Part shown: in pieces, positions 1-64,000 of the stretch
Numbering within the stretch: position 1 is the first letter of the stretch
How the letters are laid out: each line of letters starts with the position of its first letter
Assembly: GCA_001899635.1 (NCBI GenBank)
Contig: MKVQ01000031.1
Span: 1-64,000 of the forward strand
Reading direction: 5' to 3'
DNA: 64,000 nt
From: Myxococcales bacterium 68-20
GTDB lineage: Bacteria; Myxococcota_A; Polyangia; Polyangiales; Polyangiaceae
Program-made: the position numbers and the translations under genes
The notes under the pieces: model-generated
Databases searched by the model: none
Told to the model about the DNA's origin: nothing
Seen by the model: only the letters and a program-made list of their open reading frames with translations

Positions 1-177
1 CCTTTGATCAGTCATCCCCCAACGGGTCAAGGGGGGTGCGAGAGATGTGCGTGATCCTTTGGCCGCGGGCCAGGGTGTTGGAAGCGGACTGCTTCCCCGT
101 GGTGGGTTGGTTCGTTCGCGGACGGGGACCGGCTGAATGGCGCGGGAGTGCGGCGGCGGCGCTGGCGCTGGCGTTTC

Positions 178-594
178 TCAGGCGGCTTCGGCCATGAAGA
201 CGCGCAACACATCCATGTAGCTGACGATGCCGACGAGCTTGCCTTCGGCGTTAACCACTGGGACGGCGCCGATCTTGTGTTCGAGCATGAGCTCCACCGC
301 TTCGCTGAGCGGGGCCTCGCTGTCGACCGAAAGGACGCTGCCCGTCATGATCTCGGAGACGGTTGCATCGAGCGAACGCTGCATGTCGCCGAAGGACTCC
401 GACTCGACGAGGACCGGGATGGACAGCGAGCGAAGGTCTCGGTCGCTCACCATTCCGACGAGGGCTCCGCGTTCGTCGACGACCGGCAGATGCCGGAAGT
501 CGAGGGTCTGGAGGAGCTGAACGGCACGGGCCACCGTGGTGAGAGGATGGACCGTGATCGGATGGGTTGTCATCGTCTCGCGAAGGGTCGCCAT
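178..594 (-). CDS. Tandem CBS-domain protein
   Basis: About 138 aa. Two CBS domains fill the protein (roughly residues 5-58 and 75-133). Each ends in the usual hydrophobic-strand pattern, VGMVSDRDLRSL in the first and LVGIVSYMDVLRVF in the second. Stand-alone CBS pairs bind adenosine nucleotides or related ligands and act as energy or redox sensors. No catalytic domain is attached, so the output partner is unknown. The reading frame stays open upstream to 747, but conserved sequence begins at the ATG ending at 594 (MATLRETMTTHPI), and the extension is Arg-rich shadow sequence. The gene is divergent from a ribosome hibernation factor, and a universal stress protein follows on the same strand beyond it. 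That company is typical of starvation or low-oxygen regulons (inference). Confidence 0.85.
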   Translation of the reverse strand: MATLRETMTTHPITVHPLTTVARAVQLLQTLDFRHLPVVDERGALVGMVSDRDLRSLSIPVLVESESFGDMQRSLDATVSEIMTGSVLSVDSEAPLSEAVELMLEHKIGAVPVVNAEGKLVGIVSYMDVLRVFMAEAA

Positions 595-917
595 GCGTAC
601 GGAACGAGCAAGGCTCGCGCCATTCGAGATCCCACGCCGACGAGGCCGCTTCCGATCGCCTGACACGCAGCATCTGCGTGTCAGGCGCAAGGAGCGAGCT
701 CGAGGGGGATCTCCGAAGCCGAAGCGTACTGGCTTGCCGCCGCGCATCGCGTGCGTCTCCGCGCATGCCGTTCGCCGATCTTGCGCGCTTCGTCGCGACG
801 CGCGCTCCTCGCAACAGCGATATTTCCCCGTTCTACGGCATCACACCCAAGCGGAGTCGATGCGGCACCGCGATTGCTTCGATGTGAGTGCGGCTCACGG
901 AGACGCAGGAGACATTC
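595..917. other. Divergent intergenic region between CBS and HPF genes
   Basis: These 323 bases separate two divergent genes, so both promoters should lie here. The only strong structure I see is the perfect inverted repeat at 657-687, listed separately. No small ORF with a convincing ribosome binding site is visible. Confidence 0.6.
657..687. promoter_or_regulatory. Perfect 14-bp inverted repeat, candidate operator
   Basis: Arms CGCCTGACACGCAG (657-670) and its exact reverse complement (674-687) flank a 3-base centre, CAT. It lies 63 bp upstream of the CBS gene start and 231 bp upstream of the hpf start. No T-run follows on either strand, so a dimeric regulator site or a cruciform is more likely than a terminator. 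The binding protein is unknown. Confidence 0.55.
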
Positions 918-1277
918 ATGCAAAGCCCTCTTCGAATCACGATGCGGGACATCCCCCCGAGCGACGCCATCGAGCAACACGTTCGCCAGCGTGCGTCCAA
1001 GCTCGAGCGGCTCTGCTCGACGCTGACTGCCTGTCACGTCACGATCGAGACGCCGCATCGGCACAAGACGCACGGGAACCACTATCGCGTCCGAATCGAC
1101 CTCTCGGTGCCGGGGACCGAGTTGGTCGTCGCACGCGATCCGGCCGAGCGACGCGAGCACGAGGACGCCTACGCCGCTATCGATGCCGCCTTCGAGGATG
1201 CCGAACGCATGCTCAAGGACCACATCCAGAAGAAGCGTTCTGCCACCAGACGCACTGAAGCGCGCATCGACGGGTGA
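918..1277 (+). CDS. hpf: Ribosome hibernation promoting factor / RaiA-like protein
   Basis: About 119 aa, the length of short-form HPF/RaiA proteins. These bind the 30S decoding region and silence or dimerise ribosomes in stationary phase. The sequence has the family plan: an N-terminal strand (PLRITMRDIPPS), a long first helix (AIEQHVRQRASKLERL), strands with the CHVTIETP core, and a second helix (EDAYAAIDAAFEDAERMLKDHI). The C-terminus is basic. The ATG at 918 follows CAGGAGA and fits the family start; an in-frame earlier start at 888 adds only ten unconserved residues. There is no long-form C-terminal dimerisation domain. A universal stress protein is convergent, 6 bp beyond the stop. Confidence 0.88.
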   Translation: MQSPLRITMRDIPPSDAIEQHVRQRASKLERLCSTLTACHVTIETPHRHKTHGNHYRVRIDLSVPGTELVVARDPAERREHEDAYAAIDAAFEDAERMLKDHIQKKRSATRRTEARIDG

Positions 1278-1283
1278 TGCCCA

Positions 1284-1763
1284 TCACGCGTCAGGGCTGC
1301 CGCCGGATTCGATGCTCGCACCGCCATCACGCGCAGGCGGGACGGTCAGTACCGGAACCGGCGACAGCCTGACGATCCTCTCGGCCACGCTCCCCAGCAG
1401 GGCGCGCTCGAGCCCCGTGCGCCCGTGCGTCCCCACGACGACCAGATCGGGATGCGTCCGGTCGATCGTCGCCAGGATCTCGCGCCACGGAGTCCCGCGC
1501 GTCAGGCAATGCGTGGCGTTCGGGAGCGCGCCCTTCACCTTCGCGAGCGTGGCGTCGAGCTCCGCCTGCGCTGCCGACCACATCGGAGCGAGCAGGTCCA
1601 TGGGCGAGAGGTCCATGCTGGCATAGGAGGGCGGAACATCGAAGACGTGCAGCACAGTGAGCGCAGCGCCGTTCTGCTTCGCCAGAGCAATCGCGACCTC
1701 GAGCGCACGTCGCGACGGCTCGCCGAAGTCGACCGGTACCAGGATGTTCTTGAACGCGATCAT
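1284..1763 (-). CDS. Universal stress protein, UspA family
   Basis: About 159 aa, a single Usp domain. It begins with the family strand FKNILVPVDFGEPSRRAL. The C-terminal nucleotide-binding signature reads VVGTHGRTGLERALLGSVAERIVRLSPVPVL, close to the ATP-binding pattern G2xG9GS. Such proteins bind ATP in the cytoplasm and support survival under starvation or hypoxia. The ATG ending at 1763 is preceded by GGAGGAGCC and matches the family start; upstream codons of the same frame run into the repeat array at 1811-2367 and are not conserved. The repeat array lies directly upstream, so it occupies the promoter region. Confidence 0.9.
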   Translation of the reverse strand: MIAFKNILVPVDFGEPSRRALEVAIALAKQNGAALTVLHVFDVPPSYASMDLSPMDLLAPMWSAAQAELDATLAKVKGALPNATHCLTRGTPWREILATIDRTHPDLVVVGTHGRTGLERALLGSVAERIVRLSPVPVLTVPPARDGGASIESGGSPDA

Positions 1764-2898
1764 GGCTCCTCCGTACGCGTGCTCGAACAGCTCGCCGGCC
1801 GACCGAGCGTCGGTCATCGACGAGCCGCCAGCACGACGTGTACCGGACCGGCCATCCCGACCAACGCCGAGCTTCAGAGCATCGGTCATCGACGAGCCAC
1901 AAGCACGCTTCTCCAAGCGAGACTGGAATCCCGAGCATCGTCATCCACACGGCCGGTACGACGCGTAGCGGACTGGCATCCTCGCGCGACGCAGAGCTCG
2001 CGGCATCGGTCATCGACGAGCCTCCAGCACGACGGTATCGAACCGACCTTCCCAAGCGGTGCTGAGCTTCCGAGCCCGTTCATCGGTCATCGACGAGCCG
2101 CCAGCAGGACGGACGGTATCCAACGGCCTTCCCAACCAACGCCGAGCTTCAGAGCATCGGTCATCGACGAGCCGCCAGCACGCTTCCCCGAGCGACAGCG
2201 GAATCCCGAGCACGTCATCCACACGCGCCGGCACGCCCCATAGCGGACTGGCATCCCCGAGCGAGACCGAGCTCCCGGCATCGGCCATCAACGAGCAGCC
2301 ACCAGCACGTCGATCGTCGACGAGCCGCCAGCCCGAGCATCGGTCATCGACGAGCCGCCAGCAGGACGGTACCGGAACGGACTTCCTGAGCGAAGCAGAG
2401 CTAGCTTGCGGGAGCGCCCCGCTTGAAGGCCTCGTCGTCAGGCCCGGGACGCGGCCTCGGCTCAGCTGATGCGTCGCTTCGCGAGTGGCCGATGTCGTGC
2501 CCGTGCCCGGCCTCGTGAAGTGTGAGGTCGAGGCCGAAGGGCCGTGCTTGCGGACACCGATTGGGGCTCCGTCATAGGCACGGGTCAGCCGGTCCGCTCC
2601 GGAGGGACCGCTCGACCGAGACGAGGCCGGCAAGGCCGACGATTCGCGATGGTCGGTTGAGCGCGTGAAGCGAAGTGACGATCCGGGGTCAGAGGACGAC
2701 GCTGGGTGGCGCGTCGCTCCGCCGCTCGCGCGCGCGCCGGCTCTGCGGGCCGAGCACGGAATCGAGCAGCGTGAGCGCCCTGGCCATCTTGGCGGAGACG
2801 TCGGCGTCGAACATGCGCGCGACGATGGCCCCGAGCAGATCGAGCCGAGACCGACGATTCGCGCTTGTTTGTTGAGCGCGTGAAGTGACGAGCCGGGA
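1764..2898. other. Long intergenic region with two repeat families
   Basis: This 1.1-kb gap between the kinase gene and the usp gene has no ORF I would accept. It contains the eight-copy repeat at 1811-2367 and the extra copy of the kinase gene end at about 2637-2848. The stretch 2400-2636 between them shows nothing I recognise. Confidence 0.7.
1811..2367. repeat. Higher-order repeat built on CGGTCATCGACGAGCC
   Basis: Eight copies of CGGTCATCGACGAGCCGCCA or close variants begin near 1811, 1883, 2007, 2084, 2158, 2282, 2311 and 2341. Spacings are 72, 124, 77, 74, 124, 29 and 30 bp. The first three repeat in order with the next three, so a larger unit of about 274 bp (1811-2083 and 2084-2357) is itself duplicated, including the linkers (for example CCAACGCCGAGCTTCAGAGC occurs in both). 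The copies at 2282 and 2311 are degenerate. Read on the minus strand, the core holds GGCTCGTCGATGACCGA, which in one frame gives SSMTDA. I do not believe it is translated. It lies directly upstream of usp. Confidence 0.85.
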
Positions 2899-3057
2899 TC
2901 AGAGGACGACGCTGGGTGGCGCGTCGGTTCGCCGCTCGCGCGCGAGCCGGCTCTGCGGGCCGAGCACGGGATCGAGCAGCGTGAGCGCCCTGGCCATCTT
3001 GGCGGAGACGTCGGCGTCGGACATGCGCGCGACGATGGCCCCGAGCAGATCGAGCCA
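2637..3057. repeat. 210-bp tandem duplication of the kinase gene 3' end
   Basis: The segment at about 2848-3057, which encodes the C-terminus and stop of the kinase gene, is repeated at about 2637-2848 with a period of 210-211 bp. AGAGGACGAC occurs at 2691 and 2901, and GACGATTCGCG at 2639 and 2850. The outer copy is non-coding because the true stop codon (2899-2901) precedes it. A handful of substitutions separate the copies, so the duplication is fairly recent. Confidence 0.85.
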
Positions 3058-5424
3058 GAAGAAGCCCTCGAACCCGTGCTCCTCCGCGAACTGCTCGAGG
3101 TTGGTCGCGGGCCCCACGAGGTCCGGGAGCGCTCCACGCGCGGCGTCGAAGATGATGCCGAGGACCTCGACGAGGATGTAGACGTCAGCGCTCGAGCGAT
3201 CGGCCTCGCGCATGCGAGCCTCGGCCTCGGTGAGCGCATCCTCGGCGCCCTCGTGATCGGACGCGGAGAGCGACGCGAGCGCGCGAGCGACCCAGGCGAG
3301 CGCCGCCGTTCTCCCCTTCGTGGTCGAGAGGCGCGAGTCGCCGAGGAGGGCCGCCGCCTCGTAGGCCGCGTGGAGATCGCCGATCGCCAGGTTCGCGAGG
3401 ACCTCGAAGCTCGCCGAAAGGAGCTCGAGATCGCCTGCGCGCTCGGCGCGGGCGGCGTCCCGTGCGGCGCGCAGATGCGTCAGGGCCTCGGCCCATCGCC
3501 CGAGCGCGAAAAGGACCGTGGCTCGATGATGCTCGGCCTGGTGCTCGAGGCTCGGCGCGTCGCTGTGCGCGAGAAGCGTCCCGGCCCGCTCGAGTACGAG
3601 CAGGCCCCGCTCGTCGCGAGGCGACTCCGAGACGAGCAGGGTGCCGAGCGCAGTGGCGGCGGAGGCATCGAGGAGCGTCGTGCCGGTTTCGGCGGCGATC
3701 CGTTCGGCGCGCTCCAGCTCGACGAAGGCGCGCGTCTCTTCGCCCGCAAGCACCGCGAGCGCGAGCGCGCGGACGACGACGTGGAACGGCGCGTCGCCAC
3801 GGCCGTCACCTCCGATCAGGAGCGGAGCCACGAGATCGAACGCGACGCCGCGGTCGAGCTCGCCCTGACGTACCCGCGCAGCCGCATGCGCGATCCGCAC
3901 GGTGGTGCGCGTCGCGTCGACGACGAGTGGCAGCCCCTCTTTTGCCGACGCCGCATCGAGACGTGCAAGCGCACGCGCGCAGCGGTCGGCGTCGCGAGAC
4001 GCGTCGTCGGCCATCGCCAGCGCGGTCGCGAGCGCGACGAGCATCGCGCCGAGCTCCGCGTCAATGGTCTCGACCCAGCGATCCTCGCGATCGGAGTCGA
4101 CCCGCGCGCGCGTGACCCGACGGGCGCGCGGGGCGAGCACCGCGGCGCCGATCGCGCGCGCGACGTCACTCTGCATCGCGAGCGGCTCGAGGATGAGCGC
4201 TGCAGCGTCGAGCTCGAGCCGAAGCGCGAGCGCGACGGCGCGCGCGATGCGACCGATCGGATTGCCGCGCTCACGACGCGCGAGCGCATCGAGCATCGGG
4301 AGGTCGAGGTGACGGAGCGTCTCGCGCAGCGCGACGACGCCATCCGCGGGGAGGCTCGTCAGTCGCGCGATCGGCGGGACGGACGGCGAGCGACGTCGCG
4401 ACTCCGACACCGGTCGGACCGATGCCGGCGGCGTCGTCGAGCGCGACGCTGCAGGCGGCGACGCCGAGCGGACCGGCGCCGGCGGCGTCGTCGAGCGCGC
4501 TCCCGCCGGCGTCGACGCGAGCGTCGCTGGCACGGCGCTCACGCGTGCGCCCGGCTGCAGACTGTCCTCGCCGCGAACGACGGAGACGGGAGCGGTGTCG
4601 AGATCGACGACGGCCTCGTGTGCAGCAATGGCGTCCGGCCACCGTGAGTCCGGGTCGCGAGCGAGCATGCGCTCGAGGACCTCGGATAGCGGCTCCGGCA
4701 CACGGTCGCGAAGCAGGACGTCGCTCGAGACACGCGCGCGGAGCTGTCCCCGAGCATCCCCGATGGGGAACAGCGGTCCCTCATCGAGAAGCTCGAAGAG
4801 GACGAGGCCGGCAGAGTAGAGATCGGAGCGCGCCGTCGGCTCACCGCCGGCGAGGACCTCCGGCGCCATGTAGCGAGCTGTCCCGAGGACCGCCCCCTCG
4901 CGCGTCATCGCCTCGCCGATCGATGCGGCGACCTCCGAGCGCGAGACGATGCGCGCGAGGCCGAAGTCGACGAGCTTCGCGCCGTCGAGCACGTTGTCGT
5001 CGAGCGGAACGAGGATGTTCGACGGCTTCACGTCGCCATGGACGATGCCGGCGGCATGGACCGCAGCAAGGCCCTCGAGGAGGCCGCGGGCCACCCGGAG
5101 CACCTCATGAGGAAGGAGCGGACGCCCGAGCGTCGCGACGTTGAGCGCCGCGCCATCGACGAGCTCGGTGACGAGCCACGCGCCGCTCTCGTCATCGCCG
5201 GCGTCATGGATGCGAGCGACGTGCCGTGACGTCACCCGGCGAAGGATCTGGCCTTCGCGTCGGAGGCGCAGCGCAGCGAGCTCGGAGCCGAGGCCTGGGA
5301 GAACCAGCTTCACCGCTACATCGGCGCCGGTATGGCGATCGCGCGCGCGAAATACGGTGCCGAACCCGCCGGATCCGATCGCGGGCCCCAGCTCGTATCG
5401 ACCCCCGAGGACGGGAAGCTCCAC
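2899..5424 (-). CDS. Ser/Thr protein kinase with long alpha-helical C-terminal region
   Basis: About 841 aa. The kinase domain fills residues 10-270: glycine loop GSGGFGTV (17-24), lysine K39 in VAVK, catalytic loop HGDVKPSNIL (129-138; D131, N136), DFG (153-155) and APE (187-189). The HGD in place of HRD makes it a non-RD kinase, which often needs no activation-loop phosphorylation. A Pro/Thr/Ser-rich linker follows (about 295-365). The remaining 470 residues are Ala/Glu/Arg-rich helices like TPR repeats, probably for partner binding. No transmembrane segment is evident, so the kinase is cytoplasmic. I chose the GTG ending at 5424; a GTG ending at 5460 is also in frame, and neither has a clear Shine-Dalgarno sequence. 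The 3' end is duplicated downstream. Confidence 0.9.
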   Translation of the reverse strand: MELPVLGGRYELGPAIGSGGFGTVFRARDRHTGADVAVKLVLPGLGSELAALRLRREGQILRRVTSRHVARIHDAGDDESGAWLVTELVDGAALNVATLGRPLLPHEVLRVARGLLEGLAAVHAAGIVHGDVKPSNILVPLDDNVLDGAKLVDFGLARIVSRSEVAASIGEAMTREGAVLGTARYMAPEVLAGGEPTARSDLYSAGLVLFELLDEGPLFPIGDARGQLRARVSSDVLLRDRVPEPLSEVLERMLARDPDSRWPDAIAAHEAVVDLDTAPVSVVRGEDSLQPGARVSAVPATLASTPAGARSTTPPAPVRSASPPAASRSTTPPASVRPVSESRRRSPSVPPIARLTSLPADGVVALRETLRHLDLPMLDALARRERGNPIGRIARAVALALRLELDAAALILEPLAMQSDVARAIGAAVLAPRARRVTRARVDSDREDRWVETIDAELGAMLVALATALAMADDASRDADRCARALARLDAASAKEGLPLVVDATRTTVRIAHAAARVRQGELDRGVAFDLVAPLLIGGDGRGDAPFHVVVRALALAVLAGEETRAFVELERAERIAAETGTTLLDASAATALGTLLVSESPRDERGLLVLERAGTLLAHSDAPSLEHQAEHHRATVLFALGRWAEALTHLRAARDAARAERAGDLELLSASFEVLANLAIGDLHAAYEAAALLGDSRLSTTKGRTAALAWVARALASLSASDHEGAEDALTEAEARMREADRSSADVYILVEVLGIIFDAARGALPDLVGPATNLEQFAEEHGFEGFFWLDLLGAIVARMSDADVSAKMARALTLLDPVLGPQSRLARERRTDAPPSVVL

Positions 5425-5471
5425 AGTCCGAACGTAGCAACGCCCGACGAGAACGAACACGGCGGACTACG

Positions 5472-5688
5472 CGCGTCGCTCCGACTCGCGCGGGAGCCGG
5501 GCGACCGTCTCGGGACGCGAGGAACCGACGTGAGCGGCGCTCACGCGGGAGCCGGGCGACCGTCTCGGGCCCGCAGGGAACGGACATCGACCGTGAGCGG
5601 CGCTCCGACTCACGCGGGAGGCGGGCTACCCGTCTCAGGCCGCGAGGAAGCCGCCGTCGACCGAGAGCGGCGCTCCGGTCACGTAGCC
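5472..5688. repeat. About 3.5 tandem copies of the SDR gene 3' end
   Basis: Units starting with CCGTCTC at 5505, 5560 and 5630 share the run through GCGGCGCTC to CACGCGGGAG; a half unit lies at 5472-5504. The unit at 5630 contains the stop codon and last 15 or so codons of the SDR gene (VDGGFLAA). The other units are diverged copies placed beyond the gene's 3' end. They are 55-70 bp long and not multiples of three, so they do not extend the protein. Confidence 0.75.
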
Positions 5689-6399
5689 GGCGCCTTCCGA
5701 GCACAACCAGAGTACGGCGCTCGCGATTTCGTCTTCGGTCGCCATGCGCGCCATCGGGTGCTGAGCGACCAGCTGCTGCACGATCTCGGGAGCGAACGCT
5801 TCGGCCTGCGCCATCGCCGGGGTACGGGTGACGCCCGCGCAGATGGCGTTCACTCGAACGCCTCGAGACGCGTATTCGAGTGCAACCGAGCGCGTCATCC
5901 CGAGGACCGCATGCTTCGAAGCCACATAGGCGTGATGCGCGGCCCTCCCGGCGACGCCGTAGATCGAGCTCATGTTGACGATGGCCCCGCCACCCGATGC
6001 GAGCATGGCAGGGATCTCCCAGCGCATCGCGAGCCAAACGCCGCGCGCGTTGATCGCCATCACGCTGTCCCAGACCTCTTGATTCGTGGCCTCGAGCGGC
6101 GCCATGTCGCCACCGGCACCGGCGCTGTTCGCCGCGAAATCGAGCCTGCCGAAGTGCTTCGTCACGGCTCCCACGGCGTTCGCGACCGACGCTTCGTCGC
6201 GCACATCGGCCTGGACGAAGATCGCTCGGCCGCCTTCGGCTTCGATCGCGGCGCATGCCGAATGCCCCGCCTCTTCTCCACGTGCAGCGATCGCCACGCT
6301 CGCCCCGGCGCGCGCGAATGCACGCGCGGTGGCGAGGCCGATCCCCGAGCTGCCTCCGGTGACGAGCGCAACCTTCCCAGAATAGTCGTACCTGATCAT
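5635..6399 (-). CDS. SDR-family oxidoreductase (classical)
   Basis: 254 aa, the normal size of a classical short-chain dehydrogenase/reductase. The NAD(P) motif TGGSSGIG is at residues 14-21. NSAGAGG replaces the usual NNAG. The active site is Ser in IVNMSS with YVASKHA (Tyr and Lys four apart), and the C-terminus ends SVDGGFLAA as in the FabG group. The sequence resembles general 3-oxoacyl-reductase-like or alcohol dehydrogenases; the substrate cannot be told. The start follows a purine-rich AAAGGGAATCGAG. The gene lies 52 bp downstream of a TetR gene on the same strand, which suggests co-transcription and control by that repressor. Confidence 0.9.
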   Translation of the reverse strand: MIRYDYSGKVALVTGGSSGIGLATARAFARAGASVAIAARGEEAGHSACAAIEAEGGRAIFVQADVRDEASVANAVGAVTKHFGRLDFAANSAGAGGDMAPLEATNQEVWDSVMAINARGVWLAMRWEIPAMLASGGGAIVNMSSIYGVAGRAAHHAYVASKHAVLGMTRSVALEYASRGVRVNAICAGVTRTPAMAQAEAFAPEIVQQLVAQHPMARMATEDEIASAVLWLCSEGAGYVTGAPLSVDGGFLAA

Positions 6400-6451
6400 C
6401 TCGATTCCCTTTCATTCCCCCACGCTTCGAGACGACGTCGAAGCTCGCCGA

Positions 6452-7105
6452 TCACCCGCCGAGGCCGTGCCGGATGAAGAGCACCGCCTGGTGAGCGAGC
6501 ACGCGACGTCGCTTGGGGCCGAGCCGCTTGCGCAGCGAGTCCGAAGCGAGCACCTCGTGAAGCTCGGCGCCGAGCTCCCGAAGAACGACGTCGGTCAAGC
6601 CGGGGCCGATGATCGTCGCCACGAGGCGCGTCGCGACGTCGAGGTCGGGCGCTTCGAATGCACCACTCGCGACGCCCTGCTCGAGCAGGGAGCGAAGCTC
6701 CTCGATGCCGGCCTCGCAGATCGCCTTGTGCAGGCCGCGAACCTCGATGATGGCCGTCGGATCGGCGGCAGCGGCGGAGAGGCGCGCAAGACGCGGATGC
6801 TCGACGAGGAATGCCATCCCGCGCTCGATCGTGTCCTCGAGCCGCGTCCAGAAGTCCCTGTCTCGCCCGACGTCACCGACGAACGCCCGCTTGCGGCGCG
6901 GCACTTCGTCGGTGAGGAGCCAGCGGTACAGATCGAGCTTGTCCTCGAAGTATTGGTAGAAGCTCCCCTTCGGGATGCGTGATCGTTGCGCGATCTGCGA
7001 GAGCGACGCCTCGGCGTAGGTCCGCTCCGCGAACTCGAGGATCGCCTCCTCGACGAGACGGTCTCGGCGCTCGTCCGGCAGTCGAAAGAACGTGGGCTTC
7101 GGCAT
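6452..7105 (-). CDS. TetR/AcrR-family transcriptional regulator
   Basis: 217 aa, a typical TetR length. The N-terminal helix-turn-helix spans about residues 14-60, with ILEFAERTYAEASLSQIAQRS and the recognition helix segment PKGSFYQYFEDKLDLY, both strongly family-like. The C-terminal 150 residues form the variable ligand and dimer domain. It sits upstream of an SDR gene on the same strand. Its own start codon overlaps the palindrome at 7104-7139, so autorepression together with the SDR gene is likely. The ligand is unknown. Confidence 0.92.
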   Translation of the reverse strand: MPKPTFFRLPDERRDRLVEEAILEFAERTYAEASLSQIAQRSRIPKGSFYQYFEDKLDLYRWLLTDEVPRRKRAFVGDVGRDRDFWTRLEDTIERGMAFLVEHPRLARLSAAAADPTAIIEVRGLHKAICEAGIEELRSLLEQGVASGAFEAPDLDVATRLVATIIGPGLTDVVLRELGAELHEVLASDSLRKRLGPKRRRVLAHQAVLFIRHGLGG

Positions 7106-7139
7106 GCGACCGACCAGTCATATGACCGATCGGTCGCAT
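7104..7139. promoter_or_regulatory. TetR-type operator overlapping the tetR start codon
   Basis: A 36-bp imperfect palindrome centred on ATAT. The right half contains the perfect 12-mer GACCGATCGGTC (7124-7135), a classic TetR-family half-site arrangement. The left half has its degenerate relative, GACCGACCAGTC. Two overlapping operators, which could bind two dimers, are therefore possible. It begins inside the start codon of the regulator, so bound protein would block initiation. Confidence 0.75.
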
Positions 7140-7174
7140 CGGCGCAAGGGCCTTCTCAGAAAAGGTCCGAGCCC

Positions 7175-8986
7175 TCAATCCACGCGTGGAGGCGGAGCGT
7201 CGTTGACGGGCCGGCTGCCCATTCCGCCGGCGTAGCCGTAGCTTGCGTCCTTGCCGAGGCCCCACACGGTGACCGAGAAGGCGCCTTCGCTCTGCGCTTC
7301 GTGCCGGCCGTACCCGCACTCGCCCTTCGCGAACTTCTGGGAGACGAAGCCCTTCGTGAGCTCGACGTACGCATACTCGTATTCGCCGTTCTTCCCGAGC
7401 GGAGCGAAGCCGGTGATCTCCCCTGCGCACTCGAGGTTGACCGGGCGAAAGCCATTCGCGGTCTTCTTGCGAACGATCGTCAGCGTCGTGTCGGGGAACG
7501 TGTGGTCGGTGAAGAAGATGTACCGATCGAGGAACTGCTCCGACGGGACGATGTTGACGAAGTCGGGGTCGCCCATCGTCATCCCGCGACTGGGGGAGCC
7601 GCCGCCGTTCGTCGCGCCGGTCATGTGCACACCGACGTAGAACGGATGCTTCGAGTCCTGACTCCTCACCGTGACGAGTGTGTCGGTGTAGAAGTCCGCC
7701 GTCTGCCCGGCCGAGAGCGTGGCCGGCGCGCCCGGCGGCTTCTCCGGATCGTACGTGAGCACGGTGCCGTCGACGGCGCCGACGATGCTCCACGGGACGT
7801 TCTCCCGCGCGACGCTCGTCACGTTCAACGTGCGGGCCTTGAACGGCACCAGCGCGTACTGAGTGCCCCACTGTGAGAACGGCGCGATCTGTTGCTGGGT
7901 GAGGTCGCAGAACGGATCGTTGTTCGGGATGAAGGTGCAGGGCGAGCCACCGAACATCCCGACGGGCTTGCTCGCCGAGATCGGGCTCCCGGTGAGGTTC
8001 GCCGTCTGCGTCACCTGCAGCACCTGACCTCGAGAGAGCGTCCACGTGACCGGCGCGCCGGCGACCCCTGGAGCGACGCCGTCCCCCTGGCTGACGGCCT
8101 CGAGCGGCCGCATCGAGACCTTCGTGTCGTCTTCGTTCGCGACGATCTGGAGCGTGCGCCGATCGAGGTCCGAAGGCTGGAGCGTGCCGAACCTGCCGGT
8201 CGCGACGGCGATGTAGCTCTTGTCCCACGACGAAACCGGCAGAAGCAGCGTCGCCGTCGGGAAGAAGCTCTTGGCGCCTCCGTACGGGAAGATCGAGTAC
8301 GCGGCGACCGGCGCGTCCGACGTGATGTGGAAGGCGCGCGTCTTCACCGTCCCGTGACGGATCGGGTCACGCTTCACGGCTGGCACGATCCCGGCTGGGC
8401 ATCGCGTGGCCGCAGGATCGATCGGCGCCTCCGCCTGCGAGAGGAAGACGAGCGCCACCTCCCCCGGCGGGATCGGGCCTTCGAGCTTCGTGTACGACAG
8501 CTCCTTGCCGTTGCGCGTCGCCGTGTAGACGGACTGCGAGATGTCGAGCGGCGCCGAGTCGAAGTCGGCGCTCAGCTTCACGGAGCGATCCCATGTGTTC
8601 GCGATCATCGCGACGAAGCAGGCGCCGGGGCCTTGCTCGCCGTCATCTGGCGGGAGCGTCCAGAACGAACAGCCGGTCGACCCCTTCGAGAGCTCGGCGG
8701 CCTCACATGCGTCGATGCACTTGTCGATCCCGCAGCCCTGGTCCGGACCGCACTTCGCGACGGTCTCCACGGTGTCATTGCATTCCTTCATCACCGTCTT
8801 GAGGTCGGGCGAGCAACGGAACCCGCACACGCCAGCCTCCGGCAGCGAAGCATCGTCGCCATCGAAGGAGGCCGGTTCGCGATCCTCGAAGCGATCTCGA
8901 TCGCCCGAACATGCGCCGGCGAGGACGGCGGCGAGGACGGCACCGGAGATCAGAGCGGCAAAGCGGAAGCGAACGTCGATCATCAT
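7175..8986 (-). CDS. Lipoprotein, IgGFc-binding-protein-like (cassette 1, gene 5)
   Basis: About 603 aa. Signal sequence with lipobox (LAGAC near residue 26), then an acidic linker and a short Cys-rich region (VCGFRCSPDLK, CGPDQGCGIDKC). The rest is a large beta-rich domain of the IgGFc-binding type, found in many myxobacterial surface proteins; the end reads GEYEYAYVEL to YGYAGGMGS. The ligand is unknown, and IgG binding should not be assumed in a soil bacterium. Its closest relative here is the protein at 58582-60357, which shares the same end and spacing (TLTIVRKK / SLVIVRAK; NLECAG / WLECAG). It is the last gene of a five-gene run, 14 bp after the RCC1 gene. A GTG ending at 8992 is an alternative start. 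Confidence 0.8.
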   Translation of the reverse strand: MMIDVRFRFAALISGAVLAAVLAGACSGDRDRFEDREPASFDGDDASLPEAGVCGFRCSPDLKTVMKECNDTVETVAKCGPDQGCGIDKCIDACEAAELSKGSTGCSFWTLPPDDGEQGPGACFVAMIANTWDRSVKLSADFDSAPLDISQSVYTATRNGKELSYTKLEGPIPPGEVALVFLSQAEAPIDPAATRCPAGIVPAVKRDPIRHGTVKTRAFHITSDAPVAAYSIFPYGGAKSFFPTATLLLPVSSWDKSYIAVATGRFGTLQPSDLDRRTLQIVANEDDTKVSMRPLEAVSQGDGVAPGVAGAPVTWTLSRGQVLQVTQTANLTGSPISASKPVGMFGGSPCTFIPNNDPFCDLTQQQIAPFSQWGTQYALVPFKARTLNVTSVARENVPWSIVGAVDGTVLTYDPEKPPGAPATLSAGQTADFYTDTLVTVRSQDSKHPFYVGVHMTGATNGGGSPSRGMTMGDPDFVNIVPSEQFLDRYIFFTDHTFPDTTLTIVRKKTANGFRPVNLECAGEITGFAPLGKNGEYEYAYVELTKGFVSQKFAKGECGYGRHEAQSEGAFSVTVWGLGKDASYGYAGGMGSRPVNDAPPPRVD

Positions 8987-9000
8987 GGGCACTCGTCTCT

Positions 9001-10494
9001 TCAGAACACGATCTTCGTCGGCGTCGGGTGGGCGACCTTGTCGGGGATGCCGCCGAGCTCGCCTCGGGCGTTACCGCCCCAGCACTCGACGGAGCCCCCC
9101 TGGACGAGCGCGCAGACGGCGCTATGGCTCGCGACGACGTGCACGGCATGCGAGGTGAACGCGGTCGCAGGCGTGAAGAAGGCCGCGAAGTCGGTGATGC
9201 TTCCTCGCCCCAGAGCGCCGTTCGTGTCCTCGCCGCAACACTGAACCGTGCCGTCGGTCATTCGTATGCACGTGGTCTCGTGACCGACGGTGATCTGCTG
9301 CGGCCACGCCTTGGCGAAGACGGGGGCGTGCGCCGGCGTCTGCTTCTTGTCCGGCAGACCGTTGCACAACGCACCCGTGAAGCTGTGCCCCCAGCAGTAG
9401 ACCTCACCGTTCGCGATCGCGCACGCGTGCGCGTGGGGCGCCGACTGCCCGATTGGACGGTCCCCCGCGCTCGCTTTCGCGTTCGGCTCGCGCCAGAGGA
9501 TCGGCGAGACGGCGAGGCTCGTCACCTTCGCGAGCTCCTCGATGCGCTGCGGCTCGAGGTCGGGGCTCCTCGATGAGATGCGCCCGGAGACGAGACCATC
9601 GTCGCCGGCGATCGCGCCCCAGCTGAAGACATCACCCGTCGTCGTGAGGGCGAGCGTGGTCCTCGTGCTGCCGTACGTCTTCGCGAAGGCAGCCGTGTCG
9701 ATCGCGGCGATGCCGGGACCGAGGATGACCGGAACGTTGTCCTCGCCCGGACCGCCCCCATCGGGACGAGCGAGCTTGAGGTAGTAGTCGTCGCCCCAGC
9801 ACGCGAGCTTGCCCGTGGTGAGCGACGCGCAAGCGCTCCAGGTGCCGACGTCGACGCGCGTCGCCGATTCGCCGCCGAGGGCGACGGGCGCGGGGGTTGG
9901 ATGACGATCTTCGTCGGCCACACCAGGGCTCTCTTCCAGACCAAGCTCGCCCCAGGCATTGGAGCCCCAGCAGTGAACGCTGCCATCGGCGAGGAGGGCA
10001 CAGGTCGTGCGCGCGGCCGCGCTGATCTGGGTGACATTCGACAGGCCGACGACCGGCGGGATGGCGCCGGCGTCGCCTGCGTCGGGACGGTTCTCGCCGT
10101 CCGGCGCGCCGCGACCGAGCTGGCCCCAGATGTCCTCCCCCCAGCAGCGCACCGTGCTGTCGCTCATCCGCGCGCAGAAGTGATCGCCGCCCGCGACGAG
10201 CTGCACGACGCACGGCGTGACCGTGCACGTCACCTGTTCTTCCGTCGGGTCGAAGGGCGGCCGTGCGCCGACCGTGGGCCCGGCGTCCCCGTTCCCTGGC
10301 GGCGGCGGCAGGCTCGCCTCGTTGCCGGAGTCGGTCTCGATTCGCGCTCGTTCCGCACCGTCATCGCTGCTGCACGCGGCGATACCGACCATCGCCGAGA
10401 CAGCCACGAACGACGCCCCCATCGTCCCGAGCGCAAGGCTTCGAATGCGAGCTCTCATCGCGGTCCTGTTCGTGTTCGTGTTCGCGTTTCGCAT
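9001..10494 (-). CDS. RCC1-repeat lipoprotein (cassette 1, gene 4)
   Basis: About 497 aa. Signal peptide with lipobox (VGIAACSS), an Asp/Gly/Pro-rich spacer, then RCC1-type repeats recognisable by CxWGxNxxGELG, for example VRCWGEDIWGQLG, VHCWGSNAWGELG, VYCWGHSFTGALC and VECWGGNARGELG. Six to seven blades are expected to form a propeller on the cell surface. RCC1-like propellers bind proteins; no enzymatic residues are evident. The start chosen has GAGGGA five bases upstream and lies 22 bp after the previous gene; an internal ATG ending at 10458 is possible. Homologue in cassette 2: 57200-58585. Confidence 0.82.
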   Translation of the reverse strand: MRNANTNTNRTAMRARIRSLALGTMGASFVAVSAMVGIAACSSDDGAERARIETDSGNEASLPPPPGNGDAGPTVGARPPFDPTEEQVTCTVTPCVVQLVAGGDHFCARMSDSTVRCWGEDIWGQLGRGAPDGENRPDAGDAGAIPPVVGLSNVTQISAAARTTCALLADGSVHCWGSNAWGELGLEESPGVADEDRHPTPAPVALGGESATRVDVGTWSACASLTTGKLACWGDDYYLKLARPDGGGPGEDNVPVILGPGIAAIDTAAFAKTYGSTRTTLALTTTGDVFSWGAIAGDDGLVSGRISSRSPDLEPQRIEELAKVTSLAVSPILWREPNAKASAGDRPIGQSAPHAHACAIANGEVYCWGHSFTGALCNGLPDKKQTPAHAPVFAKAWPQQITVGHETTCIRMTDGTVQCCGEDTNGALGRGSITDFAAFFTPATAFTSHAVHVVASHSAVCALVQGGSVECWGGNARGELGGIPDKVAHPTPTKIVF

Positions 10495-10516
10495 CGCGTC
10501 CCTCACGTTTCCTCGG

Positions 10517-11704
10517 CTAGGGCTTCTTCGCCGGGTCGAGGTGGAGGGCGATGTCATCGCCGACGAGCCAGACGTCCCCCGGCCCCTTCGCCCACGTGCC
10601 GTAGAAGGGAGCGATGACCGGATAGCGGGTCACCGTGATGGCCGCGTCGACCCATTCCGTGCCGTTCCAGCGACGGATGCGCCCGTACTCGCCTGCGGTC
10701 CACGCATCGTTGGGCGAGACGGCGCTGATCGCGTTCGTGGCCGGATCCTCGTACGTGCCATCGAGCTCCGACGACCACGTGAACGTCTGGCCGTCGTCCG
10801 CGCTCGTCCCGCGAACGAAGATGGCCTGACCTCCGGTCGTTCGCGCATGGACGAGCATGTTCGTATCGGAGCTCATCGCGACGCTGGTGACCGCCCCGAG
10901 CACGTCGAACTCGTCGAACGGCTTCGGATGCCCCGGAAGAGTGAGGACATCGAAGGTCGACGCTCCCCCAGGAGCTCGCCGGAAGACGGTGCCCATCTCG
11001 AGGAACACGTCCGGGTCGAGCGTCGTCCCCGCGAGCCAGACGCCCGTCGCGGCGCTGCCCCACACGTGGGAAAACCGGATCTCCGGCGCCGAGGTCGAGA
11101 CCGGATCGGCGACCCAACCTCCGCCTGCACCGTAGTGCAGGACACGCGAGCGAGGAGACTCCCCGTCGTCCGGCAGCACCAGGACGGCCCAGACGTCAGC
11201 CGCGCTCGCCCCCCAGATCGACACCACCGTACCGGTCGGCGTGGTCGAGGGCGCGAAAGCCAGCGCCGCCGGGCTCGTGCCGGTGCCATGGAAGAGCCCG
11301 TTGTCCCCACCGACCCAGAGATCGGTCGGGCCGCTCCCCCACACCGTGGTGAGCGGGCCGAGGCCAGATACATGCACTGTCCATGCTTTTCCGTCCCAGC
11401 GCAGGATCGCGCCCTGGTCGCTGACGGCCCACACTGCTCCCTGGCCGTCACCCCAGACGCCTCGCAGCGTTTGGTTCTTCGGCAGCACGGTGTGGCAGTA
11501 GCCCTCGTCCGAACAATCGCGCGGCGGCGCGGCGGCGTCGCCGTCAGGACCGGCTTCCGGCACGGCGCCGTCGACGGCCGGCAGCGTTCCAGCGTCCAGG
11601 TCGTCTCTCGGCGGAGCGCCGTTCTCGGCCTCTGCACACGCGACGAACACACTGACGAGCCCCAGCGCCATGCAGGCGGCGGGCACTCGAAGGATCGAGC
11701 TCAC
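10517..11704 (-). CDS. Lipoprotein with VWG-type beta-propeller repeats (cassette 1, gene 3)
   Basis: 395 aa. Lipoprotein signal (LVSVFVACAE), Asp/Ala/Pro-rich linker, then a pair CSDEGYCHTVLP and repeats of the form LRGVWGDGQGAVWAVSDQGAILRWDG, TTVWGSGPTDLWVGGD and GTWAKGPGDVWLVGDD. These 40-50 residue repeats are common in myxobacterial lipoproteins and resemble BNR or WD blades. Function unknown. It starts with GTG, and its GTGA overlaps the stop of the preceding gene. It pairs with the protein at 55900-57225: both open with CSxxGxC and end in a WxVGDxxALH motif. Confidence 0.78.
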   Translation of the reverse strand: MSSILRVPAACMALGLVSVFVACAEAENGAPPRDDLDAGTLPAVDGAVPEAGPDGDAAAPPRDCSDEGYCHTVLPKNQTLRGVWGDGQGAVWAVSDQGAILRWDGKAWTVHVSGLGPLTTVWGSGPTDLWVGGDNGLFHGTGTSPAALAFAPSTTPTGTVVSIWGASAADVWAVLVLPDDGESPRSRVLHYGAGGGWVADPVSTSAPEIRFSHVWGSAATGVWLAGTTLDPDVFLEMGTVFRRAPGGASTFDVLTLPGHPKPFDEFDVLGAVTSVAMSSDTNMLVHARTTGGQAIFVRGTSADDGQTFTWSSELDGTYEDPATNAISAVSPNDAWTAGEYGRIRRWNGTEWVDAAITVTRYPVIAPFYGTWAKGPGDVWLVGDDIALHLDPAKKP

Positions 11705-12924
11705 TGAGAACCTCCCGCATCGCCGAGCTTGGCGCCCGTGTAGTGGAGCGCGACGCCGTCACCGACGATCCAGACGTCGTCGCGAGCGCTTCCCCAAACT
11801 CCGTAGAGCGTGGGCTTCTTGCCGACCGGGAATGCCGCGGCCGTCTTCGTCCACGCCTTGCCGTCGTAGTGGAGGATGGTGCCGACGTCGCCGACCGCCC
11901 AGACATCGTCGGCGGCGGAGCCCCAGACGGCACGCAGGCGCTCGCTCGTCGGAGACGGAACGACCTCCAGCTTCGTCACCGTTGCGCTCGTTGCGTGGCG
12001 GATCGACCCCATGTCACCGACCGCCCAGATGTCGTTCGCCGAGCTGCCCCAGATCGCGCGGAGAGCGACCGCCGACCGACTGTCGACCTCGGTCCACGTG
12101 AGCGCGCCGCCGTCGGCGCCGCCGCTCCCGTGCAACGTGAGACCGAGCTCCCACTTCTTGTGGAGCGAGTTGTCGGCGACGAGCCAGACGTCCTCCGGAC
12201 CGCTGCCCCAGATGCCGTACACGTTGGCCGTGCCGGGGATGCCTACCCAGTCGAAGGAGCCGTCGGGGAGCAGATGCCTGACGAAGGCGTTGCTCGCGAC
12301 GAAGTCCTCGGTGTCCGGGACAGGCAGGTAGAAGGACTGACCTGCGATGCGGAGATCGCCGGCCTTCGTTCCCCAGATCGCGAAGACGGGTGCGTCGTTG
12401 TCTTTGTCGAGGGGGAGCGGGACGCGCTCCCACTCGGTGTCCTTGCCGGCCCAACCCGCGCTGCGGAAGACGGCGTCGGTCGAGCTCGCCACCCAGACGT
12501 CATTCGGACCGCTTCCCCAGACGGTGTTGAAGGTGTTCTTCACTGCCGTCGGCGTGGCCGTCCATGCGGTTCCGTCCCAGTGAACGATCGTTCCACCCGA
12601 ACCGACGGCCCAGACGTCGTTCTTGCTCGCTCCCCATACCGCGGTGAGCGCGTAGAACCCGGACACGGTGGTCGGCACCGGACACCACGGGGCTTCATCG
12701 CACGACAGCGGGCGCGCGACGCAGTCGTCGTCCGAAGGATCGCAACCCGCGTCGGGCCCCGCGTCTCGGTTCCCAGCGTCCGCTCCGCCGCCATCGAGGG
12801 AGAGCGAATCATCGGGCGCGCTCGGTTGGTCGACATGCGACTCGGCACAGCTCGCGAACGCGGGCACGAGGGCGAGCGCGAGCAGCGCGGAGGCGCCGAA
12901 GAAGGATTTGTCCCTGACACGCAT
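11701..12924 (-). CDS. Lipoprotein with VWG-type beta-propeller repeats (cassette 1, gene 2)
   Basis: About 407 aa. Signal and lipobox (VPAFASCAE), then a Gly/Asp spacer with a few Cys and propeller blades such as LTAVWGASKNDVWAVGSGG, NTVWGSGPNDVWVAS, RAIWGSSANDIWAVGD and RAVWGSAADDVWAVGD. The ATG ending at 12924 overlaps the stop of the Cys-rich gene (TGATG), so translation is coupled. The frame stays open upstream inside the preceding gene, but that part is Arg-rich shadow. No catalytic motif. Counterpart in cassette 2: 54680-55903. Confidence 0.8.
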   Translation of the reverse strand: MRVRDKSFFGASALLALALVPAFASCAESHVDQPSAPDDSLSLDGGGADAGNRDAGPDAGCDPSDDDCVARPLSCDEAPWCPVPTTVSGFYALTAVWGASKNDVWAVGSGGTIVHWDGTAWTATPTAVKNTFNTVWGSGPNDVWVASSTDAVFRSAGWAGKDTEWERVPLPLDKDNDAPVFAIWGTKAGDLRIAGQSFYLPVPDTEDFVASNAFVRHLLPDGSFDWVGIPGTANVYGIWGSGPEDVWLVADNSLHKKWELGLTLHGSGGADGGALTWTEVDSRSAVALRAIWGSSANDIWAVGDMGSIRHATSATVTKLEVVPSPTSERLRAVWGSAADDVWAVGDVGTILHYDGKAWTKTAAAFPVGKKPTLYGVWGSARDDVWIVGDGVALHYTGAKLGDAGGSQ

Positions 12925-14135
12925 CAAAACACCGTCCCCGCGTCGCACTCGGTCATGAGGCACTTGCCTTCGATGCAGGGCTGTCCGCCGGCGACGTCGC
13001 AGGCGTTGCCGCATGTGCCGCAATTGCCGGGATGAGCCATCACGTTCGTCTCGCAACCGTCGCTCGGGTCGCCGTTGCAGTCGGCGAAGCCGGGGAGGCA
13101 GTCGAGCTCGCAAATGCCTTTGCGACACGCGCTCACCTGGTTCGGGCCGGCGCCCTGGCAGAACCGGGAGCACGATCCACAGGCCATGACGTCGTTCAGC
13201 AGGTCGCGGCACTGGCCGAACGGGCAGAGCACCTTGCCGAAGCGAACGCACGGGACGGCGCACTCGGGGCCGTTACCCTCGTTGACGCACTCCTCACCCG
13301 CCTTGCACTTGATCCCGCAGCCTCCGCAGTTGTTCGGATCCGTGCGGACGTCGGGCACCTCGCAGCCGTCCGAGTTGCATCCCGGCTGGCCGAGGTCGCC
13401 ATTGCAGTCGGCCGTGGGCATCTTGCACTTGGGGGTGCCGCACACGCCTCCGTAGCAGCCGTAGTAGGCGCCGTTGGGGAGCTCGCCGCACGTGCCGCCC
13501 TCGGGATCGCAAGGCTGATCGCAACCGTTGCAGTGGTTGTCGTCGGTCTTCGGGTCGACGCACTGCCCATGGCAGACGATCTCCCCCGGCTCGCAGCCAC
13601 ATACTCCGTCGATGCACGGCTCGCCCGGGGCGCATGCGTTCCCGCATGCACCGCAGTGCTTCACGTTCGTGAGGACGTCGGCCTCGCAGCCGTTGTCGAC
13701 CTTGCCATCGCAGTTGCGCCAGTCCTTCTGGTTTCCGGGATCGTAGGGACTGAAGCACTCGAGCTCGCACGTCCCCTCGACGCACCGCGAGCTCATGTGG
13801 ATGGGCGCGTAGAGGAGGCACTTGTTCCCGCACCCGCCGCAGTTGTCGGGATCCCGCTTCAGATCCGCCCCGCACTTGTAGGCGGGCCCCGTTCCGTCCG
13901 CACACGTGGCGAACCCTTCGGGACACGCGGTCGCGATGCAGGCGAGCTCGTGGACCGGGGCGTCGACCACGGCGGCATCCCCACCGTCCGCAGGCGCCGC
14001 CCCGAAGCCGGAGGGACCGGCATCGACCGCGTCGACCCCCCTGTCGACGGAGCTACCGCATGCAGCGACGACGACGATCAGCACGGCCCCGGTCAGGGTG
14101 ACCGTGAGGAGTTGCTTCGATGATGAAGGGAACAA
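12924..14135 (-). CDS. Cys-rich lipoprotein with six NCGGCG repeats (cassette 1, gene 1)
   Basis: About 403 aa. The start is inferred as TTG ending at 14135, preceded by GGGAGGGCTCC; no ATG or GTG lies near the signal peptide. The signal LLTVTLTGAVLIVVVAAC gives a lipoprotein. The mature part holds six cysteine motifs (NCGGCGNKC, HCGACGNAC, HCNGCDQPC, NCGGCGIKC, ACGSCSRFC, NCGTCGNAC) separated by CNGD/GCE elements. These modules are abundant in Polyangiales surface proteins and are probably disulfide-knotted stalks; some databases mislabel them as tryptophan synthase. Function unknown. It is the first gene of the five-gene cassette, with its homologue at 53445-54683. Confidence 0.8.
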   Translation of the reverse strand: MFPSSSKQLLTVTLTGAVLIVVVAACGSSVDRGVDAVDAGPSGFGAAPADGGDAAVVDAPVHELACIATACPEGFATCADGTGPAYKCGADLKRDPDNCGGCGNKCLLYAPIHMSSRCVEGTCELECFSPYDPGNQKDWRNCDGKVDNGCEADVLTNVKHCGACGNACAPGEPCIDGVCGCEPGEIVCHGQCVDPKTDDNHCNGCDQPCDPEGGTCGELPNGAYYGCYGGVCGTPKCKMPTADCNGDLGQPGCNSDGCEVPDVRTDPNNCGGCGIKCKAGEECVNEGNGPECAVPCVRFGKVLCPFGQCRDLLNDVMACGSCSRFCQGAGPNQVSACRKGICELDCLPGFADCNGDPSDGCETNVMAHPGNCGTCGNACDVAGGQPCIEGKCLMTECDAGTVF

Positions 14136-14504
14136 GGAGCCCTCCCGGGGAGCTCGATGAACCCTCCGGTGAAACGTTCGACTTCGTGCAGAGCGGAGCA
14201 GCGCACCGGCGGAAATGCCGGCGTGGAGTACCTCTCGAGACGCCCCAAAGGGCGACGCGCCGGGTTCGTGACGGGCACGATCCTGCGCGGCGACGTCACA
14301 TTGACGCCCCGAACCGCTCATGCGCGCAGGCGCTTCGTTTCATCAATGAAAGTGACCGGCGCGCGCAGAAACCGGCGCGCTCACTGAAAGTGCGGGCGGT
14401 GAGCACGGCCGGCGAGACGTCGGCGGTCGTCCCCGGAGCGAGCGGCACGATCGCTGCACATGCCCTCTTCATCCCCGGGGGGAATCGAGAGGAACGCCAA
14501 CACC
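14136..14504. other. Intergenic region upstream of cassette 1
   Basis: A 369-bp divergent gap that must hold the promoter of the minus-strand cassette. Candidate sites seen: TTTCAT-CA-ATGAAA (14338-14351), a 6-bp inverted repeat, followed at once by two AGTGA/TCACT-flanked GC-rich blocks (about 14352-14390). No sigma-factor gene is adjacent, unlike cassette 2. No coding sequence is convincing. Confidence 0.4.
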
Positions 14505-14792
14505 ATGACCATTCGCCGTCGCTTCGATGCCCAGTTCTGGCTCGCCGTCACCGTGCTGCTGGCTGGCTCCGTGGGCTGCTTCGGCTATGCGGGGATGCTG
14601 CTCGACACCGACGGCGCGTCGACGCGCCACGGAGCCGACGGCCGCCCCTCGAACCTCTGCTCCCCGATGGCGTTCCAGCGCTGGATGCCCGGCCCCTCCT
14701 CTGCGATTGCGATCGCGCGATCGCAGGCAGGACCGTCTGCGAGGAGCAGCGGCTCCGTCGACGCTCCCGTCGTGGCGGTCTCCCCCCGCTGA
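14505..14792 (+). CDS. Possible small lipoprotein
   Basis: About 95 aa. The ATG at 14505 follows GAGAGGAACG. The N-terminus (RRRFDAQFWLAVTVLLAGSVGC) is a good lipoprotein signal with Cys near residue 25. The remainder is low-complexity (Ser, Ala, Arg) and matches no family I know. The GC-rich context makes chance ORFs common, so the support is mainly the signal sequence and ribosome binding site. Confidence 0.4.
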   Translation: MTIRRRFDAQFWLAVTVLLAGSVGCFGYAGMLLDTDGASTRHGADGRPSNLCSPMAFQRWMPGPSSAIAIARSQAGPSARSSGSVDAPVVAVSPR

Positions 14793-14862
14793 CGCTGCGG
14801 CACGAGTCCGGGCCAACTCGATGACAGCAACGAGCCCGTACGCGTTAGCATCGAAGCCCACC

Positions 14863-15555
14863 ATGTCGAAGAAGACCATCATCGTGTGCGGATACGGTCC
14901 CGGAATCTCGAACGCGATCGCGGAGCGCTTCGGACGCGAAGGCTTCTCCGTCGCGCTCGTGGCGCGCAACCAAGAGCGACTCGCCGCCGGCGTGAAGGCG
15001 CTCCGCGACAAGGGGATCGAGGCGGCAGCGTTTCCCGCCGACCTCGGCGATGCTGCCGCGATTCGCGGCGTGGTCGAGAAGGTGCGCACCACGTTCGGCC
15101 CCGTCACCGTCCTCCAGTGGAACGCGTACGGCACCGGTGCCGGCGACCTGACGACCGCGAGCGCGGCCGAGCTGCGCGGCACCCTCGACGTCCCCGTCTT
15201 CGGTCTGCTCTCTGCTGTGCAGGAGGTGTTGCCGGATCTGCGCAAGGAGAAGGAGTCCGCGCTCCTCGTGACCAACGGCGGGCTCGGGTTCTACGATCCC
15301 AACGTCGACGCGATGGCGGTGCAGTGGGGCGTGATGGGCCTCGCCGTCGGCAACGCCGCCAAGCACAAGGTGGTGGGCCTCCTCTCCGAGAAGCTGAAGA
15401 GCGACGGCATCTACGTCGGCGAGGTGGTCGTGATGGGAACGGTCAAGGGCACGGCCTTCGACCAGGGCAACGCCACGATCGAGTCGGCCAAGGTCGCCGA
15501 CACGTTCTGGACCCTCTACCGCGAACGAAGCACGGTCAGCACCAACGTCGGCTGA
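14863..15555 (+). CDS. SDR-like protein with altered nucleotide and active-site motifs
   Basis: 230 aa. Overall Rossmann layout of a short-chain dehydrogenase: first strand IIVCGYGPGISNAIAERFG, then SVALVARNQERL, and a central VLQWNAYGTG where NNAG is expected. The canonical TGxxxGxG is replaced by GYGPGIS. The catalytic YxxxK is absent: the corresponding helix reads VGNAAKHKVVGLL, with no Tyr four residues before Lys. It may be a non-catalytic or divergent SDR. The start ATG is inferred from the conserved MSKKTIIV opening. Neighbours give no pathway clue. Confidence 0.7.
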   Translation: MSKKTIIVCGYGPGISNAIAERFGREGFSVALVARNQERLAAGVKALRDKGIEAAAFPADLGDAAAIRGVVEKVRTTFGPVTVLQWNAYGTGAGDLTTASAAELRGTLDVPVFGLLSAVQEVLPDLRKEKESALLVTNGGLGFYDPNVDAMAVQWGVMGLAVGNAAKHKVVGLLSEKLKSDGIYVGEVVVMGTVKGTAFDQGNATIESAKVADTFWTLYRERSTVSTNVG

Positions 15556-15585
15556 GCCACCACGAGCGGAGCGCGTGCGTGCCCG

Positions 15586-16614
15586 TTACTTCGCGCGGCG
15601 GAGTACAAGGGCACGCACGGGATCGCCCTTCGCCTGGATGGTGACGATGGCGTCGGGACCGAGACGCCCAGCCCACATGCCGCTGGGCGCCGGCTTGGGG
15701 AGCAGCGTCCCGCGAATCGCGCTGACGTCGAAGCGCATGACGACGTCGTCCCCCGTCTCGGCGTCCTCTCCGTCGACGAGGATGTCGTAGCCGAGGACCG
15801 CTCCGGAGAAGCTCGAGACGAAGTCGTCGGCGAATTGGACCGAGGAGAGCTCGTCGAGCGTGGGCCACCCGTGTGTACGGAGCTCGTCCGCCTCGGCGAG
15901 ATGAACGCGCATCGCGTCGGCGGAGAACCCGACGAAGCCGGCGGCAATGCCGCCCGAATCGAGCGCGCTCGGGACCGCCGAGACGGCGTCACCGGCGAAG
16001 CCGGCGACGCGCGCGAACGAGCCCTCGTCGCCACATGCGGCGAGGAGAAGGATCGCGTCGTCTTTGGGATGAACGTGGAGCTCGTGGAGCGCGGGCCGGG
16101 GAAACGGCGCGCTGCGGAGGACACCGACGACCTCGAGCGAAGCGACGTCGACGAGCGCGATCACCGTCTCCGTCGCGCTCTCCGCGGAGATCCAGAGGCG
16201 GCGGCCGGTTCGATCGAACGCGATCGCCTGCACATCGTGGCCCGCGCCGAGGAGCACATCGTTCCGAACACGCTTGCGCTCACCGGACGCGTCGAGCGTG
16301 GCGACCACGCTTGCGTCGCCGGCAATGCCTGCCACGGCGAGCAGCGCGCCGCCCTTGGCGAGCGAGAACTTCGTCAGGCCGGCGCGGCGTGCCCCTGCCT
16401 CCTCCGACGCGGACAAGCCGGAATCGAGCTCGAGATCGGGAGGAAGCGTGAAGCTCGTTCCCTCGACGACGCGCTCCCCCTCGAGACCTCGCGTCGCGAT
16501 CGTCTTCGCGGACGATGCGTAGGCAAGACAGTCACCGCTAGCCGCGAACGCGATCCACGGCCACTCGAGCTTGGCGTGCACGACATCGAAGGCGGCGATC
16601 TCTCGAAAGCGCAT
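15586..16614 (-). CDS. Beta-propeller (WD40-like) protein
   Basis: 342 aa without a signal peptide, so probably cytoplasmic. The sequence alternates short strands and turns in 40-50 residue blocks (for example DVQAIAFDRTGRRLWISAES, LHELHVHPKDDAILLLAAC, AAGFVGFSADAMRVHLAE), the pattern of a quinoprotein-like or WD40 propeller. No enzymatic motif is recognisable. It is convergent with the SDR-like gene and lies downstream of selO on the same strand with a 62-bp gap. Function unknown; a scaffold role is a guess. Confidence 0.6.
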   Translation of the reverse strand: MRFREIAAFDVVHAKLEWPWIAFAASGDCLAYASSAKTIATRGLEGERVVEGTSFTLPPDLELDSGLSASEEAGARRAGLTKFSLAKGGALLAVAGIAGDASVVATLDASGERKRVRNDVLLGAGHDVQAIAFDRTGRRLWISAESATETVIALVDVASLEVVGVLRSAPFPRPALHELHVHPKDDAILLLAACGDEGSFARVAGFAGDAVSAVPSALDSGGIAAGFVGFSADAMRVHLAEADELRTHGWPTLDELSSVQFADDFVSSFSGAVLGYDILVDGEDAETGDDVVMRFDVSAIRGTLLPKPAPSGMWAGRLGPDAIVTIQAKGDPVRALVLRRAK

Positions 16615-16676
16615 GGCCGGTAGCTACGCGATCTTCCGCAGCGAAGCGAGAGCGCTCGAGCCCGAGGCGCGTCTCT

Positions 16677-18158
16677 TCACGTCCCGCAGAACGTATGCCG
16701 CACGCGCTCTTCCGGCAGCGGGGGCTCGGCGAGATAGGCGAAGTCGGGCTGATCGTCGTACGGACGCTCGAGGACGCGCGTCAGGGTCTCGAACGGCTCG
16801 AAGTCCGCGCGGCGGACGGCCGCCTCGATGACCTCTTCGATGCGATGGTTGCGCGGGATGAACGCGGGGTTCGCGAGCCGCATCGCACGGGCGCGTGCCT
16901 CGGGAGCGACGTCCTCGCCCGCCAGCCTGCGGCGCCACGACTCCGCCCAGTCGCGGAACGCGCCGGGCTCCGCGAAGGACGACGCGATCGCCTCGTCCGC
17001 CGCAGGATCGGCCGCGGACGCGCAGAGCCGGCGGAAGAAGAGCGTGTAGTCGACCTGATTCGCGGCGAGCCGCTCGAGCAGATCGGAGGCGAGCGCGAGG
17101 TCGTCCGCTTCTTCGTGTACGAGCCCGAGCTTCGATCGCAAGACGCTGGTGTGCGCCGCTTCGAGGAGCGAGGGGAAGCGATTCAGCAGATCGGTCGCCA
17201 GGCGAACGGCCTCATCTTCCTCGTCGGCGAGGAGAGGCAAGAGGGCCTCCGCGAGCCGCGCGAGGTTCCATTGCGCGATGCGGGGCTGGTTCGCGAAAGC
17301 GTACCGGCCGCCGTGGTCGATGGAGCTGAACTTCTTCCGCGGATCGTACTCGTCGAGGAAGGCGCACGGGCCGTAGTCGATCGTCTCGCCGGAGATGGAC
17401 GTGTTGTCGGTGTTCATCACGCCGTGCACGAAGCCGACGCCCAGCCAGCGCGCGACGAGCCGCGCCTGGGCCTCGATCACGCGCTCGAGCAAAGCGAGCG
17501 CGTCGTTGCCGGTGCCGGTCGCGTCGGGGTAGTGCCGGGCGAGCGCGTAGGTCGCGAGCGTGGCGAGCGCCTCGCGATCGTCGCGAGCCGCGAAGAACTC
17601 GAACGTGCCGACGCGAATGTGGCTCGCCGCGACGCGCGTGAGCACGGCGCCCGGGAGCATCTCCTCCCGAGCGACGACCTCGCCCGTCGTCACGGCCGCG
17701 AGCGCACGCGTGGTCGGCACACCGAGCGCCGCCATCGCCTCGCTCACGACGTACTCGCGAAGCACGGGACCGAGCGCGGCGCGGCCGTCCCCACCGCGCG
17801 AGAACGGCGTCCGCCCGGCGCCCTTGAGCTGGACGTCGCGGCGCTTGCCGTCCGTGCCGACGACCTCGCCGAGCAAGATCGCCCGTCCGTCACCGAGCTG
17901 CCGGACGAAGCTCCCGAACTGGTGTCCGGCGTAGGCGAGCGCGATCGGCTCGGCGCCCTCGGGCAGCACGTTGCCCGCGAGCAGCTGAGCTCCCTCGGGA
18001 GATTCGAGCTCGGCCGGATCGAGCCCGAGCATCGACGCGAGCGCGCGGTTGACCTTCACGAGGCGAGGCTCGCGCACCTTCGTGGGAGCGACCCGCGCAT
18101 GGAAGCGATCGGGCAGACGCGCGTAGGTATTGTCGAACGTGAACGCCATCGCCGCCAT
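16677..18158 (-). CDS. selO: Protein adenylyltransferase SelO (YdiU/UPF0061)
   Basis: About 493 aa, matching SelO length. SelO is a pseudokinase that transfers AMP from ATP to Ser, Thr or Tyr of proteins, linked to redox stress. Family blocks are clear: [65 protein letters not shown] (Asn and Asp ligands for Mg-ATP) and [15 protein letters not shown]. The protein ends FCGT, with Cys third from the end where eukaryotic SELENOO has selenocysteine; the codon is TGC. The start is either the ATG ending at 18158 or the one ending at 18149; neither has a strong ribosome binding site. Confidence 0.92.
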
Positions 18159-18419
18159 CACTAGCAGATGGCGAGCCTTCACGCGCCCGCCAGCCGATGT
18201 TCGGCGCCCACCCGATAGGCAGAGCGACAACCGGCTATCGTCGCATGGCTCCCGGCAGGGACGTCACCGACTGCGCATGAAATTCAAGGAGCGCCGAGAC
18301 GCACCTCTGCGGGTAGTTGGGGCGCGAGCTCCAAATTTGGCGGCGCCGACGCCACCGACTTCACGTTCGAGCCGAAGCGACCTCGAGCGTTGCCGAACAT
18401 GCGGTGCGCTTGGTCGTGA

Positions 18420-19910
18420 TCACTGCCGCGCGCACTGCATCTCGTCGAGCGAGCTCTGACCGCGAGGCAGCATGCAGCGAGTTCCGCTCGGGCAGCCGGC
18501 GGAATCGGCGCAGGCAACGCCACACACGCGACGGTTGGACGAGACGGCGATGCAGCGACTGTCGGCGGATCCGCAGTCCGCGTTCGACCGGCACGCCACC
18601 CCCACCTTCGAGACGTCGGCGAGCGGACTCACCTTCGGATTGTCGTCGATGCCATGAACGCCGTAGACGTGAACCCACGAACGCTCGCCGACCGCGTTCA
18701 TGCGCGAGAGGACGCTGTCCCACGAGCGGGGCACCCAGGTCCCGGAGCGCTGGTCGATGAACGAGTGGATGAACGAGATGACCTGGTTGGCCTTGCGCTG
18801 GATGGCCGAGTAGTTCCCGGTCGTGATGATGTCGGTGTTCGCGGGGTTCCTCGCCGGGTTCTCGTAGAGCTTGTCGGCGTAGCCGGTGTACGTCTCGCAA
18901 CCGTTGAAGAGATAGACCTGCTGCTTTCCGTTCGACTCGATGTCCTTGAACTTGCCCGCCGGGATCGCCACCCGCGCCGGCTTGTAGGCGAAGACGACGC
19001 CGGAGTAGTCGAGCGAGCGGCCCGCGTGACCGTCGTAGATCACGACGTCCGCGCTCTTCATGCTCTCCTTGTAGGCGTCGATGAGCGGCTGGCGCATCTC
19101 GGACGTGGTCATGTCCACGTGGAAGAGACGCACGCGCACGTCGACGGACTCGCCCTTCACGTTGATCCGACTCGTGAACGGGGGCGAGTCGATCGCGAGC
19201 TCCGCGAAGCTGCGCACCGGAGAGCGGAAGCCGGAGGCAACGAGGTCGTCGTAGATCGAGCGCGCGTGCTCGATGTCCTGCGGCGGATCGTGGTGGTCGC
19301 CGCCGACGTGCACGGCGATGTCGAGGCCGCCCTCGAAGAGCTCGAGGTACTTCGGGTACGCGTTGCGGCTTCGCTCGACCGGCGTGAGGACGATCTCGAG
19401 CTGCTGGCTTTCGCCGTCGACGCTCGCCGTCACCGGGAGGAACTTCTTCCCGCCCTCGATCCGGAGCGGCAGCTTCTGCTCGAGATCGTTCACCCCGGCG
19501 AACTCGCCGCTGACGACCATCTCGTAGCGGGCGCCGTCTTCGCTCGCCTTCAGGTCCGAGTACGTCGCGCTCGCCTGCCGGAACTGGATGACGAGCCCGG
19601 CACGCGTGAGGCGCTGAGCTTCGGGCCAGATGCGATCGAGCTCGGCGGAGATCGCCGACGTCACCGTCGTGCGGAGCGCCTCGGCGCGCGCGACGACGGC
19701 GAGCTCCCTCGCCTCCCCCTCCAGATCTTGCGCCGCGGCCGGCGCCGCGAACCTCACCGTGGTGGAGAGCGTGAACTCCTGCCCCGCGGTGCTCCGATAG
19801 TTGATCTCATCGGACGACGAGTCGGTCTCCTCGACCTCGGTCGCACAAGCGGTCGCCAGGAGCGCGGGGACGGTGAGCGCGAACGCGAGGCGTCGCCAGG
19901 AGGGGAGCAT
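18420..19910 (-). CDS. Caspase/CHAT-like lipoprotein, putative clan CD peptidase
   Basis: About 496 aa. N-terminal lipoprotein signal (ALTVPALLATAC, Cys21-22). Residues about 190-350 read like a caspase-fold core: DIAVHVGGDHHDP opens it, ADVVIYDGHAGRSL carries a His (H295) after a hydrophobic strand, and QVYLFNGCETYTGY carries a Cys (C338) after the next core strand, as in CHAT and gingipain-type peptidases. The C-terminus is Cys-rich (CRSNADCGSADSRC, CADSAGCPSGTRC), common in myxobacterial surface proteins. Activity is inference; no substrate is known. An in-frame ATG lies slightly upstream. Family known: clan CD uses a His/Cys dyad; seen: H295 and C338 in the right order. Confidence 0.6.
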   Translation of the reverse strand: MLPSWRRLAFALTVPALLATACATEVEETDSSSDEINYRSTAGQEFTLSTTVRFAAPAAAQDLEGEARELAVVARAEALRTTVTSAISAELDRIWPEAQRLTRAGLVIQFRQASATYSDLKASEDGARYEMVVSGEFAGVNDLEQKLPLRIEGGKKFLPVTASVDGESQQLEIVLTPVERSRNAYPKYLELFEGGLDIAVHVGGDHHDPPQDIEHARSIYDDLVASGFRSPVRSFAELAIDSPPFTSRINVKGESVDVRVRLFHVDMTTSEMRQPLIDAYKESMKSADVVIYDGHAGRSLDYSGVVFAYKPARVAIPAGKFKDIESNGKQQVYLFNGCETYTGYADKLYENPARNPANTDIITTGNYSAIQRKANQVISFIHSFIDQRSGTWVPRSWDSVLSRMNAVGERSWVHVYGVHGIDDNPKVSPLADVSKVGVACRSNADCGSADSRCIAVSSNRRVCGVACADSAGCPSGTRCMLPRGQSSLDEMQCARQ

Positions 19911-20115
19911 GGCAGGCGCCGAGCACGCGACATGCCACCATGTGGGACACATGAATGCGCGGGGTTTCGCCGGCATTCGTCGACGCGAGGCGGCTCCCTG
20001 ATGCTTCGATGATCCGGGGCAAGGCCTCAGATCCCGCCATCGAGAGAGACACGCTACGGCCTCGTCGACCTCCCGGGCGATGGCAACGAGACGCGAGACG
20101 CCAGGCGCGGCTCGC

Positions 20116-21954
20116 TCACGCCGCTTCGGGGGCAGGTCGCCCCGCAGCGGCTCCGTCGCCGCTCTGGCCAGGACGTCCGTCGATCTCCTCGATCGCCGTG
20201 ATGCGAGCGCCGACGTCGAGAGCCAGCACGTCGACGCGCTCGCGTGGGCGGAGGAGGCGTCCAGGCCGACCGACCTCCGGACCACGGAGCTGGATGTCGA
20301 TCGCAGGCGCGTCGCCGACGGCACGAACGACGTGGAGGCTCGCAAGGCCGTCCGCCTCGACGAGCTCCTCGTGCGCGAGGAGGCTCCGCGAGACGAGCTC
20401 CACGGAGCGTGCGCCGCCGGAGCCTTGCTCGAGCTCGCGGAAGCGGAGCTCCTCGAGCCTGCCCTCGATCGCCTTGCCGAGCATGCGGTGCGGATGCGCG
20501 TGGATCGGCGTCACCGATCCCGCCTCGCGGACGACCGCGACGAGCGCCCAGCCCGACTTCCCCTCCCAGTACGTGAGCCAGCGACAGCCCTCGCCGTGAC
20601 CGAGCGGGCTCGTCCGTGCCGGAATGAGCTCGCCAATCGAGGGGCTCAGCAGATCGAGCAGACGCCGGAGGAAAACGTCGTCGATCGAGCCAGCTTCCTC
20701 GCGCCGGTCGAGGAGGACCGTCGCCTCCTCGAGGGTGAGGAGCTCGCCGCTCTCGAAGCGTCGCTCGATCGCCTGCGCACGTGCCTTCTTGCCCGCAAAG
20801 ATGCGGTGGAGGACGAACGTCGTGACGAGCGCGACGGCTCCGATCGCAATCGCGATGCCGGCTCTGTCGCGCGCGAGAAACGCGATCATCGTGACCGTGA
20901 GTCCCGCCATCCAGACCGAAGCGCCGGCGCCGACGAAGAGCGCGCGGATGCTCGAGCCGAGGATCGTTCGGACCGAGAGGTGGAGCCCGATGCCGGCGGC
21001 GACCGCCGACATGAGGACATCGAGGACGAAGCGGTTCGCGGAGATGAGCATCTTCCACGCGGCGACCTCGCCGAAGACGCGATCGCCCGTGGCCCGGACG
21101 ATCGCGAGGACGACGTACCCGACGATGAAGCCGGGCAGCGCGTCGACGATGCTCTTCACGAGCTGGTTCGATCGCGGCGCCGACTGACGTGCATCCCTGC
21201 GCGCGAGGGCAATCGCCACGAGGACGGGGGCGAGGAGGAGGATGCGCGCGGACTTCGACGCCGCCGCCATCACGCCGCCGCTCTCACCCATCTGCGCTCC
21301 GACCGCGACTGCGCTCGAGAGGTCGTTGACGGCGAGGCCGCTCCAGAGCCCGGCGAACGACGGATCGAGACCGATCGCCAGCGCGATCGTGCGGAACGAG
21401 AGCATCGCGGTGACGCTGAAGAGGAACGTGATGCCAATCGCGACGCCCTGCTCCTCGCGATGCGCTCCACACGCGGGGGCGATCGCGTTCACGGCCGATG
21501 CTCCGCAGATCATCGTCCCGCCGGCAACGAGATCGACGAGCGGCCTGCGAACACGGAGCGCGACGCCGAGGAGATGGGAGACGAAGAACGCGCTCGGGAC
21601 CGACGCTGCGGCGACGATGAAAATCGTGGCGATCTCGGTCTTGCCGAAGAACGACGTCTGCACCTTCATCCCCATCAGGATGATCGAGAGGCGCAGCACC
21701 CACTTGCCGGTGAAGCGGAGGCCCGATGCATACCGGTCGGGCTCGCGCTCCTTGCCGACGGGGCCGACGCCCACGAGCCGCCCGAGCGGGGTATTGAGAA
21801 CGAGCGCGCCGAGGAAGAGCGCGATGAGGACATCGGAGAGGAGCGGCGACGGCGGCAGGACCTTCACCGTGGCGACGGCAACAGCCCCGATCGCGAGGGC
21901 AAGCGCGATGCCGGGGACGTCGGCTCGCCTGGGAAGCCACTGGGGTCGTTTCAT
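20116..21954 (-). CDS. YeiH-type putative sulfate exporter fused to cysteine-dioxygenase-like cupin
   Basis: 612 aa, against about 350 for ordinary YeiH/UPF0324. Residues 10-390 are a polytopic membrane domain with the YeiH blocks LIALFLGALVLNT, RLSIILMGMKV, DLVAGGTMICGASAVNAIAP and GLHLSVRTI. Residues about 400-570 are soluble and resemble type I cysteine dioxygenase: SVTPIHAHPHR supplies H485 and H487, GKAIEGRLEELRF follows as in the cupin strand, and a third His (H541) sits in SLHVVRAVG. Cysteine dioxygenase makes cysteine sulfinate, which breaks down to sulfite. The divergent neighbour is a sulfite dehydrogenase, so cysteine oxidation, sulfite oxidation and anion export appear linked. Start: ATG ending at 21954. 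Confidence 0.85.
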   Translation of the reverse strand: MKRPQWLPRRADVPGIALALAIGAVAVATVKVLPPSPLLSDVLIALFLGALVLNTPLGRLVGVGPVGKEREPDRYASGLRFTGKWVLRLSIILMGMKVQTSFFGKTEIATIFIVAAASVPSAFFVSHLLGVALRVRRPLVDLVAGGTMICGASAVNAIAPACGAHREEQGVAIGITFLFSVTAMLSFRTIALAIGLDPSFAGLWSGLAVNDLSSAVAVGAQMGESGGVMAAASKSARILLLAPVLVAIALARRDARQSAPRSNQLVKSIVDALPGFIVGYVVLAIVRATGDRVFGEVAAWKMLISANRFVLDVLMSAVAAGIGLHLSVRTILGSSIRALFVGAGASVWMAGLTVTMIAFLARDRAGIAIAIGAVALVTTFVLHRIFAGKKARAQAIERRFESGELLTLEEATVLLDRREEAGSIDDVFLRRLLDLLSPSIGELIPARTSPLGHGEGCRWLTYWEGKSGWALVAVVREAGSVTPIHAHPHRMLGKAIEGRLEELRFRELEQGSGGARSVELVSRSLLAHEELVEADGLASLHVVRAVGDAPAIDIQLRGPEVGRPGRLLRPRERVDVLALDVGARITAIEEIDGRPGQSGDGAAAGRPAPEAA

Positions 21955-22080
21955 TGCTCGCTTCCTGACTCGTCTCTCTCGACCTACGTCACTCGCCCGC
22001 GGCGACCGCGCCCTGCGAGCGGCCGTCTCATAGCACGGCCCCCGTGTCTCCCTTGACCCCGGCGCGCAGTCGTCGTTTTG

Positions 22081-23217
22081 ATGCACCGCATGATCGGCCG
22101 GCGCAGGCTCCTCGAAGCGGCAGGCGTCGCGCTCGCGTTCTCTCCGCGGAGCGCCCTCGCCGACGAGCTCCTCCGTCAGGGACGCGAGCCCCAGAACCTC
22201 GCGACCCCGACGGGGCTCTACGACCGCCTCATCACCCCGACGCCGTCGTTCTTCGTCCGGAGCCACTTCGGTCCCCCGGCGCTCGACCCGAACCGCGCAG
22301 TCAGCGTCGAAGGGCTCGTCGCGAGCAAGCTCTCGCTGTCCGCCGCGGATCTGAAGAAGACGTTCCCCGCCGTGACCGTCACCGCGGTCCTCCAGTGCGC
22401 GGGCAACGGCCGCGCGCTTCACGTCCCGCGAGTCCCCGGGCTCCAGTGGCAACATGGCGCCGTGGGTCAGGCGACCTTCACGGGAGCCCGCCTCCGCGAT
22501 GTCCTCCAGAAGGCCGGGCTCGGCGCGGAGCACGCGAAGGGAACGCACGTGCATGTGCTCGGAGCCGATGCGCCGCCGAAGCCGTCGACGCCGCCGTTCC
22601 TCAGGAGCATTCCCATCGAGCGCGCGCTCGACCCGAGCACGCTCGTCGCGTGGGCGATGAACGGCGAGGACCTCACGCTCGCGCATGGCGCGCCGCTCCG
22701 GCTCGTCGTCCCCGGATGGGCGGGCGATCACTGGGTGAAGTGGCTCGTGCGCCTAGCGGTGCAGAAAGAGGAGGCGAAGGGCTTCTTCATGGAGACCGCG
22801 TACCGGATGCCGACCGAGAAGGTCGAGCCCGGCTCCGTGGTGCCGCCGGAGAAGATGCGCCCCGCGACGACGTTCCCGATCAAGTCGATCATCGGCGCGC
22901 CGCTGGACGGCTCGCGCACGCCGAAGGGACCGCAGAAGGTCGTCGGCGTGGCGTTCTCGGGCGACGCGCCGATCGCCAAGGTCGAGGTTTCCCTCGACGA
23001 CGGCAAGACCTGGCGCCCGGCAAAGCTCGAAGGCGAGCCGGGCGTCGGACGCTGGGTCGTCTTCGAGTACCGATTCGAGCAGAAGGAGCCCGGGCGCGTC
23101 CGCGCGCTCGCCCGCGCGACGGATCGAAAGGGCAACGCGCAGCCCGAGCGCGCTGCGTGGAACCCGAGCGGCTACTTCTGGAACGCGTGGCACGCGGTCT
23201 CGTGGGAGGTCACGTGA
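22081..23217 (+). CDS. sorA: Sulfite dehydrogenase / sulfite oxidase molybdenum subunit
   Basis: About 378 aa. Twin-arginine-like start (GRRRLLEAAGVALAF) predicts Tat export of a folded cofactor enzyme. Residues 40-230 hold the sulfite-oxidase fold, with the molybdenum-ligand Cys (C106) in VLQCAGNGR, then HGAVGQATFTGARLRDVL and LVVPGWAGDHWVKWL. Residues 265-375 form the C-terminal Mo-co dimerisation domain (GVAFSGDAPIAKVEVSLDDGKTW). It oxidises sulfite to sulfate in the periplasm using the Mo cofactor. The next gene, overlapping by GTGA, is a dihaem cytochrome that would accept the electrons. A TTG at 22078 is an alternative start. Confidence 0.9.
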   Translation: MHRMIGRRRLLEAAGVALAFSPRSALADELLRQGREPQNLATPTGLYDRLITPTPSFFVRSHFGPPALDPNRAVSVEGLVASKLSLSAADLKKTFPAVTVTAVLQCAGNGRALHVPRVPGLQWQHGAVGQATFTGARLRDVLQKAGLGAEHAKGTHVHVLGADAPPKPSTPPFLRSIPIERALDPSTLVAWAMNGEDLTLAHGAPLRLVVPGWAGDHWVKWLVRLAVQKEEAKGFFMETAYRMPTEKVEPGSVVPPEKMRPATTFPIKSIIGAPLDGSRTPKGPQKVVGVAFSGDAPIAKVEVSLDDGKTWRPAKLEGEPGVGRWVVFEYRFEQKEPGRVRALARATDRKGNAQPERAAWNPSGYFWNAWHAVSWEVT

Positions 23218-23885
23218 GCTCCCTCCTCCGATCGACGACCGCGATCGCGTTCGTCCTCGCCGCCATGACGGCGTGCTCGAAGGACAAGCTCCTCGGGCTT
23301 CCGTCCGACGCCGCAGCCACGAGCACCGCCACCACTGCAGCCGACGCCGCTCCGCCGGTCGTCGCCGCACGGACGGGCCTCTCGCCGGAGGAGGGCCGCG
23401 CGCTCGTGAAGGGGGCCTGCCTCTCCTGCCACTCGGAGGAGATGCTCGCGCAGCAGCGCCTCACCGAAGCGCAGTGGACGAAGACCGTGACCAAGATGGT
23501 CGCCTGGGGCGCGAACCTCGAGCCGAACGACACCGCACCGCTCACGGCGTGGCTCGCGGCGACCTACGGTCCCGACGCCGGTCCGTACACGGCGGCCCCG
23601 ATCGACGTCGATGCGGCAGCCGCCGAGATCGCTCCCCTGCCCGACGGCCCGTACGCGAACGGCGATCCCGAGCGCGGCCGCGCGATCTACACGGACAAGT
23701 GCTCGGGCTGTCATGGTCCCGAGGCGCGCGGGCACATCGGCGTCCTCCTCGTCGACCGCCCCTTCCTCTACCACGCGGCGAGCTTCGCCGAGACGGTACG
23801 ACGCGGCCGCGGAAAGATGATGCCCATCGCGATGACGGACGCGGAGCTCGCCGACGTGCTCGCGCATCTCCGCCGGCTCCGTTGA
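23214..23885 (+). CDS. Dihaem c-type cytochrome lipoprotein, SorB-like
   Basis: 223 aa. Starts with GTG overlapping the sorA stop. Lipobox around MTACSK (Cys21). Two haem-binding motifs: C69LSCH73 and C163SGCH167. The second domain is a short class I cytochrome c (GDPERGRAIYTDKCSGCHG). It fits the electron acceptor of the upstream sulfite dehydrogenase, passing electrons to the respiratory chain. Known SorB proteins are usually monohaem, so the two-domain form may be lineage specific. Confidence 0.85.
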   Translation: MSSLLRSTTAIAFVLAAMTACSKDKLLGLPSDAAATSTATTAADAAPPVVAARTGLSPEEGRALVKGACLSCHSEEMLAQQRLTEAQWTKTVTKMVAWGANLEPNDTAPLTAWLAATYGPDAGPYTAAPIDVDAAAAEIAPLPDGPYANGDPERGRAIYTDKCSGCHGPEARGHIGVLLVDRPFLYHAASFAETVRRGRGKMMPIAMTDAELADVLAHLRRLR

Positions 23886-23931
23886 CGACGCGCGTTCTCG
23901 GGAGTGAAGCCGCCCAGGGGGCGCCCGCGGG

Positions 23932-25266
23932 CTACTTCGCGACCTTCAAGAGCGCGCCGGCTGTCGGAGTCGCTCCCCGCGCGACGTAGTAGACGTTGGT
24001 GTCGTCGATGCCGATTGGGCCGGGGTTCGTCGCGCCGCTGGCGAGGGTCTCCGCCTTCGTCCCGCAGCCTGCGACGAGATCGCGACAGACGCGGACCGTG
24101 CCGATGCTTCCGTTGGTCCAATAGGCGCCCGTGGCGTCCACGACGAGGCCATCGATCACCTGCTCGGCCGTCGCGATCACCTTCGGCGCGCCATTGCATC
24201 CCGTCGGGGCGCAAGCGAGGACGCGAGCCGTTGCGCCTCCATCGCGCCCCCAGTCGGCCCAGTAGACGACGTTGTCGTGGTGGGTGATGTGGCCGCTGAA
24301 GCTCGCTGTGATCGCCGGTGCAAGTCCGATCGGAGTGCCACAGTCCTGCGCACCGTCGTAGCCCGTGGCTCCCGCCGGCGGGCGCGGGCAGGTCTGCACG
24401 GTGGCTCCACCGGTATGGTCGTGAAGCGTCCACGCGTAGTGCGTCGGCGTCAGCGTGATGCTCGACGGCGTCTCTCTGTTCGACAGGATCCCGACGCTCG
24501 AACAGCTCGCCTGGAAGCAACGGTGGTTGCGATAAGGCGAGACGAAGACGTGCTCGCGTGCATCGGTCGCCACGCGCGTCGAGTTCCCGAGCACCCACGC
24601 CGGCGAGAGCGCATTCGTGTGGAGCGCAGGAATGAGCGGAGGCGTGCCGTCTACCGTGGCGCGATAGAGGTTCGTGTCCTGAGGCAACGAGGCGCTGGTC
24701 GTCTTCGCGAGCAGGAACGCATGCGCGCCGTCCGGGCTCAGCGAGAGCGAGCCTTCCACCGGCTGCCACTCGTCGCTCTGCCAGAGCCGCGTCGCTCCCT
24801 GACTGCATCCCTCCTTGCCACAACGGACGAGCCCGCGCTTCACGCTCATGACGACGACGCTGGGGCTCACGGCGAGCGCGGTCGGCGTGTCGAGCTGGTC
24901 GACGAGCGTGACGGTGCTGCATCTTCCCGCGCTGCACGAGCTCCCCGTCCCGCACGCGCGGTCACATCGTCCGCAGTGCTGCGCGCTGCTCTGCTTGTCG
25001 ACACACGCGGAGCCGCACGCCTCGAGCGGGGCGTCACACGTCACGGTCGAGGCATCCCCTCCGTCACCGGCTGTACCGTCGTCGTCGCGCGCTCCGTCGT
25101 CGCGCGCTCCATCGGCGGCACCACCGTCGGAGGTCAGGTCGGTTCCGCCGCCGCCGACGAAGACCCCAGGGTCGTCGCCGACACAAGCAGCGAGACTGAC
25201 GGCGACAGCCGCGACCACGAACGACGAAGCAAGCCAGACCCCCGAATGCCGACGTTCCAAGCGCAT
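23932..25266 (-). CDS. Cys-motif lipoprotein with propeller-like domain
   Basis: About 444 aa. Lipoprotein signal (VVAAVAVSLAAC), an Asp/Gly/Ala-rich spacer, one Cys module (ACGSACVDKQSSAQHCGRCD and ACGTGSSCSAGRC) related to the NCGGCG repeats, then roughly 330 residues of repeating strands (LSLSPDGAHAFLLAK, HITHHDNVVYWADWG, GLVVDATGAYWTNG, GIDDTNVYYVARG) that look like a beta-propeller. Function unknown; surface display is likely. Convergent with the sulfite dehydrogenase operon, 46 bp away. The ATG ending at 25266 is chosen because the signal peptide begins there. Confidence 0.72.
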   Translation of the reverse strand: MRLERRHSGVWLASSFVVAAVAVSLAACVGDDPGVFVGGGGTDLTSDGGAADGARDDGARDDDGTAGDGGDASTVTCDAPLEACGSACVDKQSSAQHCGRCDRACGTGSSCSAGRCSTVTLVDQLDTPTALAVSPSVVVMSVKRGLVRCGKEGCSQGATRLWQSDEWQPVEGSLSLSPDGAHAFLLAKTTSASLPQDTNLYRATVDGTPPLIPALHTNALSPAWVLGNSTRVATDAREHVFVSPYRNHRCFQASCSSVGILSNRETPSSITLTPTHYAWTLHDHTGGATVQTCPRPPAGATGYDGAQDCGTPIGLAPAITASFSGHITHHDNVVYWADWGRDGGATARVLACAPTGCNGAPKVIATAEQVIDGLVVDATGAYWTNGSIGTVRVCRDLVAGCGTKAETLASGATNPGPIGIDDTNVYYVARGATPTAGALLKVAK

Positions 25267-27488
<2,222 letters not shown>

Positions 27489-27503
27489 GCGCGCTCGCGA
27501 TCA

Positions 27504-27526
27504 CCCGCGGCGCTCGCCGCCCGCGG
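27504..27526 (+). terminator. GC-rich hairpin after pyrG
   Basis: CCGCGGCG pairs with CGCCG(C)CCGCGG across a 2-3 base loop, 16 bp after the pyrG stop. There is no T-run, so intrinsic termination is uncertain; it could still slow polymerase or protect the 3' end. Confidence 0.3.
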
Positions 27527-27775
27527 ATCATCCACGCCACCGCGTGACGACCGGCGCGTTGCCTTCGTCGCGGCGACGTACGCTCCGCTCTTCACCACGT
27601 CGACTTGCACCGCCCCGAGGACGGTGAAGACGATGATGGCTAGGGGCCGGATCCGTCCTCGTGCATGTCGAATGCTCGAGCCGCGCACACGCGCTCGCTC
27701 GCGGACGGCCGGATGTCGTCAAAAGCTGGGCAAGCCGTGACACGAATCTGACGCTACGTGCGGCACGGTGGGCGC

Positions 27776-28684
27776 GTGCAGTTGTTTCGTCATCGCGAGG
27801 ATCGGCTCCCGGTCACCCTGATCACCGCGCTGTTCGCTTGCGATGTCCTCGTCTACGCGCTCGTCGACTCGACGCCATGGCTCGTGGTCTGGATGCTGCT
27901 CGGGATCGGCCCGAAGGGTGCGGTCTGCGCGTTCAACCATCACCATCAGCACCTGAGCGTCTTCCGCGTGCCGCTGCTCAATCGCGCGCTCGAGCTCATG
28001 TATGGCGTGCAGACCGGCATCACGAGCCACGGATGGGTGCTCCACCACTCGCTCGGACACCACGTCAACTACCTCGATCAGCGTACCGATGAATCGCGGT
28101 GGCGCCGAGACGACGGAACGCGAATGAACGAGCTCGAGTACTCGCTGGTGGTGGGAGCCACCGCGTACGCGCGCGTGTTGCAAGTCTCCCGACGGACCGG
28201 CAAGTACCTGGGCATCTTCGTGGTGATGGGCGTGCTCACGCTCTCCATCGTGGCAGCGCTCGTCGCGTGGCGGCCAGTCCCGGGGCTGGTCGTCTTCCTC
28301 GCGCCGATGATCATCATGCTCTTCTACACGGCGTGGGCGACGTTCACTCATCACGCGGGCAAGAAGACGAGCAGCCACTTCGTGGCGTCGAACAACATCC
28401 TGCACCGCGGATACAACATCGTCACGGGCAACCTCGGCTACCACACGGCCCACCACTACCGGCCGGGCGTTCACTGGTCACAGTTGCCCGCGCTGCACGA
28501 CAGCATCGCGCACAAGATCCCCGCCGACTGCTACGTGACCCCGGGGCTTCCGTGGAACTTGAAGCAGGAGGTCGTCGGGCCGCCCCCGGGCATGCCGTTC
28601 GCGCCGGGCTCGAGCACCGCCCCCGACTGCGAGCCCGCCGTGCCGACGGCCAAGACCTTCGAGCACCGCACCTCGCTCGTGTAG
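27776..28684 (+). CDS. Membrane fatty acid desaturase-like protein
   Basis: About 302 aa with four or so hydrophobic segments. The three histidine boxes of the di-iron membrane desaturase/hydroxylase superfamily are present: HHHQH (55-59), HHSLGHH (90-96) and HTAHH (about 219). A further HH occurs in WATFTHHAG. The enzyme would sit in the inner membrane and modify lipid acyl chains or carotenoid-like substrates; the substrate is not evident. The C-terminal tail is Pro-rich. Start uncertain: GTG at 27776 follows GGTGGG; GTG at 27758 is an alternative. Confidence 0.82.
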   Translation: MQLFRHREDRLPVTLITALFACDVLVYALVDSTPWLVVWMLLGIGPKGAVCAFNHHHQHLSVFRVPLLNRALELMYGVQTGITSHGWVLHHSLGHHVNYLDQRTDESRWRRDDGTRMNELEYSLVVGATAYARVLQVSRRTGKYLGIFVVMGVLTLSIVAALVAWRPVPGLVVFLAPMIIMLFYTAWATFTHHAGKKTSSHFVASNNILHRGYNIVTGNLGYHTAHHYRPGVHWSQLPALHDSIAHKIPADCYVTPGLPWNLKQEVVGPPPGMPFAPGSSTAPDCEPAVPTAKTFEHRTSLV

Positions 28685-29235
28685 CGCGAACGATACGCCG
28701 GGCTGTCGGGATGACCGAGATGCCCGCCATCAGCCCGCACGTCACTACAGCGCAACCTAGTTGCGCTGATTGTGAAAGTAAGAAGCGAGTGCTCAGACCG
28801 GTTGCCTTGGACCGAGCTCGACGCCCGCTCGCCCGTTCGGGCGGGCGGCGAGGTCGGTCCATGCAAGCGAGCACCGCTTAGCTTCAGCCAGCCCGAGCTC
28901 CGCGCGTTCGTCGACGAGCCGGGGATGATGCCTACGCGCAGCCGCCGAGCAAGCGCGTGCCCTGCCATCATCTTCTCGGCATACCGGCTGCCCGAGGCTC
29001 GTGCGGTGATGCCGCGCCATGGCGTTCGGGGGACCGAGGGCATGTCCCAGCAGGGTGTGCCCAGCACTTGCGGGACACGCCCTGCAATTGCCAATTAACG
29101 CAAACCATTTGATTGCCGAGTTGCGTTCTACGCATATCGTTGGGCTCGTAAGTGGCTCGAACGAGACGCCGCGACGAGCTTCACGGCGCGGCTCCGAGAC
29201 CACTGGCGCTCGTGTTCGCCACGTCAGGAGGATGC
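28685..29235. other. Intergenic region with structured repeat, copy 1
   Basis: This 551-bp gap holds repeat copy 1 (28748-28878), an imperfect GC-rich hairpin at about 29050-29086 (GCAGGGTGTGCCC and GGGACACGCCCTGC), and a possible promoter for the downstream hydrolase: TTGATT at 29109-29114 and CATATC at 29133-29138 with an 18-base spacer. No coding sequence is convincing. Confidence 0.5.
28748..28878. repeat. Dispersed structured repeat, copy 1
   Basis: 131 bp, about 85 percent identical by eye to 39916-40039. It begins with a short palindrome, arms CAGCGCAAC and GTTGCGCTG with a 3-base centre. A long fold-back follows: AGCGAGTGCTC pairs with GAGCACCGCT, TGGACCGAG nearly pairs with GTCGGTCCA, and a CGCCCG-TT-CGGGCG apical stem sits in the middle. 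No ORF. It could be a MITE-like element, a REP-type repeat or a structured RNA. Confidence 0.75.
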
Positions 29236-31131
29236 ATGTCGAAGGCACGCGTGATTCTCAAAATCTCCGCGACGCTGCTCGTGTGTGGCGGGACCGCCCT
29301 CGCCGATGACCGAGTGCGAGGTCGAGACGACCTCATGTTCTTCGAGAACGCGATCACGATCCGGATGCCCAATGGCCTCCTGCAGACCAACTGCGCCGAT
29401 CCAACGGTCATCCGCGGTGAGGGCAAAGACCCGTATTGGTACGCCCTCTGCACGACCGACTCGCTGAACGACGAGGACATCGACGAGCGCGGCGCGCGCA
29501 GGTCGCATCTCCTCCCGATGATCCGCTCGCGCGACCTCGTCACTTGGGAGTACATGGGCGACGCGTTCGCGTCACCGCCGTCGTGGGTGGCGCCGGGCGG
29601 CTCGCTCTGGGCTCCGGAGATCGTCTTCCGGAACGGCAAGTACTTCCTCTATTACGTCGCCACCGACGTCGTCGATGCGGTGAGCGGTGAGCCCGGCTGC
29701 TCGAGCGACAACGCGATCGGCGTCGCAACGAGCGCGAGCCCCCTCGGTCCGTGGGTGGACGCCGGCGCTCCGGTCGTGCCCCCGCGGCGCGCGGGCGGAG
29801 GCTGCAACTTCTACTGGACCTACGACCCGGACGTGCTCGTGCCGAAGACCGGGCCCGCCGTCATCTACTACGGTAGCTACTACGGCGGGCTCGAGGCACG
29901 CCAGCTCAGCGCCGACGGGCTCTCGGCGTCGCCTGATACCGCGAAGCCGATCGCGATCCCGAATCGCTACGAAGCGGCGAACGTCGTCGAGAAGGAGGGT
30001 GCGTATTACCTCTTCGCGTCGGCGAGCGACTGCTGCAACGGTCCGCTCACGGGCTACCAGGTCTTCGTGGGTCGATCGACGAGCCCATTCGGTCCGTTCG
30101 TCGATCGCGAAGGTGTATCGCTCCTCGACGCGCGCGTCGGCGGATCGCCCGTCCTCACACTGAGCGGCAATCGCTGGGTCGGCGGCGGCCACAACTCCGT
30201 CTTCCTCGATGCCGCCGGCAACTGGTACACGGCGTATCACGCGATCGATCGTGGCGATCCGTACTTCAAAGGCGCGGTCGGCTACACGCGTCGGCCGATG
30301 CTCCTCGATCGGATCACGTGGACCGGTGGCTGGCCCTCCGTCCGCAACGGTCTCGGCGCCTCGAACACGAAGCAGCTCGCGCCGGCGGCGACGCCCCCAC
30401 GCGATCCTCGCGCCGCGGCCGCAGCGCGGCTCGGCGTCGACACGCTCGCCGACATCGTCGATCCGAACGGATACCTCTTGCGGCTCGATCGAGTCGACGT
30501 CAAAAAACTCCCACTCGTAAAGGAGGCTTCGGACGAGTTCGACCGTGGGCTCTCGCCGCATTGGTCGTGGGTGCGTCCTCCGCCGGCCGACGTCTTCGGC
30601 GTCGAAGGAGGCGTCCTCCGCTTCGCAACGCAGGCAGCCGAGCTCTTCGGGGACTCGAACAACGCCTCCGTGCTCACCCAGGCAGCCCCTTCGGGCAACT
30701 GGCTCGCGGAGGTGAAGGTCGATCTCGACGTCCCCGACTCCGGCTGCTGCCAGAACTACGTCCAGGCCGGGCTCATCGTCTATGCGGGCGACGACGCCTA
30801 CGTGAAGCTCACGCACGTGTCGATCTGGGAGACGCGCCAGATCGAGTTCGCGAAGGAGGTCCCCGCGCCGCTTCCCCGCTTCCCCGCGTACGGATCGGCC
30901 GTCGGTGGACCGCCCGGCCGGACGACGTGGCTCCGAATCGCAAAGGTCGTGCGGAACGGTCAGGAGACCTACGTCTCATACTCGAGCCGCGACGGCGTGA
31001 GGTTCACGCGCGGCGCTTCCTGGGATCACGAGCTCGGTCCGAACGCCAAGATCGGCCTAGTCGCGTTCGGAGGCTCGGGCTTCACCGCGCGCTTCGACCA
31101 CGTCCGCGTCCGGTCGCTCCCCGAGCTCTGA
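29236..31131 (+). CDS. Secreted glycoside hydrolase, GH43-like
   Basis: 631 aa. Signal peptide ending near ALADD (residue 24). Residues 50-370 resemble the five-bladed GH43 propeller: catalytic base D55 in NCADPTVIRG, LWAPEIVFRNGKYFLYY, the second acid in TYDPDVLV, and the general acid Glu in NRYEAANVVEKEGAYYLFAS. Residues about 430-630 form a jelly-roll resembling GH43 C-terminal or concanavalin-like domains (DEFDRGLSPHWSWVRPP, AGLIVYAGDDAYVKL). Likely targets are arabinan, xylan or similar plant or microbial glycans outside the cell. The start has AGGAGG four bases upstream. Confidence 0.85.
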   Translation: MSKARVILKISATLLVCGGTALADDRVRGRDDLMFFENAITIRMPNGLLQTNCADPTVIRGEGKDPYWYALCTTDSLNDEDIDERGARRSHLLPMIRSRDLVTWEYMGDAFASPPSWVAPGGSLWAPEIVFRNGKYFLYYVATDVVDAVSGEPGCSSDNAIGVATSASPLGPWVDAGAPVVPPRRAGGGCNFYWTYDPDVLVPKTGPAVIYYGSYYGGLEARQLSADGLSASPDTAKPIAIPNRYEAANVVEKEGAYYLFASASDCCNGPLTGYQVFVGRSTSPFGPFVDREGVSLLDARVGGSPVLTLSGNRWVGGGHNSVFLDAAGNWYTAYHAIDRGDPYFKGAVGYTRRPMLLDRITWTGGWPSVRNGLGASNTKQLAPAATPPRDPRAAAAARLGVDTLADIVDPNGYLLRLDRVDVKKLPLVKEASDEFDRGLSPHWSWVRPPPADVFGVEGGVLRFATQAAELFGDSNNASVLTQAAPSGNWLAEVKVDLDVPDSGCCQNYVQAGLIVYAGDDAYVKLTHVSIWETRQIEFAKEVPAPLPRFPAYGSAVGGPPGRTTWLRIAKVVRNGQETYVSYSSRDGVRFTRGASWDHELGPNAKIGLVAFGGSGFTARFDHVRVRSLPEL

Positions 31132-31209
31132 GGCACTTCAAGAGCTCCGCACCGCGCCCTTCCCGGCACGAACGGATGGGGTGGTGCCCCACGCGCTCGT
31201 CCCCCAGGG

Positions 31210-31476
31210 TCACTTCGTCGGAACCGGGCTGCCCTTCTCGGCGTCGTAATAGATGGTGCCGAGGCGCTTGTAGCGCTTGTCGGCACCGCAGACCTTGAGG
31301 AGATAGTTGCCGGTGGCCTCCATCCCATGATCGTCCTCCGTCACGACCTCGATCTTCTGTTTTGGACATCCGTGATCGAAGGACGCCGTCGAAAGGAGCT
31401 TCTCCTTGTCGAGGCTCGCACCGGGGAGGCAGGCGACGGCGAAGAGGGGCAGGAAAACAAAGAGGACCGGCTTCAT
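31210..31476 (-). CDS. Small lipoprotein
   Basis: 88 aa. Signal and lipobox KPVLFVFLPLFAVAC. The mature part has two further Cys (HGCPKQKIEVV and LLKVCGADKRYK) that may form a disulfide. Such short, conserved-looking lipoproteins are common in myxobacteria; function unknown. Convergent with the GH43 gene. The start has GAAGAGAC close by, and the longer ORF upstream is unconserved. Confidence 0.65.
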   Translation of the reverse strand: MKPVLFVFLPLFAVACLPGASLDKEKLLSTASFDHGCPKQKIEVVTEDDHGMEATGNYLLKVCGADKRYKRLGTIYYDAEKGSPVPTK

Positions 31477-31568
31477 GTCTCTTCGAGCCCGCGGCCACGC
31501 CTCGGTCGCACAAAATCGACGAGCCACCTCAGCTGACGCAGCTCAGCCGAGCCGTGTGCGAGCCCGCG

Positions 31569-31829
31569 TCAGCGCTCGGGCGCCCCGGCGTCCACATCCT
31601 CGGTCGCGCTCTCCTCGCCCCCGGTGGGCGGGAGCTCGGCATCGTCGATCTCTTCCACGGTGACCTTCGGGAGCCAGCGACGAGGCGCTCCGTGGTGACG
31701 GAAGCGGTCCATCACCATGATCCGCTCCTTCGCTCCGGGAGAGACGACGATCATCGGGGTGACGTCGTCCCTCGACGCGCATCCCGCAGCCGCGAGGACG
31801 AGGAGCACGACGCCGAGACGAGGCCTCAC
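31569..31829 (-). CDS. Small lipoprotein, third gene of coupled trio
   Basis: 86 aa. GTG start overlapping the stop of the 80-aa gene (GTGA). Signal RLGVVLLVLAAAGCAS with a clean lipobox, then an acidic mature region (EEIDDAELPPTGGEES). No domain recognised. The overlap chain with 31826-32068 and 32065-33081 shows it belongs to a three-gene operon. Confidence 0.6.
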   Translation of the reverse strand: MRPRLGVVLLVLAAAGCASRDDVTPMIVVSPGAKERIMVMDRFRHHGAPRRWLPKVTVEEIDDAELPPTGGEESATEDVDAGAPER

Positions 31830-32068
31830 CGTAAGGAGACACCGCCCCGGCGGAGCTCCTTGGGTCGTACCGCGACGACGGCATCGTCGCAGCTCGTAGG
31901 GAGCCCGAGAGGTTTGCGGTCCGGCTCGACGCACAGCCAGCCGATTCTGACATCGGCGCGGACATCGAGGAAGCTCGCTGTATGTCGCAGGAACGGCCAT
32001 CCGCCGCCGCACTTCAGCCGAGCGCGCCGCGTCCCGAAGTCGAGACAATCGCTTCCGCTCCCGCTCAC
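31826..32068 (-). CDS. Small Cys-containing protein, second gene of coupled trio
   Basis: 80 aa with no signal peptide. It starts with GTG, overlapping the stop of the upstream barrel gene by four bases, and ends overlapping the start of the downstream lipoprotein by four bases. This double GTGA coupling is the main reason to accept it. It has four Cys (in GSDCLD, LKCGGG, GWLCVE, TSCDD). No family recognised. Confidence 0.5.
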   Translation of the reverse strand: MSGSGSDCLDFGTRRARLKCGGGWPFLRHTASFLDVRADVRIGWLCVEPDRKPLGLPTSCDDAVVAVRPKELRRGGVSLR

Positions 32069-33081
32069 GGCGAGCCGACGTGACCGACGAGCGAGATGCG
32101 GAGCCCGATGAAGCCGGCGGCCGCGGGCGAGAGCGGATCGCCCAGGTTCGTCACGAGAGCTACGCCGGCATCGACGTCGCGGAACGACAGCCGCAACGCC
32201 GGCCCGATCGTGAACGCCGAACGGCGCGCATCGGAGACGCGGTACTTCTCGGCGAAGGCCCGCTCCGCGCTCGGCTCGCCCATCACCTTGTCGTCCGAGG
32301 TGAAGAAGTAGATCTGGCTCGCCTCGACGGACAGCTCGAGGTCGGGGCGCGCGAGGAAACCGACGTGGCCGAGGAGACGGCCCGCGACCTTCGCGCGATC
32401 GATGCCTTCGTTGTCGATCAGAATGTCGATGCCATGGCGTCCCTGGAACACGAACCGGCCACGCACGATTCGTAGATCGCCGGCAGGTCGCAGCCCGACG
32501 CGGTCGGGGAGGAAGTGGACGTAGTTCGTCGGGTCGAGCGACGAGACCGCGTCCACCGCGGAGCGGTTCGGACGATCGGCGCGATTGAACGCCGACGTCG
32601 GCGCGACGACCGCGAGGATGAAGCCGATCTCGAGCCGGGTCGGCAGCGGGAACACCGCGCGGATGTGCCCCTCGACGTTCCCGAGGATCGTGCGCCGGCC
32701 GCTCGGCTGACCAGCTTCGCCCGGCGCTAGCCCGCCGTCGGGCGGAAGCGCCGATGCGAACGGGTAGGTCGCCCCGACGTAGAGACGGCGCGGAGCCAGG
32801 ATCGTGGCCTCGATCGACGGGCGTGCGATCGCGGCAACAGCAGCGGACCGCGACGAAGATTCGGGCGAGAGCCGTCCGACGAACCAGTCCATCTGCACGT
32901 CGAGCCGCGGATGCATGAGCTCCGGCAGCAGGAACGGCGCAGGGAGGCGCGGCACGACGAGCCCGCCCACCCGCGACGCATCGAGCGACTCCTCCGCACG
33001 CGCGAGCCTCGGAGAAAGGAAGAGAGCCGCAGCGAGCACCCCCGCGACGATGACGGGCCAGCGTGGCACGGGAGGGACCAC
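32065..33081 (-). CDS. Putative outer-membrane beta-barrel protein
   Basis: About 338 aa. Hydrophobic signal (WPVIVAGVLAAALFLSPRLARAEE). The mature chain alternates short amphipathic strands (IEATILAPRRLYVGATYPF, HIRAVFPLPTRLEIGFILAVV, GHVGFLARPDLELSVEASQIYFF, AFTIGPALRLSFRDVDAGVALV) and ends in an aromatic-poor strand. The pattern suggests a porin-like or assembly barrel; function unknown. It heads a three-gene translationally coupled set. Start uncertain: GTG ending at 33081 or 33069. Confidence 0.6.
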   Translation of the reverse strand: MVPPVPRWPVIVAGVLAAALFLSPRLARAEESLDASRVGGLVVPRLPAPFLLPELMHPRLDVQMDWFVGRLSPESSSRSAAVAAIARPSIEATILAPRRLYVGATYPFASALPPDGGLAPGEAGQPSGRRTILGNVEGHIRAVFPLPTRLEIGFILAVVAPTSAFNRADRPNRSAVDAVSSLDPTNYVHFLPDRVGLRPAGDLRIVRGRFVFQGRHGIDILIDNEGIDRAKVAGRLLGHVGFLARPDLELSVEASQIYFFTSDDKVMGEPSAERAFAEKYRVSDARRSAFTIGPALRLSFRDVDAGVALVTNLGDPLSPAAAGFIGLRISLVGHVGSP

Positions 33082-33178
33082 GCTCCGTCTAGACCTCAGC
33101 GGGGCGCAGGCCGCAAGTCCCGAGCCTCCTCGTACCCGAGACGCGGCCCGCACGAGGAAAGTCGGCTATCGTTCGCGC

Positions 33179-34579
33179 GTGATCTCGACCTCCCTCTTCG
33201 CGCGCGCAGGGAGCGCGGCCGAGCGCTTCGTCCGGCGCTGGATGCCGGACCCGTTCGTCCTCGTGCTCCTCCTCACGCTCGTCGCACTCGTGCTCGGCTA
33301 CCTCAAGGTCGCGGGGCTGGCACTCGACGGCGGCGCCGCGTCCACCCTCGTGATGACTTGGACGGGCGGCTTCGGGAACGCCGAGATCCTCAAGTTCGGT
33401 CTCCAGATCATCCTCATCGTCGTCACCGGTGAGGCGATCGCCGCGAGCCCGCCTGCGCGGCGGCTCCTCGCCCGCCTCACGAGCATCCCGAAGACCGCAG
33501 CGCAAGCTCTCCTCCTCGTGACCTCGTTCGCCCTCGTCACGGGATGGCTCCACTGGGGCTTCGGCCTCGTGGCGAGCGCGCTCCTCGCTCGCGAGGTCGG
33601 TCGCGCTCTCGCCGCGCGCGGAGTCGCGATCCACTATGCGCTCCTGGGTACCGGCGCGTACACGTCGATGCTGCTCTGGCACGCAGGTCTCACGGCGAGC
33701 GCCCCCTTGCTCATGAACACGGAGAAGAACTTCGTGAGCGAGGTGCTCGGCGTGAGCGGTCCCTCCGCGAAGGTGCCGCTCTCGGAGACGATCCTTGCAC
33801 CTTACAATCTCATCGCCTGCGCGATTCTGGCGCTCATCGTGCCGCCGCTGATCGTGGCGATGCATCCGAAGACCGGCATCGTCGGGATCGAAGGCCACGA
33901 AGCCCCCGCGCTCGCGAGCGAGGACTCCGCGGCCCACGACGGGTCGGGCAGCGCTAGCTTCACCCCTGCCGAGTGGCTCGACAAGACGCGCACGCTCACG
34001 TTCATCACCGGCGCGATCGGCCTCTCGTTCCTCGTCCGCCACTTCCGAGAGAAGGGCTTCGATCTCAATCACAACGTCGTGAACTGCGCGTTCCTCATGC
34101 TCGGCATGGTGCTGCACCGGAGCCCGGTCGCGTACGCGCACGCGATCTCGAAGAGCGTCCGCGGCGTCTCCGGCATCGTGCTCCAGTTCCCGTTCTACGG
34201 CGGCATCCTCGAGGTGATGAAGCACACTGGCCTCTCGGCCTCCATCGCGCACGTCTTCGTCCAGGCTGCGAGCGCGACGACGCTGCCGGTGTTCACCTTC
34301 CTCGCGTCGATCCTCACGAAGAGCTTCGTGCCGTCCGGCGCCGGCGAGTGGGCCGTCGAAGGTCCCCCGATGCTCCAAGCAGCGAAGGAGCTCGGCGTTC
34401 CCTACGGCAAGATCACGATGGCGGTCGCGTACGGGAACATGCTCGGCAACATGTATCAGCCGTTCTGGAGCTTGCCCCTCCTCGGGCTCATGGGCCTGCG
34501 CGCACGCGACATCATGGGCTTCTGCCTGATCCTGTTCGTCGTCTGCCTGCCGGTGCTCGGCCTCGCCCTGCTGCTGTGA
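33179..34579 (+). CDS. atoE: Short-chain fatty acid transporter, AtoE family
   Basis: 466 aa with about ten membrane segments. The N-terminal RFVRRWMPDPFVLVLLLTLVALVLG and the internal WTGGFGNAEILKFGLQIILIVVTGEAIA match the AtoE/UPF0324-independent TIGR short-chain fatty acid transporter pattern. The C-terminal half has the conserved FPFYGGI, LTKSFVPSGAGEWAVEGP and YQPFWSLPLLG. Expected role: uptake of acetoacetate or butyrate-type acids across the inner membrane. No CoA-transferase or thiolase genes adjoin, so the catabolic partner is elsewhere. GTG start; it is divergent from the barrel gene. Confidence 0.88.
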   Translation: MISTSLFARAGSAAERFVRRWMPDPFVLVLLLTLVALVLGYLKVAGLALDGGAASTLVMTWTGGFGNAEILKFGLQIILIVVTGEAIAASPPARRLLARLTSIPKTAAQALLLVTSFALVTGWLHWGFGLVASALLAREVGRALAARGVAIHYALLGTGAYTSMLLWHAGLTASAPLLMNTEKNFVSEVLGVSGPSAKVPLSETILAPYNLIACAILALIVPPLIVAMHPKTGIVGIEGHEAPALASEDSAAHDGSGSASFTPAEWLDKTRTLTFITGAIGLSFLVRHFREKGFDLNHNVVNCAFLMLGMVLHRSPVAYAHAISKSVRGVSGIVLQFPFYGGILEVMKHTGLSASIAHVFVQAASATTLPVFTFLASILTKSFVPSGAGEWAVEGPPMLQAAKELGVPYGKITMAVAYGNMLGNMYQPFWSLPLLGLMGLRARDIMGFCLILFVVCLPVLGLALLL

Positions 34580-34780
34580 CCCAGCATCGGTGTGCGCGCC
34601 GAACGTTCGACCCGCATCGAATTTTCCACTGAGACCTGCAGGCTCGCTGGATCCCGGCGGGATAGGCCGGCGATCCAGGCTCCTTTTGTATCTCCGCGAG
34701 AACACGCCGAGCTGGAAACGTTCAGCCCGCGTCTCCGCAGGCACACGCCGTGCTTGGTCCTCGCGCGTGAGGTACACGGC

Positions 34781-35407
34781 ATGCGCGTAGGGAACCTGTT
34801 CCTCCTCGGTAGCTCCATCGTCGCGCTCCTGGCCGCGATCGCCTGCAACGAGAGCACGCAGCGGATCGTCGAGGAGCCGGACGAGAACGAGCCCGGGACC
34901 AGCCCGAACACGAGCAAGCAGTCGGACTCACCAACGAAGGGAAAGACCGACGACACGTGCCTCGGGAAGGCGAGCCTCGCGTTCGACGACACCGACTGCA
35001 ACACGTGCATGAGCGACGACGCTGCCTGCTGCCAGGCGACGATCACCTGCTTCAAGGACGATCCGGATTGCGCGGCGCTTCACACCTGCATCCAGGGCTG
35101 TGGTGGTGGTGGTGCTGGAGGAGGTGATGGCGGAGGAGGCGGAGGCAATGGCACGGGCGGAGGCAATGGCACAGGCGGAGGGAACGGAAACGGTGGGGGC
35201 GGAGGCAACGGCGGCGGCAACGGCACCGGTGCCGGTGACGGAGGGGGCGGAGGCAACGGCACCGGTGCCGGTGACGGAGGGGGCGGAGGCGGAGGCAACG
35301 GCGCGGCATGCAAGGAGGCCTGCAAGGCGCAGCACCCGAACGCGCTGACGAAGTGGCAGGCCTACAACACGTGCGCGGTGGTGACCTGCAAGGCTGCCTG
35401 CCTCTGA
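34781..35407 (+). CDS. Gly/Asn-rich lipoprotein with two Cys-rich ends
   Basis: 208 aa. Lipobox SIVALLAAIAC. Residues about 60-105 contain a Cys-rich block (TCLGKAS, CNTCMSDDAACCQATITC and CAALHTCIQGC). Residues about 107-175 are an almost pure Gly spacer with Asn, Thr, Asp and Ala. A second Cys-rich block ends the protein (ACKEACKAQHPN and TCAVVTCKAACL). The two Cys blocks may fold together across the flexible spacer. Function unknown; surface display is likely. Confidence 0.72.
   Translation: MRVGNLFLLGSSIVALLAAIACNESTQRIVEEPDENEPGTSPNTSKQSDSPTKGKTDDTCLGKASLAFDDTDCNTCMSDDAACCQATITCFKDDPDCAALHTCIQGCGGGGAGGGDGGGGGGNGTGGGNGTGGGNGNGGGGGNGGGNGTGAGDGGGGGNGTGAGDGGGGGGGNGAACKEACKAQHPNALTKWQAYNTCAVVTCKAACL
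35098..35304 (+). repeat. Coding minisatellite for the glycine spacer
   Basis: Within the lipoprotein gene. GGTGGCGGAGGCAAYGGCAC-like units recur, including two adjacent copies of GGCACCGGTGCCGGTGACGG with its flanks. All units are multiples of three bases, so copy-number change would alter spacer length without a frameshift. Confidence 0.75.
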
Positions 35408-35497
35408 TCGCCGCGGACTGGCGCGAGCAGCCGCCATCGGCAGGCTCGTCGGCGTGAACGCTCGGTAGCGCGCCTTCGATCCGAAGCGCCCGCGGTC

Positions 35498-36232
35498 TCA
35501 TTCGGGTCGGAGGCGATAGCCGACCCCGTGCACCGTCTCGACGACCTCGCCGAAGGGCCCGAGTCGCTCGCGAAGCCTCCGGATATGGACGTCGATCGTG
35601 CGTCGCGACGTGGACACCTCCCCGTTCCAGAGCTTCGCGATGAGCGCCTCGCGCGACCACACCTGGTCGGGCGTCTCGAGGAACGTGAGGAGAAGAAGAA
35701 ACTCGAACGGACGGAGCTCGATCTCGACGCCAGCGCCGAACACGCGGTGCCGGAAGACGTCGACGAGCACGTCGCGCCAGCGGAAGATCCGCGCCCCGGC
35801 GGCGTCCAGCTGCCGGGCCTTCCGCCGCGTCTCCACCGCCGAAGCCAGGATGCGCACGCGCGCGACGACCTCCCGGACGCTGAACGGCTTCACCACGTAG
35901 TCGTCGGCCCCTGCGGAGAGCCCCGCGACGCGATCCGCTTCGCTTCCCAGCGCCGTGAGCAGCAGGATCCCCAGGCCCGCGAGGCGCTCGTCACGCCGGA
36001 TCTCGCTGCACACCGCCAGCCCATCGCCGTCGGGCAGCATCCGGTCGAGGACGACGAGCGCCGCATCCTCGCGCGCCACTGTGTCGGCGACCTGCGCGGC
36101 GGACTCGAGGCCGACGACGTCGAACCCAGCGCCGGTCAGGTTGAACTCGAGGAGGCGCCGAACGTCGGCCTCGTCCTCGACGACCACGACGCGCGCCGCC
36201 GGCGCTCGCGACAAGGAGCCTGCTGCCTGCAT
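35498..36232 (-). CDS. OmpR/PhoB-family response regulator
   Basis: About 244 aa. Receiver domain at residues 13-130: acidic pair in VVVVEDEADV, phosphoacceptor D63 in VVLDRMLPDGDG, and Lys in DDYVVKPFSVREV. C-terminal winged helix (about 155-243) with IELRPFEFLLLLTFLE, WSREALIAKLWNGEV and the recognition-helix stretch RTIDVHIRRLRERLG. It would bind DNA when phosphorylated. No histidine kinase gene is adjacent, so its sensor lies elsewhere. The ATG ending at 36232 is chosen where homology begins; no good ribosome binding site is seen. Confidence 0.9.
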   Translation of the reverse strand: MQAAGSLSRAPAARVVVVEDEADVRRLLEFNLTGAGFDVVGLESAAQVADTVAREDAALVVLDRMLPDGDGLAVCSEIRRDERLAGLGILLLTALGSEADRVAGLSAGADDYVVKPFSVREVVARVRILASAVETRRKARQLDAAGARIFRWRDVLVDVFRHRVFGAGVEIELRPFEFLLLLTFLETPDQVWSREALIAKLWNGEVSTSRRTIDVHIRRLRERLGPFGEVVETVHGVGYRLRPE

Positions 36233-36594
36233 CGCAACGAGGATATCGAGCACGGCACTGGCGGCATGCGAGCTAAACGCGACACTTTCCTGACATCCCA
36301 TGTCACAACTCGCCGCGCCCCGATCGGCGGGCGTCCCGATCGGGCACGAGCACGCGGGCCCCTGGCGAACGAGCTCCCGCGCGACGGACGAGGAGCGACG
36401 GAGTCGGCGCATGCGCTCGTCTCTCCCCTGCCCCACGTGTGGCGCTGCTGCCCTGTCGCGCTGATACGTCGATCCGCGCAACTCTCGGCGATCGACTCGG
36501 CACGCCTGCTGCTGCTCGCGAACGCGGTGCGTCGGACGGCACAAGCATCGGCGCCGACGGAGAACTCAACCCACCCACGCCACGAGGACAGACC
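36233..36594. other. Divergent intergenic region
   Basis: 362 bp between the response regulator and the coiled-coil lipoprotein gene. It should hold both promoters. I see no repeat, hairpin or small gene in it. Confidence 0.5.
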
Positions 36595-37194
36595 ATGAAG
36601 CTCGAACGACTCGCCGTCGTCACGGCACTCGCGCTCAGCGCAGCCGCGTGCGCCGCCGACAGGGGCAAGCAGGTGAAGAGCGCCGAGGCAGAGCTCACGA
36701 GCGAGGAGCAGGAGGCCCGCGCCAAGCAAAAGGAGCTCGAAGCGAAGCAGGAAGCAGAGCGCGCTCGGGCTCAGCGCAAGACGATGACCGAAGAGGAGCG
36801 CGCAGACCTCCAGAGGAAGCAGACCGCGGAGCACGCCGAAACGATGGCTGAAGGCGAGAAGGGAGTCGCCGAAGCAAAGAAGGACGTGACCACCGCATAC
36901 GCGGAGATGGAGCTCGAGCGCACGAAGCTCGAAGCCGACGCCAAGGAGCGCATCACGAAGGCGAACGCCAAGGCCGTCGAGGCGAAGAACAAGAGCGCGA
37001 CCATCCCCTCGAACAAGCGCGCGAAGATCAACGCCGAGCTGAAGAACTTCAATTCGAAGCAGGCGGAGGTCCAGAGCCAGATCTCGAATCTCTCCCGCTC
37101 GACCCCCGACGAGTGGACGGAAGCGAAGGCGAAGCTAGACAGGAGCCTCGACGACCTCGAGGCCTCCGCGGAGCGCCTCGACGAGGAGCTCTGA
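36595..37194 (+). CDS. Coiled-coil lipoprotein
   Basis: 199 aa. Lipobox LALSAAACAA (Cys19). The mature protein is almost wholly charged helix (Glu, Lys, Ala, Arg), with heptad-like stretches such as EEQEARAKQKELEAKQEAERARAQRK broken near ATIPSNKR. It resembles periplasmic spacer or adaptor coiled coils. No enzymatic motif. The ATG at 36595 follows GAGGACAG. Divergent from the response regulator, which might control it (inference). Confidence 0.78.
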   Translation: MKLERLAVVTALALSAAACAADRGKQVKSAEAELTSEEQEARAKQKELEAKQEAERARAQRKTMTEEERADLQRKQTAEHAETMAEGEKGVAEAKKDVTTAYAEMELERTKLEADAKERITKANAKAVEAKNKSATIPSNKRAKINAELKNFNSKQAEVQSQISNLSRSTPDEWTEAKAKLDRSLDDLEASAERLDEEL

Positions 37195-37225
37195 CGTCCG
37201 TAGCGGAGACCGGGCGCGGCGGCAG

Positions 37226-39475
37226 TCAGTCGTTGCCGCGCCTTCTGCTCTCCCACTCCCACCGGACTCCGAGGAGGATCTGGCGATACGGGCCCGGAAA
37301 GATCCCCTCGGGCCTCCTCGCGATCACGTAGGTGCTGTCGAGCAGGTTCTTCGCCGTGAGCCGGAACGTCAGTCCGGACGGCGCGTGCCGCCAGTGCACG
37401 GTCGCGTCCACGATGTGGCGCGGCTCGAGGGCGCCGATCCGCCCCGTCACGTCCTCCAGGCGTGTGTTCTCGGCGTCCGCGAACTGCGGACCGATGAATG
37501 CGTACGCCACCTGCCCGCCGACGCCGCTGCGGTGCTCGACATCGAGGTTCGTGCTGAGCGAGTGCTGCGGCGCGTACGGCAATAGATTGCCGGCGTTCGG
37601 ACCATACCGGAACGTCGAACGCGAGAACGTGTAGCGCGCACCGAGCTCGACGACGGCAGGGAGGTCGAGCACGCGATCGATGCCGAGCACGAACGCGCTC
37701 TCGGCACCGATGATGTTCGTCGCGCCTGCGTCGGTGAGCACGTTTTCGCTCCCCACGGCCGTCTGGATGATGACCTGGTTGTCGAAGTTCGAGAGGAACC
37801 CCGTCGCCTCGCCCCTGAGCCATCGCGCCGGCTGACCGCGGAGCCCGGCCTCGTAGTTCATGCTCTCGTCGGCGCCGACGTCCGAGGTCTGACCGCGCGC
37901 AGAGATCGACGTGGTCACGCGTGGCGGCGCGAAGCCGCGATGCATGCCGCCGAAGACGTTCACCTGCTTCGTCCCGTAGACGATTCCGATCCCCGGGATC
38001 ACCCCGGTCACGGTCTTCTCGCCGGGAAGGAAGACGTCGCCGGTCGTGGGCTGGCGAAGGACGACGCGCTCGAAGACCAGATGCTCGAACCGGATGCCCG
38101 GCGTGACGAGCAGGCGATCGGTGAACGCGATCCGGTCCTGCACGTAGGCCGCGGCGGCCTTGCCGCTGTGCCGCTCCGCGAACTCGAGCGAGCCCACGTA
38201 CGTCTCGGCGTAGCCGCCGTTGCGCTGCTCGTAGGTCGCTCGCTCCGCCAGCAACCGGCCGCCGAAGTCGAGTGTGTGGGCGACATAGGCCGTCCTGAAG
38301 CGATGCTCGAAGCGCGGCTCGACCCCCATGACATCGTAGCCTCGATCGAGGATCGCGTTCGCGTCCCGGAACCAGATCCCGCCCCCCGGGACGCCCGTGT
38401 CCCCCACGATGACCGAGTAGCGCTCTCCAGGGACGGGCGTGCGCGTGTAGCTCTGTCGCCGCCAGACTCGGTCGGTGCGATACGCGTAGACGAGCGTCTT
38501 CAGCTTCGTCGCGCTCGAGAACCGCTGCTCGTGCGTGAGCGAGGCGTCGTAGCGGTTCAGGACGAGATGGCTCGACGGCGAGAGCGATTCGCGGCGCGGC
38601 GTCCGCGCGTACATCGCCGCGGTGAGGCCGATGTCGTCGGAGGCAGCGTCATCGCGATGGAAGCCGATCTTGACGACTGCCTCTCCGTCCTTGCCGGTCG
38701 CGAACGCGAGCTTCGCGAGGCCGTTGGTCGAGTCGAACGGGAGGTTCCTGAAGCCGTCCCCGCGACGATGAAGGACCTGCACGACGTAGCGAGCGTCGCC
38801 ATTGCCGATTGCGTCGCCGTAGCTCGCGAGCCCGCGAACGTAGCCGTAGGTGCCTGCATCGACGTCGGCGACCACGGTCTGACGCTCGGGCGGCGTGATT
38901 GTGAGGAAGTTGATCGTCCCCGCGAGCGTCTGCGGGCCGAAGAGGATGTTGCCGCTCCCCTTCACGACCTCGATGCCCCGCATCCGCTCGATCGGCGGTG
39001 CGTAGTACATGTCCGGCTCGGAGTACGGATTGAGGGCGATCGGAATGCCGTCCTCGAGCATGAGGACGCGTCGGCTCCGTCCGCCCTCGAGGCCCCGCAC
39101 GCTGATGTCGAGGCGGTTCCCGCCGCCATACTCCTGCCTCACCTGCACTCCCGGAACCCGACGCAACATCTCGGCGGCGTCGACCGGGGCCGCGCGCTCG
39201 AGGTCCTTCGCACCGATCACCGTCCCCGAGCCGGGCACCTTCTGCAGCGCGTCCGCACGATCACCGATGACACGCACCTCGACGGTCTCCTCGCGCTTCC
39301 GCTCGGGCGCGCTCGGTTCGGACTTCGGCTCCGATGCGGCTGGCTCAACCGCGACGCCCTTCGTCGCTTCGAGCCGCGGTGGGCTCGGCACCGGCTCCTG
39401 CGCCGCCGAGCGCGTCGACCACGAGGTCGCTCCCGCGCCGCAAGCCAATGCCGCCAGCATGAGGTGCTTTCTCAT
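37226..39475 (-). CDS. TonB-dependent outer-membrane receptor, FecA-like
   Basis: 749 aa. Signal peptide ending near STRSAAQ. A plug domain spans about residues 60-200, with IGAKDLERAAPVDAAEMLRR, VPGVQVRQEYG, ISVRGLEGGRSRRVLMLEDGIP and EVVKGSGNILFGPQTLAGTINF, all typical TonB-receptor blocks. The remaining 550 residues form the barrel, ending in a terminal Trp/Arg-rich strand (LGVRWEWESRR). The plug resembles ferric-citrate-type receptors, but the ligand is uncertain. Its ATG overlaps the stop of a Cys-rich lipoprotein gene, so the two are made together; that lipoprotein may be a surface co-receptor. Confidence 0.92.
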   Translation of the reverse strand: MRKHLMLAALACGAGATSWSTRSAAQEPVPSPPRLEATKGVAVEPAASEPKSEPSAPERKREETVEVRVIGDRADALQKVPGSGTVIGAKDLERAAPVDAAEMLRRVPGVQVRQEYGGGNRLDISVRGLEGGRSRRVLMLEDGIPIALNPYSEPDMYYAPPIERMRGIEVVKGSGNILFGPQTLAGTINFLTITPPERQTVVADVDAGTYGYVRGLASYGDAIGNGDARYVVQVLHRRGDGFRNLPFDSTNGLAKLAFATGKDGEAVVKIGFHRDDAASDDIGLTAAMYARTPRRESLSPSSHLVLNRYDASLTHEQRFSSATKLKTLVYAYRTDRVWRRQSYTRTPVPGERYSVIVGDTGVPGGGIWFRDANAILDRGYDVMGVEPRFEHRFRTAYVAHTLDFGGRLLAERATYEQRNGGYAETYVGSLEFAERHSGKAAAAYVQDRIAFTDRLLVTPGIRFEHLVFERVVLRQPTTGDVFLPGEKTVTGVIPGIGIVYGTKQVNVFGGMHRGFAPPRVTTSISARGQTSDVGADESMNYEAGLRGQPARWLRGEATGFLSNFDNQVIIQTAVGSENVLTDAGATNIIGAESAFVLGIDRVLDLPAVVELGARYTFSRSTFRYGPNAGNLLPYAPQHSLSTNLDVEHRSGVGGQVAYAFIGPQFADAENTRLEDVTGRIGALEPRHIVDATVHWRHAPSGLTFRLTAKNLLDSTYVIARRPEGIFPGPYRQILLGVRWEWESRRRGND

Positions 39476-39900
39476 GGCGCCTTGCAGATGCTCCGGTTGT
39501 TGCAGCCGCTCGACGGCGGGGGACAGTCGGTGATGTCCTGGCAGCTCTTCGTGCAGAACGAGCCCGACTGCGAGAACAGATGGCAGTTGCCCGACTCGCA
39601 CTCGTCGTTCTTCGTGCACTGGCTCATGAACGGCAGCTTCGCACTCGAGTCCGCGTCCGCGTCGCTCCCCAAGGCGTCTTCGAAGGAGCCGTCGATACCG
39701 GGCGTCGTGCCATCGCAGACGCAGGGGCCGAAGCGCTCCTCGGCGCCGAGACAGCTCTGGTACCCGGGCTTGCCCTCCGCGCACGAGCACGCTGCGAAGT
39801 CGCCCTCGTAACACGCCGGCCGTTCCTCGGTGCACGCGGCTGGAAGAACCAGCGCGACGAGCACGAACACGGAGAGCGCGAGCCACGGGGCCGAACGCAT
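39472..39900 (-). CDS. Cys-rich lipoprotein coupled to TonB receptor
   Basis: 142 aa. Signal LSVFVLVALVLPAACTE. The mature part has 14 or so Cys in short loops (ACYEGDFAACSCAEGKPG, CTKNDECESGNCHLF, CTKSCQDITDCPPPSSGC). Such disulfide-rich lipoproteins occur on myxobacterial surfaces. It overlaps the receptor gene by ATGA, which suggests a shared role, perhaps ligand capture. Confidence 0.72.
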   Translation of the reverse strand: MRSAPWLALSVFVLVALVLPAACTEERPACYEGDFAACSCAEGKPGYQSCLGAEERFGPCVCDGTTPGIDGSFEDALGSDADADSSAKLPFMSQCTKNDECESGNCHLFSQSGSFCTKSCQDITDCPPPSSGCNNRSICKAP

Positions 39901-39915
39901 CGAGATCGAGCGTAT

Positions 39916-40039
39916 CAGCGCAACTCAGTTGCGCTGATTATGAAAAGTAGGAAGCGAGTGCTCAGATCGATCGCTTTGGACCGAGCGCGACGCTCGCCCG
40001 TTCGGGCGGCGAGCTCGGTCCATGCAAGCGAGCACCGCT
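39916..40039. repeat. Dispersed structured repeat, copy 2
   Basis: 124 bp, the partner of 28748-28878. The leading palindrome is perfect here: ATCAGCGCAACT and AGTTGCGCTGAT around one base (39914-39938). In the fold-back, AGCGAGTGCTC (39953-39963) pairs with GAGCACCGCT (40030-40039), and TGGACCGAGC (39977-39986) pairs exactly with GCTCGGTCCA (40013-40022). The apical loop is CCCG-TT-CGGG. It lies between a lipoprotein gene start and the lpxC end, on the same side of no obvious shared gene type as copy 1. Confidence 0.78.
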
Positions 40040-40130
40040 GTAGGCGACGAGGGCTCCCCCTGAGAAGGGCGGTGTCGAAGCCCGCGACGACGGCGCGTCG
40101 CGGCTCCGGTCTTCGCGGTGAGTCGAGCGA

Positions 40131-40958
40131 TCACCGCGTGCGGTCGAGCATCAGCAGCCCGTCGGCCAGCCCGCGACGCATCGCCTCGTGCGTCGCCGCG
40201 TGACCGGGCCGGATCGCACGCAGAGCGCCGATCGGAGGGCCGCCATGTACGTAGAGATCGCCGACGAGATCGAGCAGCTTGTGCCGCGCGGGCTCGTCCG
40301 GTCGGAACGGCGAGCCCGCGCTGAGGATCGCGTCACGTGTGATGACGACCACGCTCTCACGCGCGACGTGGCTCGCGAGGCCGCGCGCGAGGAGCTCCTC
40401 GACCTCGTGTCCGAACCCGAACGTGCGCGCCGACGCGATGCGATCGCGGAAGTCGGCGGCATCGCCGCTCCAGCGCGCATGGCGCTCGAGGCGAACGTCG
40501 TCGAAGTCGACCTCCACCTCGACGAGCACCTCCCCAGGGCACTCCGGAGGACGGAGCTCGTAGCGGCTGGCGCCCACGTCGATCGTGCCTGCGCGCATGA
40601 CTCTGAGCGTCGGAGGCGACGGGGCGAGCTCGAGCCGCTCGAGCGCGTCGATGAACGCGCGCGCGCCGCCGTCGAGAAGAGGCACCTCCGGCCCGTCGAT
40701 CTCGACGACGACGCCATCACGGATCGACATCGAGCCGAGGGCGGCAAAGAGATGCTCCACCGTCCGGACCTCGAGGCGGCGGTCACGCGTGGTCACCGTC
40801 GTCGAGCGGGACGCCCCATCGCAGACGAGCTCCGCGAGGCGGGCCTCGGCCCGGCCTGCACCGCGGCGCGCTCGCACGCGCACCGCGCCCGGCGCACGCA
40901 CGAGACACACGCTCGCGGGCGCGCCGCCGTGCAGGCCGCGTCCCGCGAGCAGCGTCAC
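40131..40958 (-). CDS. lpxC: UDP-3-O-acyl-N-acetylglucosamine deacetylase LpxC
   Basis: 275 aa, slightly shorter than the usual 300. LpxC is the zinc enzyme of the committed step of lipid A synthesis, in the cytoplasm. Recognised blocks: GRGLHGG near the start, VEHLFAALGSMSIRD (Glu68 and zinc His69), PEVPLLDGGARAFIDAL, and RHKLLDLVGDLYVHG with PIGALRAIRPGHA (zinc His and Asp, catalytic His). GTG start with GAGGACGAGAG upstream; it overlaps the upstream gene by GTGA. This could be a second, compact LpxC rather than the main one; only this copy is visible here. Confidence 0.93.
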   Translation of the reverse strand: MTLLAGRGLHGGAPASVCLVRAPGAVRVRARRGAGRAEARLAELVCDGASRSTTVTTRDRRLEVRTVEHLFAALGSMSIRDGVVVEIDGPEVPLLDGGARAFIDALERLELAPSPPTLRVMRAGTIDVGASRYELRPPECPGEVLVEVEVDFDDVRLERHARWSGDAADFRDRIASARTFGFGHEVEELLARGLASHVARESVVVITRDAILSAGSPFRPDEPARHKLLDLVGDLYVHGGPPIGALRAIRPGHAATHEAMRRGLADGLLMLDRTR

Positions 40959-41752
40959 CTCTCGTCCTCTTTCGTGTCGTCGTCGTCGTCGTCTTCGTCC
41001 GCTCGCGCCTTCTTGGGCGTGCGCGCCTTGGGAGCGTGGCTCGTCGTTGCCCCGCTCCCCGACCGCATCACGATCGCCGTCCCGAGCCAGCCGAGCACCG
41101 CGCCCGCGAGAGCCCACGCGGCATGGGTCCACGGCGCGGGGGCCGGAACGCGCGTCGCCACGCCCTTCGCCTTTCCGATCGTCGCCTCGAGCAGCGGCGC
41201 CCATTGCGCCGCCTCGTCGGTCGGATACGAGGCCGTCACGAGCGAGGTCCCGCTGTCATCGGGGAACATGAGCTGCAGCTTTCGGGTCTTCACCGGCTTC
41301 GATGGCAAGCCGAATGCGCTGAGATCGATCTCGCGGTCGCAGTCGCCCTCGATGAGCCCGACTCGAGCACCGTCGGCACGAACGCGCATCTCGTGACGGC
41401 GGTGAGACCACGTGCACGATCCTTCGAACGCCTTCGGCATCTCCTCGACGAGCTTGGAGAGGTCCGCCGCCTCGACGCTCATCTCCTTGTTCGAATGATT
41501 GAGGATGATGCGCGTGGAGGTGGCCTTTTGATCGGTAACCGAGCCGTCGAAGTTCTTCCTCTCCGCGGCCTCGTGCACCCAGACCTGGGCCCCCTCGCGG
41601 TCGCCGGCGCTCCCTCTCGGAAGCGGCACCAAGCCTTCCGGGGGCTCGTACTGGAACGGCGCTCCAGCGGCATGGTTCCGTGGGCCGACGAAGCGTGGAC
41701 CGAGAAGCGCGGCCAGGACGGCGACTAGCAGAACGGCGATCAGACGACGCAC
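40955..41752 (-). CDS. Membrane-anchored protein of unknown function, upstream of lpxC
   Basis: 265 aa. N-terminal hydrophobic segment (IAVLLVAVLAALLG), a 180-residue extracytoplasmic part, a second segment (HAAWALAGAVLGWLGTAIVM) and a cytoplasmic tail with a run of acidic residues after KARTPKKARAD. The extracytoplasmic part shows no domain I know. Coupled to lpxC by GTGA overlap, so a role in envelope or lipid A context is a reasonable guess. Confidence 0.65.
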   Translation of the reverse strand: MRRLIAVLLVAVLAALLGPRFVGPRNHAAGAPFQYEPPEGLVPLPRGSAGDREGAQVWVHEAAERKNFDGSVTDQKATSTRIILNHSNKEMSVEAADLSKLVEEMPKAFEGSCTWSHRRHEMRVRADGARVGLIEGDCDREIDLSAFGLPSKPVKTRKLQLMFPDDSGTSLVTASYPTDEAAQWAPLLEATIGKAKGVATRVPAPAPWTHAAWALAGAVLGWLGTAIVMRSGSGATTSHAPKARTPKKARADEDDDDDDTKEDER

Positions 41753-42205
41753 GCGCGCGAACCTAGGTGACCGGAATCACATGTCAAGCGAACGCGGCGC
41801 GCCCGGCGAGGCAGTGCAGGTTTCCGCCTGCAATGCCCCGGCGCTGCGGCTGAGCGGAGCCTCGAGGAGCCACGCGAGCCGGCGATCGAGCAAGCCGGCC
41901 CCGGGCGTCGCCCACGTCGATCGACCGCCACTCGCCATCGCCTGGCCCTGGCATTCATCCATCCAGAGCGCAGGATTCCAGCTCACGATTGCTGCTCGCT
42001 CGGCTCACATGACGAGGGCTCGATCCAGCGCCTGAAGGTGCTCGCCCCCGCCGCCAGTGCCCAGCCCACATTTCCGCTGAGCAGGTCGCGAGTCTGATCT
42101 GGATCCCGGTTACATCGCAGTTACACGGGCATAACGCGGGCTCGCCGGTCCGGAACATCTGAGATTCCGTAGACCACGAGCGCGGGGGTGGAACGGGCAC
42201 ATGCC
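41753..42205. other. Intergenic region without recognised features
   Basis: 453 bp between divergent genes. Apart from a short inverted repeat, TGCAGG-N6-CCTGCA near 41816, I see nothing. ORFs here are Arg/Ser-rich shadows. Confidence 0.5.
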
Positions 42206-43363
42206 ATGCACTCCCTCGATCCGCTCATGGTCGTCGGCGTCGCTCGTCAGATGGTGGTCGCAGGAGTCCTCTTCGGCGCGCTCGCGTGCTCGAAGAAGAC
42301 TCCCGAGCCGGCCTCCGAAGTGAAGGCGGCGACGCCCGCCCTCCCGCCGGCTGCTGCGGCCGCGGCGGCCGCAGTCGGCGGCGACGGTCGGCTCGATCCG
42401 AACGATCCGAAGCACGGAACTCGGAAGCTGATCGGACTCGACGCGCCGGTCTTCGTGGACGGAACGCAGGTCGCGGTGCTCCGCGCGGGCGAGATGCCGG
42501 TCCTCACCCCGATCGAGCTCGAAGGCGGCGGGAAGCGCTACAAGGTCTATGACTACCTGAAGGGGATCGGCGTCGCGCCGGAGTCGATCAAGTCGGTTCA
42601 CTTCCACGGCAACAACGACCGCATCGCGAGCCTCGAGGGCAGCGAGCTCCGCAAGGAGAAGGATCGCTTCCTCTTCTCGTATATCTCCGGCAACACGGGC
42701 ACCCCGCTCCAGAAGTGGGACACCGACAATCTCAAGAACGAATTCGTCATCCACGAGATCCGTCGCGTGACGGTCTACGTGAAGAAGGCGTCGCCGGCGA
42801 TTCACCCCACCAGGCAGTGCCACCTCGGTCCCGACGGAGACTGCACCGACGAGATCCCGTATTCGGACGGCCGGATCGCCAAGGGCACCCGCGTCTACGT
42901 CGACGGCAAGATGGTGGGCTTCGTGAAGCGCCGTAGCGTCACCGACGCGATGATGCTCGGCGCGGCCGCGCCCGATCCGAGCGAGACGAAGTACGCCGTC
43001 GCCAAGCTCCTCGAGGGGATGGGCGTCGACGCCACCGGCATCAAGAGCGTGGAGCTCATGGCCGGTGACGACGTGATCGCCCGCGCGACGGGCGATCGAT
43101 TCGCGGCGCTCGCGCCGCAAACACACTTCACCTTGCCGAAGCACCAGCACGGCAAGGTCAGGGTCCATGTACCCGCCGAGCTCCAGGCCAAGGCGCCTGG
43201 CGTCACGGATCGCGACGCGCTCGTGAGCGCGGTGCTCCTCTACAAGGAGACCACGCCCGTCAAGCAGCGCGACCTCGTGGCGATCTCGGAGGACACGGAC
43301 CTCAGCGTGCAGCTCGCCGCAATCGACGACGCACGCGGAAGACTTGGCCGCGGGGAGCAATAG
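42206..43363 (+). CDS. Lipoprotein with internally duplicated domain
   Basis: 385 aa. Lipobox VLFGALACSKK. After an Ala/Pro linker come two related domains of about 120 residues. FVDGTQVAVLRAGEMP aligns with YVDGKMVGFVKRRSV, and YLKGIGVAPESIKSVHFHGNNDRIASLEG aligns with LLEGMGVDATGIKSVELMAGDDVIARATG. Each resembles a small substrate-binding fold, but I cannot name the family. It is followed at 53 bp by a MYXO-CTERM-type protein and then cytochrome lipoproteins on the same strand. Start: ATG at 42206; ATGs at 42227 and 42251 are also in frame. Confidence 0.7.
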   Translation: MHSLDPLMVVGVARQMVVAGVLFGALACSKKTPEPASEVKAATPALPPAAAAAAAAVGGDGRLDPNDPKHGTRKLIGLDAPVFVDGTQVAVLRAGEMPVLTPIELEGGGKRYKVYDYLKGIGVAPESIKSVHFHGNNDRIASLEGSELRKEKDRFLFSYISGNTGTPLQKWDTDNLKNEFVIHEIRRVTVYVKKASPAIHPTRQCHLGPDGDCTDEIPYSDGRIAKGTRVYVDGKMVGFVKRRSVTDAMMLGAAAPDPSETKYAVAKLLEGMGVDATGIKSVELMAGDDVIARATGDRFAALAPQTHFTLPKHQHGKVRVHVPAELQAKAPGVTDRDALVSAVLLYKETTPVKQRDLVAISEDTDLSVQLAAIDDARGRLGRGEQ

Positions 43364-43416
43364 GCACGCTTGCAAGGTCGGCCCTTGCACCACCCGTTTC
43401 GTGTGGAGGATGCGAC

Positions 43417-45303
43417 ATGAAGACGTCTCGAGTCTGCGCTGCTGTGGTTGCCACCCTGGCGATGTTCGCTGCGGATCACGCGTTCGCGGATACGCCGGCA
43501 ACTGGCGGCTCCACGGTCGTCCTCAACACCTATTCGAAGGTGTGGGTCACGGGCGATGACAAGGGCCCGAACAAGATCGGCAAGAACACGGGTGCCGGCA
43601 CGATGGACGCCTCGTTCGCGTGGGACAGCGTCGCGTTCGCCACCGACAAGTCGAAGGTGACGCTCGGCACCGTCTTCACGCGTTCGGACAACCAGGCCAA
43701 CAACAACAACAGCTACATGCAGGGTGGCTTCGCCCTCGCGACGCTCACCGACAAGGGCGTCGTCCCGGGCCCCGAGATCGCGCTGCCGCGCCTGACCGGT
43801 GAGCGCACCTTCATGAGGCCGCTCATCGGCTTCACGAAGAACCATGTCATCCTCATCGCCGCGAGCGAGGACAACGGGATCAACAACAACCCGCAGCCGG
43901 TTCTCTACGTCGCCGACAAGACGAGCGGCCAACTCACTCAGATCCCGAACAGCACACGTGGCGCGAACAACCTCAACAAGCCCACGAACCTGATCCAGCA
44001 AGCGCTGAAGAACGGCATTCAGGTCGACAACCCGAACAACCAGCGCGGCCCGCACACGATCCAGCAGGTCAACGACAACACGTTCGTCGTCGGCATGCAG
44101 TACAACAACCAGGCGCAGGAGGCCTTCAGCGTCACCGTCAACGACGACGCGTCGGTCAAGATGAACTGGCTGCGCCGCTACTCGAACACGGCGCAGCACT
44201 GCCGCCCCCAGGTCGCGATCGAGCCCGGCGCGACGACCGGCTTCATCGCCGCCGTCGAGGCGAACAACCAGCCGGCCGAGATCGGCTTCCGGGTGAGCGA
44301 GTTCAACGTCGAGACGGGAGCGCGCATCCAGAGCAAGATCATCGTTCGCTCGCAGCCGAACCAGAACAAGTATGTCTCGGAGCCCGTCCTCGGCATCATC
44401 GGCGACAAGCTCGCGATCACCTACGGCCTCAGCTCGCAGGTCCGCCAGAACAACAACGGCAACGGCCACGCGGGCGGCAAGAAGATCGACGCGGCGGTCC
44501 TCGTCAACAAGGCGGACCTCTCGATCGTCGGCGCGCCGATCCTCGGCGTCGGCCAGTACGGCCGCCACGGCAGCTCCTTCGTCACGGGCTACGGCCCGAA
44601 CGCGGAGCCCGCGCTGGCCGTCATCAGCGGCTCGTCGACCGGCACCGGCGGCGGCTTCATCCAGATGTACCCGCTGAAGGCCGACGGCACGCTCGGCGTC
44701 AAGGACGCGGCCAAGGTCTACCAGGTGTCGCCGTTCTCGGACGTCGCGAACGTCCAGGCACGCGGCAAGCGTAACCCGAACAACCAGGCGCGTGGCTTCA
44801 TCAACGGCCTCGGGAACGTGCCGAACCCGGGCTTCACCACGGACCCGGCGAAGGTCGCGGCCAACTTCATGCCCGAGGTGAAGTCGTTCTCCTTCTCCAC
44901 CGTCACGGGCTACTCGGACGCCAACGCTCTCGCGAAGGGCCTCAAGAACAGCGTCTGGCTCTCGCTCGTTCCTGCCTCCTGGCAGGAGGGCATCACGACG
45001 GTCCCCGGCAAGCCGACCGACAAGCCCGGCACGAACGACGACGGGACCGGCCCGTCCCCGCGCTCGACCAGCCCGGGCACCGACCCGACCGGCGAGAGCG
45101 GGACCTCCGGCGAGACCGATGTCGTCCCCGACGGAACGGACGACGCGACGCATCCAACCAAGACCCGCGCGTTCGACGGCCAGGTCAACGACGGCTGCTC
45201 GGTCGCCTCGCACGGCGGGAGCACGACCTCGAGCTTCGGCCTCGTCGGCCTCGCCGTCGCCGGAGTGATCGCCGCTCTTCGCCGCAAGCGTGGGGAGGCC
45301 TGA
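43417..45303 (+). CDS. Asn-rich secreted protein with MYXO-CTERM-like anchor
   Basis: 628 aa. Signal peptide ending at DHAFADT. The body is rich in Asn and Gln with repeating short strands (FAWDSVAFATDKSKVTLGTVFTR, FALATLTDKGVVPGPEIALP, HVILIAASEDNG), perhaps a propeller. The C-terminus has a Thr/Pro/Gly/Ser linker, then DGCSVASHGG, a hydrophobic helix (FGLVGLAVAGVIAAL) and RRKRGEA, the Cys-helix-basic plan of MYXO-CTERM sorting signals for the outer surface. The next gene begins one base after its stop, and that gene is a c-type cytochrome lipoprotein. Confidence 0.8.
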   Translation: MKTSRVCAAVVATLAMFAADHAFADTPATGGSTVVLNTYSKVWVTGDDKGPNKIGKNTGAGTMDASFAWDSVAFATDKSKVTLGTVFTRSDNQANNNNSYMQGGFALATLTDKGVVPGPEIALPRLTGERTFMRPLIGFTKNHVILIAASEDNGINNNPQPVLYVADKTSGQLTQIPNSTRGANNLNKPTNLIQQALKNGIQVDNPNNQRGPHTIQQVNDNTFVVGMQYNNQAQEAFSVTVNDDASVKMNWLRRYSNTAQHCRPQVAIEPGATTGFIAAVEANNQPAEIGFRVSEFNVETGARIQSKIIVRSQPNQNKYVSEPVLGIIGDKLAITYGLSSQVRQNNNGNGHAGGKKIDAAVLVNKADLSIVGAPILGVGQYGRHGSSFVTGYGPNAEPALAVISGSSTGTGGGFIQMYPLKADGTLGVKDAAKVYQVSPFSDVANVQARGKRNPNNQARGFINGLGNVPNPGFTTDPAKVAANFMPEVKSFSFSTVTGYSDANALAKGLKNSVWLSLVPASWQEGITTVPGKPTDKPGTNDDGTGPSPRSTSPGTDPTGESGTSGETDVVPDGTDDATHPTKTRAFDGQVNDGCSVASHGGSTTSSFGLVGLAVAGVIAALRRKRGEA

Positions 45304-45304
45304 G

Positions 45305-46288
45305 ATGAACGCTCGCACCCTGCTCGGTATCGCTCTCGCGGCCACCACGGCAGTGGCGGCGTGCGGCGACTCGACGGACACGCTGACCGGCGGCATGGGC
45401 GGCTCTCGCGCCAAGAGCAGCAGGACCCCGTCGAACAACGCGGACGACGACGACGCGGACACCACGACGCCGGGGAGCACGACGCCAGGCGACGACACGC
45501 CGTCGGGCCCGGTCCCGACGAACAGCCCGGCCGGCAAGGAGTTCTACAAGACGAACGTCCACCCGTTCATGGCGCAGAAGTGCGGCTCCTGCCACGGAGC
45601 TCCGGGCCCGGGTCCGGCGTGGCTCACCTCCGCCGACGCGGAGAAGTCGTACGCGCAGCTCTTCCAGGTCGGCTACGTCGTCCAGCAGTCGCGCATCGTC
45701 CTGAAGCCGGCACACGGCGGATCGACCACCAACGTCCTCGCGACCGCGGAGATCCAGAAGTACAACGAGTGGGTCTCGATGGAGCTCGAGGACGGGGGGC
45801 AGAACGCTCCGCCGAACGTCCTCGAGAAGCTGGGTGACTGCTTCGACCGCCAGAAGTTCGACGCGATGAACCTCGCGCAGTGGCGGACGACGCGGCGCAC
45901 GGCCAACAACAACACGAACAACGTCACCCCCTGGAACGAGAACGCGAACAACTGCACGGGCTGCGACAACGCTCCTTGCACCACGTGTCACTCGGCCGAC
46001 GCGGCGACGAACTACAAGAACTCGGTCGGCAATCCGCTCCTTCCGGCGGACAGCACGTTCGAAGAGTCGAAGCTCACGAGCCCTGCCTACATCACCAAGT
46101 ACTTCGGCGTGAGCCCGGAGGGGAAGCCCATCGCCTCCGACGCCCTCAAGAAGAAGTCCGAGGCGACCAAGAAGGACAGAGCATACACGCACCCGATGTT
46201 CAACCTGAACGCCAACCAGTCCGCGGCCCTCGATGCGTTCGTGAACGACGTCATCACGAAGTACAACGCGGGCACCTGCGGCAAGTGA
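45305..46288 (+). CDS. c-type haem lipoprotein
   Basis: 327 aa. Lipobox AVAAC20, then an Asp/Thr/Pro linker. The haem motif C93GSCH97 sits in a short cytochrome-like domain (VHPFMAQKCGSCHGAPG). A second motif, CTTCH (about 228-232), is preceded by CTGCDNAPC. Probably a surface or periplasmic electron carrier. One base separates it from the stop of the MYXO-CTERM gene, so the two are co-expressed. A strong terminator follows. Confidence 0.8.
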   Translation: MNARTLLGIALAATTAVAACGDSTDTLTGGMGGSRAKSSRTPSNNADDDDADTTTPGSTTPGDDTPSGPVPTNSPAGKEFYKTNVHPFMAQKCGSCHGAPGPGPAWLTSADAEKSYAQLFQVGYVVQQSRIVLKPAHGGSTTNVLATAEIQKYNEWVSMELEDGGQNAPPNVLEKLGDCFDRQKFDAMNLAQWRTTRRTANNNTNNVTPWNENANNCTGCDNAPCTTCHSADAATNYKNSVGNPLLPADSTFEESKLTSPAYITKYFGVSPEGKPIASDALKKKSEATKKDRAYTHPMFNLNANQSAALDAFVNDVITKYNAGTCGK

Positions 46289-46320
46289 CCGAGACGCGGT
46301 CGAGCTACCTCGGCTGATCG

Positions 46321-46356
46321 AAGCGCATCGCCCGGCTCGCCGGGGGATGCGCTTTT
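46321..46356 (+). terminator. Intrinsic terminator
   Basis: AAGCGCAT and CCCGG pair with CCGGG and ATGCGCTT around a CTCG loop, followed by TTTTCGTTT. It lies 33 bp after the cytochrome gene stop and would end the operon starting at 42206. Confidence 0.85.
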
Positions 46357-46470
46357 CGTTTACGCTTCGACGAGAGCTCGGCCACGTGCCGGTCCAGGCA
46401 AAGGTGCCGAGATGCCGTCGGCGAGATCGGCACGCTCAGTCTTCTCACCCTAGAGATCGGAGACGCTTCG

Positions 46471-46998
46471 ATGATCTGGCGACGAACCGTGTGTGCGTTC
46501 GCGTTCGCGCTCGCAGCGACCAGCGCCTGGGCGTGCGGTGAAGACGGCACGAGCGACGACAAGACGGCCGACGGCTGCCCGAAGGACAACCCGGAGTGCA
46601 AGGAGCTCGCGACGGTCGAGGCTGGCGCGCAGGCGGTGGTGAAGCGACGCTGCGTGGACTGCCACGGGCAGGACATGAGCGGGAGCACCACCGCTCTGCC
46701 GGGCATCGCGAACACAATCCAGGGAGACGTCGTCGAGCTCTATCCGCCGAACCTCACGCCGGATGACACGGGCATCGGCAAATGGACGGACGATGCCCTC
46801 GCCCTGGCGATCCGAACCGGCATCGACGAGGAGAGCCAGGCGCTGTGCCCGCAGATGAAGCACTTCTCGCAGATGACGGACTTCGAGGTCTACTCGATCG
46901 TGAAGTACCTTCGGGACATCCCGAAGGTGAAGAAGCAGGTGCCGCGTAGCGTATGCCCGCCGACGAAGACCAAGGAGCAGCAGAGCCTGTCGCGCTAG
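46471..46998 (+). CDS. Monohaem cytochrome c lipoprotein
   Basis: 175 aa. N-terminal export signal ending SAWACGED. One haem motif, C61VDCH65, followed by the usual helical class I cytochrome segments (GKWTDDALALAIRTGID, MTDFEVYSIVKYLRDIP, with Met as the likely sixth ligand in QMKHF or QMTDF). It lies beyond the terminator of the previous operon and so has its own promoter, but it is probably functionally related to the cytochrome at 45305. Confidence 0.82.
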   Translation: MIWRRTVCAFAFALAATSAWACGEDGTSDDKTADGCPKDNPECKELATVEAGAQAVVKRRCVDCHGQDMSGSTTALPGIANTIQGDVVELYPPNLTPDDTGIGKWTDDALALAIRTGIDEESQALCPQMKHFSQMTDFEVYSIVKYLRDIPKVKKQVPRSVCPPTKTKEQQSLSR

Positions 46999-47057
46999 GG
47001 CACGTGTAACACACGTGTGGCCAGCGTTCTGATGCGTCCGAGGCTACTCTCTCCCTC

Positions 47058-48331
<1,274 letters not shown>

Positions 48332-48335
<4 letters not shown>

Positions 48336-49183
48336 GCAAGCTGGTGACCGGAGATGGCCGGACGCACATCGAGTCGTCCTTGATGCGGGAGTCGCTCGTC
48401 GACCGACGCGTCGTCGCGAAGACGGACTCGGAGGGTGAGTTCGCGATCCTGCCCGACGTCGTGCTCGTGGGGCTCGGCGGCCAGTCGATCTTCGACCGCG
48501 GAAGGGCCGCCGTGATGCCGCTGGTCGAGGAGCTCAAGACGCTCCGCGAAGCGCGCAAGGCCGGGAAGAAGGGGCCGCCCCCGATGGTCCTCGGCGTCGG
48601 CGGCGGCACGCGCGTGCGGCACACGGTGAGCGTCGCGCTCGATCTCGGCATCCCCACCGGCGGCGTCGCGCAGCTCGTCGGCGCGATGGAGGAAGCGAAC
48701 GCGGTCTTCCTGAACGCGCTCCTCGCGAAGCACGGATCGATCGTCATGCAACGCGAGCACTTCTGGGAGCTGCCGCTCTATCTCGAGAGCGGGATGCTGC
48801 CGATCGTGATCTCGATCCCGCCCTACCACTTCTGGGAGCCGCCGCCGGAGGACGGTCCGCTCCCGACGCACGGCTCCGACTTCGGCCTCTTCATCCACGC
48901 CGAGGTGCTCGGCATGAAGAAGCTCATCTTCGTGAAGGACGAGGACGGCCTCTTCGACAAGGATCCGAAGCGGCACGCGGACGCGAAGCACATCCCGAGG
49001 ATCACCCTCGGGGAGCTCTCGAAGAACATGCCCGACGAGCTCATCATCGATCGCCAGCTTTTCGTGTGCTGGCAGCGCGCTCGCCATGTCGAGCAGGTCC
49101 AGATCGTCAACGGCCTCGTCCCGGGGCAGCTCACCAAGGCGCTCGCCGGCGAACCGGTCGGCACCGTCATCACGCGGCACTGA
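48332..49183 (+). CDS. Molybdenum storage protein-type subunit (amino acid kinase fold)
   Basis: 283 aa. Amino-acid-kinase fold, like the alpha/beta subunits of the Azotobacter molybdenum storage protein, which packs polyoxomolybdate using ATP. Evidence: the glycine loop VVLVGLGGQSIFDRGRAAV, VGGGTRVRHTVSVALDLGIPTGG, IFVKDEDGLFDKDPKR and the strikingly similar end RHVEQVQIVNGLVPGQLTKAL. UMP-kinase is excluded by the lack of UMP-binding residues and by this ending. It overlaps the transporter gene by ATGA and is followed after 17 bp by a paralogue. Confidence 0.85.
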
Positions 49184-49200
49184 GGGAAGGAACGAACACG

Positions 49201-50019
49201 ATGCACAGCTCCAAGCACGAGCGCCGCCGTATCTCGAGCAAGCTCGCCGACGCGACCCTGACGACCGGCGGCACGCCCGACGGCCTCGACTACTCGCCCG
49301 TCGCGATGATGCCCGACGTCCGCGTCCTCAAGATCGGCGGCCAGTCGGTGATGGATCGCGGACGCGAGGCGCTCTTCCCGATCCTCGAGGAGGTCACCGC
49401 GGCCAAGGACAAGCACAAGCTCCTCCTCTGCTGCGGAGGCGGAACGCGCGCTCGACACATCTACTCCGTGGCGAGCGACCTCGAGCTCCCGACCGGCGTG
49501 CTCGCGGCGCTCGGCGGCTACGTCCCGAGGCAGAACGCCCGCATGCTCCAGATGCTCCTCGCGAAGCACGGCGGCCTCTTCATCCTCCACGACGACTTCG
49601 AGAAGCTGCCGCTCTACTTCCGCCTCGGCTGCATCCCGATCATGACCGGCATGCCGCCGTTCGGATACTGGGAGAAGCCGACGCAAGGCGGCCGCATCCC
49701 GGAGCACCGCACCGACGCGGGCGTGTTCCTCACCGCCGAGGTCCTCGGCGCCAAGCGCGCCATCTTCGTGAAGGACGAGAACGGCCTCTACACGGACGAT
49801 CCCAAGAAGAACAAGAACGCGCAGCACATCCCGCGCATCACCGCGAAGGAGCTGCTCGAGCGCGACCTCCCCGACCTCGTCGTCGAGCGCGTGGTGCTCG
49901 AGTACATGCAGCGGTCACGCTTCTGTACTGAGATCCAGATCGTCAATGGCCTCGAGAAGGGACAGCTCACGCGCGCTCTGGAGGGAGAGGATGTCGGGAC
50001 CGTCATCACGCGCGAGTGA
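49201..50019 (+). CDS. Molybdenum storage protein-type subunit, second paralogue
   Basis: 272 aa. Shares VLKIGGQSVMDRGREALFP, GGGTRARHIYSVASDLELPTG, IFVKDENGLYTDDPKKNKN and EIQIVNGLEKGQLTRALEGEDVGTVI with its neighbour. A two-subunit pair fits the heterohexamer known for the storage protein. I cannot say which paralogue is alpha. The start ATG at 49201 has GGGAAGG 10 bases upstream. The modA start lies inside its end, so the operon continues. Confidence 0.85.
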   Translation: MHSSKHERRRISSKLADATLTTGGTPDGLDYSPVAMMPDVRVLKIGGQSVMDRGREALFPILEEVTAAKDKHKLLLCCGGGTRARHIYSVASDLELPTGVLAALGGYVPRQNARMLQMLLAKHGGLFILHDDFEKLPLYFRLGCIPIMTGMPPFGYWEKPTQGGRIPEHRTDAGVFLTAEVLGAKRAIFVKDENGLYTDDPKKNKNAQHIPRITAKELLERDLPDLVVERVVLEYMQRSRFCTEIQIVNGLEKGQLTRALEGEDVGTVITRE

Positions 50020-50830
50020 TCGAGCTCGCTCGTTCGTCGTCCTCGCGCTCGCCGCGCTGCTCGGCTGCAGCAAGAGCGCGGGGTCCGGCGGCGGAGACGC
50101 CAGCGGCGACGGCGCCCGCAAGGGGGAGCCCTTGCGCGTCGCCGCCGCGGCCGATCTCGCGCTCGCGTTCAAGGAGGTCGGCGCCGCGTTCGAGAAGCAA
50201 AGCGGCAAGCGCGTCGACTTCTCCTTCGGGTCGACCGGCCTCCTCGCAAAGCAGATCGCAGAAGGCGCTCCCTTCGACGTGTTCGCGGCCGCGAACATTT
50301 CGTTCGTCGACGACGTCGTCCGGGAGGGCGCGTGCCTCGGAGAGACCAAGGCGCTCTACGCGAAGGGCCGCATCGTGATGTGGTCGAAGGATCCCTGGGC
50401 GCTCCCGAAGGACATCAAGGACCTCGAGGATGCGAAGTACGCGAAGGTCGCGATCGCGAACCCCGAGCATGCCCCCTATGGCCGTGCGGCACGCGAAGCG
50501 CTGACGAAAGCCGGCTCGTGGGCGGCGGTCGAGCCGCGGGCGGTCTACGGTGAGAACGTCCAGCAGACGCTGATGTTCGCTCGCTCCGGCAATGCGGACG
50601 TCGCGATCGTCGCGCTCTCCCTCGCGGTGACCTCGCCCGGCAACTACACGCCGATCGATCCGAGCCTCCACGCGCCGCTCGATCAGGCACTCGTCGTCTG
50701 CAAAGGCGGGAGCAAGGGCCCGAAGACGAACGAGGCACGCGCATTCGTCGACTACGTCGGCTCCGATGCCGGCCGCGCGATCATGAAGCGCTTCGGCTTC
50801 CTGCTACCAGGGGAGACGGCCTCGCCCTAG
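49991..50830 (+). CDS. modA: Molybdate-binding periplasmic lipoprotein ModA
   Basis: 279 aa. Lipobox LAALLGCSK. The mature part matches ModA: PLRVAAAADLALAFKEVGAAFEKQSG, FSFGSTGLLAKQIAEGAPFDVFAAAN, VAIANPEHAPYGRAAREAL, NVQQTLMFARSGNADVAIVAL and the C-terminal FVDYVGSDAGRAIMKRFGF. It delivers molybdate or tungstate to ModB/ModC. Its start overlaps the storage gene by 29 bp, with GGAGGGAGAGG upstream. The permease and ATPase, normally next, lie about 9.7 kb further on. Confidence 0.92.
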   Translation: MSGPSSRASDRARSFVVLALAALLGCSKSAGSGGGDASGDGARKGEPLRVAAAADLALAFKEVGAAFEKQSGKRVDFSFGSTGLLAKQIAEGAPFDVFAAANISFVDDVVREGACLGETKALYAKGRIVMWSKDPWALPKDIKDLEDAKYAKVAIANPEHAPYGRAAREALTKAGSWAAVEPRAVYGENVQQTLMFARSGNADVAIVALSLAVTSPGNYTPIDPSLHAPLDQALVVCKGGSKGPKTNEARAFVDYVGSDAGRAIMKRFGFLLPGETASP

Positions 50831-50878
50831 TACGGCGCGCCGAATGTTCGCGAGGGGTTTGACTTAGCTGCGCCGTAC
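50830..50878. repeat. Inverted repeat immediately after modA
   Basis: GTACGGCGC (50830-50838, starting at the last base of the modA stop) and its exact complement GCGCCGTAC (50870-50878), with a 31-base loop. It marks the modA side of the block that separates modA from modB. It may be a terminator without a T-run or an element edge. I see no matching copy near 60357-60533. The rest of the gap to 51031 holds nothing clear. Confidence 0.5.
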
Positions 50879-51031
50879 CAGGGCAATTCGCAAGCGTGGT
50901 CGCCGAGCCGGCCAAGCTCGAGATCCTATCCGAGATCGCCCTCGTGAAGTGGCCGCGCCTTGGCTAGGTGGCGGAGACTGACGCGCTCGTGATCGACATC
51001 CATCGCGGGCATCAGCTACCCTTCCGCCAAG

Positions 51032-52135
51032 TTGGCCGGTGCTGCGCGATGGCGGAGCGCATCCCTCTTCCTCGCCGTGGTCCTCACGGAAGCAGCGTGG
51101 ACCTCGGAGAGCGCGGCAGACGAGGAGGCCGAGCCGATTCGGCTCGAGTACACCGCCGATGCCGCGTGCCCTTCCCGCGACGAGATGGTCGACCGGATCG
51201 CCTCGTACACGACGCGATGGACGCTCGCTTCCGAGAACTGGAGACGCAAGTTCGTCGTTCGAGTCGACCGGCGTGGGGCCGTGTTTTCGGGCCGGCTCGA
51301 GATCACGTCCAGCAGGCACGCCTCAGTCCGCCGCACGATCGAAGGCGACAGCTGTAGTGACGTCGCGACTGGGCTCGCGATCGCCGTGGCCCTCGCGATC
51401 GATCCGTACGCTTCACCCGTCGCTCACGAAGAGCCACCAGCCGGCGAACCATCGGAGAGCGCCGATGCGCCGACGCCCGCGCCCCCGCAGACCGCCGTTG
51501 CGCCTCCGGCCTCCCCGCCCGAGGCTCCGAAGACTGCGCAGGAGGTCCCGCCGCGCACGGAGTCGAGACCGAGAGCCTCTCCTCCGGTACCGCTGCGGCC
51601 GCCGGCGCTCTCCGTCGCGTTCGGCGCGCGGGGAGGGGCGAACGGCGCCGTCTCGGGCGTGCTCGCCGACGTGGGAGTCTTTGTCGAGCTTGCGTGGACG
51701 CCGCCCTTCGAGCACATCCATTGGCTCTCGCCCTCGATTCGTCTCGGCGGAAAGCACAGCTTCACGCGTACGGCCGAGGTTGGTCCGTCGGACGTGTTGA
51801 TCAACTGGAAGGCAGGCTTCGTCGAGGCATGTCCCGGCCACGTCGCCCTCGGCCCCCGCCTTCGCGTAAGCACGTGCCTTGCTGCTCACGCAGGGATCCT
51901 CTCTGCTCACGTGCGCGACGCCCCCGGCGTCGAGGCGACGCGCCGGTCCTGGTTCGACTACGGCGCAGTCGCTCATGCTCGCTGGCTGGCTCACCCCAGG
52001 TTCTTCGTGGAGGTCGTCGGCGGCGCCGTGATTCCGCTCGTGCGCGACCGCATTCGTGTCGAACCGGACGAGCTCGCGTCGGTCGCGCCGCCCGTTGGCT
52101 GGTCGCTCGGCGTGGGAGGCGGATGGCGACTCTGA
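51032..52135 (+). CDS. Exported protein with Pro-rich linker and barrel-like C-terminus
   Basis: About 367 aa. A signal-like start (ASLFLAVVLTEAAWTSESAADEE), then an N-terminal domain (IRLEYTADAACPSRDEMVDRIASYTTRW, SSRHASVRRTIEGDSCSDVATGLAIAVALAIDP) with two Cys, a Pro/Ala linker (about 135-195), and a C-terminal strand-rich region that may be a small barrel. The same layout is frequent next to myxobacterial ECF sigma genes. TTG start without a clear ribosome binding site. Function unknown. Confidence 0.6.
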   Translation: MAGAARWRSASLFLAVVLTEAAWTSESAADEEAEPIRLEYTADAACPSRDEMVDRIASYTTRWTLASENWRRKFVVRVDRRGAVFSGRLEITSSRHASVRRTIEGDSCSDVATGLAIAVALAIDPYASPVAHEEPPAGEPSESADAPTPAPPQTAVAPPASPPEAPKTAQEVPPRTESRPRASPPVPLRPPALSVAFGARGGANGAVSGVLADVGVFVELAWTPPFEHIHWLSPSIRLGGKHSFTRTAEVGPSDVLINWKAGFVEACPGHVALGPRLRVSTCLAAHAGILSAHVRDAPGVEATRRSWFDYGAVAHARWLAHPRFFVEVVGGAVIPLVRDRIRVEPDELASVAPPVGWSLGVGGGWRL

Positions 52136-52177
52136 AATATTTGTGATCGAATCCGACTACATCCTGCACCCACGTCC

Positions 52178-52765
52178 ATGGCGGCTCTCTCCCCCGCGCT
52201 GGCCGAGGCCGAGTACAGCGCCGAAGAAATGTCGAGCCGCCAGGACCAGGCGACGAGGCTACGCGAAGCAGCCACAGCGTACTTCGCAAACGTGTGGCGC
52301 TTTCTGCGGAGCCTCGGCGTGCCTGCGTCGTCCCTCGACGACGCGGCCCAGGAGGTCTTCCTCGTGGCGGCGAACAGGCTCGCGGAGGTTCGCCCAGGGG
52401 CGGAGAGGTCGTTCCTCTTCGGCACGGCCGTTCACGTCGCCCGAACCATCCGGCGAAAGCACACGCGCGAGCAGCTCCTCGACGATCCGGACGACGCGAC
52501 GCTCGAGCCGGCCTCCACCTCCACGCCCGAGGAGTCCTTCGATCAGAAGGAGGAGCACGATCTTCTGATGAAGCTCCTCGATGGCCTGCCTGAGGAGCTG
52601 CGGACGACGTTCGTGCTCTATGAGATCGAGGGCGAATCGCTCCCGAGCGTCGCCGCGACGCTCGGCATCCCGCTGGGGACCGCGACGTCGCGCCTCCGGC
52701 GCGCACGGGAGAAATTCGCGGTCGGTCGCCAGCGGCTCCACCTGCAAATGCGAGGCGAGAAGTGA
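52178..52765 (+). CDS. ECF-type RNA polymerase sigma factor
   Basis: 195 aa. Region 2 at about residues 28-95 (YFANVWRFLRSLGVPASSLDDAAQEVFLVA with the DDAAQEVF signature; SFLFGTAVHVARTIRRK) and region 4 at about 125-185 (LLDGLPEELRTTFVLYEIEGESLPSVAATLGIPLGTATSRLRRAREKF). It directs transcription of a specific regulon. It overlaps the next gene by GTGA, which in turn overlaps the first gene of cassette 2, so the cassette is probably its target and it is probably autoregulated (inference). An alternative start is ATG at 52229. Confidence 0.9.
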   Translation: MAALSPALAEAEYSAEEMSSRQDQATRLREAATAYFANVWRFLRSLGVPASSLDDAAQEVFLVAANRLAEVRPGAERSFLFGTAVHVARTIRRKHTREQLLDDPDDATLEPASTSTPEESFDQKEEHDLLMKLLDGLPEELRTTFVLYEIEGESLPSVAATLGIPLGTATSRLRRAREKFAVGRQRLHLQMRGEK

Positions 52766-53448
52766 AAGGCCCCAATCGACTCATCGAAGATGACGCGCTC
52801 CTCGCCAAGCTCGTGGCGGACGCAAGGCAGCGCGGGCCACGGCCCGAAGCGCTCGACGAGCTCCTGCACCGCCTCCCGCTTCCACCGGCTGCGCCGGTGT
52901 CGACCTTCGCGGCGCTCCAGAAGTGGATCGTGATCGCCGGCGCCGGATGCGCATTGGCAGGCGTGGCGATGCTCGAGCTCCGGCCGAGCGATCCTCCCTC
53001 CGCTGCTCGCGCGACCGCGCCATCGGCGGCCGTCGCGCCTTCCGTCCGCGACGTCGTCCCTCCGAGCAACGAGCCGGCGGAGAACGCCGTCCCCTCCACG
53101 AGCGTCGACGATCTGCCGGCAGCGCCCAGCCGGAGCATCTCCGCCGCTTCGTCGGGCGCCCAGCCGAGGGGCTCGTTGCGACGGGAAATCGAGCTCGCCG
53201 GGACGGCTCGCCAAGCGCTCACGAAGGGCGAAGCGGATCGCTGCCTCGCGTCGGTCCGCGCGTACGAAGCCGAGTTCCCGAACGGACAGTTCCTGCTGGA
53301 GGCGAAGGTGATGCGTATCGAGGCGACGGCGATGGCGGGAGATGGCCCGCGGGCACGCTCGCTCGCCCGGAGCTTCCTCGCGAAGAACCCGCGAAGCCCA
53401 TACGAGGAGCGGATGCGCTCGCTCCTCGCATCGCTGGAGGCGCAATGA
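52762..53448 (+). CDS. Sigma-coupled membrane protein, putative anti-sigma factor
   Basis: 228 aa. GTG start overlapping the sigma gene. A short cytoplasmic N-terminus (residues 1-45), one transmembrane segment (WIVIAGAGCALAGVAMLEL, about 54-72), a Pro/Ser/Ala-rich stretch, then a helical C-terminal domain (about 140-228) with TPR-like or BatE-like helices (ARQALTKGEADRCLASVRAYEAEFP). The single membrane span behind a sigma gene suits an anti-sigma factor, but no zinc motif is seen. Its stop overlaps the cassette 2 start by ATGA. Confidence 0.65.
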   Translation: MKGPNRLIEDDALLAKLVADARQRGPRPEALDELLHRLPLPPAAPVSTFAALQKWIVIAGAGCALAGVAMLELRPSDPPSAARATAPSAAVAPSVRDVVPPSNEPAENAVPSTSVDDLPAAPSRSISAASSGAQPRGSLRREIELAGTARQALTKGEADRCLASVRAYEAEFPNGQFLLEAKVMRIEATAMAGDGPRARSLARSFLAKNPRSPYEERMRSLLASLEAQ

Positions 53449-54683
53449 TCGCGCGCGCCGGCGGGGTCGCGCTCGCGTCGTTGGTGAGCGCGGTGCTCGT
53501 GTTCGCCTGCACTGCCGGCGACGACATCATTCTTGCCACGGGTAGCAACTCCGGGCAACCGCCCTCGTTCACGGCCGGGGACGCTACGACGACCGCGGAG
53601 GAAGCGGGCCTCCTGTCGTATTGCCCCTCGAACACGTGTCCTGCCGGGCGCACGACCTGCCCCGATTCACGTTTCCCGTGCGACGTGGACCTGAAGACGG
53701 ACAAGAACAACTGCGGCGAGTGCGGTTCCGTTTGCCATGCGGACGTCCAAGGGCGCGCGATGTACACGTGTGTCGACGGCCGCTGCGTGCCCGCGTGCAA
53801 CTTCACCTGGGATTCTCTCGGCGGGTGGAACTATCTCGATTGCGACGGTTCACCTGAGAACGGCTGCGAGACCGACCCGAGCAACGACAACTGCGGCGCT
53901 TGCGGCAAGAAATGTACGGATCCGGCCAAGCCATGTGTCCCGGCGCAGGGACCTGTCGGTATCCCGACCTGCGGTTGTCCGGACGGCCAGTTGCTCTGCC
54001 TCAGCCCCCGTCCTCACTGCGTCGATCCAGAGAACGACGATGCGAATTGTGGAGCATGTGGCATCGCTTGCGACCCGGCCGGCCCCGACGGAGAGTTCTA
54101 CCCCAATGGGTATTTGGGCTGCAAACAAGGACAATGCGGAGCTCTCAAGTGTTTCCCGCAATTCGTAGCACCAACCGGCGACTGCGACGGCGACCTTTCC
54201 AACGGATGCGAGACGGTGCTCACTTCGTCAGAGCACTGCGGGGCCTGCGGAAATGCTTGCTCGGGCCATTGCGCCGTAAGTCCCGAGAATCCATTCTCCT
54301 CACCCGTATGCAACATATGCCCACCGGGCACGACCTTTTGCGCACTTAGCAATTTCGGTGATGCCCCTCAAGGAGAGTGCGTGGACATCACCACGGATGC
54401 CTCCAACTGCGGGCGCTGCGGCAACAGCTGTGGTCTTTACACCTTCGAACCTACGTCGAAGGGGGTCTGCACGTACGGATCGTGCAGCCGCGTCTGCTTT
54501 CAAGGCCGCGCGGACTGCAATGGCAACGCCGAGGATGACTGCGAGGTGGACACCGACAGTGATCCGCGAAACTGCGGCGGGTGCGGGAAGGTCTGCGATA
54601 AAATCGCTGGTCAAGCGTGTGTCCGTGGTCAATGCGTGGTCGAGCCATGCGATGAAGACGCTGGAGAGGTCGGCGCGCGATGA
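53445..54683 (+). CDS. Cys-rich lipoprotein with six NCGGCG repeats (cassette 2, gene 1)
   Basis: 412 aa. Lipobox VSAVLVFACTA. Six motifs: NCGECGSVC, NCGACGKKC, NCGACGIAC, HCGACGNAC, NCGRCGNSC and NCGGCGKVC. It shares with 12924-14135 the CDG-GCE spacers, a PNGYxGC...GxCGxxKC segment in the middle, and a C-terminus of the form CGxxCD-GQxCxxGxCxxxxCD. The sequence is slightly richer in A/T than its neighbours. Start ATG at 53445 overlaps the anti-sigma stop, and its own stop overlaps gene 2 (ATGA). Function unknown; probably surface stalk-like. Confidence 0.82.
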   Translation: MIARAGGVALASLVSAVLVFACTAGDDIILATGSNSGQPPSFTAGDATTTAEEAGLLSYCPSNTCPAGRTTCPDSRFPCDVDLKTDKNNCGECGSVCHADVQGRAMYTCVDGRCVPACNFTWDSLGGWNYLDCDGSPENGCETDPSNDNCGACGKKCTDPAKPCVPAQGPVGIPTCGCPDGQLLCLSPRPHCVDPENDDANCGACGIACDPAGPDGEFYPNGYLGCKQGQCGALKCFPQFVAPTGDCDGDLSNGCETVLTSSEHCGACGNACSGHCAVSPENPFSSPVCNICPPGTTFCALSNFGDAPQGECVDITTDASNCGRCGNSCGLYTFEPTSKGVCTYGSCSRVCFQGRADCNGNAEDDCEVDTDSDPRNCGGCGKVCDKIAGQACVRGQCVVEPCDEDAGEVGAR

Positions 54684-55903
54684 AGACGCGATGGCTCGTT
54701 CTACTCGCGGGTAGCTCCGCGTGCGTCTCCGTGATCGCAGTCCTCGGCGCGTGCGCGAGCGACGGCGCTACCGACGGCGCCACTGCCGACATCGACGGCG
54801 TGACCTTCGATGGTGGGCCGAGCGAGCTGTCGGACGGCGGCGCCGATGCCTCGGACACCCCATGCGCCGACTGCGAACACTTCGTCGAGACGTGCTCGTC
54901 CGACGTCCTTTGCCCGAACAGTCCCTTCGATTCGAACAATGCGGGAGACGGCGGGCTCAGCATACTGACGCAGATCAACGTCATTCGCGGTCGCTCAGCC
55001 AGTGACGTCTGGGCTGCGGGCGCGGTGGGCTCGCTCGCTCACTTCGACGGGACCTCGTGGGCACCATCGGATTCCGGGACAAAGGAGTCGCTGAAGGCGC
55101 TGTGGCTGCGCGACTCGTCGGAGGTCACGTTCGGGAGTCCCGACAACGTCTACATACGCGGACCAGCGGTCGAAGACGCCGGGGCTCCCTCCGTCGGAGA
55201 TTGGAACGCTCACGCCCCGTCGTCGATGCCCTGGGAGTACTCCCCGGGCACCACGACCTTCGTCTCCGCCTGGGCGGGGCCAGGAGCGGAATGGCTGTGG
55301 TGCGCGACGACGGCGGTGTACCCCGGCACGGGGACGAGCGGTCTCTGGCGCCTACGCCTGCCGCCGTCCGGACTGCCCGAGATCGGCAATGTGGTTCCTG
55401 ACGGCGTATGCACGCACCTGCCCTGTGGTCAGATGCTCAGCATCCACGGCGCCTCGGTAAATGCCCTGTGGGCAGTCGGCATGACGGGCGCCACGATCCG
55501 TATCACCGGAGCCGACGGAGACACGCCGACCATGAAGGCGTTCGACAGCCAGACGTGGAACGCGCTCCACGGGGTCTGGTCGGTCTCGGAGACCGAGGCA
55601 TGGTCGGTAGGCGCTCGGGGGACAATCCGCCACTACACCGGGGACCCAGTCCGTTGGGACGTCGTCACGAATGCGCCGACGGACGTGGATCTCCATGCGG
55701 TGTGGGGCTCCTCGCCGTCCGACGTATGGGCTGTCGGCGACGAAGCGGTCGTCCTTCACTACGACGGAGCGACCTGGTCGAGGGTGAAAATCGCGGGCCT
55801 CAACGCGCGGAGGCCCAAGCTCACCACCGTCTGGATGCCCGCCCCGGGACACGTCTGGATCGGCGGCGTAGGCGTCATCCTCTCTCTCGGAGGCAAGCCT
55901 TGA
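54680..55903 (+). CDS. Lipoprotein with VWG-type beta-propeller repeats (cassette 2, gene 2)
   Basis: 407 aa. Lipobox VIAVLGACAS, an Asp/Gly-rich spacer with a CADCEHFVETC cluster, then blades such as INVIRGRSASDVWAAGAVG, HGVWSVSETEAWSVGARG and HAVWGSSPSDVWAVGDE. Matches the plan of 11701-12924. Overlaps gene 1 by ATGA and gene 3 by TTGA. No enzymatic motif. Confidence 0.8.
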   Translation: MKTRWLVLLAGSSACVSVIAVLGACASDGATDGATADIDGVTFDGGPSELSDGGADASDTPCADCEHFVETCSSDVLCPNSPFDSNNAGDGGLSILTQINVIRGRSASDVWAAGAVGSLAHFDGTSWAPSDSGTKESLKALWLRDSSEVTFGSPDNVYIRGPAVEDAGAPSVGDWNAHAPSSMPWEYSPGTTTFVSAWAGPGAEWLWCATTAVYPGTGTSGLWRLRLPPSGLPEIGNVVPDGVCTHLPCGQMLSIHGASVNALWAVGMTGATIRITGADGDTPTMKAFDSQTWNALHGVWSVSETEAWSVGARGTIRHYTGDPVRWDVVTNAPTDVDLHAVWGSSPSDVWAVGDEAVVLHYDGATWSRVKIAGLNARRPKLTTVWMPAPGHVWIGGVGVILSLGGKP

Positions 55904-57225
55904 AACGATCGTTTGTCATCGCATGTGCGACGCTTCCAATCGCGACTGGCGTTGCGTGCGCGGCATCGGAAGACGGAGATCCTTCCATTGCGCCCCACTC
56001 GCCGTCGGTGGTCGAGGCTGCGGACGCCGCGACTCGAGAAGCGGCAGTGGACGCGGACGCGGCCCCACCGACGTGCAGTCCGGCGGGCTGGTGCATCACC
56101 TCTTTGCCAGACGCGGATCTGGTGATGAAGGACATCTGGCCGGTTCCAGGTCATGCCTTCGCGCTCGCGGAGAGCCCGACGCTCGGCGTCAGAGTCCTCG
56201 AGTGGGAAGACACCAGCGCAACGTGGAAGTACATCGACGACAACACTCAGAACGAGCCCGGATACGGCCAATATCTCGGTCGAATATGGTCGCCGGGCGA
56301 GAACGAGATCTATTTCGGAATAGCGCCTGGGACCATCTACCACGGAGTACGGGCGCAGCCTCCAGCGACCGGCTGGTCATGGACACGAGACCGACTACCG
56401 GACAATGGAACGAACGTGGAGGACGGCTACCCGATCTACCGCAACTTGACGAGCATAGGCGAGACGCAGCTGTTCGAGTTGTCCTCTCGGTATCCCGCGC
56501 TGGGCGTGTGGGGAACGAGCAGCGATGACGTCTACGCATGGTACGCGGACACGATCTACCACTGGGTCAGCGACGACGGCGGCGCGCCCTCGTGGGTCGC
56601 GGAGTACGTCGCCGCGGACCGCGACGACCCCAGCGAACGGCTCTACGTCCTGGGCGCCGCCGGAACGAATCGAGACGACGTTTGGTTTTCGATCGCCAGG
56701 GAGAGCTACTCCATATTTACTGAGCTGAGCTCGTGCGCGATCCTGATGCGTAAGACGCCCGCAGGGTACGACCGCATCGCCGACGGTGTCATCTCCGCCA
56801 ACACGTGCAGAGACAAAGCGGGATTCTTGCGACTTGGAGACGGAGGATGGCTCACGGATCTCCAGGCCGTGGCGGGAAACCGATTCGTCGGCCTCAGGGG
56901 GGCTCGCGACGTCGTCGAGATCTCGGTGGAGGGGGACACCTATTCCGTCACCGTCGCGCCTGTTCCCGCAAAGGCCGCCGACGTGCCCTTCTCGTCGCTA
57001 TGGGCTGCTCCGGAGGAGCAAGTATGGCTTGCCGGAAGAAGCGTCGTCGTTCGCGGAGCCGACGTCGGGGATGGCGGCGCCTACCAGATTTCGACGACCT
57101 CGCTGAACGGAGGGGTCCTCAACAAGCCCGCATACGAAAGACCCTTGTACCACGTTCGAGGCACATCCAACACCGACCTCTGGGTGATTGGGGACCGCTA
57201 TGCACTACACAAAACGACTCCTTGA
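55900..57225 (+). CDS. Lipoprotein with VWG-type beta-propeller repeats (cassette 2, gene 3)
   Basis: 441 aa. TTG start with GGAGG six bases upstream, overlapping the previous stop. Lipobox PIATGVACAA. Shares with 10517-11704 the pair CSPAGWCITSLP near the N-terminus and the ending DLWVIGDRYALHKTTP. Blades include GRIWSPGENEIYFG and LGVWGTSSDDVYAWYAD. It is more diverged and has fewer canonical repeats than its partner. Its 3' end overlaps gene 4 by 26 bp. Confidence 0.78.
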   Translation: MKRSFVIACATLPIATGVACAASEDGDPSIAPHSPSVVEAADAATREAAVDADAAPPTCSPAGWCITSLPDADLVMKDIWPVPGHAFALAESPTLGVRVLEWEDTSATWKYIDDNTQNEPGYGQYLGRIWSPGENEIYFGIAPGTIYHGVRAQPPATGWSWTRDRLPDNGTNVEDGYPIYRNLTSIGETQLFELSSRYPALGVWGTSSDDVYAWYADTIYHWVSDDGGAPSWVAEYVAADRDDPSERLYVLGAAGTNRDDVWFSIARESYSIFTELSSCAILMRKTPAGYDRIADGVISANTCRDKAGFLRLGDGGWLTDLQAVAGNRFVGLRGARDVVEISVEGDTYSVTVAPVPAKAADVPFSSLWAAPEEQVWLAGRSVVVRGADVGDGGAYQISTTSLNGGVLNKPAYERPLYHVRGTSNTDLWVIGDRYALHKTTP

Positions 57226-58585
57226 TCGCCGTCTATCGCCTGCGGTCTTCTTCTCCTCCTACGTGGCCATAGGGGCGGTGGCTGCAAGCTGCTCGAGCGG
57301 CGACGGCGGGCGAGCCGGCTCCGAGCCGATGGACGCCGCGGCGGAAGCATCGCCGGCACCTCGCGACGACGCGGCGGTCGACGCTCGGCCGCCCGCCGAC
57401 GCGGGCCCCTTCGATGCGGCCCCTCTCCCGATTGTCTGCGGGTCTCCGCCTTGCGCGACGGCCCTGGTCACGACGCTCGGCGTCGAGACGGTCGATCGGG
57501 GAGAGGAAGGCTTCTGCGCTCTGCTCCACGACGGAACGGTAGCGTGCTGGGGCGCGGGAGGGGCTGGCCAGCTCGGACGCGGGAACACCCAGGACAGCGT
57601 CACCCCCGCACGCGTCGTCGGTCTCTCGGAGGTCGCCGTGCTCGATCACACGTGCGCGCTCGACAAAAGCGGCGCGGCGTATTGCTGGGGAACGGGACCC
57701 TATCTGCAGAACGACGCAGCGGCCACGACCAAAGAGCTCGTGCCGGTAAAGCTGCCGATCCCACCCGCGACGAACATAGCGACGGGGATGTCGGCCGCAT
57801 GCGCCGCATTCGAAAATGGCATTCATTGTTGGGGACTCAATGCGTCCGGTCAGATCGCTGAGCTGGACAACGCCTCGTCGCTTACCGCCTTCCCACCACG
57901 AGCGATGGCGGTTCCTCCCGGCGCGCCGGTTCGCGATCTCGTCGTCGCCGAGGCGGCCTTCGTCGTCCGTGAGGACGGCGTGACGTTGAGCTGGGGTGCA
58001 GGCCCGCTCATCGGGCGCGTCTCGTCGTTGTTCCCGGATCCCTACCCTGGGCCTCTCGCGCTCGGTGGCATTTCATCGCTCGATGTGGCCAATGACAATG
58101 CGTGCGCAGTCGCGGGAGCAATTGGCTATTGCTGGGGAGCCGTCGTCTCGGATCCTGCGGGGATTCCGGTCAGCAAGACGGATCGCGCGCTTCCCGAGGC
58201 GGTCATGACGCCAGAGCCCATCGTTCAGATCGCCACGACGCGTACTCTGCGCGCTCCCGTCAACGACGTCTTCGAGGATCAATACGGGAGGCCGATCCTG
58301 CAACCGCCGCGGTGGTGTGCGACCGCCGCCTCGGGAGACGTGTATTGCTGGGGGTACAACGCGAGCGGCCAGGCAGGCGACGGGACGAAGAGCTACGCGT
58401 ACAAGGCCGTCAAGGTCGTCGGCCTTCCGGGCCCCGCCGCTCAGGTGAAGACGACGCCTGGCACGACGTGCGCGCTCCTGACGACCGGGAAGGTGCATTG
58501 TTGGGGAAGCAACTATTATGGGCAGCTCGGTAGCGGGCAGCCCAAGGTGTCGAGTCTCGCTCCACGGGAAGTGGTGCTGCCATGA
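57200..58585 (+). CDS. RCC1-repeat lipoprotein (cassette 2, gene 4)
   Basis: 461 aa. Start ATG at 57200, preceded by GGGGACC and lying inside the end of gene 3. Signal with VGAVAASCSSG-type lipobox, an Asp/Ala spacer, then RCC1 blades: VACWGAGGAGQLGRGN, IHCWGLNASGQI, VYCWGYNASGQAGDG and VHCWGSNYYGQLGSG. Same architecture as 9001-10494. Overlaps gene 5 by ATGA. Confidence 0.84.
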   Translation: MHYTKRLLDRRLSPAVFFSSYVAIGAVAASCSSGDGGRAGSEPMDAAAEASPAPRDDAAVDARPPADAGPFDAAPLPIVCGSPPCATALVTTLGVETVDRGEEGFCALLHDGTVACWGAGGAGQLGRGNTQDSVTPARVVGLSEVAVLDHTCALDKSGAAYCWGTGPYLQNDAAATTKELVPVKLPIPPATNIATGMSAACAAFENGIHCWGLNASGQIAELDNASSLTAFPPRAMAVPPGAPVRDLVVAEAAFVVREDGVTLSWGAGPLIGRVSSLFPDPYPGPLALGGISSLDVANDNACAVAGAIGYCWGAVVSDPAGIPVSKTDRALPEAVMTPEPIVQIATTRTLRAPVNDVFEDQYGRPILQPPRWCATAASGDVYCWGYNASGQAGDGTKSYAYKAVKVVGLPGPAAQVKTTPGTTCALLTTGKVHCWGSNYYGQLGSGQPKVSSLAPREVVLP

Positions 58586-60357
58586 GGCGCAAGCTCGTCC
58601 GCGGTGGCGCGGCTGCCGTTCTCGGGCTCGCGTTCGGCGCCGCCGGCGCCTGCAGTGACGATCGGACCGGTTTCAATCAGTCCGGGGGAAGCTTCGTCGT
58701 GGATGCCTCCACTTCGGACGTCGGCTGCCCGCTCCAATGCTCGCTCGACGGGCGCGCGGTCATGCGGTCATGCACGGGCGAGGTCGTCGAGGCATGCGCC
58801 CCCGAGCTCGCGTGCGGCGACGCGCGTTGTCAGGGTCAGTGCTCGGCTGCGGCCGCGAATCGAAGCTCGAACGGCTGCGAATTCTATTTCCAGATACCTC
58901 GGTTCACCGCGAATTTCCCTCAGTCCTGTTATGCCGCCTTCATCGTAAATACGTCGACCCTACCCCTCGATGTCTCGCTCGATCTCGAAGGAAAGAACAT
59001 CGATGTCTCGAAGGCGATGTTCCTCACGAACCCGGGCGATGCGACGTTGATTCCACACGTCGGCCCGATCGCCCCCGGCGAGAGCGCGATCCTCTTCGTG
59101 TCCGATCGCAGCAATCCCGACGTTCCGCGACCGAACGAGGGCGTCGAGCGCATCGGTTGCCCCGAAGGCGTCGTTCCCGCCGTGTACGAGGACGCGCCCC
59201 TGCCTCCCGGCAGCGGACTCGGCAGTTCATTTCATCTGACGACGAACGCGCCCGTTGGCCTCACGACGATCTACCCGTTCGGCGGAGCGTCGAGCTGGCT
59301 CCCGTCGGCGACCCTTGTCTTGCCGGTCACGGCGTGGGCGAAGGAGAACCTCATCGTCAATGGATGGCAGGTGGGGATGAGCGGTGTGCCCAGCGCGCAG
59401 CTCTTCGCTTCCGAGGACGGCACCGAGGTTACGCTGCTCCCGACGCACGACATTGCGGGCGGGAACGGCGTCAAGAGCGCGCCCGCAAAGGTGCCGGTCA
59501 CCTACCGTCTCGACAAGGGGCAGCTACTCCAGCTCGTCCAGGACGAAGAGCTCTCCGGTAGTGTCGTCTCTTCGACGAAGCCGATCAGCATCGTAGGCGG
59601 GAACAGTTGCGCGAACATCCCGACGGGCACAACCATCGCCTGCGATGTCCTGGCCCAGCAACTTCCGGCCTTCGAGCAGTGGGGATCGGAGTACGTCGGC
59701 GTCGGCTACCGCCCCCGTGCCGGCGACGAGGGCGAGGCGATGCCGTATCGCATCGTCGCGGCCCGAGACGGGACGCGCCTCGACTACGATCCTGTGGTGC
59801 CGCCCGGCGCTCCGCTCACGCTGTCGGCGGGAGAAGTGGCGACGTTCTATTCCGGGGCGGGAGAGCCTTTCGTCGTTCGGACTCAGGACGTCGACCATCC
59901 GATCTATCTGGCCGCGTTCATGACTGGTTCCGGCGTCTCCTCTGCCGGCGGCGTTGGAGATCCGGAGTTCGTCAACGTCGTGCCTGCAGGGCAGTATTTG
60001 AGCTCGTACAGCTTCTATGCAGACCCGACGTACAAGGAGACCTCGCTCGTCATCGTGAGAGCGAAGGACGGCGGTCAGTTCAAAGACGTGTGGCTGGAGT
60101 GCGCGGGCAACGTGAGCAGCTTCCGGCCGGTCGGCACGAGAGGCGAATACGAGTTCGCCAGGGTCGACCTCGCGCGCAACCACGGGCCCGGGGATACGTT
60201 CGGCACGAGCGTTTGCCGGACCGGCCTCCAGCGGATGCGGAGCAACGGCCCGTTCACCGCGACGCTCTGGGGTTGGGACTACTACGCCAGCTACGCCTAT
60301 CCCGGCGGAATGGCCCAGCGGAAGCTCGTGCTGACACCACTGGTGCCGATCCGTTGA
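58582..60357 (+). CDS. Lipoprotein, IgGFc-binding-protein-like (cassette 2, gene 5)
   Basis: 591 aa. Lipobox FGAAGACSD, a Cys-rich N-terminal patch (CPLQCSLDGRAVMRSC, CGDARCQGQC, GCEFYFQIP), then a long beta-rich domain with GGASSWLPSATLVLPVTAW, DVDHPIYLAAFMTG and ending YASYAYPGGMAQRKLVL. Every section has a counterpart in 7175-8986 in the same order. Last gene of the cassette; 176 bp later modB begins. Confidence 0.82.
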   Translation: MRRKLVRGGAAAVLGLAFGAAGACSDDRTGFNQSGGSFVVDASTSDVGCPLQCSLDGRAVMRSCTGEVVEACAPELACGDARCQGQCSAAAANRSSNGCEFYFQIPRFTANFPQSCYAAFIVNTSTLPLDVSLDLEGKNIDVSKAMFLTNPGDATLIPHVGPIAPGESAILFVSDRSNPDVPRPNEGVERIGCPEGVVPAVYEDAPLPPGSGLGSSFHLTTNAPVGLTTIYPFGGASSWLPSATLVLPVTAWAKENLIVNGWQVGMSGVPSAQLFASEDGTEVTLLPTHDIAGGNGVKSAPAKVPVTYRLDKGQLLQLVQDEELSGSVVSSTKPISIVGGNSCANIPTGTTIACDVLAQQLPAFEQWGSEYVGVGYRPRAGDEGEAMPYRIVAARDGTRLDYDPVVPPGAPLTLSAGEVATFYSGAGEPFVVRTQDVDHPIYLAAFMTGSGVSSAGGVGDPEFVNVVPAGQYLSSYSFYADPTYKETSLVIVRAKDGGQFKDVWLECAGNVSSFRPVGTRGEYEFARVDLARNHGPGDTFGTSVCRTGLQRMRSNGPFTATLWGWDYYASYAYPGGMAQRKLVLTPLVPIR

Positions 60358-60533
60358 CCGCGAGCTCTTCCCCGCTCGAGGTTCGGTCCGTCACGGCTGT
60401 TGCCTCGCCCTTCGCCCGCAACCTCATCCCCTTCCCCAACCCCCCTTCGCGCGCGGCCGGCGCGACTCTCCGCGCCAGGCTCATCTCTCACCACATCCAC
60501 TGAGCCACCTCGTAGAATCGTGGCCGCGCGGGC

Positions 60534-61196
60534 ATGGAGCTCGATCCCCTCTTCCTGTCGTTCGAGATCGCCGCCGCCGCGACGATCATCGCGGCCCTCG
60601 TCGGTGTCGCGGTCGCGGCGATCCTTGCGAATTTTCGGTTCCCCGGCCGCGACCTCGTCGACGTGCTCTTCACCGCGCCGATCGTGATGCCGCCGACGGT
60701 GCTGGGCTACTACGTGCTCGTCCTCCTCGGACGCCGCAGCTTCCTCGGCCACGCGTTCGAGTCGCTCACCGGCACGTCGATCGTGTTCACGAAGGTCGGC
60801 GCCGTGGTCGCCGCCGTCATCGGTGCGCTGCCCCTCGTCGTGAAGAGCGTGCGGACGGCGCTCGAGGAGACGGATCCCACGCTCGTCCAGGCCGCGCGGA
60901 CGCTGGGGGCGACTCCGTTGCGCGCGTTCTTCACGATCCAGCTCCCCCTCGCCTACCGCGGTATCGCTGCCGCGTTGATGCTCGCGTTCGCACGAGCGCT
61001 CGGCGACTTCGGGGTGACGTTGATGGTCGCCGGCGACATCCCCGGCCAGACGCAGACGGCGTCGCTCGCGATCTACGATGCGATCCAGGCGCATCGCGAG
61101 CGCGACGCGGCGGTGATGATCGCGGTGCTCACCGGCGTCGTCATCGTGCTGCTCTACATCGTCGGCAAGCTCACCGCTCGCGAGCGATCGTCATGA
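60534..61196 (+). CDS. modB: Molybdate ABC transporter permease ModB
   Basis: 220 aa with five or six membrane segments. Typical ModB/CysTW blocks: FTAPIVMPPTVLGYYVLVLLG, EETDPTLVQAARTLGATPLRAFFTIQLPLAYRGI (EAA loop for ATPase contact) and FARALGDFGVTLMVAGDIPGQTQTASLAIYDAI. It works in the inner membrane with ModA and ModC. Its ATG lies 176 bp after the cassette, and its stop overlaps modC by ATGA. It is about 9.7 kb from modA, an unusual separation. Confidence 0.95.
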   Translation: MELDPLFLSFEIAAAATIIAALVGVAVAAILANFRFPGRDLVDVLFTAPIVMPPTVLGYYVLVLLGRRSFLGHAFESLTGTSIVFTKVGAVVAAVIGALPLVVKSVRTALEETDPTLVQAARTLGATPLRAFFTIQLPLAYRGIAAALMLAFARALGDFGVTLMVAGDIPGQTQTASLAIYDAIQAHRERDAAVMIAVLTGVVIVLLYIVGKLTARERSS

Positions 61197-61888
61197 CGTC
61201 GGCCGCGCTGTCCGTCCGGCTGGTGATCGAGCCGAAGGGAGATCCTCGCGGGCTCCACATCGACGTCTCGTTCGACGTGCCGCCCGGTGTCACCGTCCTC
61301 TTCGGGCCATCGGGCGCAGGGAAGAGCCGCACGCTCGCGAGCATCGCGGGGCTCCTCCGGCCGCACCAGGGACGTGTCGCGCTCGGAGACGAGGTCTGGT
61401 TCGACGCCGAGCGGCGCATCGAGCTGCCCATCCACCGGCGACGCGTCGCGTACGTGTTCCAGTCGCTCGCGCTCTTCCCCCACATGAGCGCGGCCGAGAA
61501 CGTCGCGTACGGGCTGCCTCGCGACGTGCCTCGCGACGAGCGGCGCGCGCGTGCGCTCGAGATGCTGACGAAGATGCACGTCGAGAAGCTCGCCGACCGG
61601 ATGCCACGCACCTTCTCCGGAGGCGAGGCCCAGCGGGTGGCGCTCGCCCGCGCCTTCGCGATGACCCCGCGCGCGGTCCTCCTCGACGAGCCGTTCAGCG
61701 CGCTCGACGCCGAGCTCAAGGCGGAGCTCCTGCGCGAGGTGGGCGAGCAGCTCGCGCGCGACCGCGTACCGACTGTGCTCGTCACGCATCAGCCCGCGGA
61801 GGCGGAGCTCCTCGGCGAGCGCGTCGTCTTCATCGAGAAGGGGCGCGTGTCGAGAACGACGTCGATGAGCGACGCCCCGTTTCGCTGA
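61193..61888 (+). CDS. modC: Molybdate ABC transporter ATPase ModC, short form
   Basis: 231 aa. Walker A GPSGAGKS, Q-loop VFQSLALFPHMS, signature TFSGGEAQRVALARA, Walker B AVLLDEPFSALD and H-loop VLVTHQ. Energises molybdate import with ModB. Standard ModC has about 350 residues, with a C-terminal molybdate-binding MOP domain; it is missing here because the protein stops soon after the H-loop. The ATG overlaps modB. Confidence 0.93.
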   Translation: MTSAALSVRLVIEPKGDPRGLHIDVSFDVPPGVTVLFGPSGAGKSRTLASIAGLLRPHQGRVALGDEVWFDAERRIELPIHRRRVAYVFQSLALFPHMSAAENVAYGLPRDVPRDERRARALEMLTKMHVEKLADRMPRTFSGGEAQRVALARAFAMTPRAVLLDEPFSALDAELKAELLREVGEQLARDRVPTVLVTHQPAEAELLGERVVFIEKGRVSRTTSMSDAPFR

Positions 61889-61891
61889 TCG

Positions 61892-63076
61892 TCAGGCCGG
61901 CGCCCGACGCAGCTCGCGCAGGAGCGGGAGCGTACCGAAGGCGGCGAGCGTCGCGCCCACCACACACACGGCTGTCCATCCGCCCGCGGACCACGCGAGC
62001 GACCCGGCGAACGTGCCGGCCGCGCCTCCTGCGAAGTACGTGACCATGTAGAGCGCGTTGAGCCGGTTGCGAAGCTCGGCGCGCATTCCGTAGATCACGG
62101 TCTGGTTGGTGAGGTGACTCGCCTGGACGCCCGCGTCGAGGAGGACGACGCCGACCCCGATCGCGACGAGCGAGCGCGCTCCGAGGGCGAAGACGAGGAA
62201 GGCCACTCCTGCCACGGCGAGACCGAGAACGTTGAGGCGCGACGGCGCCGGACCGACCGCGAGGCGACCGGCGACCGGCGCGACGAACACTCCGACGACG
62301 CCGATCGCGCCGAACAGGCCGGCGGTCGCGCTGCCGTACCCGAGGTCCGCCAGATGGAACGACAACATCGACCAGAAGAGGCTGAAGCAGCCCATCCCGA
62401 ACGCGCCGACCAGCGCTCGCTTGCGGAGCGTCGGCTCGGAGACCAGGACCGTCCCGAGCGAGCGAAGGATCGTCACCCATCGCATGCGCTCGGCGGGTTC
62501 GCGCGCCGGCATCGCGATGCGGAGCACGACCGTGAGCACGGTCATCGTTCCCGCGGCGATGAGGTAGACGGCGCGCCAGCCGAGCGCCGCGCCGAGCGCG
62601 CCGCTCGCCGTGCGTGAGAGAAGGATCCCGGCGAGGAGGCCGGACATGACTCCGCCGACGACACGCCCGCGCTCTTCGGGGCGCACGAGGTCCACCGCGT
62701 AGGGGATGATCATCTGGACCACGGAGCAGGCGACGCCGACGAAGAAGCTCGCCGCTCCGAGCTCGAGGATCGAGCTCGAGCGCGCGACGAGCAGGAGCGC
62801 GACGATCGACGTGGCCGAGGTCGTGACGATGACCGAGCGCCGCTCGCGACCGTCGCCGAGCGGGACGAGCAGGATCATCCCGAGCGCGTAGCCGAGCTGC
62901 GTCACCGTCATCGTCGTGCCGACCTCGGCGACGCCGGCATGCAGGTCCGTCGCGATCGCGGCAGCGAGAGGCTGCGCAAAGTAGAGGTTGGAGACCGCAA
63001 CCCCCACGGCCACCGAGAGAAGGAGGAGAAGGCCTCGCGGCGTGCCGCTGGGCGCGAGGGACTGCGCGTTGCTCAA
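61892..63076 (-). CDS. MFS transporter, drug-efflux type
   Basis: 394 aa with about 12 hydrophobic segments. The opening NLYFAQPLAAAIATDL and PLGDGRERRSVIV (cytoplasmic loop 2-3, the MFS motif A region) are typical, as is GRVVGGVMSGLLAGILLSRTASGALG (motif C-like). Substrate unknown. Convergent with modC, three bases apart. Confidence 0.88.
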   Translation of the reverse strand: MSNAQSLAPSGTPRGLLLLLSVAVGVAVSNLYFAQPLAAAIATDLHAGVAEVGTTMTVTQLGYALGMILLVPLGDGRERRSVIVTTSATSIVALLLVARSSSILELGAASFFVGVACSVVQMIIPYAVDLVRPEERGRVVGGVMSGLLAGILLSRTASGALGAALGWRAVYLIAAGTMTVLTVVLRIAMPAREPAERMRWVTILRSLGTVLVSEPTLRKRALVGAFGMGCFSLFWSMLSFHLADLGYGSATAGLFGAIGVVGVFVAPVAGRLAVGPAPSRLNVLGLAVAGVAFLVFALGARSLVAIGVGVVLLDAGVQASHLTNQTVIYGMRAELRNRLNALYMVTYFAGGAAGTFAGSLAWSAGGWTAVCVVGATLAAFGTLPLLRELRRAPA

Positions 63077-63165
63077 GGCCGGCCGTCCATAGCATTGCCG
63101 ACGCGCTTCCGTCGCACGCGGCGCGCTCCCGTCAGGGACGACGGCGACGCTGATGGCAGAGCTCG

Positions 63166-64000
63166 TCAGACGGCGAGCTTGAGCCCGATGGGGAGGCCCT
63201 CGCCCAGGATCGCGACGCGCTCTTCCTCACCGACCTCGGCCAGCTCGCGCACGGCTCGAATCCATGTCTCCTTGGCGTTCATCGCCACGAGCCGCTTCTC
63301 GATCTCGCCGCGGAGGCGCGGGTTCACGTCCCTCGCGCGATCCCCGGTGACGCGAGCGAGCTGCACGGCGGCATGCTGAGCCGTCGCGATGTTCTCCCAC
63401 TTCAAGCGGAGCAGACGCTCGATCCAGGCCTCCACGTTCCTCACGGGGACGACGTGATGGACGCTCGCATAGACCGGCACCCGCGCGCCGACGCGGCCAA
63501 CGGCCGTCCAGAGCCGTGCGTCGTCGTTCGTCCACGTCTTTTCGACGATCCAGTCGCCGAGCACCGCTCGACGCGCCGCCGAGGCGCGCTCGAGCGCCGC
63601 GAGCATCACGAGGGCTTCGCCCCCGTCCTCGGGCACGCGCTTCGGCGGCTTCAGACCTGCCTCCTTCGGCGCAACGATCGGGTCCATCGCGTCGCGGATG
63701 GCCTCCTGCATCGGCTCGGTGAGGCCGCCCGCCATACGGCGCCATGCGATGAAGAACTGCTGCCAGCCCTGCGCTTCGTTCGGGAAGCCGAGACGACCGT
63801 CGAACAGCGGCCACGCGCGCTCGATGCGCTTGGGATCGCCGGGATCGCCGAAGCCGGGACGCATGCAGAAGCCGAGGAGGAGCCAGTAGGCGCGCTCGTG
63901 GTTCGGGCTTCGCCGGCGCGATCCCGTGTTCGAGAGGAGGCGGTCGACGAGGTGACGGCATGTCTCCATCGTCCACGTGAGGCGATCGCCGAGCGTCTTC
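63166..64000 (-). CDS. Hsp70-family protein, C-terminal part (gene cut by window)
   Basis: At least 278 codons, with the frame open at the window edge, so the start lies outside. The visible part carries the block SPNHERAYWLLLGFCMRPGFGDPGD and GWQQFFIAWRRMAGGLTEPMQEAI, typical of the domain (DUF3731-like) that follows an Hsp70 ATPase in some bacterial proteins. The ATPase domain itself is not seen. Convergent with nothing; it lies 89 bp upstream of the MFS gene on the same strand. Confidence 0.7.
   Translation of the reverse strand, partial: KTLGDRLTWTMETCRHLVDRLLSNTGSRRRSPNHERAYWLLLGFCMRPGFGDPGDPKRIERAWPLFDGRLGFPNEAQGWQQFFIAWRRMAGGLTEPMQEAIRDAMDPIVAPKEAGLKPPKRVPEDGGEALVMLAALERASAARRAVLGDWIVEKTWTNDDARLWTAVGRVGARVPVYASVHHVVPVRNVEAWIERLLRLKWENIATAQHAAVQLARVTGDRARDVNPRLRGEIEKRLVAMNAKETWIRAVRELAEVGEEERVAILGEGLPIGLKLAV

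Follow-up and report, generated by a model that had tools for sequence, protein, structure and literature searches.

A single open frame of 612 aa without a stop was found on the reverse strand of the window (positions 20116 to 21954; the window is the whole 64,000-nucleotide stretch of DNA analysed here), encoding a YeiH-type transporter, an extra helix and what is best read as a remodelled thiol dioxygenase domain. The same two-domain protein was found in 12 other loci, so the fused frame is not a product of chance, and the joining of a YeiH-type membrane part to a soluble domain in one frame, which the initial annotation had put forward, is borne out. The protein may be an inner-membrane YeiH-family sulfite exporter with a tethered cytoplasmic Fe(II) domain of thiol dioxygenase type, derived from cysteine dioxygenase (CDO) and remodelled, a reading in which we place about as much trust as doubt. 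Its parts, all on the reverse strand, are the YeiH/PF03601 membrane unit (residues 1-361, positions 20872..21954), an additional predicted transmembrane helix (residues 365-386, 20797..20862) and the soluble domain (residues 400-575, 20230..20757). In five chosen sequence pairs (six fused genes give fifteen in all), dN/dS ranged from 0.145 to 0.224 for the soluble domain and from 0.181 to 0.317 for the membrane domain, being lower for the soluble domain in all five; the soluble domain is kept under selection. The C-terminal tail (window 20137-20193) includes a conserved stretch resembling EIDDRPGxxGEGAxxGR, present in the fused proteins except L040 and the early-ending L038.

Thirteen distinct fused loci, the window counted in, were gathered from the genomes of the phylum and from a species-genome collection. 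The whole-protein search matched 67 of 282 phylum genomes at E 0.001 or better (own genome included), with three other full-length relatives (59, 53 and 40% identity), and a scan of the species-genome collection by two peptide patterns, based on a soluble-domain profile of four rows, led to 49 candidate stretches and to ten loci (L031-L040), of which three were genes already found in the phylum search. An eleven-row profile run on 377 phylum genomes matched in 13 of them at E 0.01 or better: the six strong genomes were all fused (own genome included; G347 and G373 were new), and the seven weak matches comprised six in CDO-like proteins some 200 residues long, with CDO_I matched by five of these as well, and one (L053) that does not look related. 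The loci L031-L040 were labelled Labilithrix, Myxococcales, 'Deltaproteobacteria' (L037, identical to G139, which belongs to the window's phylum) or 'Proteobacteria' (L038), and all thirteen fused loci except L038 were of Myxococcota type by phylum or label; since a fusion to a distant CDO would escape a scan by two peptide patterns, restriction of the fusion to Myxococcota is not established. The start of the L033 fused gene lies outside its contig, and the L038 gene stops prematurely, partway through the soluble domain (L038:6400-6480), probably through a frameshift or an assembly error.

The fused sequences held together in both phylogenies. All 13 fused rows formed one group in the soluble-domain tree (100/99; the incomplete cL080 was excluded, leaving 28), and ten fused rows formed one group in the membrane-domain tree, set against 26 standalone YeiHs including that of E. 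coli (100/100; L007, cut by a contig end, and L086, the same gene as L023, were excluded, and the fused L033, L044 and L045 were not entered), with L040 splitting first in each. In the plasmid collection the whole-protein search returned 133 records with YeiH-like parts, and in none of these was 80% of the query covered at a single place. Staphylococcus accounted for 87 of the 133 records, and relatives of the exporter therefore occur on staphylococcal plasmids.

The membrane unit matched PF03601 over residues 14-341 (E 1.7e-38) with 132.7 bits, well above the Pfam curated score of 24.5, and matched TIGR00698 (YeiH) at E 1.6e-20 but below its cut-off (73.7 of 232.6 bits). In structural comparison it resembled Na+/H+ antiporters and CitS (VIA, best Z 13.7, which is near chance level for helical bundles), and a Na+/H+ antiporter is also named for YeiH in an excerpt of PMC12880088. 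According to the same excerpt, Salmonella depends on yeiH to resist sulfite, the support for sulfite or sulfate export there being genetic only and the mechanism left to future work (PMC12880088). The membrane domain of 390 residues described in the initial annotation thus keeps its YeiH-type character, but it divides into a YeiH unit ending at residue 361 and the additional helix.

Beyond the position of residue 361, the 27 standalone YeiHs compared (26 Myxococcota loci, one of them cut by its contig, plus E. coli YeiH) extended by at most 11 residues and are thus too short for such a helix; past this point the fused proteins have the helix at 365-386, followed by a basic segment. The C-terminus of Salmonella YeiH is predicted to be periplasmic (excerpt of PMC12880088), and because one helix is added to it in the fused proteins, the soluble domain would lie in the cytoplasm, a placement based on helix count and charge.

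The family of the soluble domain was revealed by profiles of its relatives and by the basal L040, single searches with the window domain being uninformative. The window protein had no CDO_I (PF05995) match over its whole length and no Pfam match in its soluble part, and the soluble domain alone, for which the initial annotation had proposed an HMM search, retrieved nothing useful from Pfam, NCBIfam or PDB. CDO_I was matched by two of eleven fused domains (best E 0.0016), with scores of 15.9 and 11.6 against the curated 23 bits, and one of the eleven matched Cupin_2 weakly (E 0.015). The profile built from the fused domains, run against PDB, retrieved chains of CDO and 3-MDO: thiol dioxygenases made up 23 of the 25 distinct sequences matched (E up to 10, best E 2.6e-4), 19 of them CDO1 entries, many of which are variants of one protein. 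For comparison, 29 of 33 standalone CDO places were used (L075 was excluded and three had no locus), and 20 of those 29 were taken in a further reduced set. Alignment of the fused domains with 20 standalone Myxococcota CDOs by hhalign gave a probability of 98.1 (E 8.4e-14), and the four PDB chains matched by L040 as a single sequence were thiol dioxygenases without exception (best E 7.4e-5).

Structural prediction pointed the same way. The ColabFold model of the soluble domain (mean pLDDT 68.9, below 50 in the HxH loop) has the N-terminal helices and beta barrel of a CDO-like thiol dioxygenase fold; Foldseek placed ADO first (E 3.7e-8), and in VIA-align the best row was rat CDO (Z 14.3, rmsd 3.5, 182 of 187 residues aligned), with thiol dioxygenases filling 49 of the 50 best rows listed. 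The single exception, an auxin-binding protein at row 47 (Z 10.0), ties with the ADO/PCO rows and not with CDO. With the full-length model, thiol dioxygenases were again listed by Foldseek, and several ordinary cupins shared their Z with ADO and CDO in VIA-align.

These ties, together with the lack of a Pfam match and the weak Cupin_2 hit, are what a generic cupin without a special relation to thiol dioxygenases, fused to a transporter, would give. Set against them are the sequence profiles and the domain model, which put CDO and 3-MDO first, and the residues of L040, which carries the CDO set in all but one position. The Glu following HxH is part of the usual cupin motif, and no such Glu of the first motif is present in the fused domain. 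On the profiles and the domain model, the comparison with the full-length model being less clear, the generic cupin was rejected as very improbable, and the outcome that would have undercut the initial annotation, a domain matching general cupins only, did not materialize. As judged from profiles and predicted structure, the soluble domain is a member of the thiol dioxygenase group and is closest to CDO and 3-MDO.

Active-site residues were compared by aligning all 13 fused domains together with 29 standalone CDOs, the CDO numbering being drawn from excerpts of PMC10966181 and PMC8503633. The three-histidine metal site was complete in 13/13 fused loci, with H485-A-H487 (20494..20502, reverse strand, as are all positions in this paragraph) at the place of the Fe ligands H86/H88 and H541 (20332..20334) at that of H140, exactly where these histidines had been located in the initial annotation. 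The numbers W77 and H86 are those that we take the two CDO positions to bear. R458 (20581..20583), equivalent to the substrate-binding R60, was likewise kept in 13/13 fused loci and in 28/29 standalone CDOs, and H489, K494 and E501 were invariant across the 13 fused domains.

Other CDO residues were exchanged in a clade of 12 fused loci that includes the window. Y58 (27/29 standalone CDOs) was G in 12/12, and W77 (29/29) was R in 12/12, represented by R476 (20527..20529) in the window protein. The Ser-His-Tyr (SHY) triad was replaced by D553-I-Q555-L-R557 (20284..20298): H155 and Y157, each present in the 28 standalone CDOs where they are visible, became Q and R in the 11 visible members of the clade, and S153, Ser or Thr in 28/28 CDOs, became D in 12 visible fused rows, L040 among them. 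The motif thus reads D-Q-R in the 11 visible members of the 12-member clade and D-H-Y in L040, the deepest fused branch and the sole keeper of Y58, W77, H155 and Y157. Because this branch still has Y, W, H and Y, the CDO-type site appears to have been inherited and then rebuilt; the window domain, in which the four residues are replaced, is no type I CDO in the textbook sense. The best reading is therefore descent from a cysteine dioxygenase-like enzyme followed by remodelling. The type I cysteine dioxygenase of the initial annotation stands as to the thiol dioxygenase group, on profiles, hhalign and structure rows; it falls as to strict type I, with CDO_I unmatched and the marks of that type replaced.

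The fused domain shares with CDO_I and the small-molecule thiol dioxygenases a near-full-length fold (at the level of the model), the three-His site, R60 and the missing first-motif Glu, and differs from them in being fused to a transporter, in the replacement of the SHY triad, Y58 and W77 in 12/13 fused loci, and in scoring below the Pfam cut-off. With ADO and the plant cysteine oxidases it shares the fold and the lack of the SHY triad, ADO being first by Foldseek; in those enzymes, however, an Asp stands at the place of the SHY His (excerpt of PMC8503633), whereas in the fused domain the Ser of SHY is replaced by Asp and the His by Gln. D553 was accordingly ruled out as the ADO/PCO aspartate, as it aligns to the Ser of SHY and that aspartate to the His. 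The fused clade presents two active-site states, one CDO-like (L040) and one rebuilt (the other twelve), on one scaffold with an unchanged iron site, which makes it useful for studying the role of the SHY triad.

The kept metal site and R60, with the CDO residues of L040, would also suit a domain that is still a CDO, converting cysteine to cysteine sulfinate, from which an ordinary transaminase would free sulfite for removal by the attached exporter. Own-genome searches gave no CDO_I match, and the fused domain may thus be the only CDO of this genome; the SHY triad is described in an excerpt of PMC8503633 as "not catalytically essential"; and a cysteine dioxygenase cooperates with the sulfite pump Ssu1 in fungi (excerpt of PMC10652793), so that the fused protein would be the bacterial counterpart of that dermatophyte pair. 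The exchange of Y58, W77, H155 and Y157 for identical residues wherever visible in the 12-member clade argues instead for a changed substrate or job, and we consider an unaltered CDO activity somewhat unlikely.

The genomic pairing of CDO and yeiH bears on the same question. One genome of the window's family has three adjoining genes (L086, G120:C71, ~1972-4750), as a CDO serving the exporter would predict: a standalone CDO and yeiH, with a gene between them that by eye resembles cysteine synthase and seems to have a broken frame. Among the nine sampled genomes with both genes, though, G120 was the only one with CDO and yeiH on one contig, the two being on different contigs in the other eight, and a general rule of CDO beside standalone yeiH was rejected.

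The SHY motif is highly conserved in small-molecule thiol dioxygenases (excerpt of PMC10966181), and its loss in the 12-member clade also fits a non-catalytic domain, one that would bind a metal and sulfite, a thiol or O2 and act as a sensor or gate opening and shutting the exporter. The gain of conserved arginines agrees with this, as does a visual reading of the gene lists of the window, L033, L034 and L036-L040, where no YeiE-like LysR regulator stood out; in Salmonella, YeiE (LysR) senses sulfite for YeiH (excerpt of PMC12880088). The three metal ligands and R60 are nevertheless all kept, and it is not evident why a domain that only senses a ligand would require the metal site and R60 together. 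We judge such a role unlikely. To our knowledge, there is no precedent for a sensor or gate domain of this kind.

Sulfur genes lie beside many of the fused genes. In the window, the divergent neighbour (22078..23217, forward strand) encodes a molybdopterin sulfite dehydrogenase (PF00174, E 8.9e-51) whose best PDB match was subunit A of sulfite:cytochrome c oxidoreductase (E 1.2e-65) and whose best-scoring NCBIfam family was SorA (E 1.7e-84; 283.8 bits, below the cut-off of 600). It is followed by a gene (23214..23885, forward strand) for a cytochrome c with two CxxCH motifs seen by eye, best-scoring with NCBIfam SorB (E 6.1e-12; 45.4 bits, below the cut-off of 93). As both fall short of the NCBIfam equivalog cut-offs, they are called SorA-like and SorB-like. 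Read by eye, the first begins with a twin-arginine-like stretch and the second with a lipobox-like one, fitting a location of both in the periplasm.

A divergent SorA-like gene was found less than 200 bases away in 6/13 fused loci (window, L031, L032, L034, L035 and G347), and a SorB-like gene followed it in five of the six, the contig of L035 ending inside SorA; these six loci are not independent, since all are in one close subclade of the soluble-domain tree. A gene for a persulfide dioxygenase-rhodanese adjoined four of the 13 fused genes, upstream in L037 and L038 and downstream in L036 and G373, and its position on either side suggests at least two arrangements. Identity of these neighbours to the query, which was L037's own, was 38% for G373 and 72-100% for the others, the L036 copy containing an N gap. 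Neither gene was present within the available flanks of L039 and L040, and the upstream side of L033 was not visible in these counts. For standalone YeiH, whose flanks reached no further than 1.5 kb, one or both sulfite genes stood beside 2/26 loci.

Two of the four persulfide dioxygenase-rhodanese neighbours were matched to PDB. The L002 gene (the same as that of L037) matched BpPRF, which we take to be a persulfide dioxygenase-rhodanese fusion, at E 1e-130 over residues 8-355, and also ETHE1 (E 2.6e-78), with a much weaker match to chains named glyoxalase II (5.4e-17); in NCBIfam its scores were below both cut-offs and near each other (bifunc_ST_SDO, 102.3 of 625 bits; glyoxalase II GloB, 99.4 of 200.8). 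The G373 copy matched BpPRF at E 3e-56, with both Pfam domains present. Persulfide-dioxygenase-like matches were found elsewhere in the window's own genome, the best with 55% over residues 9-241 and one in-frame stop. At one of the two standalone YeiH loci with such neighbours (L092, G241:C388:3500-11309, ~2970-7254, reverse strand), genes for a persulfide dioxygenase, a YeeE-like protein (by eye), YeiH, a SorA-like protein and cytochrome oxidase (by eye) lie on one strand; the sulfite route is the same there, with its parts unfused.

Since SorA-like and persulfide dioxygenase-rhodanese genes adjoin fused genes, sulfite is supported as the probable cargo. In the mechanism that we favour, the soluble domain would keep an iron site of three histidines together with the arginine holding the acid group of the substrate, its second shell being rebuilt with two further arginines. 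These presumably lie close to the metal and leave room for another substrate, and because of them a small thiol or persulfide more acidic than cysteine would most likely be oxidised. The oxidised sulfur, either sulfite or a sulfinate soon turned into sulfite, would arise where the transporter opens to the cytoplasm, a persulfide dioxygenase may add to cytoplasmic sulfur oxidation in some relatives, and sulfite would leave through the YeiH unit. In the lineage of the window, it would then be converted to sulfate in the periplasm by the SorAB-like sulfite dehydrogenase, with electrons passing to cytochrome c. The fusion suggests a membrane-tethered sulfur-disposal device, and together with its sulfur-gene neighbours it offers independent genomic evidence for sulfite as YeiH cargo and provides a protein for testing it.

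The channelling of a toxic sulfur product out of the cell, as the initial annotation had it, retains the link to sulfite through the neighbouring genes but not its directness: the product of CDO is cysteine sulfinate, from which sulfite comes only by later transamination, and direct hand-over of sulfite therefore needs a substrate other than cysteine. A cupin-fold sulfur dioxygenase evolved from CDO, with an arginine second shell, could split a persulfide or thiosulfate-like substrate and deliver sulfite directly into the attached exporter, which we regard as distinctly doubtful; if true, one protein would be a vectorial producer and exporter of sulfite.

Related systems were compared with the fusion. 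As in YeiH/PF03601 proteins, there are a membrane unit (residues 1-361) and sulfite-related neighbours, and the differences are the extra C-terminal helix, the soluble enzyme-like domain and a score below the TIGR00698 cut-off. Operons pairing persulfide dioxygenase-rhodanese fusions with exporters exist; proteins of the BpPRF type likewise would produce sulfite in the cytoplasm beside an exporter, and their gene adjoins four fused loci, but they have a metallo-beta-lactamase fold and are separate from the transporter. The Ssu1 pump family is unrelated to YeiH. In dermatophytes, a cysteine dioxygenase is paired with this sulfite efflux pump in one pathway (excerpt of PMC10652793), there as two genes and here as one bacterial polypeptide. 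That cdo is upregulated together with the exporter gene tauE in feather-degrading Streptomyces is mentioned in an excerpt of PMC12763843, which cites other work for it. No description of a YeiH-thiol dioxygenase fusion was found in the open-licence literature, so that the concern that it might already have been described was not borne out there.

No Rfam family matched positions 19500-24500 of the window at the gathering threshold. A gene for a SelO-type protein adenylyltransferase lies near the fused gene (16677-18182, reverse strand; PF02696, E 6.9e-118). Further along the same strand (10517-14135), three consecutive secreted-looking proteins were noted by eye, two with repeats of the WGS..DVWAVG type and one rich in Cys-Gly repeats.
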